A DNA stretch of 64,000 nt, taken from the NCBI GenBank assembly GCA_947561395.2, contig OX387189.1:23498329-23562328 (forward strand). The letters run 5' to 3'. The notes beneath the pieces were generated by a model. The model was not told the DNA's origin. It made no database searches and worked only from the letters and a program-made list of their open reading frames with translations. Shown one piece after another: positions 1-64,000 of the stretch. Both the position numbers and the translations under genes were made by a program. Position 1 is the stretch's first letter. Each line of letters opens with the position of its first letter. This DNA is from Buxus sempervirens. Taxonomy: Eukaryota; Streptophyta; Magnoliopsida; Buxales; Buxaceae.

Positions 1-1752
1 CATAGCTTAGTGACTTTTCCTAATGATGTGCTTGTCCCAGCTTGTGCTTTTGGGTAGGTAATGTAGCTTAAGAATATAGGATGGAATTCTCAAGCTAGGA
101 TACCCAGGAATTTTAGAACAGAAAATTTAAGAGGAAAAGGAACCAAGGGAAGGCATCTCACCCTCCAAGCTTGCTTCTCACCTTGAGCTTAGATTAAGGA
201 ATCTGTCCTTAAACAATTGATTTATTGTATAATTCTCCAATAATCCATTATGAAACTATTCCCATTTTTATAGAGATTACAAAACTTCCTATAAAGGAAT
301 AATAGAAACTTTCTAAAGTTGAAATAGAAATACTCCAACTCTCTTAATACTAAAACAGAATATAGAAACTTCCCTAAAACTGAAATATAAAACCATCAAA
401 ATAAGAAACTATAGTTACTTTCCTAAACTGAAATAGAAAATAGAAAGACTTTCCTAATATGAAAATAGGAAACTGTTGGAATAGGAAACTACTAAAATAA
501 GAAACTTTCTAGAAACAAAATTTCTACACAGGTTGTGGCTTTATTTAGTAGCTTCTAAAAATCTCCTGCATCAGTAGGTACTTTGGATAAAAGACTCAAT
601 AGAGCATTTATCCATGGTTGTAATAAGTTGCTTATTCCCAAAAAAAATTTGTCTTTTGGTAAAGAACTAAAGAAATCTATCATGTCTTCTCTAACACTAA
701 TTGATTTGAAAATGAGCAAGACTAATGCAAAATATTACTCCTTCATGGCAGTTCCCAAACCATATGGATCAAAATTCTCTTGAGCTCATTGGTTTTATGT
801 GGTCTCTTTGCAAGTCCAGATGAACTATTTTCATTCACTTGAATGTATCATGCTGCACCAATACAGGGTCTAAATCTATACGTTGTTGGATCATTTAAAA
901 AGGATGTTTATTGAAATCAATACTGTCAATGAAGATGTTTCAAATACAAATTTTCTTGTAGTTATAACTTGCATCATCAGAATTCGTACTTGTATAGGAA
1001 TTATGTTACATTAACTGTTGGCCAAGAAGGTTCAATTGGAGACCATCATGTAGAGCAGATCAAGTATAATTGTGGCAGCTGAGTAAGGAAAAAAATATGC
1101 AGACTACCATTTATGGTGGTTGGACATAAAAGGCAGGATGGCTATGGTTTATCTATGTTTAAAATAATTATAATTATAATTAGAAACAATAATAATAGTA
1201 ATAATAACATTAATGACCTTTCGATTTTTTTTTTTTTTTACATGTCAAAGGGTGGTTCTGTCATCTACTTTTTTGTACCTAAGAAACTTTCACATTGAAA
1301 ATTAGACAACACTTGTTTTAGATAATAAAGCTTACAATCTCGGCAGTTATACACATAAGATGACAATAAAAGTAAGGTATGCTATAGCAACTTACATTCA
1401 GAAATCACTGTCATCATTATTTTTGGGTCACCACTCAAATTTTTGTCCTCAATCAAGCTTTCTTCTTTTGTTGAGGGTTTGTGGAGAGGGAGGGGAGTTA
1501 GGAGGGGGAGAGGACAAAAACTAACAAAAAGAAGAAAGAGGCTAACGGTTTTCTATGACCTTATTACTTGCAAATCAGAAGCAGAATCAGATGTAGCCCA
1601 TTCTCTGCACTTATATAGGAAAGATGACAAAACTACAGAACAGAAACGACCTCTATCTAGTAAAGATTTTTTTCTGCTTCGGCCGTCTCTCTTTGGTTTT
1701 GCATTTTAGTGAGCCACAGCCCTCTCCTTGTTCGCTTCATTCGCCTTTGTCT
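1..1752. other. 3' flank of the H+-ATPase gene, no gene recognised
   Basis: No coding region can be supported here; the open frames are short, partly use non-ATG starts and match nothing I recognise. Bases about 290-520 consist of loosely repeated A-rich words of the type 'gaaactttcctaaa / gaaatagaaa', resembling a decayed interspersed repeat. The part next to 1752 should contain the 3' UTR and poly(A) site of the proton-pump gene, but I could not place a convincing signal. Confidence 0.5.
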
Positions 1753-4700
1753 TCAAAGTGTATAATGTCCTGGAATTGTGTCAAGGTCTATCCCCTTCAG
1801 CTTCACCACCGACTCAACGTGCCCCTTGAGCGTATGCAGCTCTCGAAGTCTACAATCACAAAGCCAGAGAGCTTTCTTATATATCGATTGCAGCATGGCA
1901 TGTACTTTTTCTTCCCAACCAAGAACAATTGAGGAAGGGAAAAAATTTGTGTTGTTTAAATGAATGCCAAACACCATAGCATTTCAATTGTGAAAGTAGA
2001 TTAGCAGTAACATAGATGAGTATAAATGATGTTATAAATCATATGAAAATTTCATACCTTGCAACCTCCGCTCGCCTCTTGGCCTGCTCAGCAATTTCAG
2101 AGAGTTCTCTGTAACTGGTCTTATCAGAGAAGAGGCTTGTGGTTTCTGGTGGATGAAGCCCATGCAAAGTCCTTTGTGCAAGGGCCCACTGAGCCTCTCT
2201 TTCCTCTTTTCCATAATCTTTCTTGGTGGTAAAAGCAGTCTGTCTCAGAAAAGAAAGCAACACAGTTCTCAGATCATAATCCCTGTAGTTTTTAGTTGGC
2301 AAGATCCTATCAAAAAATTAACAAAGTTAGTGTTCAAGGAGATCAGAAGCATGCCTTATTCTGAAGCAGGTTATCCCAAGCCTTTCCACTTAATACATAG
2401 CGGGTGGCAAATTTGATTACATCGAGGGGCACGTAAGTCACCACACTGTAAAGCCAGATGACTCCTGCCCATGCCCAGCCAATTCCCTTTATTCGTGCAA
2501 ATCCCCAGTTGGCATAGACAGCTATCACGGTTGCCACCTGACAATATCAGTCAACAATAAGTGGAGAATCAGAAAAGGTATACTGTTTCTTGGTCAATAG
2601 CTTCCTATTATATGATTCATTGTTCAGCAAATAGAGCAAAATCAACATGTAATACCCCTGCATTCAAACCATGAACCAGTTTGAAAGCTAAAAATCCTAT
2701 CAAAGTTGATAAAATAGACAATTAGAGCAATTCCATTATCCCCCTGTTGAATTAACTCAAACAAATTTCAAATTTTACTTATGCTTTAGAAATAAGTTAT
2801 TGAAATTCATATATGAAATGTATTAAGCATAAGCAACACATCCATAGATCTTAAGTGATCAGAGACATTGACAGACCCAGTGGCCTCCCTCTCAATTTCA
2901 TCAGAATGGATTTTCTTGACAGAGCCTTAACACACTGCGCATGTACTCTTCAAATTCAAGGGTACATGATAGCTTGTATGCAGTCAACATACTTTCAAAG
3001 GGATTGATAGTAGAGATGGTTTGGTGAGCACTTGAAATAAAATAGGAAAAAATAACAATAAACTGAGAGTAAAAGATTACTACATTTTCCTTCCTCACTT
3101 TTTTTTATTAAACAAAAAGGTTGAAGAAGTAGGTCCATTGAAAGTTGAAGAAAAATAAAGTTGTGGGATTAGATGATTTGCAGGGTTAAACAAAGTTTTT
3201 TCAATAAGTACGTTTAATATCAATCTCTGAAAGTCCTCAAACAATTATGAACTGTGTTAAACATATGGATTACTGAACAAAGAGCAAATACATGGTAAAT
3301 GTGTCTTACCAGCTGAGCAGCAATAAAAGCACTCATTAGGAGCAGGCCAGGGCGTTCAACAAAAGACCAGCTTCGAGATCTTGTTACAAAAATAAGGGCC
3401 TGACTGATGATACTCACTTGCAGGTACAATGCTGCCATCATTTCATTAGGACTGTTCCTTAGTGACTTCACACCGAATTTGTCCTGCATCATCAAAAGAC
3501 AAGCACAAAAAATTAAAACTAAAACCGCATAGAAAACTTGGTCCATAAACTGTTCTCAGAAGAAAATCCTACCGAGAAGAAGTCAGTCCCTTTCATAGCC
3601 CAGAAAAATATAACTGTCATCAGTGCCATATAACCTCCAAGAACAATGCCAGTTGCAAAAATTTCCTTCAATTTCCAACTGTCAGGCAGTGGCGATGGCT
3701 TCACTCGGTCCTTTGAAATTGTCATAATTGTTCCTAGAGTAAAGTGAAACATACTTGTCATCACATTGTAAAACATGGTCCAAGGGAGAAAGGAAGTGCC
3801 TGTTGGATCAGTTAAAACTTAAAAAGTATAAAGCATAAAATCTCACCATCATTGAGGATGGCAATGATCAAAACCATGAAGGGAGCAAAATCAAACTTCC
3901 ATATCAGAGCTATAAACATGAAGCCAAACTACAATTGCGTAAAGAGAAGAAACGGATTAATCAATGCCAACAATTAAAATGAAGGGTAAAAATATCAAAA
4001 ATTATGTTTATACCACTTACCACAATACGGATAGTGATTGAGACTGCATAAATCTGTACAAATGCCCAAATGAAAATAGCCAGTGTAATCAGATAATTTC
4101 AAGTAAGCTTTAATAATAATCAGGAAACAAAGATGAAAAGCAACTAACTGTATAATTCTTCATTCTTTGAAATATAGCTCTGCTGGTCAACACTGCACTA
4201 ATTATAACACTCAGCCCCGGCTCAGTGAGAACAATGTCAGAAGCACCTCTAGCAGCATCGGTTGCATCAGCAACGGCTATTCCAATATCTGCCTTCTTCA
4301 AAGCAGGGGCATCATTGACTCCATCTCCTGTCATCCCACAGATGTGCTTCCTCTCCTGCAACTTCTTCACTATTTCGTATTTATGCTCTATATGACAAAG
4401 AAGCGAAAAATGCGTCACAAGAAAGTCTCTGAAAATAAAGACACGAAAGTAAAATGCAGCCAGCATAGCCAAAGAAACGCACCTGGAAACACTCCAGCAA
4501 AGCCATCAGCCTTCTCTATCAACTCATCTACTGGAAGTGCTGCAATGTTAGCATCCTTGTCCTGGCCAAGCAATGATGAGGAAGGGTACATGTTTGTCCC
4601 CATTCCTAGCCTCCGGCCAGTCTCCTTGGCAATGGCCAGCTGATCCCCTGTGGACATTTACAGAACAATTCATGAAAAAACTTAGAAATAACAAATTAAT

Positions 4701-7700
4701 AAAGGAAAGAAGATGACACAGAGGAAACCCATACCAAAAAAAAAGGGGTCAAATTACCTGTAATCATCTTAACATTCACACCAAGGTTGAGAGCCCTACG
4801 GATGGTTTCTGCACTATCATGCCTAGGAGGATCAAATAAAGGTAGTAAACCAACAAACTGCCATGGTCCTCCTGGACTTTCTTTTGTTCTCTCAGGCACT
4901 TCCTGCAAACAGATAAAAAAAAGGATAATAGTGCCGCTACATCAATCAGAAACATAGAAACTACACTAAAGTATCAATCTTAACCTGTCTAGCAACAGCC
5001 AATGATCGCAACCCACGTTCAGCAAACTTATCAATCACAGCATGGACCTTCTTCCTTACATCCTCTTTGCAATTGCAAAGGTTTAGTATCTGTTTCGTAG
5101 ATGAATTTAAACAAGTGAGTATGGCCAGTTCAACATGTTATCTTCTAGCATTAATTTTCAGGACTATGAGGGATGCCAAAGTAACCTGCTCAGGAGCACC
5201 TTTGCTGGCTCGATGCCAGCTTCCATCAGAATCAATGTATGTGAGAGCAGTTCTTTTGTCTACCGGATTAAATGGGAGAAAATGGACTTCCCTAATACCA
5301 GCTCGTGCCTGAAGAAATAAACTAATATATAAGAACTTGCTCTTCGGTGAATTCTTCATACCCAAATTAATAAACCGTATGGACGAATGAATGCAGAGCA
5401 AAAAATTTATACCTCCTTTGGGTCTGCGAGCATCCCAACAATGGCAGCATCAATGGCATCTTGATTTTCAGTTCTCGAAGCCCTTGCGGCAAGCAGCATC
5501 ACATGGTCTTTATCAACTCCCTTTACAAAGACCTCAATTAGGTTTTTGTCAACACTTAGCTTGTTAAGCGTCAAGGTCCCTGTCTTATCACTGCAGAGAA
5601 CATCCATGCCTGCCATTTCCTCTATGGCAGTCATTCTTTTAGTAATTGCACCCTGTTGGGACAACCTGTGGGATCCAATAGCCATTGTCACAGACAAAAC
5701 AGTGGGCATGGCAATGGGTATGCCTCCGATCAAGAGAACCAACAGATTGTCAATCCCATCCCTGTATTTACGATGCTGAATTGGGTACATGACAATGATT
5801 TCTACCAGCATTCCCACAGCTATGGAGCAAATACAGAAATTCCCAATTGCAGTCAGAACCTTCTGGAAGTGTCCAACTTGGTTGGTACTATCCACCAAAT
5901 GTGCTGCCTTCCCAAAGAAGGTGTGAACACCAGTAGCAATGACGACGGCTTCAATCTCACCCTGTTTGCAAGTAGAACCAGAGAACACCTCATCTGACGG
6001 GTTCTTCGTGACAGGGAGGGACTCTCCGGTTAGAGCAGATTGATCAATCTTCAACGGGTCGCCCTCGAGAAGGCGAGCATCAGCAGGGACGATGTCTCCC
6101 AATTTAATGGTGATGATATCTCCGGGAACAAGAATGGCAGCATCCTGCTCACTCCAGCGTCCATCTCGAAGGACCTGCAAGTATGCCAAAAATAAAAAAA
6201 TAAGAAAAAAAAGCACGTATATGATACAAAAGAAAATCAAACAACATCATAACTTTCTTCTCTCTTAGCTGGTATTTTACCTTCGTCTTCGGAGCAAGAC
6301 CAGCCATAAGAGCTGCTGCAGCATTACCAGCATTGTTTTCTTCAATAAAACTGATGGTAGAGTTGATAACCAGCAAAGAAACAATACCCACAAAGTCCTG
6401 CCAATCTGGGGGCCGCCCATCACCGTTTGCCAATGCAATTGCCATCAGAGCTGCAGCTTCCATGACCCATGATAAGGGATTCCACATAAAACCCAGAAAC
6501 TTGAGGACTTTGCTTTCCTGTTGAAAACATTAAACCGTCACATACCGAACTCCCAAAGCTTAATAGAAGAAGATCTGAGCAACAAGTCACCCTTTAAACG
6601 AACCTTTTTCTCTTCTAGTTTGTTGGGTCCGAAGATCTGAAGCCGGTTGGCTCCTTCCTCGGATGTCAGACCTTCTTTCGTACATTTCAGCTGTTCGAAC
6701 ACTTCCTCTATTGGAATTCGTTCCTGAGAGAACAGAGAACAGAATACGACAGACGCGGTTAATCAACGCATAAGTATTTGGGTTTTGATAATAAAATCTA
6801 ATCCGTTGAAAAATTATGGGCTTTTGGGCCTAATTGGCTTATAAAAACAATGTACCCGGATTCAATTCACGAGCTTGCGTCGACATCTACTTCTATCGGC
6901 CTGAGCCTTGTCATACATTAACGATTCTAAGGTGAGCCAGAAAATGCTCAGCTCATATGATCTCAGCTTGTTTGCAATAATACATGAACACGCCTAGGGC
7001 TGGCAACGGGTCGAATACGGTACGGATCTGTCATGATCCGAATCCGAACCGAAAATAAAAATCCGATATCCGAATTCGATCCGAAATCCGACGGATCTTT
7101 TATATGTGAATCCAAATTCGAAACCGAATTTATATAATGTATCCGAATTCGAAATTCGACCGAATAAATAACCGAAATCCGAATTCGATCCGAATTAGAT
7201 CCGATTTGAACTTAAAACTCAAAAGTTAAGTTTAACTATTAAAGCAAATTTTAATTATCAAAACTAATGAGCCATATAAATATTAAAGCAAGATATGAAT
7301 AAGGATAGTTCAACCATGGTTTATACAAAGTTTACCAATGATTTAATGAAAAGTATATGTTGATTTCGGTTCGGATCTTTTTCGGATCGGATATGGACAG
7401 ATTCGGATTCGGATCCGAATTCGGTCGGATCCGAAATCCGATATCCGTATCCGAACCGCGGATCTATATTTTCGGATCGGATTCGGGATTTTCGGATCGG
7501 ATTCGGATATATATCCGACCCATTGCCAGCCCTAAACACGCCCCCATGCTTAAACTTCCGTCTTCTTAGCAGTGTCATTTACGTATATGTTTGCATTTTT
7601 TTGGCATTTTCAAACCATGAAAAGCACATGTGTTGGTCAGAATGAGAAAGGCTGAACTACCATGAAGATGCCAAAAAGCCCATTATCCAAAACGGCAAAT

Positions 7701-9264
7701 GAACATAACGAAAACCAAAAAGACTTGCTAACCGTATCCCAACCAAGAACGATTCTATACACCAATTTTGGTCGCCCTCTTCTTCTTTCTTTTTTCTCGA
7801 TCCTTATGTCCTGGACTTTTGCTCTACTGAGGAAAATCATTTGGTGACGAACCCCAAACGTAACTCTATAACAAACTCATGTTCCTTGCATATTAAGTGT
7901 TTTTGGATAGCAAGAAAGCGGGGGATCCAAAATTCTTAGGAAATTATGAGAAAAAAAGATGCCTAAAACGGAAAACGTATCCGCTGGAGCACCCCATGTT
8001 TAATTTAATCTTCCATTCAATAAATGATGTGTATATGTTGGTTTAATACATAGAAATATATAAATGCTTCATCGTTACCTTGGGAATAGCAAACTAAAGG
8101 AAGAGTCCTCCAACCTATTCACACGCCCCTAGTAAGATGGTCAACAAACAGAGTCCCAGTGACTGTTGAAACAGTTTTGACATCATCCTCAATTGTCTCC
8201 TCCTTGTCAATGTAAGGAGGCTTCTATTCTTGAAAAAACTTGAGTTTTTTTTATTGTTGAAAAAAAACCTCAACCAGTGATTGCTACAAGTGGCAGCATC
8301 TCGGCTGACCTCCATTTGTAAATCGGAGAAGTTATCATCCCGTAGCTGGAAGCGTAGGAATAAAGCGACTGGCAGGTGAAGATGGAGTTGGGTCAAATTG
8401 GAACCGATTTCTCGTTACCGACTCGTCAATTTAAGGAAAGGTAAAGGTGTCTGTGTGATAGAAAATTCCTAAAAATGCAAAATCTCTACGTTTAATGATC
8501 GGAGAAATTTCCGGAACATGTTGGGACTAAAGCAGAACACCCAAATCTCAGAGGATCTCGGTAGTCGGTACTTCTGAATAAAGCAACCGTCACAAGAACT
8601 GACCAAGAATTAGTACTCTCTGTGACTGTGTTAATAATAGCTAAATGTAATTTGATCTTATTTCCTCTTCTTCTTCGCGATCTCTCTCTCTCTCTTCCGA
8701 TTTTTTCTTGTCTCTGTTCTCTTATAAGAACAGTTTCTTCTATAAAAAGAACAGACACAAATGGACCAAACGGAAACGTATAGAGTAAAAAATTGATTTC
8801 GGTCACATAATCGGATTTCTCTCCCGCTGCATGCAGATCAAAAGATAAGAACAAACAGAGAATCAACTCATGGAGATTGAAACTGACAGAGAAGCAACGT
8901 AGAACGCAAGAAGGAGAGAGAGATTCCTTGAACAGAGATTAAACTAATCAATCTACACAAATATTTAACATTCATATTTTCTCATAATTCAGACAAGGTA
9001 CGAACAGAACGATATCAAAACTTCTGACTCGGAAATCCAATGATAATCAGAAAACAAGAAGAAAACCAACTACCGATTAATTCATCACTCACCGCTCACA
9101 AAAAAGCCAGAACTCCGAAAAGAAAAAGATTCTCCAAACAATATCTAGAAGACTAGAACAAAATGAGAACAAATCGAAAAAATTCAGAGAAAGGATTTGT
9201 TACGTACCAGATCAACAGAGTCGTTTTTAATCTCTTCCAGAGAAATATTCTTATCACCTCCCAT
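1753..9264 (-). CDS. Plasma-membrane H+-ATPase (P3A-type proton pump), 16 exons, 954 aa
   Basis: ATP-driven proton exporter of the plasma membrane that energises secondary transport. Exons on the minus strand: 9264-9208, 6723-6604, 6517-6281, 6174-5413, 5308-5186, 5089-4985, 4902-4758, 4647-4483, 4387-4149, 4053-4021, 3928-3847, 3733-3573, 3483-3310, 2537-2355, 2239-2058, 1849-1753. All phases agree and give 2865 nt, 954 aa plus stop, the normal family length. Visible motifs: TGES (about 187-190), the phosphorylated Asp in SDKTGT (about 334), TGDGVND (about 591-597), the membrane segments, and a C-terminal autoinhibitory domain from about 850 ending HYTL, with the penultimate Thr953 that binds 14-3-3 when phosphorylated. 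The N-terminus ([14 protein letters not shown]) resembles the AHA1/2/3/5-PMA4 subfamily. Introns are GT-AG except the one after 2355, which starts with GC. Start at 9264 is chosen by alignment and good context; an in-frame ATG at 9288 would add eight residues. Confidence 0.95.
6995..7534. mobile_element. hAT-type MITE inside intron 1 of the H+-ATPase gene
   Basis: 540-bp non-autonomous DNA transposon. The ends are inverted: TAGGGCTGGCAACGGGTCG on the left, and TAGGGCTGGCAATGGGTCGG when the right end is read on the other strand. It is flanked by a perfect 8-bp target-site duplication AACACGCC (6987-6994 and 7535-7542), as expected for hAT elements. The interior is a degenerate array of 'atccgaa / ttcggat' words on both strands and has no transposase. 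It sits in the 2.5-kb first intron and does not touch splice sites. Open frames within it are by-products of the repeat words. Confidence 0.9.
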
Positions 9265-9303
9265 CTTTACGGCAGAAAAAGCGCTCATTCACTCGCTCAC
9301 TAC

Positions 9304-9417
9304 TCACCAGTCCAAACAACAGAACATTAGAGACCTTGAAAAGCTCACAAGGCCAAAATACTACAGAAGTAATCGAAAAGCGCCATTGAACACTCAAACC
9401 ACAGAAAAATCATCCAT
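9304..9417 (-). promoter_or_regulatory. Upstream ORF cluster in the H+-ATPase 5' leader
   Basis: The predicted leader (about 9495 to 9265) contains several short upstream ORFs. One runs 9417-9394 (7 codons). An overlapping one starts at 9413 and runs through a second in-frame ATG at 9386 to a stop at 9345 (22 or 13 codons). A third runs 9327-9304 (7 codons). The last ends 39 nt before the main ATG at 9264. Some tobacco H+-ATPase (PMA) leaders carry short uORFs that modulate translation, so a similar role is plausible. The transcription start is inferred from the TATA box only. Confidence 0.55.
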
Positions 9418-9423
9418 GGAGGA

Positions 9424-9444
9424 TCTCTCTCTCTCTCTCTCTCT
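9424..9444. repeat. (CT)n microsatellite in the H+-ATPase leader
   Basis: About ten CT units, reading as GA repeats in the transcribed strand, lie inside the predicted 5' UTR just upstream of the first uORF. Pyrimidine or GA-rich tracts are common in plant leaders. Confidence 0.8.
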
Positions 9445-9524
9445 ATCTCTCACCGTAAACAACGAAACGAAAGCAAAGTCGAGGCTTCTCGCTTTAGCGC
9501 CTCTCGAGTCTCAACTCGAATCTC

Positions 9525-9532
9525 ATTTTATA
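9525..9532 (-). promoter_or_regulatory. TATA box of the H+-ATPase gene
   Basis: Reads TATAAAAT on the minus strand, about 260 nt upstream of the start codon. It implies transcription start near 9495 and a leader of roughly 230 nt. No competing TATA element is seen between it and the ATG. Confidence 0.6.
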
Positions 9533-9559
9533 GTGTCACCAAAACCATTCCACGAAGAT

Positions 9560-10110
9560 CAACTCTATGGGACCCACGTCTCGAATATATGCTGGGTTGC
9601 TTCCGGTCTCCTCATTTCTTACCCCACCATCCTCTTTTGTCACCGGTGACTTTTACCGGTGACGTGTCGGTTGCTGACGCCTCGGGGATCGAACCTTCAC
9701 CGCTCCCACGCCATCCCAGATGAACCGCCTATGTGGGTCCCACCCGGCAGTCCAAGCCACTGAACCAACCTTACGTGGACACGCAATTCCAATCTCGACC
9801 ATTGATTTCCATGTCAACGGTTACGATGCAGGAAATACGAAGGTAATAGTTTAAAAAGAATAGAACTTGTACTACTCAATAATCTAAACAGAAAAATCTA
9901 ACGGTCAGACACACCTTATTCACAGTTTTACTAAATACTGGGGATTTTCAGAAATTAACGGCTTGACTTTAGGTTTAGGTGGGACCCACGAGATGAGAGG
10001 TCGTAACAAATATTCTATTGGCAATAATAGACACGTGGGGCGTGGCTGTCTTTCGGGATGACCGGTTCGCTTCTGGCCGTTGGACTCTTTTGAAAGCTGC
10101 TCGGCCATTT
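9560..10110 (-). promoter_or_regulatory. Proximal promoter region with ACGT-type motifs
   Basis: Upstream of the TATA box, GC content rises and ACGT-core words cluster. CACCGGTGAC and ACCGGTGACG stand side by side at about 9641-9664, followed by GACGTGTC. TACGTGGACACG lies at about 9772-9783 and GACACGTGGGGCG at about 10030-10042. ACGTG cores are known binding sites for bZIP and bHLH factors (ABRE, G-box). Function here is inference from motif content. Confidence 0.45.
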
Positions 10111-11734
10111 CTTAAAATAAAAGAACTCAATTTTGTGGATTTCATCGCGGATTACTTAGAAGAATACGTATTCTTTGGGATAATTGAGGTATATTATAGA
10201 CACAGCATAATTATACGCCTATAAAAATTTGATGGAATAATTTATCTTATCATCTTACAATATTTAAAAAGTACATATTTAATACTAGTAGTTATCAAAT
10301 ATTGACTTTTCTTTCTTTTTCTTTTTTTGGGTAAGTAAAAAGAAAGGAAAGGGGCGGCCACTGCGGCCAATCCTCTGGGCGTGACCATAGTGGATTCCTC
10401 CCTGTTGCAGAATATTCAAATTGAGCCACAGCTACCACACATCTCCCCTTAGTTGAGGCGAATGGACCATCACCGCAGCACTACGAAAGTGCAACGAATC
10501 CTACAAACATAATTGGTTTCAATCCTTAGGATTAACCCTTGCATGATCATTAGGCCACTACTTCCGTGGTCAAATGTTGAAATATTTTCTTCATAGAATA
10601 GGGGAAATTTTCTTTAGTTAACCTAAAGTAAATCTATAATTGCAAATTATACTTTCCACTTTCATTGCTTTGCATCGTATCTAAAAAAGCTAAGTTTGGT
10701 TTCAATTTATCCCTTCCTCTTTAATTTTTTTTATTATATATCAATTTTGTCCCTTGGGTAAACTAACCCATGGTCTATGTTCTTTTCATAAATCAAGCAT
10801 CCCATGTCATTCTTCTCATCTTTTACTTTCTTATATTTTTCAAAAAAGAGTTGAACCAACCTTTGTATTACATGTCATTAGCTTTTTCACTCATTTTGCA
10901 TAAAGGAAGACATTTAAACCAAAATTTTCTTTATTGGGCAAGGTAGAATTTGCAATTGTAGTCTTAGTATAGGGCTATCAAAGAAATTTTCCATAAAAAA
11001 TTATAATAAATTTTATAATTATATACTAAAACAAAATTTAATTATTTACAACCAATAAAAGTAATTGAAATTTGAATGTAATTGCCAAGACATTGATGAG
11101 AACTTTCAAATTGATGCACTTTCATTGCAAACAAATACATAGTTTATGAAGTAATCATTTTTTAAAAATATTTTAAAAACTTTACTTTGTTTGAAAAATG
11201 AGAGAAATTAGGCATAAATGCAGCAAAGGTTCGCTAAGTTGGTTCTGTAGAATTTTGTTTGTGCACCACTTGTGTTGTTGTATTTTTAGTGCTACCAGAA
11301 GAGAATTTCTAAGACCCCAAAAAATAGAAACAAAACTAAAATATCAATAAAATTATAAAATAATTTATAAAAAAATTACCACAAAAACCCAATATTGTGT
11401 TGACCTATATGAAAAAAAACAACATATTTTTTATTTTACTAAAGGGACTATAACATATAAATTATGATGTTGTACACTTTCAACCCTTCAATATATTTAA
11501 AACTCATAATTTATATTAATATTAAATATAAATCAAATTTTCTTGGAGTTGACAAAACTAACATACAAATTTATGCTTAATTTATATAAATATTAATAAA
11601 TTATTAATATTAATGCACAATGTCATAATAATGAGATACTTACTATAAGTTTAGAATATTAACATGCAATTAATAAATATAAAAGAGAACATATTGTACA
11701 TTTGTGAAAAATCTGGTTTTAGACTCTAATTACA
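10111..11734. other. AT-rich intergenic DNA with one GC-richer block
   Basis: No gene is recognised. A distinct non-AT-rich block at about 10326-10520 starts next to a T/A-rich edge and reads on the minus strand as a GC-balanced stretch ending in an A-rich tail. This is compatible with a SINE or LINE 3' fragment, but I could not identify internal promoter boxes or a duplication. The rest is simple AT-rich sequence. Confidence 0.4.
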
Positions 11735-12070
11735 TGTAGAGGGGTGAATAGGCGTAGCACAACGGAATTAAAGATTTTCTACTAATTAAAGACAAGTCAT
11801 TAATTAATACATTAATAAGTCCTCAAAGTAATTCCAAAAAAAATTAAATAATCAATCAAAAGTAATTAACAAGCCACCCAAATTGCAAGTAAATAATTAA
11901 AGCAATAAAAGAGGACAAAAAAATTTTGGTGACGGAAGGGAAAACTCAAAGAAAACTCTCTATCAGAAAAACCCTCCAGGCTATACAGGAGCCACCTAAA
12001 AGATCCACTATGAGAAGAAGACTTTCAACCTATGATTCAGATGACTCAACATCCCCATACTAGACCTTGT
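11735..12070. repeat. Left part of an older interspersed repeat split by the Tat insertion
   Basis: Begins with TGTAGAGGGGTGAATAGG, a word I associate with the start of dispersed plant LTR-type repeats. It runs to the Tat retrotransposon and seems to resume at 28690-29346, where it ends in CCTAACA. TG...CA-like ends and a joined length near 1 kb suggest a solo LTR, but I found no clear target-site duplication. Confidence 0.35.
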
Positions 12071-12075
12071 GACTC
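12071..12075. repeat. Target-site duplication of the Tat element, left copy
   Basis: GACTC directly precedes the left LTR (TGTTGCTCC). The same five bases directly follow the right LTR at 28685-28689. Confidence 0.95.
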
Positions 12076-13164
12076 TGTTGCTCCAAAAATGGGCCGGTGT
12101 GGACACGTGTCTGTGGTGATGATGTGTCTCTACGCGGGCGTGCCAGTATCGTTTGATACAATGATTTTCGAGTCGATTCCTGACCCCGGGCACCTGTTCC
12201 GAATCTGAACCGGGATCGGTTCAGTCGTACTGCAAGTCACCTGTAATAAAGTCGGTCAGGCGATGGTATGAAGACTAGGGGTTCGGTCTTCGTTTCGGGT
12301 TCTTGTAAGTGTTTGAAAGCAAAAGCAACTAACGGCACACAAATCCCTTTATTATAAAATCGGCCAAATAGCCGAAAGCGACAACAGATAATCCTCAAAA
12401 TGGAAACAAAAAGTACAAAAGAAAACCGACAGGGCTCGCAGGACCGGCCTGTCCTGGTCTTATAGCCGTAATCGGGTATAAGCGCAGGAGGAAGGGGGCG
12501 GCTGCTTACAAAGTCGATTCAGGGGGTTCACCTTGGATTGCTGCTTACCCGAAAATACACAAGTCACCTGGCGTGAACAGAGCGAGTCTCGGGACCGGCT
12601 GCTCGGGATTCTGTAAAGACAGAACTGCGAGTCAGGGGCGGCCTCAACTTACTCTCCGGTGGCAGGATTCTGGTGTTAATCGGAGTAAAGAGGGGTCGAA
12701 GATGTCACTGCGACTGGAAGCAGTGAGAGAAGTCCTAGTTTATCCGTCTGTATTAGAGGGGATAAAGGATCACGGATGATCAAAATAATATAATAACCGG
12801 TTGCGGTTGTGTGGATTGTGTCCTCGAACTCTTCAAATTGAGGCCTTTTATAGCCGCTCCTTGACGGTTGCTCAACTTCCTACTCTCGCACGATCTTCAT
12901 GGCGGTTGTTTATCGTCAGTTCTCTGTTTCAAAGTGATAACCGCCCGGCCATGATCTAATAATTCTATTCTTGAACGGCCGATGGCACGATCTTCTGATA
13001 TTTATGGTTTTGTCTTACTTGCTTGCGTGGCTCGAACCGCATTCTTCTGTATGCGTGCTGACGTGGCCGGCTCAACCCTTCAAAGTCTACGGGCCGTGGC
13101 CTAACCAAGCCACCTAGGCGCCACGTGTCCTTTTCTTATTCGTCGGTTATATAGGGTGTAAACA
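12076..13164 (-). repeat. 3' LTR of the Tat element
   Basis: 1089 bp, reading TGTTGCTCC...GTGTAAACA on the plus strand, colinear without gaps with the right LTR. It carries the same TATA (about 12844-12852, minus) and AATAAA signal (12348-12353, minus). A 68-codon open frame present in both LTRs has a non-ATG start and no recognisable similarity, so it is not annotated as a gene. Confidence 0.97.
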
Positions 13165-13177
13165 TTGCCCCCCTACT
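13165..13177 (-). promoter_or_regulatory. Polypurine tract
   Basis: On the minus strand AGTAGGGGGGCAA directly precedes the 3' LTR (TGTTTACACC). This is the expected position and composition of the plus-strand priming site for reverse transcription. Confidence 0.85.
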
Positions 13178-13312
13178 TACTTGTGACGCCGTCATCGGCC
13201 GGTGTGATGAGTAAGTATTTTCGGGTTTTTCAAAATTTGTCCGTCGTTTGATGTGAAAAGATCGCGCCGTTTCCCTACAATCGTAATGATGAAACCTTTC
13301 GGATTTCGCCTT

Positions 13313-13320
13313 CTATAAAG
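13313..13320 (+). promoter_or_regulatory. TATA box of antisense PMD gene 1
   Basis: CTATAAAG lies 69 nt upstream of the ATG at 13389, followed by a pyrimidine-rich stretch typical of a plant leader. It lies outside the LTR, so the antisense gene seems to have its own promoter. A second TATA-like word TTATATAG sits at the LTR edge (13147-13154). Confidence 0.55.
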
Positions 13321-13388
13321 TACCACATCCGAGATTTTACTTTACTCTTTCTTTTTGGCTGTTTGTTTTTTCTTCCTCTTTGTCTTCA

Positions 13389-16300
13389 ATGGCGGGCACT
13401 CTCATACACTATCCTTCTACAGTCGAAATTTTCGGCAACTCGATATCTGTAGGCCCCTTCATTTGTGCCAGTAATGCTCCTTTGGAGGCCCCGACTGATA
13501 AAGTGAGGGGCCCTTTACTCTTTACTGACGAAGAGAATCTCCATCTACCTCTTCGCTTTCGAAATTGGCCGACTTCTTACCCTGAATGGAAAGCTTGGGT
13601 TGACCGCATGAAGGATCGTTTTGCCGTTGTTTGGCGTAAGACAGGTATTTATGACATGATTATTTTTTCGTGTCACTCTATTCCCTGCAATCGCGATCTT
13701 CTCTGCGCCATGAGTTCATTCTGGAATACCCACACCAACACCTTCAATTTCCCCTGCGAAATGATGACTCCTACTGTCATGGATGTCTGCTTCATTACTG
13801 GTTTCTTCGCGACTGGTCATGAGATCCGGGTCGGTATGGCGGACCTTAAGGATTACCAGCATTTACCTCCGATTGAAGTGGGTGACAAAGGGAAAGAAGT
13901 AGAAAAGAAAAGAAAGCAACCCTCAACGAAGAATAACAGGGCTTTCAAGAAGGCACGATCTTCTCGGCCAAAAGGTATTGTGCTGTCCGAGCATGAACCT
14001 CCACCGTCAGAGAGCGAATCTCCACCGACTTCAATTCATTCCTCTTATCGGTCCTACATCAAGGACTGTTCCAAATTCAGGCCTCCAGCTTATGCCGATG
14101 AGGTGGAACACTTCTACTTTCTCCTTTATTTTTTCTGCAACTTTGTATTCTGTTCCAAAGCTCAAGCAGTTACCAAAGAGTATTACTCATTGGTCAAGTT
14201 AATTCTGGGTGAGTATGAAGTTGCCCTTGCTCCTTACTTTTTGTCGGTTTTATACCGTTCACTTCAAGAGTTTGTTCATGGCTCCCTTCAAAATCCTGGG
14301 GGGCCATTGTGGTTCCTCCAATTTTGGGCTTATCACTATTTTCCATCCCAGTTTTATGCTCAAGTACCGATCACTCCTAACATGCCTTCTGATTTTGGTG
14401 GCCACGCCTGTTTGGCTGCCACACCAGCTGTTCTATCTTTTTCCGAATGTTTCCGTTTCTTTTTCAACCTTCATTATTTTCCTACTCCTCCTTTTGAAGT
14501 CTCCTCAAATTCTCCCGGTTTCCTTTCAATGGTGGATGACATAACTGACGAGCAGCATCTTATCTGGGCCAGTTTTCTGAAGGCTCGAAATTTAAATTAT
14601 GCTGTGAAGTCAATTAACAAGAAACCGGGGTATGAAGTATACTTGCCCAATTGTGTCGGCCGGCAATTTCAATGCGAACAGAGGATTCCCTTATTTGAAG
14701 TAGATGGTTTGTTCACAGTTAATGCCAAACCTGTTGATCGGCCGTCTGTCACTGTAGCCGAAGCTGCCGACATGGAAGATGCTTATAAAGCTGCTGCCGT
14801 TGAATTTCGACTTCCCTTTCTTCCTCGTCGTTACGACTGTCGCTGTGATTTCCGTGTTTGGTGGAAATCGTTGTGGAACAATATCTGCCGTTATTCGGCC
14901 GATTATTATCTGGAAAGGATGGGTCTGTTTGAGCCTCCGGCTTCACCTATCCAAGAAGGTATATTCTTATCTTTCTTGCTTCTGATCCGCTTGATGTTCA
15001 CTCAATTTTTCTGTCATTAGGTAAAGTTCCGCCTCTAGCTTTGGAAGCTAGTCCACTTGCACTTTTTCCTGAACCTGTCCAAGAAGATATTAGTTCAGGT
15101 ATACGGCCACCCGGTGAAACGCCGTTTCTTACCTTGGAGGCTCATGCTTCTCCTTCCGGGGAATTGGCCGAAGATGATGCGTTGTCACCAGAATGTCCTC
15201 TCTCGATTGTCCCGTATGAAGATGATGAGGATCCCGATGATGTCCCATTACGACGGCGTCCTCGGAAGGTACTGAATCTTTATTGCTCATCTTCTTAGTT
15301 TGATTTTTCTTTCTGACACCTCATTCTTCTAGGCTTCGAGTTCCTCGGGTCCAACTGCTTTTTCTTCCAATGTCATGGAATCTTCTTCGGATCTGGTTGT
15401 TGATCCCATGTCTGTTTTTGATTCGGCCAATTTCTCTGTTCCTACCGAAGCATTGGATTCTCCTGGTAGTGTCGCTGCAGCAGCCCCTTTAGCACTTCCT
15501 GAAGATCAGGAGCATTTATCCATTCGAGAGGTTTCTCCAGAAAGAAGTCCGTCTCCCGACTTACCTCCTGGATATGAGCAGAGTGCAGCCTTACCGGTAG
15601 TTGGGATTGCAACATCTACTATTTCTGTTGGGCCTTCCGGCCCTTCTGCCTTGGCCGATATTCCTTCTGATTCTCCTGTTACAGCAGCGGAAGCTAATAT
15701 TAATCGGTCAAAGCAAAAGCTTATCGACTTGGGGAGTTCCAGTTCATCGCTTATTCCTTCTTTTGCTGCGGGACCACTCCCTGGTGATGGCCGATTGGAC
15801 ACTATATTGAACGATGTCTGTTCTACTTTCTCATCTGACGGTTCATCTGAGCCCTTATCTCCAACGAGTATCCGATCGGAAACTATTCGCCTCCTCTCTC
15901 CAGGAATAATTGGTATTTCCGAAGAGACTCTTACCCGTGTGATGGCATTGGCTGCACAACTTCGGGATCTGTCTTCTGTATCTCCTGATGTCAAATCGGT
16001 GTTCTCTCAACTTACTCTCCTTTACCCTTATAAAGTTGTCTTTGACCATCTTTCGGCCAAATTACATGAAATGAGTAATACGGCCGATTCTGTTAATGGC
16101 CGATATCAACATTTGCAACAGTTGAGGAATGAGCGCGAGATTTGTCATCATCAGTTTACTGAAACGGTCCACCGTATAAACATCATTGATGATGATATTT
16201 CGGCGGTCGACCGTCAGATTGCTGAGTTTCAGTCTAGGAGGTCTGATCTTGTAAATCAACGGGAGGAACTTCTTCGTACGAATAACGCTATTGATGACAT

Positions 16301-16469
16301 CCTGAAAGAGAAGACCCGTCAGTGCCTCGAGATCTCCCACGAGCTGAAATCGGAGATAGAGTTGGCTCGAGGTTCCTCTCTGCTTCGGTCCACTTTGGTT
16401 GAAGAAAGACGGTCTGCCCAAGAGTCTTTTGACCGTATATATTCTGCCATTTTAAATACTTCTTTGTAA
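13389..16469 (+). CDS. Antisense plant mobile domain (PMD) protein 1, three exons, 984 aa
   Basis: Encoded on the strand opposite to gag-pol. Exons 13389-14958, 15021-15268, 15333-16469; both introns (62 and 64 nt) are GT-AG and keep frame, giving 984 aa. Residues about 40-500 match the plant mobile domain (aminotransferase-like, PF10536-type): WPTSYPEWKAW (about 60), FW...NTFNF...MTPTVMDVCFITG (about 111-138), GPLWFLQFWAYHYFP (about 305-319), YLPNCVGRQF (about 418) and FRVWWKSLW (about 488). A basic NLS-like segment (KKRK...FKKAR, about 173-190) interrupts the domain. An acidic, Ser/Pro-rich linker and a predicted coiled coil (about 845-980) follow. Host PMD proteins (MAIN/MAIL) act in the nucleus in transposon silencing; the role here is unknown. 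The frame's first ATG is 13389. The model lacks transcript support. Confidence 0.8.
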
Positions 16470-16809
16470 AGCATTTAATGAATTAAACTCTTTTTTGGAA
16501 TCCATTTTGCCAACTGTCCTAGCCGTCAGAATCGGCTCCTTTTTCGACACAGTCATCTTTTCAATTTGATTCATCCGTATGATTTTTACCTTTAAAAACG
16601 CTTTTTTCGAGAAGATATCGAGCCGCCGTTTCGATTTCTTCGGGAAGGCGATCGTACTATCAACATCTTTTTCGGGAAGACAGCAGTCTTATCAACGCCC
16701 TTCTCGATATTTTGAATCATTACGAGCTCTCCTTCCTGCAGACGTTTCCTTGTTTCGTTTCGTCTTCTTCTTCCTTCGAGCTTTTCTTCTCTGGTTCTTG
16801 GTATCGATC

Positions 16810-19564
16810 ATGGCGGATGACAACCCTAACGACTTGAATCTGTTCCTTGATGGTGAGGATGGTCCTGTTCTTGGTCCATGCACCGATGACGAGACGGAAA
16901 AGGCTCCAAAGGTCCTGCACTCTTCCTACCATTTGATCAGCGCTTCTGATCCTGTGAGATGGGGTAATCTGATCACTCTTCCTCGCTCCTGGCCTAAGTG
17001 TTCCCCTGAGTGGAACAAATGGGTTGAGCGTTTACGGTCTTATTATATGGAGACCTGGGTTAGGCTAGGCTTAGCGGAGATGATCTTCTATTCCACCTTC
17101 TACATTCCCTTCAATCCTATTTTGCTTGGGGTGGCCTCATTTTTCTGGTGTCGGGGTTCCAACACCTTTTCCTTTTACCATGGGCCTATGACCCCAACCC
17201 TGTTGGATGTTTGCTGCATCACAGGTCTTTCGGTCCTTGGGGAAGAAGTAGATTCTACCCTGTCCGTTTTCTCATCTTCTGTTTTTAACACCGCTCATGC
17301 TTCTTCTGCTTTCGGCACTTTTGTTCGTGCTGAGCGAGTTCCAAATGACGATAATCCTCCTTCCCTTCAAGAGCATTGCTCTTTCTTGCTGTTTTTTCTT
17401 TGCCATTTTTTCTGCTGTGGCCCATCTGCTCAAATGGTAAAGGAATTTGCCGGTATTGCGGTAGCCCTGGCCCATGGTCGCCGTTTGGCTCTAGCCCCTT
17501 TCTTTCTCAGCCAGGTCTACCGTGGGTTACACAGTCTGTCTTTCGGCCGATTAGGGGTTGCCAGTGGCCCTCTTTGGTTTTTACAATTCTGGTTTTATGA
17601 ATACTTTCCCAGCTTTTTCTGTACAGCCGTAGACAATCCTTTTCCTAATTATTACTATGCCGGCCGTCGCTGGCTTACCGCAACACCTATTCAATTGTCT
17701 TTCACGGCTGTTCTTGATTTCTTCCTGGTAGGTCTTCAGGAAAATAATCCTCCTTTATTCCATCACTTTTCTCTAGACCAATTTCATGGGTCTCCCCTTT
17801 ATGCCGCCATCAATTCTTCTCCAGAGGCTCGCCGACGTGCTACGGCCAGTTTTCTTATTGCCCGTGAGCTTCCTTTTGGCTTACATAACCGAGATGCTCC
17901 TGCCACTTCTAGAAGAGAAGGGGTGGAAATATATCTGCCGCATTTCGTCAGTCGGCAACTTGGTTATGGCCAAGGCATTCCTCTGGTGGTGTTTTCATCT
18001 ACCAATGGTGGCTCTCGGTCTGTTTTGAGCCCTAGTTACCTGTCATTAGCAACTTCTCGGTTCCGCGATCTTTCTGCTTGCTTCCGCAATTATCCTCTTC
18101 CCCGGGAATCCTCAGTTGAACCTTCCTTTCGTCGATGGTGGTCTCAGCTTTACTCTGACTTTGTCCGGCTTGATGCAGAGTCGTATACTGCGCTATTTCG
18201 ACCGAATGCGGTTGATATAGCGAGTATAGGCAAACTCCGCGGGTATTATGAGGCCCGTTACCCAGGTAACTTTCGTTTATGTTTTTGTAAATTGATCTTC
18301 TCTATTCGGTCGCGTCTGACTTTCTTTTTCTTTATTAGATGATCCTAGATCCTCCAATGTGAAGAGTAAGAAAAAGAAATCCAAGACGTCGGTCACCTTT
18401 AACTGGAGGCGACCTTCCAAGGTTTCTGCCAGTCGGAGCAACCCTTCCTCCAAACAGTCGCCTTTGAAAAAGCGGAAGATTGGTGAGGTATCGGACGGTC
18501 GTGCTTACGTTACTCGCTCCAGTTTGCGACTCCGAGTTCGGCGTCCAGGTGAGCGTGTCGTCGTGTCTGATGATTCTTCGGACGAGGAAGAAGATATTGA
18601 TTTATTTCGTCCTCAGCATGGTCCCCCAGTTAATTCTGGAAGTAGTGGTAGATCAACTCCCATGCCGACTCCTCCTCGTGCATTTCATTATGCTAGTCCT
18701 CCAACCTCAACTCGATTTGTCACTCCTTCGACCGATCTGTTGCCTAGTGCATCTAGGCCGGCTCCTTTCTTCCCTCGTCCCGTGGTTGATGAAGCTGGTC
18801 CATCCACTGTGCCTGGTGCTGCTTCCTCTGGTTCTTCTTCCGGTGAATTACCTTCTAAGCCAAAAATTCCTGTGGCCAAGGAAGAAAATTATAGACCCCT
18901 CCCTGGTACTTGCTTCGGATTTGTCAGGTTTTGCTTCATGGAAGTAGACCGTTGTCTTTCATCCCCAGAGTTTCATGACCTTCGTCCGGCATTTCTTTTG
19001 GATTTTGACAGTTGGAACGAACTCCACTCCTTTGTTCTTCGTCGGCCCGAAGAACTTTCTGACGAAGAATTGTCAGAAGTTCGATTGTTGATATGCAGAG
19101 CCGTAGTGATGAATTCTCGCGGGGATCGTTTAACCGGAGATCGGCTGATGTCCATGCTTGGTTTTTATAGTGCCGTGCCGCAGCTAAGGGAAGCCATGGA
19201 CTTTCTCCGTTCTGTCAACGTGAGATGTTCCGATTTCCGTCAAGAAATCCGTGCTGTATATGGTCATAATCGCCAGTTGGAAACTTTGAGGTGGTCCCTT
19301 CATAAAAATTCTCTTGGCCAGGGCTCTATTGCTGGTGACCCATCAGATACTGCTCCAGACGAATTATCTCGGCTACAATCTGAGGAACATCATCTTAAAG
19401 AATCTATCCAGATTCAGATGCTGCTGATCGAATCGAGCCGGCACCGTTTGGAGGAGCACATGAGGGATGAAAGGGAGGTGGAGGTTCGTCGAGCTGAGAT
19501 GCAGTTATTATTGGAGCGGGCGAAGTATGATCATGCCCGATTTAAGACTTGGTTCGAAAGGTAA
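16810..19564 (+). CDS. Antisense plant mobile domain (PMD) protein 2, two exons, 893 aa
   Basis: Second gene on the strand opposite to gag-pol, tandem with the first. Exons 16810-18265 and 18339-19564 with a 73-nt GT-AG intron in phase 1. The start at 16810 has strong context (A at -3, G at +4) and follows a pyrimidine-rich leader; an in-frame ATG at 16579 would add 77 residues. PMD signatures repeat those of protein 1 in order: WPKCSPEWNKW (about 61), FFW...NTFSF...MTPTLLDVCCITG (about 111-139), GPLWFLQFWFYEYFP (about 252), YLPHFVSRQL (about 375), FRRWWSQLY (about 440). Exon 2 opens with a Lys-rich NLS-like run (KSKKKKSK), then a Ser/Pro-rich linker and a coiled coil (about 773-893). The proteins are clearly but distantly related. 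Function unknown. Confidence 0.8.
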
Positions 19565-20038
19565 GGCTATAAAACCTTTTCTAAACAATCATACCGTTTG
19601 TTCGGTATTCACTTTTTTATGATAATGCCATATGGCTGGCATTTTTAAACTTTATTCAGCCGATTCCTCGACTTTTATTAGACGGTAGTTTTTTGCATGC
19701 TTTTTGGATGCATAACATACTCGTTTTATTTCATATCTACTGCTCGTTATAGAAAGATTAGAACTAAACAAACAAAATAAGAATGTTTTTATTTCAACAT
19801 TGATCTTTCATACAACCAAAGCCGAGCTCTTCTGGCTCTTTCATACAATCAAGGCCAGATGTATCAGCCGGGGTATGATAATACAACCGGGGCCAATATG
19901 CCCCTGAAATTGCTCCGCACTCCAACCATAGACGGTGTTAGCGAGGGGCAATTCCTTCAAAGGGGCAGGAGGAAAGAGGAGGGGATGGCAACTATTCCGA
20001 CCGGCGTAAATGCTGGTCGGAGGAGAGAACTCTCGTCT
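19565..20038. other. Element spacer between PMD gene 2 and the small minus ORF
   Basis: The first 200 bases are AT-rich, as expected for the 3' end of PMD gene 2, with AATAAG at about 19777. The rest is GC-richer. A plus-strand open frame at 19859-20215 starts with ATG but shows no family resemblance and overlaps the better-supported minus-strand ORF, so it is not called. Confidence 0.4.
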
Positions 20039-20191
20039 CTACCCAGAACTCGGTGGGAGAAGACCCACCGTGATGGGGTCAGCGAGAGTAGAGTCGCCTT
20101 TTCCGATCCCGCCCATTCTTATGAAGTCATCGGCTTTGTTGACTTCTTCTTCTCCGATCGTCTCCGTCGTCGGCTTTTGATCTTTCGCCAT
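20039..20191 (-). CDS. Small hypothetical ORF downstream of pol with its own TATA
   Basis: ATG at 20191, 50 codons, starting MAKDQKPTTETIGEEEV; acidic and charged, no family recognised. A clean TATAAATA stands at 20246-20239 on the same strand, about 50 nt before the ATG, and a purine-rich leader separates them. The frame closes at GGGTAGAG, which could also act as a splice donor, so this may be the first exon of a longer product. It lies 200 nt past the pol stop. It could be a subgenomic gene of the element or a chance frame. Confidence 0.35.
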   Translation of the reverse strand: MAKDQKPTTETIGEEEVNKADDFIRMGGIGKGDSTLADPITVGLLPPSSG

Positions 20192-20238
20192 CTCTTCTCT
20201 TCTTTCCTTTCTTGAAAGAATGGCGAGCATTGCCTTAG

Positions 20239-20246
20239 TATTTATA
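20239..20246 (-). promoter_or_regulatory. TATA box between pol and the antisense genes
   Basis: TATAAATA on the minus strand, located downstream of pol in the element's sense direction. It is too far from either LTR to be the LTR promoter and would drive only the short region 20191-20039 and beyond. Confidence 0.4.
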
Positions 20247-20393
20247 GACCGATCGTCAGGAAGAAGATCAATGGGTCTGAGCGGATCTCGGAGAGATTTC
20301 CTATTTTAGTCTAATCCGCACAGTATGTCGGCTCCTCGATTTGACAATGCCATTTATTTGGCGTTGCAGGTACCGAACAGTAGATATTTTATT

Positions 20394-23300
20394 TTATTCC
20401 TGATTTTCCTCAGGTTGGTTATTGATTTCGCGGCTTTCCCATAGAGTGGGAAAGTACCGTTTCAAAAACTGGCCGTTGATAATCTTCTTTTCTTGGCCAT
20501 CCAAAGACTGTATATGATATGCCCCCCCGGGCAATACCTTGCTAACTTGTAATGGTCCTTCCCACGTGGGGGACCATTTTCCATACAAAGAATCCTTTTT
20601 CCCTATTGGCAGCAGGGTTTTCCACACTAAATCTCCTTGAGCGAATGATTTGTGTTTCACTCGGCGATTATAGGATCTTGCAATCCTTTGCTTGAGGGCT
20701 CTCTGCCGATCCAGGGCTAGCCTCCTCATCTCTCCCAAGTCTTCTAATTCAACTAACATTGCTTCCGTGTAATCCTTAGGAGTGAAATTATTCTGAATAG
20801 CCACCCTTAACGATTTGATCGTGATTTCGGCCGGAATAACTGCCTCATGACCGAAGGTTAAGGCAAAAGGGGTAGTTCCAATAGACGTCTTGTAAGACAT
20901 TCGATACGCCCACAATGCTTCAGATAAGAGTTTATGCCAACTTCTTGGCTTATCCTCAATCATCTTTCTTAGGATATTTTTCAACACCTTATTTGTGGCT
21001 TCAGCTTGCCCATTTGCCTGTGCGTAATAGGGTGTAGATTGAATCATTCTGATGCCATATGTTTTGGCAAATTCCGTCACTTCTTGTCCTACAAAAACAG
21101 TACCTGAATCGGTCGTGATGGTTTCAGGGATACCGTATCTATGAATTATCTGTTCCCTGATAAACTCAATCACATCCGTTTGCTCCACTTTTTTCAAAGG
21201 TTTGGCTTCCACCCATTTGGTGAAGTAATCAGTGGCTACTATGATGAAGTTGTGTAGACCGGTCGAAGGAGGATACACTTTTCCAATCAAATCCATTGCC
21301 CACCCTCTGAAGGGCCATGGCTTGACTATGGTTTGCAATTCAAATGCCGGCACCCTCTGAACTGGTCCATGTTTCTGACATTCTTGACATCCTGCAGCGA
21401 ACATCTGACAATCTTTCAAGATTGACGGCCAGTAATAACCATGCCGACGTAATAACCATCGCATCTTGACTCCTGCTTGGTGTGCGCCACAAATCCCTTC
21501 GTGTACCTCGGCCATTATTAACATGGCCTCTGTTGGGTTGACACATCTAAGTGGGATGTCTTCAATACTCTTTTTATATAGCTCATCGCCCAGAATAAAA
21601 TAGTTGGCAGCTTTCCTTTTGGTCGATCTGCTAGTCTTTATAGTAGGATCTTTAAGATATCCCCAGATCTCACCTCTCCAATCCTGTCTTATTGTCTGGT
21701 TACAACATGCTAATGAATCCACCAGAAATGGTCTTTTCTCGGAGTTGGGGAGAGATTGTATGGTCACCGTTCTAACTGAATCGCGCAGTCTGAGTCCAGA
21801 TGCCAACTGGGCCAGTTCATTAGCTTGATAGTTTTCCTTCCTTGGCCGATGTTCGAACTCAATTCTATTGAACTGCTGGGCCAGGAATCTCGCCCTTCGT
21901 AGCAATAGTACTAATGACTCGCTATTGCAGTTATATATGCCCTCCATTTGCTTCAAGACGAGTTGGGAATCTCCAACAATATTAACTGCTCGAGCACCCA
22001 TTTCCCATAGAATTTCCAAACCTATAATTGTAGCTTCAAACTCTGCCTGATTGTTTGTAGATAATTCTTCAAGCTGAAATGCATGTTCGTGCTTGTCACC
22101 AGTAGGTGAAGTTATTACTACTCCGATCCCAGAAGCAAACTCTGTTTTTGAGCCATCAAATTCCAGTGTCCATGGTTGGAATTCGGCATAACAAAAACTG
22201 GCATGAAATACTGGGATATCCAATTCTTTTTCCTGCACACTAGATGGATGATCGGCCAAAAAATCGGCCAATGCTTGTCCCTTTACCGCTTTCTGCGGTA
22301 CATATTTAAAGTCGAACTCCATCAGAGTCAGGGTCCATTTTCCGAGTCTACCACTCACTGTAGGCCGAGTGAGCATGTACTTGACCACGTCAGTGGCTGC
22401 TATGACGAAAATTTCTTTGGCCGACAAGAGATAATGTCGTAATTTGGTAGCTGCATAATAGAGTGTTAGACACAACTTCTCTAGATTAGTGTACCTTTCT
22501 TCCACCGGAGTCAGGAATCTACTGAGGTAATAAATGGCCTGCTCATATCCTTGATCATTCTCTTGGGCCAACAAGACTCCAACTGAATCGCTCGAAGCCG
22601 CTATATAAAGTTTTAGCGGCCGTTCTTTTGAAGGTGGCACCAAAACCGGTGGAGTTACCAAATATTGTTTGATACCTTCAAAAGCGGCCTGATGGTCTTC
22701 ATTCCAGATAAACTCTTCAGTATTCTTGATTTTCAATAATGGGGATAGGACCCTGATCTTCCCGGCCAGGTTTGAAATGAATCTTCTCAAGAAATTCACC
22801 TGGCCGAGCAACCTTTGTAGCTGTTTCTTATTGGCTGGCGGTTTGGCCTCTATGACCGATTTTGCCTTATTTTTATCGACCTCGATTCCTCTCTGGTGTA
22901 CGAGAAAGCCTAGGAAATTTCCGGCCGATACACCAAAAGCACACTTCAATGGATTCATTTTCAAACTGTACTTACGAAGTCGTTCAAAAACCTTCTTTAA
23001 ATGCTGCAAGTGGTCCATTTCGGTCTGAGACTTTATCACAACATCGTCAATATATACCTCAAGTATTTGACCGATCATGTCATGGAAGATAAGATTCATT
23101 GCCCTTTGATAGGTTGCGCCAGCATTCTTTAATCCGAACGGCATAACCACCCAACAATAAGTTCCTAATGCTCCAGGGCATCGAAACGCCGTTTTTGCTA
23201 CATCTTCCTCGGCAATGAAGATTTGGTTATATCCGGAGTGGCCGTCCATAAATGACAAAAACTTATGCCGTGATGCATTATCAACTAAGAGGTCTGCGAT

Positions 23301-23969
23301 CGGCATTGGATATTCGTCCTTGGGCGTTGCAGAATTCAGATTGCGGAAATCAATACATACCCTAATTTGACCATTCTTTTTAATTACGGGTACAACGTTT
23401 GAAAGCCACTCGGCATATCGTATTGGCCTAATAAACCCGGCTGATAAAAGCCGTTCTATTTCAACCTTTACTTTACATATCACGTCGTCACCCATCCTCC
23501 TTGAAGGTTGTCTGAATGGTTTAAATTCTGGCTTGATAGGGAGCCTGTGTTCTACCATTTTTCGGTCCAATCCTGGCATCTCTTGATAAGTCCAGGCGAA
23601 ACAGTCCGAATATTCGGTTAGCAATCGTCTCATTTCTTGTCTGACCGAAGGTGGTAATAGCTTACTTATGAAAACAGGCTTCTGTTCCGTCTCTGTCCCC
23701 AGGTTGATTTCTTCTAATGGATCTTGGGTATCTACCTTCAAGTCTTCTAATTTGGCTGGTGCTGCTTGTAGGTCGGCGAGAGTAATCTCATTCCGGTCTT
23801 GTACCCTTTCATCTTCTTGTTCATTAATGAATTCGGCCGAGTTTATCATTATCTCGCCGTTTTCCAGCCATTTCTGTTCCTGCTGCAACTTCCCTATCTT
23901 TTCTTCCTGCATGTAAGCCGTCATCTTTCTTACGACGGCTTCTGCGACTTCTGATGGTTTAACCATCAT
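20394..23969 (-). CDS. pol: Tat retrotransposon Pol: reverse transcriptase, two RNase H domains, integrase (1191 aa)
   Basis: Makes the DNA copy of the element and inserts it. Domains in order: RT with VCIDFRNLN (about 205-213) and the catalytic YIDDVV (about 304-309); the ordinary RNase H (about 455-570); a second, archaeal-type RNase H from about 605 (LEFDGSK..., NNQAEFEA, GDSQLVLKQ); integrase zinc finger with His-His-Cys-Cys (about 817-865); integrase core with Asp in MDLIG (about 892), Asp in TTDSG (about 953) and Glu in GQAEATNK (about 990), with 35 residues between the last two. A GPY/F-like C-terminus follows, without a chromodomain. The dual RNase H defines the Tat lineage. No stop or frameshift is seen. 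Its ATG overlaps the gag stop. Confidence 0.97.
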   Translation of the reverse strand: MMVKPSEVAEAVVRKMTAYMQEEKIGKLQQEQKWLENGEIMINSAEFINEQEDERVQDRNEITLADLQAAPAKLEDLKVDTQDPLEEINLGTETEQKPVFISKLLPPSVRQEMRRLLTEYSDCFAWTYQEMPGLDRKMVEHRLPIKPEFKPFRQPSRRMGDDVICKVKVEIERLLSAGFIRPIRYAEWLSNVVPVIKKNGQIRVCIDFRNLNSATPKDEYPMPIADLLVDNASRHKFLSFMDGHSGYNQIFIAEEDVAKTAFRCPGALGTYCWVVMPFGLKNAGATYQRAMNLIFHDMIGQILEVYIDDVVIKSQTEMDHLQHLKKVFERLRKYSLKMNPLKCAFGVSAGNFLGFLVHQRGIEVDKNKAKSVIEAKPPANKKQLQRLLGQVNFLRRFISNLAGKIRVLSPLLKIKNTEEFIWNEDHQAAFEGIKQYLVTPPVLVPPSKERPLKLYIAASSDSVGVLLAQENDQGYEQAIYYLSRFLTPVEERYTNLEKLCLTLYYAATKLRHYLLSAKEIFVIAATDVVKYMLTRPTVSGRLGKWTLTLMEFDFKYVPQKAVKGQALADFLADHPSSVQEKELDIPVFHASFCYAEFQPWTLEFDGSKTEFASGIGVVITSPTGDKHEHAFQLEELSTNNQAEFEATIIGLEILWEMGARAVNIVGDSQLVLKQMEGIYNCNSESLVLLLRRARFLAQQFNRIEFEHRPRKENYQANELAQLASGLRLRDSVRTVTIQSLPNSEKRPFLVDSLACCNQTIRQDWRGEIWGYLKDPTIKTSRSTKRKAANYFILGDELYKKSIEDIPLRCVNPTEAMLIMAEVHEGICGAHQAGVKMRWLLRRHGYYWPSILKDCQMFAAGCQECQKHGPVQRVPAFELQTIVKPWPFRGWAMDLIGKVYPPSTGLHNFIIVATDYFTKWVEAKPLKKVEQTDVIEFIREQIIHRYGIPETITTDSGTVFVGQEVTEFAKTYGIRMIQSTPYYAQANGQAEATNKVLKNILRKMIEDKPRSWHKLLSEALWAYRMSYKTSIGTTPFALTFGHEAVIPAEITIKSLRVAIQNNFTPKDYTEAMLVELEDLGEMRRLALDRQRALKQRIARSYNRRVKHKSFAQGDLVWKTLLPIGKKDSLYGKWSPTWEGPLQVSKVLPGGAYHIQSLDGQEKKIINGQFLKRYFPTLWESREINNQPEENQE

Positions 23970-26900
23970 TTGGTAGTTCTTTGAGTTCGGCGACTGCGGC
24001 TACTTCTGTAATCTGTAGTTGCGCCGTTTGTAGAATAGCCGAACTTGAAGTGATCGGCTGCCCATTCTTGTCATATCCACTAAATGAAATTGGTTTTACC
24101 CCTTCGTTATAAAGGGATGCATGTGCGGCATTGGAATCCACGGCAAATGGCCGCTGGTCGGCTTTTACTTCTTCGGTCTTGCCATCCTTCCAAAACAGCA
24201 ACGATTGGTGCAAAGAAGATGGTACACATTTGTTTGAATGGATCCAATCTCTTCCCAGCAATGCGTTGTATCCGGCGGATGATTCAATTACGAAGAATGC
24301 CGTAAGAGACTGCCGTGTCCCAACCGTTAGTTCGATTGGGAGGATTCCTCTAGTTCCTGTAATACCTCCTGCAAAGTTAGTGACGGTGATTTCGGAAGAA
24401 ATTAAATCCGAATAAGACTTACCTAATTTCTTCAATGTGGATATTGGGATGAAATTTATTGCTGCCCCATTATCAATTAGAATTCTATTAATAGGGATCC
24501 CGTTCATGTGCGCCTTTATAAATAAAGGTTTGAGATGTTGAGTCATAGTTAAGGATGGTTCAACGAAACATACCTCTCCTACCAGACCAATTTTGTCACC
24601 ATCGGCCGGTTTCTGGTCTTTTTTCTCTTCTTCGAGATGTTCTGGATCAATCACATATAAAGCTACTGGGTCTTCCTCCTCCTGGATCTCCTCTAAACGT
24701 GGTAACTCCATGCTGGCCCCAAAAGTCATAGGTAAAGTGAGGACCATATGACAGTCAAGTGGTATCGGGGGCATCCGACCGAAACAGATTTCGGCGATTG
24801 ATGCATCCGCACTCAATGGAGGTTGACTCAGCGACTCACTGATCTCGTCTTTGGGAGTTTCGAGCGTCAATTCCTCTGTTATTTCTACCGTAGAAGGAGT
24901 TGAGATCCTACTGTACTCTGTTAACATTTGTTCAACTAACAATTGTTCTCCCTCTCCTCCGGCGAAATTATCCGTCAATTCTTCGTCCGAAACCAACCTT
25001 TCGGTCACTGCATTGGAATCATGCTCGGGCGTGGTCTCTGGAGGGATTGGTGAATCAAGCGGGCTCTTCTTGAGCCTTTGTGGCTTCGGAATGCGTCTTT
25101 TGGCCACAAACCTAGACGACCAATATGGCTCGGATGATCCAGTACTCTGTTCCTGGTATCGTCTCTTAGCTTGCTGTCGCTGCCAGCGTCGCTTCTGCGT
25201 TCTGGTCAGTTCTGCGATACTTGCCTGCGCATGAAAAGGAAATTTAGGATGAGTCAATCTTTTCCAGTGACCATCCTGGATAATAGGTGGTTTTACCATC
25301 CTGGGTTTGACCCCGTTTACCATCCTGTATTGCTCGTAAGTCATGTAGCCGCTATCCCTAGCGGAGCTGTAGGTGGCTGCCGTTCTTGTCGGCGAGCCTA
25401 CTTGTCTACCAGACGTTAAGTACAAGGGTTTCTTGCCCCCCTGAGTGTGGCGTGCATCTTCATACTTGACTGATTTCCCTTTGTATTGGGAATACCGGTA
25501 TTCTGCTATCACTTTTTGCTTGCAGTTTTGGCAAAGGAGGCCTGGTGACATCTCTATTTTCTCCGGAATCTTGCATGATGTATCTTTATTGACGGAAGAC
25601 TCCTCTGAGGATTTAGCAACCGTTTCCAGTCGTTTTTTGGTTGCAGCTTGATTGGAAGATAATTCAGAAGGAACCAAAACCAATTTCTTTGTTGTTTTTT
25701 CATTGAGCTCTGGTTTCCTGTCTTCTTCCATTCTGGGTTCGCGTCTGGGCTTATGCCACCATTCACCCCAGATTTCACCTTTCCTCTCTTGATGCCATGA
25801 CCGTCCTTGTGTAGGTGGATACCTCCAATGGTTCCTTGGTCGTAAATTCACCTGGTTCTGCACTGGTTGTGCTGTTTTCCCCCATTTCCCTGAGGAAGAT
25901 CCATCCAGGTCGATCTTAACTGCTGGAGTGCGTTTTGGCAACCCAATGGTAACCATATTTGCCGACACCTCTTTAGGGAATGGTTGTATGTCAACCTGCA
26001 TCTTCTCTTTGTCGGTTTCTGCAAACTTCAGGAGCCCTTTATCAATATTCTCCTGTATCACATTACGAAGCACAGTACATTCATTAGTTTCATGAGTTTT
26101 CACCCCGTGCCATTTACAAGCTTTACCCTTGGCCGCCATATTGGCGGGGATAAAAGGATGGTCTTTGGTTAATCTGAAGAATCCCTGTTTCAAGAGGTAT
26201 TCAAATACTTCAGCCGTCTTATTTATGTCAAAGGAATAATTTCGGCTAAAAGTATTCGTCTCCTTTGTTGCCTCTGTATCCTTGGTTTTCCGGATAAGAA
26301 TCGGGCAGGTGATTGATTGTTTTCCCACGACTTCTACAACTCCGTATTCAAAGTTCGGGTCCTTGTAATAAGACCCGTAAGATGAGACTTTCTTTTCGTT
26401 GTCTTCCTGTAATAGCCACTCGTATTTGGTGGCTCTGGCCGACAACTCAAATAAGTCTTCGAACTGTTCACCTTCAAATTTCTTTCGGAGTTCAAAGTGT
26501 AGTCCATTTAACGCCAAATTTGCAAATTCCGATTCTGGTAAAAGAATCCGGCATTTGTTTTTCATATATTTAAAGCGAGCAATATATTTATCGGCCGATT
26601 CCCCCGGTTGTTGTCTTAACCGGGCAAGATCAACCATGGTTACTTCAGGCTCCGTACGATAAAATTGGGAGTGGAATTTCTCTTCCATCATTCCCCAATT
26701 TGTAACTGAATTGGCCGGTAAGGTAATATACCATGTAAAGGCCTGCCCGGTCAATGAGTTTCCAAATAGTCTAAGTCTAAGGAAATCATTACCGGACGCC
26801 TCTCCACATTGAACCGTAAATCGGCCAATGTGTTCAATAGTAGATTGTTGACCTTCTCCTGAAAACAAAGTGAATTCGGGAATTTTGTATCCCCTAGGGA

Positions 26901-27546
26901 ATTCAAATTGTTGGTCAATCCAGCCTGGGTAAGGTTTCCTATAAACTGGCCTAGTCATTCGTCGGTGATATTGATCTCCGATCATTTCTTGAATTACATT
27001 TTGAATGTAATTACGGTTTACGGCCATATTTCTTACCCCCATATCTTCTCTATGGTTCTCCTGTGCCTCCCTTTGTCCCATGGGTCGCACCTCGATCGGA
27101 GGCACATTGGGATGACCTGGGACACCAGGAGGTATTTCTCCCCTTAAAGCGGCGGTGTTGGCCTGTTCGTGTCGGCCGTTTACACCTAGATTCATGATCG
27201 GTGGCTGCTCCGGGATATTTATCCTTTCGTGAGCATTTGACCCAGCAGCCGATGTTTCGGCTCGTTCGGTCATCACGACCGGTCTTGCCATTGTAGAGAA
27301 ACCTTCCTGTAAAACCGCTAGGATTCTACCATTATCAGAAGAAATTTTGTTAATACCCTGGCCAAAGCCTGCCATTTGTTGGCTGAGACCTTGTATGGCC
27401 TGAATAAGTCGCTCATTAAGGTCCGGCTGAGAACTCGAAGGTCCTTCTTCCGGGACCTCTGAAGCATAAAGAGGATTTACCTGAGATTCGGCAGGTTCCT
27501 CTGGCGCTGCATTTTCAGCATGCCGAGTACTTCTTCTTGCCGCCAT
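23959..27546 (-). CDS. gag: Tat retrotransposon Gag and aspartic protease (1195 aa)
   Basis: Structural protein of the particle, joined to the protease that processes it. The retrotransposon gag domain is around residues 215-370 (FTLFSGEGQQS, AFTWYITLP, FHSQFY, FKYMKNKC). A zinc-knuckle-like C-x2-H-x4-H-x4-C motif is at about 477-490, with His in place of the usual second Cys. The protease is near the C-terminus, with LIDNGAA at about residue 1023 and LLGRDW further on; Tat proteases often have DNG for DTG. The frame is open upstream into the LTR to 27681, but the ATG at 27546 is the first beyond the LTR and primer site and is chosen as start. Gag ends at TAA 23961-23959 inside the start of pol. 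Confidence 0.93.
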   Translation of the reverse strand: MAARRSTRHAENAAPEEPAESQVNPLYASEVPEEGPSSSQPDLNERLIQAIQGLSQQMAGFGQGINKISSDNGRILAVLQEGFSTMARPVVMTERAETSAAGSNAHERINIPEQPPIMNLGVNGRHEQANTAALRGEIPPGVPGHPNVPPIEVRPMGQREAQENHREDMGVRNMAVNRNYIQNVIQEMIGDQYHRRMTRPVYRKPYPGWIDQQFEFPRGYKIPEFTLFSGEGQQSTIEHIGRFTVQCGEASGNDFLRLRLFGNSLTGQAFTWYITLPANSVTNWGMMEEKFHSQFYRTEPEVTMVDLARLRQQPGESADKYIARFKYMKNKCRILLPESEFANLALNGLHFELRKKFEGEQFEDLFELSARATKYEWLLQEDNEKKVSSYGSYYKDPNFEYGVVEVVGKQSITCPILIRKTKDTEATKETNTFSRNYSFDINKTAEVFEYLLKQGFFRLTKDHPFIPANMAAKGKACKWHGVKTHETNECTVLRNVIQENIDKGLLKFAETDKEKMQVDIQPFPKEVSANMVTIGLPKRTPAVKIDLDGSSSGKWGKTAQPVQNQVNLRPRNHWRYPPTQGRSWHQERKGEIWGEWWHKPRREPRMEEDRKPELNEKTTKKLVLVPSELSSNQAATKKRLETVAKSSEESSVNKDTSCKIPEKIEMSPGLLCQNCKQKVIAEYRYSQYKGKSVKYEDARHTQGGKKPLYLTSGRQVGSPTRTAATYSSARDSGYMTYEQYRMVNGVKPRMVKPPIIQDGHWKRLTHPKFPFHAQASIAELTRTQKRRWQRQQAKRRYQEQSTGSSEPYWSSRFVAKRRIPKPQRLKKSPLDSPIPPETTPEHDSNAVTERLVSDEELTDNFAGGEGEQLLVEQMLTEYSRISTPSTVEITEELTLETPKDEISESLSQPPLSADASIAEICFGRMPPIPLDCHMVLTLPMTFGASMELPRLEEIQEEEDPVALYVIDPEHLEEEKKDQKPADGDKIGLVGEVCFVEPSLTMTQHLKPLFIKAHMNGIPINRILIDNGAAINFIPISTLKKLGKSYSDLISSEITVTNFAGGITGTRGILPIELTVGTRQSLTAFFVIESSAGYNALLGRDWIHSNKCVPSSLHQSLLFWKDGKTEEVKADQRPFAVDSNAAHASLYNEGVKPISFSGYDKNGQPITSSSAILQTAQLQITEVAAVAELKELPNDG

Positions 27547-27569
27547 TAGTGCTCTCTCAAAGACTAATG

Positions 27570-27587
27570 GTCCCACCGGGCGTGCCA
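27570..27587 (-). promoter_or_regulatory. Primer-binding site candidate
   Basis: On the minus strand, 8 nt after the end of the 5' LTR, the sequence TGGCACGCCCGGTGGGAC begins with TGG, the complement of the tRNA 3' CCA. Position and start fit a minus-strand primer site. I could not assign the tRNA with confidence. Confidence 0.6.
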
Positions 27588-27867
27588 AAAAGGGATGTTG
27601 CTCCAAAAATGGGCCGGTGTGGACACGTGTCTGTGGTGATGATGTGTCTCTACGCGGGCGTGCCAGTATCGTTTGATACAATGATTTTCGAGTCGATTCC
27701 TGACCCCGGGCACCTGTTCCGAATCTGAACCGGGATCGGTTCAGTCGTACTGCAAGTCACCTGTAATAAAGTCGGTCAGGCGATGGTATGAAGACTAGGG
27801 GTTCGGTCTTCGTTTCGGGTTCTTGTAAGTGTTTGAAAGCAAAAGCAACTAACGGCACACAAATCCC

Positions 27868-27873
27868 TTTATT
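27868..27873 (-). terminator. LTR polyadenylation signal
   Basis: AATAAA on the minus strand in the 5' LTR, with the equivalent copy at 12348-12353 in the 3' LTR, where it would end the genomic RNA. Confidence 0.5.
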
Positions 27874-28363
27874 ATAAAATCGGCCAAATAGCCGAAAGCG
27901 ACAACAGATAATCCTCAAAATGGAAACAAAAAGTACAAAAGAAAACCGACAGGGCTCGCAGGACCGGCCTGTCCTGGTCTTATAGCCGTAATCGGGTATA
28001 AGCGCAGGAGGAAGGGGGCGGCTGCTTACAAAGTCGATTCAGGGGGTTCACCTTGGATTGCTGCTTACCCGAAAATACACAAGTCACCTGGCGTGAACAG
28101 AGCGAGTCTCGGGACCGGCTGCTCGGGATTCTGTAAAGACAGAACTGCGAGTCAGGGGCGGCCTCAACTTACTCTCCGGTGGCAGGATTCTGGTGTTAAT
28201 CGGAGTAAAGAGGGGTCGAAGATGTCACTGCGACTGGAAGCAGTGAGAGAAGTCCTAGTTTATCCGTCTGTATTAGAGGGGATAAAGGATCACGGATGAT
28301 CAAAATAATATAATAACCGGTTGCGGTTGTGTGGATTGTGTCCTCGAACTCTTCGAATTGAGG

Positions 28364-28372
28364 CCTTTTATA
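28364..28372 (-). promoter_or_regulatory. TATA box of the 5' LTR promoter
   Basis: TATAAAAGG on the minus strand inside the LTR. It predicts initiation of the genomic RNA near 28340. The same box in the 3' LTR would fire out of the element toward the H+-ATPase side. Confidence 0.65.
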
Positions 28373-28684
28373 GCCGCTCCTTGACGGTTGCTCAACTTCC
28401 TACTCTCGCACGATCTTCATGGCGGTTGTTTATCGTCAGTTCTCTGTTTCAAAGTGATAACCGCCCGGCCATGATCTAATAATTCTATTCTTGAACGGCC
28501 GATGGCACGATCTTCTGATATTTATGGTTTTGTCTTACTTGCTTGCGTGGCTCGAACCGCATTCTTCTGTATGCGTGCTGACGTGGCCGGCTCAACCCTT
28601 CAAAGTCTACGGGCCGTGGCCTAACCAAGCCACCTAGGCGCCACGTGTCCTTTTCTTATTCGTCGGTTATATAGGGTGTAAACA

Positions 28685-28689
28685 GACTC
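28685..28689. repeat. Target-site duplication of the Tat element, right copy
   Basis: GACTC directly after the right LTR, identical to 12071-12075. Confidence 0.95.
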
Positions 28690-29346
28690 ACAAACTTAAA
28701 AGTATTTGAAGAACTCTTCAGATTTGCTCCACAACAATACTTCAGAACTCTGAAGATCTTCTCACACTATCACCCAAACGAACTCGTCTAGTATCCGTAG
28801 GAACTCCCAAAATTCAATCTCCCCAACCTGGAACTTCAAAGTAGAAAAAGAAAGAAGAATAGAAAGGTTTTATGGCTCAAAATAGGAAAACCTAGAAAAA
28901 GACTTTTTGAGAAGAGAAAAGGATTTTTAGGGCTTCTAAAACGTGGCTCTCTTATGAGTTTGGACGAACCCTAATCCTATTTAAAGGTTCCCCAAGACGT
29001 TTGAAGTCAATCCGATTTAAAACGAGCAAGTTATGCAATTTTTCGTGTCTCACATTGTCTCACATGCAATTCCGCATCTCACACTGGGTCTCACGCTATC
29101 TTACATTCGATCCAATTTGCGGTCACTTGAATGCTAGATCATACGTTCTCTAATGCCAGCCTCGGGTTTGACTATCTGTCTGCGCTCGTACACTGCCTCA
29201 AACCCTATCTCACATTAAGCATAAAAAGCTCATTTTTGCTCTGTTTACAACGTCATTTGAACCGTAACTTCTTGGACTCAATCTAAACACACTTAGACAT
29301 ACTTTTCAGCACAAAATTAAGTCAACATAACCTACTAAACCTAACA
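28690..29346. repeat. Right part of the older repeat split by the Tat insertion
   Basis: Continues the repeat seen at 11735-12075. It includes a stretch rich in 'tctcaca' words (about 29045-29095) and ends near CCTAACA at 29340-29346, after which the sequence becomes ordinary AT-rich intergenic DNA. Assignment as one broken LTR-like unit is inferred from its position and ends. Confidence 0.3.
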
Positions 29347-31091
29347 ATTTGCATGTTTAGAGTTTAGGGTAGATTTAAAGTTTAGACATGGAATTTAACT
29401 CTACTGAATTGCTACATATTGGACTCCAATTTTTAGAAGGTTTATTTATTTATTTTATTTTTTAGAATTTTTAGAAGGTTTATATAAATGGTACAATAGA
29501 TGCATAAGAATGTTTGATGAATTACTGAGAATTCAATTAATAACCGTCTAATTTTTAATACTGTTAAGTTTTGAATAACAAAAGCATTAATATTGGGCTA
29601 GCATGTGCAATATTGCTAATGCACAACTAAAATATTATGATGACTAGATTGTATGACTATTGATTAGGACATTGAAGGGTTTAAAATGTTGTCAAAAAAT
29701 ATTTTCTGGAAAAGAAAATGTAAGTGATTAATTAGAGACTTTATAAATACAAGTAAACACGCACGTGCTTTGCACGTAAGAAGTGTTTATTAAATTAATA
29801 TATGTAAAAAGCAAAATTATAAAATATATAATTTTAAATATGACTTTTTAAATGTTTGAATTATTTTAACCTCATATTAATACATAAAGCAAAATAAGAT
29901 ATAATGAAATTTATCAATAGAATCTTGTGATTAGTGATTGCAACATTATCTTTTAATATTGACATTTATGCATGCTGTATTTTCACTTAATCATCACAAT
30001 CACAATGAATTTATCTATGAACTCCCTACATGTTCAGAAACCTTTTTCCCTACATATTATTTTTTTTCAGAAATTTATTAATATAAAAATATTGAGTTTA
30101 TTTTTAAGTTACTCGTTAAGAAATTCTATATTCATAGAGAGAACATTATTTTGTCTCTAGATATAAACATATGGCTTTATATCTTTAAAGGTTAAAAACA
30201 TCCAATCACCAATTAATTAATATCTATAGTTTTATATTTTGTAAAAATTATCATACTAATATAAATATCTGAATCCTTTGAAATTAGGATTTATCTTTTT
30301 TTCATATTTTTATTGATGCAATAAAAGGAAATTTTTTATTTATAGTTTAATCCTAATTCTAATTTGATCCGAACACATCATAGAGAAAAAAAAAAGGGAA
30401 AAATGATAAGGTAAAAATAAATTAAAGTGTTTGAAAGGAGAAAACGCTTGAAGATAACATTTGGAAATAACTTATAGAGATACTAATCGATAAGTATTTG
30501 AAAGGAGAAAACGCTTAGAGAAAATGTCTCGAACATGACATTTAGTAGTGGGGATGCTTTTGATATAGAGAATAATGTTGAGGGTATTTTTGGAATCTGA
30601 AAAGTGGACAAACACTAAGGTGCTTTTTATAGCAGTAAAGATAAAGATTATTAGGGGCAATTTTTGGAAAATGAAAAGTCAAGGTCCTTTTTTTTATGTT
30701 GGCCTGTATAACAGTAGAGTTGTGGAGAAGTAATTAAGGCTCTCAAAATAGAATGTAAAGCTGGATTCTTTTACTTTTAGCCTCTTTTTTTCCAATAAAG
30801 ACAAATAACCAATCACCGATTTTTCTAGAATTAATGGTTCACAAAATGCTGTGGATTTAAAATCGGCTTGATAAACGGGGAACCAGAAGAATAAAAAATA
30901 AATATTTTAACTTGCCCAATTTTAAATGAGTTTCATATGACGCAACAGAGGCGATAAAAAAAGGTGCTCCCAGACTCATTTTAAGTGAGCCCGGCGTTAA
31001 CCACTTGGTGGCGTAAAAAGTCGCTGCGGCTTAGACGTAATTGGATTTTCTATCGTAAGTTCTAACATATTAAATATTATTGAAATCCACC
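29347..31091. other. AT-rich intergenic DNA
   Basis: No gene recognised. At about 29757-29785 a small palindrome around 'cacgtgctttgcacgta' resembles the sub-terminal hairpin of a decayed Helitron 3' end, but no CTAG terminus follows. The remainder is low-complexity AT-rich sequence. Confidence 0.4.
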
Positions 31092-31211
31092 GGAGCCTCT
31101 TGTTAGAAGATCTGCTAGTCCAATGATGAGTTGGGTGTATACTTCTGTGAATGATGCTAACGTATATACCTCACTTATTGTTGGACCAGCAGATCTTCTA
31201 GCTTAGGCTCC
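31092..31211. repeat. 120-bp imperfect inverted repeat (hairpin)
   Basis: Both ends read GGAGCC inward. The arms share TAGAAGATCTGCT and the following TCCAA...G.TATA words over about 50 nt with a short loop. Transcribed RNA would fold into a long stem. It may be a tiny MITE or a miRNA-like hairpin; no target-site duplication or known miRNA sequence was recognised. Confidence 0.6.
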
Positions 31212-32186
31212 AACTAATACGGCGGCAGGCCTCTTATAGAAGGGACTTGTTCAAAGATCTTGACAGGTGCAATCAGAGTGACCTTTCATTTTATCCTCGA
31301 ACGCATTTCCTCTAGTCCCAAATCCCGAAGTCGGGTTGGGATGTGCTTTGGGTTGTGGGACCCCCATTTGAAACAGGGCATCCACCCATTCATAACACTT
31401 ATTAACCTCTAATTTGTTGCTCTTGGAGTGAGATGTTATCACGTGAAAAATCTATCAATTATATTTTTTTCCTTATTTGTAAATGTTTGACATGGGACTC
31501 ACTTAGAAAAACACTAACCTAATTCAAAACACAGTAAAAACCAATACACTAATTTAAAAAAATAATAATAATACAGTAGAAAAGTGCAGCAAATGTCATC
31601 CCAACCGAAAGAACCTAGCTAAATATATAGGCTGCATGTAGGTGATTTAGGTAAAAATGTTGATTTGCCTTTCTAAAACTAAATCATGGTGCATCATACA
31701 CCAAAATAAGTGTATCTAACATAGAAATTAGTGTATTGTGTGCATCTAATGTATCCAAAATCACCTTTGATTTACTTGTAAATTTTCACTAATGGCCTAT
31801 TTAGTGCATCCTATACAAATAGGTGCGTTTAACATATAAATTAATGCATTTAAATTTTTAAGGTACCGTGACGAACATGGTGTTCTCGGTGGTTCTCAAT
31901 ACCATAATGGAACTTCTAATCATCACTATCATCGTGAATTTGGCATGTAAAGAGCTGAGTCACCACCACCGATCACCCTTCCACTCTCAAAAGCGTTTCC
32001 TTAGTGCTAAAAGTGGATGGTACGGTGGTATCACCTCTTGGATTTTTTCCTTTTTTGGTAAACATCACCTCTTGGATTTTGTTTGAGGTTCTCTCAAAAG
32101 CGATTCCTTAGTGCTAAAAGTCGGAGGTACGGTGGTACCGCCTGTAAGTATTTTGTCTGGGGTTTGCGTCCCCTTATTAAAACGGC
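31212..32186. other. Intergenic DNA with a local direct duplication
   Basis: No gene recognised. The word 'ctcaaaagcg.ttccttagtgctaaaagt' occurs at about 31987 and again at about 32094, each followed by a 'ggtacggtggta' variant, and 'catcacctcttggatttt' also occurs twice (about 32027, 32065). This is a small diverged tandem duplication. Confidence 0.5.
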
Positions 32187-32195
32187 GCATGCAAC

Positions 32196-32726
32196 TAGGG
32201 GTGCAACTTGGGTTGGATAAAACCTAAAAAAGCTTGACCCAAACCGATTTTGGGTTGGTTTGGATTCAGTTTTAATATTTTGATTCGGTTTTGGTTCAAA
32301 AAGTACTAAACCGAATTGGTTTAGTTTAGTTTTAGGTTGAAGGTTTGGTTAAACTAAACCAACCCAAAACCCAAAGTACGTGCACTTCATTCTGAACTGA
32401 ACCAATATATATGGGTAATTATTCTATATAATATATAATTTTCCAACACTAGATATACTTATATTTTGGAAGAAGCCATTTGAATTTGTAGTTGTTGGAT
32501 TTTCAAATTAAAAGCGATGAAATGCTTATGAAAATGGCCTAACCTAAACTAAACTGAACCGAATGTGCAATATGGGTTTGGATTTAAGGTTTTATATTTT
32601 TTGTTTGGTTTGGTTTTCAGGTTGAGACGGTTCCAAATCAGTTTGGTTTTGGGTTGACTCTCAATAAATTTGATTTGGTCTTGGATTGAAGTCAACGTGA
32701 TCCAAACCGAACCGAGTTGCACCCTA
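32196..32726. mobile_element. Second hAT-like MITE
   Basis: 531-bp unit with inverted ends: TAGGGGTGCAACTTGGGTTGG-type on the left, and TAGGGTGCAACTCGG when the right end is read on the other strand. It is flanked by a direct repeat GCATGCAAC (32187-32195 and 32727-32735), one base longer than the usual 8-bp hAT duplication. The interior consists of 'ggtttggtt / aaccaaacc' words on both strands and has no coding capacity. Confidence 0.8.
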
Positions 32727-32735
32727 GCATGCAAC

Positions 32736-34440
32736 TGCACGTTTCATGGATGGTACGATGTAACACACTAGATAAGTCCCTCTCCCTGTGAGGTCTCAAA
32801 CTCTCTTAGACACAATCTCTTGGAGCCACCTACATAAAGTGTATGAGCCTTAGTCTTACTCGGACCATGTGAATTGCAGGGTTTTGCATAGGTCCTCAGG
32901 GATTAGTCGGTTGAGCGTAAACGAGCCTGGATATCATGAGTTCCAAAACAAAAAAAAAAATCTTGCAACAACCAAAGCCAAACCTTGTGGTTAAAGCATC
33001 AAATTTATCGATTTACTCGTGTATCAAACCATGTGAGGTCCACTTAAATTTACTTCAAATTTATCGATTATACTGATATGGCATAACATATTTGTAAAGA
33101 AGGATCTTTACAGCAAGGGATTATTTCGTTTGTAGATAATAAAGTTTGGAAAAAAGAAACAAAGTCCACAATCAAAGAATATTCCTCTCTCTTCTATTTA
33201 CTAATAATAACATTATGAATAACTATACCGGTCACAGCTTCACTGCAGACGACGTATGCTCGCAATTGCATAGTGCGATCGCAGAGGACCCGTCCCGTAT
33301 CTTTGCCAACCCTGATATGATAAGACCCACCCACAATCTTCTTCTGACTTTCGGTTGTAGCCAACCAAGTTGTCATGGGCCCCACACACGTATTCACCGG
33401 TCTCAGGTCATCTTAAACAAAATAATGACCGTTTGCTGCCTGTACACCTTCCATTATTTTATTCATAGTTTCTTACAGGTTCGACGCACGAGAGATTACT
33501 GAAAACGGCCGCTATCCTTTTTTGCTAATAGAAGTATATAAACTTGAGATCCCCAGTTGTTGAAGAACGTGCCAATTCCATTCATAGTGGTGATTGCCGC
33601 CTACCCCACTTCTCTCTCTCTATTTTTTTTATTTTTTTGGTTGCCCCACTTCTACTTGCACGCCCGTTTTAAAGACCGTTGAGAATTGCTGTTTTAAATT
33701 GTCTTCTTTTGCAGACAAAAACCCTCTGCCATCATTTAAGTAATTGAAATCCTGTGGATCTTTTATCTAGACTCCTTATGTTAATCCTCCACAAGATTGT
33801 ATCATATGCCCCTTGAATGGTGTACAACTCTCATCTGAGCCAGCCTTGTCTCCCGCAATGTGGAGTCGGGACTGTTTATGAGCCGGGCAGAATACCCAAC
33901 CCGCTCTTGGACAAGTTTGTGTCTTTTATTGATTATCTACAATGTGTTTCCCGTTTCAGCCGCCAAAAATTTTGCTAGATAATCCTTCCAATGGCACGTT
34001 ACATAGCAAAAAAAATCACCTTTTTTTTTTGGTGAATTTTAGCGGCGCTAGCACAATAAGGCTGCTATGCTGAGTGAAACAACGGGAAACACAAATACTT
34101 TTTGGAAAAAAATATTATTTTACTATTTAAATTAACTTGATTTTGTAAATTTCTCTCGATTTGGACGAACGCTCACAAAATCAGAAAAAAAACCAAATGT
34201 CTGTGTTCTTCATTTTTTCTAGCATTTTGGCTACCGTTGTCGTGCCTTGAGCAGCATGTCTGGCGGCACCGAAATAGTAAACCTTGATTATCTATCACAT
34301 TAAGTTGGACACGATTCTTAAAAGCCCGATAAATTTTGGCTGAGTTTGGTCATGGGTAGATATTCTGGACTCAACCTAGTTGGTCTGATTAATGATCATA
34401 TTCTATATTATACATAATGTTATAAATGCAAGTCTTATAT
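32736..34440. other. Intergenic DNA, no gene recognised
   Basis: Mixed composition with short open frames only. The frame at about 33146-33502 has no ATG at its nominal start and no recognisable similarity. Poly(T)-edged stretches at about 33625-33645 and 34020-34030 may be retroelement tails. Confidence 0.4.
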
Positions 34441-34446
34441 ATATAA

Positions 34447-34480
34447 CTAGAGGAAAGGCACATGCAAATGCACATGACAA
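34447..34480 (-). mobile_element. Helitron 3' terminus
   Basis: Read on the minus strand, an imperfect palindrome (CATGTGCATTTGCATGTG) is followed a few bases later by CTAG and then T, the usual 3' end of plant Helitrons. The matching 5' end was not found, so extent is unknown. Confidence 0.5.
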
Positions 34481-34872
34481 TGTGTCAAATGTGTATGTAA
34501 ACGAAAGAAAAACAATATTACATCCATTTAAATGTAAAAAAAATTTTAATATTAGATAGTGGCACCCTTGTATGACCTAATTGATCAATAGCTCCAAATG
34601 ACATCCATAGCTAGTTTTATTTTTGCTTTTGAAATCTTCTTCTTTGGTGTGGTTGAGGCAATTTTTATCAAGGGTGAGAAGCACATATTAGAGGACATCA
34701 CAGGAGGCTTCTTAATTTGACATAAGGGAGAAAAAACAAAGAAAACAAAAAGATACATACTTGAGGAGAATTACAAGTTAGATTACGGGAGTAATTTGAA
34801 AATGAGAAAATATAGACCATTTTATCATGGCATGGTATTTAAGATCTCAAATTGCCGGACCAGAAGAAATAA

Positions 34873-35177
34873 GAGAAAATTACTATTCATTTATCTTTTG
34901 GATGACATATGACCCATTGGTCATACCTTTTCAGGAAATAACCAAATAAGTTTGAAAATGAGAAAATATAGACCATTTGATCCTATTACAAATCAATTGA
35001 TGGAGAATTACAAGTTAGATTACGGGAGTAATTTCCCCATCATCTAACTTGTAATTCATCATCAATAGACTTGTAACTCCTGTCATCTGACTTAGGATTC
35101 ATTTGATAATTTTTGGAAAAGTTAATGACCAATGAATCATATGTCATTCAAAAGGTGACTTTAACAATAATTTTCCC
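34873..35177. mobile_element. MULE-type MITE with long terminal inverted repeats
   Basis: 305 bp with inverted ends of about 50 nt: GAGAAAATTACTATTC on the left and GGGAAAATTATTGTTA read from the right, then a shared GACATATGA..CATTGGTCAT core. A 9-bp target-site duplication AAGAAATAA flanks it (34864-34872, 35178-35186), as in Mutator-like elements. The interior repeats two words that also stand just outside at about 34755-34823. Confidence 0.85.
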
Positions 35178-35186
35178 AAGAAATAA

Positions 35187-36060
35187 AACAACTCCAAAGC
35201 TTGCCTTATCCATGCTATTAAGGGGTAGGCTTTGATGAAGAGGCTTAAGGCCTCTCCAGTGATGTAGCGAGACTGATTGAAGAAAACATTATCCAAAAAT
35301 TTTTTTAATATTTCTTAAGTTCATATGAAGGAAGCATGAGGTTTTAGTAAATATTTACACCAAACAAAAATATTGGAGGAAGGATTTGCAATTCTAATTC
35401 CTTGTGCCCACCAAACCAAAATTTTATAATTCTACAACCTAATTAATTCTAATATTCGGCTTCAATTCTAAGCGCAATTCTTGCTATCAAACACGCCCTA
35501 AGAGTCATCTTAAGGCTCAATAAGAGATCTTTCAATTAAGAAGATCCATTGAAATAATGAATTGAAAGGTCTATCTATTTTATTTAGTTATTGATCAGTT
35601 ATGCTAGGAAATATGCACATCCTTTAGGTAGGATTCTCCCATCTTTACATTGAATAGCAAAAATCAAATTAATGGCAAATAGGATACACAATCAAATGAA
35701 ATTTTATTCTTATTATATGGAAAAGTATAAAAGTAAGTCACACTTTTGCTGTTTGTTAACCTATCTGCAATGTTGAAGGCTCAGTGAATGTTAAATATTT
35801 AAAATTTTCCCCAAAATTTAAAAATCATTAGCTTTAACTACTAACAAACCAAAAGTCAAACTAATGAGTGTGGCCTAAAATATAGAACTAAATAAGTGCA
35901 ATAGCAAAGTGGTTCTTTCAATTAGTTGACCAAAATATGATTTTATAAAGGTTAACTAGAATTATATATTAAACTTATAATAAGGATGACCACAATTGAT
36001 GCACAATATATTTTTGGATTATTTATCAGTTCTGAATAAATTAATAGTCCATAGATTAAT
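35187..36060. other. AT-rich intergenic DNA
   Basis: No gene or clearly bounded repeat recognised. Confidence 0.4.
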
Positions 36061-36064
36061 ATAA

Positions 36065-36103
36065 CTAGAAGGTGGCACGCATGTGCCGTAATGCGCATGC
36101 CAA
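36065..36103 (-). mobile_element. Second Helitron 3' terminus
   Basis: On the minus strand a GC-rich palindrome (GGCATGCGCAT...ACATGCGTGCC) precedes CTAG followed by T. This is the same arrangement as at 34447, and the orientation is the same. The 5' end is not identified. Confidence 0.55.
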
Positions 36104-36177
36104 TAATTCGTCATTACTTAAAAAAAATGTAATTTTAAGGTTGTGATATGATTGTCAAAAAAATATAAAAATCAAGG

Positions 36178-36485
36178 TTGGTTAAAATAATGTTTGAAAT
36201 TCTAAAATATCATCAAAGTCAATTCCTACCAAAGTGTAGATCTCTGTTCTCTCAAAAATCTAATAGTATAGATCATCATCCTTTATCTAGCAAGAATGAA
36301 ACGCAAGAAGAAGTTTCATGGCTTACCTCTATAGGGATTAGAGGCAATAGTCATGCCACAATCATCAAACTTGTCGTTGTAGCCACTATCTATCATACTT
36401 GGCATGAAAGGAACAGAAGAATCTTCAAAAATAAACACCTTACTAATGCTTTCTCTAATGCATGGCTGAAATTTGAAAGCCAATA
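36178..36485 (+). pseudogene. L1-type LINE fragment, C-terminal end of the RT protein
   Basis: A 102-codon frame contains LVVVATIYHTWHERNRRIF, the pattern seen at the C-terminal end (reverse-transcriptase zinc-binding region) of plant L1 retroelements and RNase H-like relics. The upstream domains are absent, so this is a 5'-truncated copy. Confidence 0.6.
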
Positions 36486-36576
36486 GTTCCTGTATTTTGA
36501 GGTCTCCTGTTAGGACCTATTATCTGTCCCATGTACAGATCATCCTCCTGTTAGGGCTTGTTCCCAAAAAAAAAAA

Positions 36577-37125
36577 CTCCCACCAAGTGAGGTCGGCAAT
36601 ACGAATTTTGTCTCTCCATCATGTTCTATCAAAAATCATATTTTCAGTTAATTAAATAGTCATCATCATCATCAAAAGCCAGTTCCTGCCAAAGTGGGGT
36701 CGGCGACACGAATCTTGTCTCTCCATCCGGCTCTATCAAAAATCATATTTTCAATTAATTTATGTTCTTGTAAATCATGTTTTATAGGCTCCATCCATAT
36801 CTTTTTAGGTCCCCCTCTTGCTCGTTTGGGCCCTTTAATTCTCATACTATCACACCTTCTAACAGGTGTATCTCTAAGTCTCCACTTTATATGATCAAAT
36901 CACCTTAACCTACTTTCCTCTATTTTTATCTCTAATGCATGTTATTCCTAACCACTTTCAAATGTCTTCATTTCTTATTTTGTCTTTCTTAGTTTTGTCA
37001 CAAGCCCATCTTAGCATGCATCTTCATCTCGATAACACTCATCTTCTAAATATATTGCTTCTTTGCCATCCAACATTCTCAAACATAAAACATAGCTAGT
37101 TTAATTGTTGTCTTATAAAATGTTG
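36577..37125 (-). mobile_element. Two RTE-type LINE 3' fragments, minus orientation
   Basis: A short fragment (36577-36655) and a longer one (36661-37125) both begin, read on the plus strand, with the RTE 3' tail 'catcatcatc..agccagttcc..ccaaagtggggtcgg', followed by the antisense of the ORF end. The same sequence recurs at 40624, 50863, 39981 and 57001, defining one local family. Confidence 0.75.
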
Positions 37126-39980
37126 GAAATATAATTAGGGCTAAATAGCTTAAGTGGAGACATGCGTCTGATTCTTATATGATCAATGTTTCCTACTTCA
37201 AATAAAAGGTAATTTTATAAGACAACCATTAGACCTATTTTGAAGGATATATCAGATTGTTAGTTGTTAGATAATCATAAAGCAATAGATGCATGGAATT
37301 AAGACTACTAAATTTTTTGACTTAAAACTTACACTAGTACAGACAAACCAATCAGGTTCTGTTTATCATCTATCACAATGCACATGGGACAGTGGTATAT
37401 ATGATAGGAACAAACCTATGGGGTATATAAGTGGGGAGAAAAATACAAAGTAATGTTACATTATATTTTACAAAGCCTTGTCAACCTTATACAAATACAC
37501 TCCCATCCACTCCTTTTTTTAAGTGGTGGAGACTGCTGCACTATATATGAAGAGAAACTAATCATTCAAGCCCCTTTAGCCCACCTGTTTGCTTTTAATC
37601 TGCGGAAGAGACTTTTTTTGACTAAGGAAAATATAAATTAAAATATCTAAGAAGAAACAAATTTTGTTGATGTGGATAGAAAAAATAGAGGAGGAGAGAA
37701 AAAGATGGGAAGGGAATCAATGCTACAAAAGAAAGTATGGAGCATCTCACTTGGGTGGCATATGAGTGCCTATGAACTGATCTGGCTTGTTTGTGCAACA
37801 CTGCTTTTAGTGCCTTGTTTTATTTTATAAGGAAGTATATTCTTAGCAGTGGACATGGCCTGTCCCATAAAATCTCATATCTGAGACAAGATGTGTGTGT
37901 GTGAGAGAGAGAAAGGAGAGATAAGATTCCTTCAAATCGCTTGGTCTTGCTCTACATTCCAGTGTCTTTTCTTGTAAAGTTCTTATAGGCACATATTGGC
38001 TGTAATTCGTTCTACTTCGCTTCAATTTGAGAGGAGACCCACTTAGTAAGTGCTTATGGCATTTTCATACCTGTTGTACCAGCAAAAGATTCTTTCTCTC
38101 TCTCTCTATGATCTTTGAGGCACAAGTTCTTTCTCTCCCCATGTCTTTTCCTAGCAAAAGTAGATGCACTTTTTTCCTACACTTGAGTCATGGCCTCATG
38201 GGGTTGTCACAAATTATATTCTTCTTTAGTTTTTTGGGTGACTCATATATATATATATATATATATATATTAAATTAAATGAATGCAACTAGAATTGATC
38301 ATTCTGAACTGTTTTTACCAAACAAAATGAATATCTAAAATATATTAAAAAATCAGATTATTCTTTCTAAATTTTTTTGAATAGACAGCCAAGATCACAA
38401 AACACAGAATCCAAACTACAAATCTTTCTTAATGAACATTCAGGATCACTCTTTCAGGTAGTCTTAAATATTTTCTCAACGATATGATGCCGTGATAAGT
38501 AAAAGCAGCCAAAAAAAAATAGAAAAAATTGTTTCCCATGTTCATGAAGAAGATCAGGATGAAAGGCCATAGTAAGTTGAAATGGACTTGTACCCACCCT
38601 CACTCACACCAGAAGATGTATGAAGACCTTCACACAGTCACATGCATTAAAACATGCAGCACAATCTACCTATCATCACATGGCAAAAGAATAAGAGATC
38701 AATTGATTTGAAAATGAGCTTTGAAGATGGCATCTTTAATGGTGGTGGTGGGTAATTTCATGTGACATTGTGAATGAAAAAAGCTTCTGAAGCAGTAGCC
38801 CATGATGCCTCATGACAAGGCCCATTCCTCGTGAAGCATCACTTTCTCCAATTTAATAAAGAATCTGGTTTAAACAAGTTGTGCGTAGGGTAGAAACTAG
38901 CCAGCATGGCTTAAGGGTCATCAAATGAATGATTTCTGTGACTATCCAACACAACCCACTAGAGAAAAGTGGAAGCTTTTGGCAAGCTTTCTCTTGGCCA
39001 TTTGCTCTCCATTGGAATCTGGAAGCATTCAAATCTACCTGTAGCTATCTGAAATATATTAAATGAAAACCAAAAAAGATGAAAATTTTTGGAACAAGTC
39101 TCCCTTGATTGCATGTGAAAACCATTGGCTAAGTGTTGTCCTTGTCACTGGAGGTTTTGTGAATCTGTAGAAACTTCTCGGTATTTATTGGTATAGACCT
39201 TTTTCCTCTATGATTCAAAAAGGGCGCCAATGGGATAAAAATATTATTGATAATGGAGCTTAAAGATTTATATTTGAATGCCATGAAGAAAAAGAAATTA
39301 AAACATAAACTCCATCTAAATCCCATATGGTTCACCACCCAAAAGCCCAAATCATCTTCAATGTTGCCTTTCAAAATGGTCCCATGGAATCTCATTATAA
39401 TATGCTAGAGTTAGGGAATGGTCCAAGTACAGAGTCGAATAGACTGGTCCCCATGGCATTGAACCATACTGCACTACCAATCAATCTTTCTTAAAGCAAC
39501 CCTTTAGATATTCTTGAGATTCAAGACACAGCCATCCACTAAAAGTCAACCTAGCCTTTAACATTTGTATCTGAGCCATGGCTTTCCTTCTAAATGGACC
39601 CTATGGACCATATATCTTGGAATATCTAAAAGCTATTCGACCTTTGTATGGCCTCTTTTCCCTTGAACATGTGCATTGTCACATAATATATACACTACCA
39701 TCTAGGATTTTCAAAGTCCTAGAGCCTCTATGCATGCTATATGTATGGGTATATCACATTCCCATGCAATTGTCATACCCATCTGTGTTATAATCTTTCT
39801 CAATTCAAAATCTCACCAGTCCGCACAGATCGATGATTTTATGCTTATCAAGATAAGATCAGGAAAAGAATTTAAATGTACATAATCTAGCTCTAAATAA
39901 GGGTATGGTCTTTGGCAAATTAAGATAGAAGAGGATTCATGTTGTCGATTTCAGTTACTAAAATAATATTTGGACATATA
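37126..39980. other. Intergenic DNA with an (AT)n tract
   Basis: No gene recognised. A (TA)13 microsatellite lies at 38245-38270 and short CT runs at about 38092-38106. Open frames are short and unrecognised. Confidence 0.4.
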
Positions 39981-40227
39981 AAGTGAAGACTTAGAGATGA
40001 GATGCACCTGTAAGAAGGTGTGAGGTGATGCATATTGAAAGGCCTAAGAGAGCAAGAAGAAGATCTAAACAGGACACGGATAAAGTTAATAAAACAAGAC
40101 TTACAAAAACGTAAATTAACTGAAGATATGATATTTTTTTTTTTTTAACTTATAAAGCAAGATTGAAAGGTAAGATTTGTGTAGCCAAACCCACTTTGAT
40201 AAAAATAGCTTTTGATGATGATGATGA
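39981..40227 (+). mobile_element. RTE-type LINE 3' fragment, plus orientation
   Basis: Carries the family's ORF end ('gatgcacctgtaagaaggtgtgag', then 'aggcctaagagagcaagaagaag') and ends in the 'tgatgatgatgatga' tail at 40227. It is 5'-truncated and frame-broken. Confidence 0.7.
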
Positions 40228-40623
40228 ATAATTGGGTAACAACCCAATATCAAAAGGCTTTACTCTGTGCATTCACATCCTCGCTAAGTGACTTAGCCTA
40301 TAATTTGAGACACTGCAGGACAAGTTACGTTAAGTGAGCTCCAATGTGAGACATCACAAGACCAGTGACCCATTTTTCCTTTCAGTGGTTCATCACATGC
40401 GCATATGCTAGTCCTACAAATGTCACACATTGCTTGGGGGGATGTCACAAGCTCACACCCAGAGGACCAAAATCAAAAGACCTAACACAAAGGGTAGAAA
40501 GCCATAGGAAACAAAGGATCATTTTTAGTAGGAATGAGATTATCACCTTGATTACAAATGTGAAAGAAACGAATATTATGCAGTCGTGCATAGTTATTGC
40601 TTCGAAATTCAGAAATTAAGCCT

Positions 40624-40765
40624 CATCATCATCATCATAAGCTAGTTCTCATCAAATTGAGGTCGATGACATGAATCTTGCTCTCTATCCCGCTCTATGA
40701 AAAAATCATATCTTTCAGTTAATCTACGTTTTTATAGGTCTTATTTTATACACTCCGTCCATGTC
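40624..40765 (-). mobile_element. RTE-type LINE 3' fragment, minus orientation
   Basis: About 140 bp beginning with the 'catcatcatcatcataagctagtt' tail read on the plus strand. Only the 3' end of the family is present. Confidence 0.7.
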
Positions 40766-41126
40766 CAAATTGAATTAAGCCTGAGGTTGGTTAAATGTTA
40801 CATTAAAGCAAAACTAAGCACATCAAAGACAAATATGTGGATTATGTCCGAATTTGTTTGAAGTTCATTACAGACGGCAACAAGCACTTATTCATTCAAT
40901 CCAAATCCACAAAATAACCAGATTGACATGTCATTACGGGTTCAATTGATGTAAGAATTATTATTAGGTCCAGCTGATACAGGAATGATCACGAGGCAAG
41001 CGATTGGAAAACCCAAGCAGTGTTCAATACGCGGCAGTGTGACCCATGGGATCCCTTTTCCTCTCCTTAATGGGATATCTATTTGGTGTTCAATACCAAT
41101 AGGGTACATTGAAAATTTTTTTTTAA

Positions 41127-43860
41127 TCTATACTATATATAAAGCGAATCGCCCCTTGGGAAGCGTACCAAAATTAATTATCTTTTTTTCTCAAACTACC
41201 ATTTGAAATTCCTAAATTAATGTATTATACTGAGGGCATGTTTGTCTTTTACTATCATACCCACTTTGGGTAGCCCTTTTTTTCCACTCTAAAATGACTC
41301 CTTACTTCCTACATTTTCTATAACAAATCATACTTTACTTTATCAAATAACAAGTGCCAATCCTATTGTGTCCACTCTATTTTTTCCAAAAAATAATTTT
41401 TGATAATTTTAAATTTGATCTCCTAAACGATTATTTATATCAAATTTTTTAATCATCTATACGTGCACCCCGCAAACTTTCTCGAATGTACCAATTGTAG
41501 CTAGGGTTACCAGGTTAAGATTGTAACTAGTGTTTGGAGATACATGCTTACTACCCTCTAATCTACCGGATTAAAGTCGTAACTGGGGTTTGGAGATACA
41601 CGTTTACAACCCTAATCCTTATTTATAGAATGGAGAGATGAAATCTTCCATCCGATGTGACTTTCTCTATGCAATCAAATAAGGTGTTATGTTATCCAAA
41701 AGAGCTACCCCATAAACGCTCTTATCCCCGTTACATTGACAGGCACACAGCTTAGACATAGGGCAAAGCAGATTCATTCTCTACAATGAAAATCTTCCTC
41801 TCCCATGGAGATAGCAAAATGTCAACCAAGAAAAACCTACACGCAAACTTCTTTGCTATTTCTTCTGCTTTTTCAATACTAGTAATTGTGAACATGCGTT
41901 ACATGTTAAGATTGATTTCATTGTTTTCTATTTTTGAGTTACGGACTCTGATTATTAAATGAAAATGCTAAATTTTATATATGGTTATTCCAAAAAGATA
42001 TCTCATTTTTCTTAAATTTCATTGGATTTATATTTCATATTTTATAATTTTATTTTTCAGTTAGCAAATTGAAATTATTATATTCAATTATTTTATTACA
42101 ATTAATTTTTCAAATATCAAAAGAGTTTTGTATGTTATAGAATTTAAATCTATACTACTATTAACTACCTAAAGTGTGCTTTATTGAAATTATTATATTC
42201 AATTATTTTATTACAATTAATTTTTCAAAAATCAAAAGAGTTTTGTATGTTATAGAATTTAAATCTATACTATTATTACTACCTAAAGTGTGCTTTATTT
42301 TTACATACCAAAATATCCTTTTCTAAAATATTTGATTTCAAAAGTACATAAGATCTTGAAATAATAATAAAATTAATCAAATAGAATATAATTCAACTAT
42401 TAATATATATTAATAATTATCAAAACACTTATTTAATAAATTAAGTATATTAGTTATTGAAATAATTAAAATATATTAAAGTTTCATATTAATATATTAA
42501 TTTAATCATATTATTATAATTAAAATATTAATTACTAAAATAATCAATATATTAAACATGAGACTTAAGGCCATACAATATAACACACAAAAAACAGAGC
42601 TTTGATATTTATAATAATTTAAAATGATTGTTATATTTAATATATTTTAGTGACGTCAATTTTATCTTCGAATTTTTTTATAGGATTAATTTATTTATAT
42701 TTGATGTATATTTGATTGGATTTCAATTCTTTCTTAATTATTTTAAATGTATTCTTATAATTTTAATAATTTAATAATTATATTTTTAAAAATTAGCTTG
42801 AAAATATGCAACTTTATCAAAAGACAGTTTCAAAATGCAATGTTTATTGTGAATAATTGATTTTTTGTTTTCCATTCTAAAACAAGGCAAAATTGTTATA
42901 TAGTTGTCACACATTTTATATTTTGAATGATACTAACAAATTATGAATGATCTTAATAAATTATTTACATGATTCAAACCTATAAGTATATTGCTTAAAA
43001 TAATTATTATGCCTACAACCTTCACCACCACCATTCCTGCCAATTTCAATTCCTTAATAATATGCATCTCATTAATGAAATAGGTAAATCTATTATCATC
43101 AATAAATAAATAAAATTCCATAAAAATTATATTCATTATCTCTAGAAGTAATTCTTGTTTAATTTCGCTTTTCCTTAATTAATTATTCTAACTCTTATTT
43201 AATTTTATTTTATTTAATTTTATCTTATTAATGAAATAGATATATAACTAACAGTTATCTATCTATTGAATGGTTTAAGATACATAACTAACCTTCAATT
43301 AACTTATTCAAAGTAATCATAATTGTAACCTATATACCCATTGAATATACCATACACATTTATTCAATATGCACATACTTTTGAATTAAATTTTCTAAGA
43401 ACATAGGTAAATATAAAAATTATTATTATCAATAATTTAGGTTAATATTATTTAATTATATATCTTTTTGATAAATATAATTAAGGTTTATCTAATTAGT
43501 AAGATTTTATTAGACTCACGCAAATAACAAAAAAATTAATTTGGAAATTAAATATTCTATTTAATATGTTTTTAGATAAAGTACAAATAGTTTTTGAATT
43601 AAATATTCTAGAATAATGAATAAATATACGAAATAATTTTTATTAATAATTTAGGTTTTATTATTTTATTAAAGTCTTTTAGTTACGTATAATTAAGGTT
43701 TATGTAATTTAGTAAGATTTTATCAATTAAAATTTAACTTTTCTAATTTAGTAAAACTTTATTAGATTCACAACAATAAAAAAGGAAAATGTTACTTTTA
43801 AAATTAAATAAAGATTTTAGAGGAGGCTGTTTTAGTTATACAAAAATGAAAATAGTTTCA
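41127..43860. other. Very AT-rich block with Helitron-like 5' starts
   Basis: At 41127 the sequence TCTATACTATATATAAAGCG preceded by A resembles a plant Helitron 5' end. Similar starts (TCTATACTA...) occur twice near 42149 and 42265. No matching 3' end was found in plus orientation. From about 41900 the DNA is extremely AT-rich and contains no recognisable gene. Confidence 0.4.
42069..42299. repeat. 115-bp tandem duplication
   Basis: Two near-identical copies of a 115-bp unit starting 'ttgaaattattatattcaat' at 42069 and 42184 and ending in 'cctaaagtgtgctttatt'. A few substitutions and a small indel separate them. Confidence 0.8.
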
Positions 43861-45355
43861 ATATTTCCATCCAATCAGTTCACGTGTTAGTCACCCTTGG
43901 CCCAATCACAACTTTAATGCAGCTTGTTAATATATTACGGGAGAACCAATGAAATATCAGGCCTACCAAAAAACACAAAAAAACACCAATGAAATATCAG
44001 GCCGCAATCTGTTCTTGAATCCAAACCCAAAATAAGCCATTTATCTCGACTTTTGTGAAATTTCTATGCTCTCATGGCATAGGAATCTGGACACACCACA
44101 TGGTTCATTTATAAAATTATTGATACTGATGAATTTTGAGTGAGGAAACAAGTGTAACAGAATGCTCTGCTACAATAGGATGTTTTAAGGTAAAGGACAC
44201 CCAGATGATTACAAGTACTAAAAATGGCCAAATATATATGCTGCTTTCTGCTATATAGAAGAAGAAACGCATAGGTACACAGAAATGCAAGCGGATGAGA
44301 CTTAAATACCCAAGAAATCTGCACCCATTGAACTAATGACTGAAGGAGGTGGTCAGCAGATATTAATCCTTCGTTCCAGATTTGAACCATCAAAGCCCTA
44401 TGCTGCTGCCATTGCCAAAAAGTACGGTTAGATATTTGCTCCATTTTAAACATAAATATCAAAAGAAATAATCTACACAAAAATACCAAAGGTTAGGTCT
44501 GTTAACAGTCATCTCTTCCCCAAACCTTTCTTTGACAAGACCTCTACACGCACTCAATATATATATGTAATTCGGTTTAGTTCCATTCTGAGATGCAACT
44601 TTCAGTACCATGAAAAGGGATGACATGAATCTAAGACCTTCCACCAATTGGCCCTGTTGCTAGTTTAATATATTTCATCACATATAATAAAAAAACCAAT
44701 TTCATTTCCCTTTATTTTTTATAATTTTTACAAATGATCTGAATAAGAGATGATTTTCTGCCATATTGTCATGGTCACCCAAGCGGGCATTATTTTCATG
44801 GCCCTTGCTCGTGCCATTGCATAGCCTATGTAAGCACCATGTCCATAAAGGAAATATTGCATTGTTAAAAAATATGATTCTTTGAGTTAATTATAAAAGC
44901 ACAGAATTAACGTTGGCAATACCAATCAATAAGCTTGCAAGGGACCCACTGTTATGCAACCTACCTTGTAATTGTCTTATATATGTACCAATAAAGCATT
45001 ATACTTGCACTTTTTTCTCATCTTTCTGATTGCTTCAATATGTTCTGTATGGGCTGACTTGCGGTCATGCAAATGCATCATGACTGTGTTGAAAAATAAT
45101 TCTCCAACAGTTGATATCAGAGTAAAGGCATAAGGTTGCAATTGCAGGTGTGGCAAGGAATAACATGGATAAAGGCACTGTAACCGAATAAAAACCACTA
45201 CCAAGCAGAGGCTTAGTAACTAAGGCTGTTTAAATTAAAGAACAATGAACAACAACAACAACAACAAAAAAAGAGAAGAAAATCTCAAGGCTTCAATATC
45301 CAGTAGATACTGTAAATTAGTTGCAGGAATATGTGGATACCTTAAGGCACCTTAA
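43861..45355. other. Intergenic DNA downstream of the synthetase gene
   Basis: No gene recognised. Minus-strand open frames at 44109-44489 and 44459-44647 lack family resemblance. A short (ACA)n run lies near 45249-45265. A poorly conserved terminal exon or 3' UTR of the lysyl-tRNA synthetase gene could lie between here and 46512, but I see no clear signal. Confidence 0.35.
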
Positions 45356-45569
45356 GGCTGTGTTTTGAAACGGAGAAACTGCAAGAAAATGTAAGATTCT
45401 CACATGCCTAGAGCATTTGGATACTGGGCAAAGGGGGGAAAACTGCCATGGGACCCACTTTCTGAGAAAGTGCCAGATGAAATGGCTCAGGAGGTCTGAA
45501 ACTGCAAGAAACTGCATCATGAGGAACGCTAGTTTCTCATGATACAGTTTCTCACTATCCGATGCCGCC
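45356..45569. mobile_element. PIF/Harbinger-like MITE
   Basis: 214 bp with inverted ends: GGCTGTGTTTTGAAACGGAG, and GGCGGCATCGGATAGTGAG read from the right. Both lead into GAAACTG. TAA stands on each side (45353-45355, 45570-45572), the 3-bp duplication of the family. The interior repeats 'gaaactgcaagaaa / gaaactgcatcatga' words. Confidence 0.65.
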
Positions 45570-46512
45570 TAAGAGTGGGAGCAACAAGGTATGAATAACA
45601 CAGTTCGGGCAGTGAGTGCGTGAAGGGCACAATGGGTGTTCTATGAGCACGGATTAAAGATATCAACAGTAAGGTCAACCGACTCATGAAGGCAATTGGC
45701 TCAAAGAATGCCAGTAGTAACTTTTGAGGACTTCAACCATGCAGGTTCCGAAGTTAAGGACATTCAGTGGTGCTTGAAATGACAAAGAACTTGATAACTT
45801 ATTTGACAGAAGGCAGTACTTTCAAGCGATCATAACAAGAGCCAAAGTGAGCAATATTTACCACGATGATATAGAATACAACATTCGGCTTGTTCCGAAG
45901 CTGTTGCAACCAAGGTGACAATAATATCATTTAGACGAAGTAGATTGCAGTGGAAAATTACATGAAGATCATGCTAGCAAGGACAATGCACAGATGCTGT
46001 ATAGTAAAGGGGGTTTGTTTGGACTAAAACCAACCAAAAGTCAGTCATCACTTTACATCTATTTGCAAAAAAGACTGAAGATTATAGAGTGAACAAGTCG
46101 ACAAAGGTATCAACTTAACAAGTGAGTCAAGTATCAAGGCTGTTTGTCCAATACTGTTTACATGGCCTTGGTCCATGCAGTTGTGTATCATACGTAGGCA
46201 CCACTTATATCGGGTATTCTTGCCCCCATATACATGGTAATAATCCATTAGCAGATGTTATTTTCCTCAGCAGAATTATAAAATGCTTGTCATACACCTT
46301 AGAGATGAATTGATAGTAATAATCCAATGATCTTATAAGGGGCTTGCTACTGTGTAACCTGCCTCTTAACATCTTGGAATAGTACTTTTGTATTGTACTT
46401 CCTAGAAGAAAATAATAGTAACAATAATTTTGGTGCACATAGACATCCTCTAATAGTCAAGTCAGCAGCTAAATATTAGAACAGAAAAACTAGTAAAAAT
46501 CAAATTTGTTGG

Positions 46513-64000
<17,488 letters not shown>

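Follow-up and report, generated by a model that had tools for sequence, protein, structure and literature searches.

Why should a retrotransposon carry two intron-containing genes for a plant mobile domain (PMD) on the strand opposite to gag-pol, and what might their proteins do for it? We address this question for one element in a window of 64,000 nucleotides of Buxus sempervirens, the window being the whole stretch of DNA analysed. The reading that we favour, at somewhat less than an even chance as a whole, is that of a Tat-type element with two antisense accessory genes derived from an old tandem duplication, whose nuclear, DNA-binding PMD proteins of VANC fold would counter silencing.

The element and its antisense genes

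The element has the following components (window coordinates):

12071-12075, left target-site duplication GACTC, duplicated at 28685-28689
12076-13164, minus strand, 3' LTR, 99.9% identical to 27596-28684 over 1,089 bases
13165-13388, plus strand, PMD1 upstream region with TATAAAG at 13314, putative promoter
13389-16469, plus strand, PMD1, exons 13389-14958, 15021-15268 and 15333-16469, 984 aa
14959-15020, plus strand, PMD1 intron 1, 62 nt, phase 1, at the C-terminal border of the PMD
15269-15332, plus strand, PMD1 intron 2, 64 nt
16470-16809, plus strand, intergenic region, probable PMD1 3' end and PMD2 promoter
16810-19564, plus strand, PMD2, exons 16810-18265 and 18339-19564, 893 aa
18266-18338, plus strand, PMD2 intron, 73 nt, phase 1, same relative place as PMD1 intron 1
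20394-23999, minus strand, pol (RT, RNase H, second RNase H (RVT_3), integrase), frame open
23959-27756, minus strand, gag-protease, open frame
27596-28684, minus strand, 5' LTR, from the LTR-pair comparison
28685-28689, right target-site duplication GACTC

Three features of a Tat-lineage LTR retrotransposon are present, namely the LTR pair, the 5-bp target duplication, and the RT-RH-second RNase H-integrase order described as a marker of this lineage (PMC6317226). The first-pass annotation had claimed perfect boundaries and a Tat affiliation; the former is right, with a single LTR mismatch in 1,089 positions (12835/28355) and GACTC on both sides, and the latter is right by domain order. No tandem arrays were detected in 12000-29000.

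The published PMD eORFs of Ogre/Tat elements lie in antisense orientation. Their elements resemble ours in the RT-RH-aRH-INT order and in having the PMD coding region between pol and the 3' LTR. In our element, however, the PMD genes form a tandem pair, both containing introns and both under purifying selection, and we found no published report of such a pair. Steinbauerova et al. 2011 are credited, by PMC6317226 among others, with linking the PMD to gypsy elements, and gypsy-encoded clades PMD-A1/A2 have been described (Ikeda et al. 2017, PMC5418596). While the element has the Ogre feature of an eORF with PF10536, it lacks the Ogre-type spacer or intron between gag-protease and pol, reported to average 274 bp (PMC6317226); the two frames instead overlap by 41 nt at 23959-23999 (stop to stop). 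Retand elements, as described by Vicient (2025, PMC11963269), carry an accessory gene in the same place and orientation, but theirs encodes Transposase_28 (PF04195), for which neither PMD1 nor PMD2 gave a match at E<=1.

Both genes run from an ATG (13389 and 16810) to a stop (16467-16469 and 19562-19564). TATAAAG lies 75 nt 5' of the PMD1 ATG and is kept in 8 of 8 aligned copies; the intergenic region 16470-16809 holds no TATAAAD match. Since the longest stop-free stretch in 13165-20393 reaches 590 codons on the plus strand (166 on the minus strand), against a maximum of 336 on either strand of 300 order-2 Markov sequences, the PMD reading frames exceed chance. We infer splicing from the frame, from the shared intron position and phase, and from the conservation of intron ends across the window and nine copies (GT in 30/30, AG in 29/30, the exception being an acceptor deleted in L044). 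Alternative in-frame sites comprise one further acceptor in PMD1 and two further donors in PMD2.

The profile of PF10536 matches both proteins well above its curated cut-off of 34.9 bits, PMD1 at 101.9 bits (E 5.4e-29) and PMD2 at 106 bits (E 3.1e-30). Together with the exon and intron frames and the GT-AG ends, these matches confirm the earlier claim of two spliced plus-strand PMD genes opposite gag-pol. The PMD occupies residues 86-443 of PMD1 and 87-444 of PMD2, and basic stretches occur near residue 173 of PMD1 and near 496 and 529 of PMD2. Residues 834-973 in the PMD1 tail show a coiled-coil-like hydrophobic periodicity of 3.5 residues.

Duplication, copies and selection

Dozens of copies have the tandem pair, which recurs at 41-55% identity in a second family that has diverged from this one. 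We examined six further loci with a PMD, and in all six it was antisense. Within the element family dN/dS lies far below 1 for both genes. In first exons of five copies, the PMD frame gave values of 0.11-0.34. Of the five alternative frames, four gave 0.61-3.15, and the remaining one, a minus-strand frame that mirrors the PMD frame, repeats its signal (0.13-0.43). The frame contrast is weak in PMD1 exon 3. Note that this control used five of nine copies; L040, in which the PMD2 tail is misaligned (dN/dS 0.62), was dropped, and not all of the remainder entered the control. With L040 PMD2 set aside (5 of 19 divisible), 46 of the 55 exon length differences listed are divisible by three; a few of the 55 merely reflect where fetched stretches were cut. 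The pol yardstick retained two of six rows, with L051 dropped (571 bases aligned, dN/dS 0.66) and L048, L049 and L052 giving no match, and L055, L058 and L061 were dropped from the count of 50-aa ORFs.

Purifying selection is strong and domain-shaped, with no clear positive selection, and these data show that the PMD proteins perform some function for the element. Synonymous divergence mostly exceeds that of introns and intergenic DNA (exceptions include L037 intron 1b and L042 intron 2) and can differ between the two genes, as in L042 (dS 0.15 in PMD1, 0.40 in PMD2); these differences suggest that the copies are mosaics. One copy, L028, is an actual PMD1/PMD2 recombinant.

The view that an old duplication was retained by the element, rather than captured by chance, is upheld by the within-family dN/dS, by the pair in the second family, and by the phase-1 intron that both genes have where the PMD ends on its C-terminal side. 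Three outcomes set beforehand as contrary to the first-pass reading (no PF10536 match, genes missing from all other copies, and dN/dS near 1, measured here within the family) did not occur. The tails (PMD1 exon 3 and PMD2 exon 2) have no detectable relation to each other or to Rosa P0001, so the evidence for duplication is confined to the PMD and its intron. The A-richness of the genomic-RNA strand extends across the PMD genes; we dropped strand composition as proof of long residence, since third codon positions of plant genes may be T-rich too, as in a host exon (T 0.38, A 0.25).

Relatives of the proteins

In a protein collection seemingly thin in plant transposon proteins, PMD1 had no homologue at E<=0.001 and PMD2 had four; a profile search of the collection returned three matches, all already known. 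Scans of viral contigs and genome contigs disclosed no relative. A first tree of 18 rows, which included the recombinant L028, grouped PMD1 with PMD2 to the exclusion of Rosa (99/99). The second, of 16 rows (without L028, L022, L009, L025, L013 and P0002, and with MAIN/MAIL1 absent), does not resolve the branching order of PMD1, PMD2 and Rosa P0001. It groups these three together, and places the pair apart (100/100) from P0003 and P0004, PMD proteins of Kingdonia and Castanea known here as proteins only, with which other transposon-borne PMDs of the Buxus genome group. Long branches were flagged in both trees.

A predicted VANC-like fold and a candidate target

Structure comparison matched the predicted PMD fold to VANC21 (PDB 9lnj) at 6% identity, the sole structural relative found. 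A first structure model had been poor (pLDDT 45). A profile of 30 PMD rows gave no VANC match among PDB chains up to E 10, and a viral structure library yielded no match at E<=0.001. The element is also enriched in a short family-specific motif, TCGGCC, present in many dispersed copies (33/36 in coding DNA). Motif leads obtained for other families with a Markov model vanished under synonymous shuffles.

VANC21 belongs to VANDAL21, a DNA transposon rather than a retrotransposon, and its DNA binding and demethylation have been shown (Hosaka et al. 2017, PMC5735166; PMC10398659); PMD1 and PMD2 are likened to it by predicted fold. VANC motifs often lie in non-coding tandem repeats, unlike the dispersed, largely coding TCGGCC. 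The first-pass annotation had proposed that the proteins may interfere with, or exploit, host silencing; the modelled fold makes interference more plausible, by a somewhat different route that would involve binding of the element's own DNA and not only mimicry of MAIN/MAIL1.

The proposed sequence of events would begin with one old tandem duplication, in which a PMD gene that already had an intron gave rise to two; both were probably retained as working proteins by the lineage of this young, recently inserted element. The introns would pass through retrotransposition unspliced because the genes are antisense to the genomic RNA. As putative nuclear proteins, PMD1 and PMD2 may bind DNA through the PMD, with TCGGCC copies as the best candidate site, and binding may keep host silencing off the element or reopen it, as VANC21 does for VANDAL21.

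Competing explanations

The proteins may instead be accessory to replication (nuclear import of the pre-integration complex, integration targeting, or RNA and chromatin handling) with no role in silencing, an explanation that we consider possible if doubtful. Such a house function fits the strong purifying selection, which follows the domain and shows no clear positive component, and also the basic stretches in both proteins. Grande GENE23 offers a parallel, being an accessory gene in antisense that has a promoter of its own and a reported nuclear product, although PMC7264820 describes a single gene and reports no clear similarity to other proteins. Against this explanation, the one structural relative is an anti-silencing protein, and PF10536 appears dispensable for some Tat elements, because only 57% of Ogre elements carry it as an eORF (Neumann et al. 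2019, PMC6317226). Less probable still is an effect through the PP7L complex, where PMD1 and PMD2 would imitate the host's MAIN/MAIL1, or compete against them, and thereby weaken this silencing pathway. The idea that transposon PMDs counter silencing has already been published (PMC8616336, PMC5418596), MAIN, MAIL1 and PP7L interact (PMC7156037), and PF10536 is common to the pair and the host genes MAIN/MAIL1-3 (PMC7156037, PMC5418596). On the other side, the pair stands apart from P0003/P0004 in the 16-row tree, which lacks MAIN/MAIL1.

Could the antisense RNA matter rather than the protein, through dsRNA control of the element, with incidental reading frames? Retrotransposons can be regulated by antisense transcripts (PMC7264820) and PMD loci in tea yield phasiRNAs (PMC10673657), but the first-exon frame contrast, mirror frame aside, and the exon length differences refute this as a sole explanation, even with the weak contrast in PMD1 exon 3, and we regard it as very improbable. 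The idea that host PMD genes were captured recently by chance and are not under selection draws its sole support from PMD genes known outside transposons (PMC5418596). It is refuted by the many copies, the second family, the recurrent antisense placement and the low dN/dS, and has almost no probability left.

Implications

The VANC21 match, drawn from a predicted fold, offers a concrete, testable biochemical proposal for the PMD, namely sequence-specific DNA binding. To our knowledge, no earlier concrete biochemical proposal exists for this domain. It has been described as one of unknown function (e.g., PMC7156037), and the host PMD proteins MAIN and MAIL1 promote the silencing of transposons (PMC7156037, PMC5418596). 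We speculate, with considerable doubt, that plant transposons invented, or exchanged, a single superfamily of DNA-binding proteins to which both PMD and VANC belong as branches. In this view, antisense Tat PMD pairs would counter silencing as VANC does, directed at a motif scattered through the element (here TCGGCC), and MAIN/MAIL1 would be domesticated members with the same fold. The pair also illustrates how intron-bearing genes may survive inside a retrotransposon through antisense placement. If our favoured reading is true, retrotransposons would possess an anti-silencing system of the kind described for VANDAL DNA transposons, and plants and their transposons would be using the same fold against each other.

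Structure and age of the element

A single young LTR retrotransposon, oriented along the minus strand, lies in the window (64 kb), with GACTC at either end, outside the LTRs. Its features are:

12076-13164 and 27596-28684, minus strand: LTRs, 1 difference in 1,089 positions
27756-23959, minus strand: gag-protease, open from stop to stop
23999-20394, minus strand: pol, open from stop to stop
Plus strand, in the interval from pol to the 3' LTR: PMD1, 984 aa from three exons
Plus strand, in the same interval: PMD2, 893 aa from two exons

With 1.3e-8 substitutions per site and year as the plant rate, the single LTR difference would date the insertion to some tens of thousands of years ago. By eye, the pre-insertion target site (12066-12080 and 28680-28694) reads TTGTGACTCACAA, with 6-base arms around the 5-bp duplication as centre; palindromes are reportedly often targeted by LTR retrotransposons, to go by the title of one paper (PMC6911290).

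The gag-protease and pol frames differ and have 41 nt in common. Pol matches in Pfam, in order, RT, RNase H, a second RNase H-type domain (RVT_3) and integrase. By eye, the first RNase H of pol (20397-23999, minus strand) is without the usual acidic residues, and the second seems complete. The domain series equals the one that excerpts of Neumann et al. (2019, PMC6317226) assign to Ogre and Retand, the Tat clades of angiosperms; the excerpts also describe a degenerate first RNase H in Tat elements.

Elsewhere in the window, a dispersed repeat of about 440 bases occurs in both orientations (36662-37120, 50862-51315, 56996-57409, and fragments near 40000-40765), its three longest copies being 78-81% identical. 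A stop-to-stop frame of 279 aa (5407-6246, minus strand) resembles by eye an exon of a plasma-membrane H+-ATPase.

Two antisense genes with predicted introns

The first-pass annotation had proposed two antisense, spliced plant-mobile-domain (PMD) genes within an LTR element, and the LTRs, the GACTC repeats, the exons and the profile matches confirm it. The PF10536 alignments of both predicted proteins span most of the profile and have bit scores about three times the cut-off. The remaining splice choices are a second possible acceptor in PMD1 and two further donors in PMD2, each in frame, and the intron ends of the window and nine copies are GT in 30/30 and AG in 29/30 cases. An open stretch of 590 codons in the PMD region is not expected by chance, the maximum in 300 Markov sequences being 336.

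On the gag-pol strand between pol and PMD2 (20246-20039, minus strand), a TATA sequence, CTATAAAT, at 20246 lies upstream of a 50-aa ORF (ATG 20191, stop at 20039), and both are kept in six of the seven well-aligning copies among ten fetched. The ORF is a possible third accessory gene, too short for a selection test.

Distribution of the gene pair in the genome

The assembly of the source plant (676.5 Mb) was searched and the best candidates were scored, so that all match counts are lower bounds. We scored at least 117 matches to PF10536, at least 82 to PMD1 exon 1 (65 without stops) and at least 88 to PMD2 exon 1 (63 without stops). PMD2 follows downstream at 2.5-8 kb and in the same orientation for 64 of the 82 listed PMD1 matches, with a spacing of 3,328-3,429 bases in 61 of these pairs (3,421 in the window) and both first exons stop-free in 44. 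Because four PMD2 loci scored as unpaired (L037, L038, L039 and L046) carry PMD1 on reading, the unpaired counts are too high. For 72 of the 88 listed PMD2 matches the family RT lies in opposite orientation at a distance of 3-15 kb (about 6.1 kb in 65), and for none of the 88 in the same orientation; a scored PMD2 accompanies 72 of 150 scored RT matches, which is not a measure of the pair-bearing share of copies. The pair is a trait of the element family: rather than being missing from all other copies, it is present at least 64 times in this genome.

One locus, L028 (1023-4224), is a PMD1/PMD2 recombinant, 96.5% identical to the start of PMD1 and then 94.6% to PMD2, which yields a single fused PMD gene. 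Within single copies (L037-L046), dS to the window is unequal for PMD1 and PMD2 (e.g., 0.15 and 0.40 in L042), as if family members were mosaics.

Purifying selection

Nine copies, picked for divergence and an open PMD2 exon 1, were aligned to the window in pieces about 77-96% identical. In all nine, PMD1 or PMD2 is interrupted by one or more stops or frame breaks, as expected of dead insertions; the window copy has none.

dN/dS by region: range of the nine copies against the window, and median of all pairs with dS above 0.2
PMD2 exon 1: 0.11-0.14; median 0.167 (35/45 pairs)
PMD1 exon 1: 0.22-0.34; median 0.224 (23/45 pairs)
PMD2 tail (exon 2 product): 0.18-0.38, save misaligned L040 (0.62); median 0.294 (36/45 pairs)
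PMD1 tail (exon 3 product): 0.35-0.44; median 0.415 (23/45 pairs)

Bootstrap 95% upper limits were below 0.66 in 20/20 tests and below 0.47 for first exons. In five copies, the other frames of the first exons gave 0.61-3.15, save one minus-strand frame that echoes the PMD-frame signal more weakly (0.13-0.43), and PMD1 exon 3 showed a weak frame contrast (0.41-0.46 vs 0.44-1.45). Sliding along the proteins, dN/dS falls to 0.03-0.1 in the PMD core and takes values of 0.43-0.69 in the C-terminal part of PMD1 exon 1 (421-500), 0.37-1.34 in the PMD1 linker around 621-760, 0.2-0.4 in the PMD1 tail from 761 onward, and up to 0.85 in PMD2 at 801-840. As a yardstick, RT/RNase H gave 0.06 and 0.07 in the two usable copies of six fetched; relative to pol in these two copies, the ratio is roughly twofold for PMD2 exon 1 and three- to fourfold for PMD1 exon 1. 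Values within the family thus lie well below 1 (first exons 0.11-0.34), and the two genes are very likely a conserved, selected protein-coding pair.

Age of the duplication

PMD1 and PMD2 are 29% identical over the PMD, and a Rosa PMD protein (P0001) is about as near to each (30% and 32%) as they are to each other. A second, diverged family (L027 and L045, adjacent stretches of one contig with frames broken in both) has the tandem order of the window, at 41-54% identity for PMD1, 55% for PMD2 and 36-44% for the tails. In our second tree (16 rows; loci L028, L022, L009, L025 and L013 and PMD protein P0002 left out; long branches flagged by the tool), PMD1-type sequences and PMD2-type sequences group in two distinct clades (100/99 for each), and the Rosa protein branches in no supported order relative to them. 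Since these clades are separate across both families, the duplication is older than the family split. With the low dN/dS, this bears out the proposal of an old duplication kept by the element, which we consider very likely. Both genes have their first intron in phase 1 at the C-terminal PMD border, where L027 too shows a donor-like site of that phase, with a 68-nt intron; this common position points to a single intron-bearing ancestor of PMD1 and PMD2. Between their tails no similarity was detectable.

In six of six further PMD loci, from more distant PMD lineages in the same genome, integrase/RNase H frames run on the strand opposite the PMD. For integrase, L031 and L036 score under the cut-off; L031 also has RVT_3 and H2C2 matches over it. 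No second PMD was seen among the PF10536 matches listed and the tblastn matches for the 8-kb stretches of these six. Loci L001-L005 have the top PF10536 scores among the genome matches listed and a 236-aa frame each; among the frames listed for L001 and L002 is an extra one of 155 aa, which in L002 is a PMD match. These five may be intron-containing PMD genes of host type.

Possible function

Excerpts of published work report Ogre elements with PMD eORFs (Neumann et al. 2019, PMC6317226), gypsy elements with PMDs in many plants (PMC9289625) and PMD-A1/A2 clades with gypsy members only (PMC5418596). That TE-borne PMDs counter silencing has been proposed in a paper likewise seen in excerpt (PMC8616336) and is hence a known idea. 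Among the matches listed from the open-licence literature, a tandem or spliced retrotransposon PMD pair was not found; Steinbauerova et al. (2011) may show two such ORFs. That literature likewise yielded neither a VANC-PMD link nor a structure paper for VANC21, the anti-silencing protein of the VANDAL21 transposon; any paper behind its PDB entry 9lnj may discuss the fold, and a 2021 meeting report mentions a VANC21 structure then unpublished.

The main rival for the role of PMD1 and PMD2 is a plain accessory function in replication. The reading that we favour, tentatively and at slightly under an even chance, draws on the predicted match of the PMD fold to 9lnj: PMD1 and PMD2 may be VANC-like DNA-binding anti-silencing proteins.
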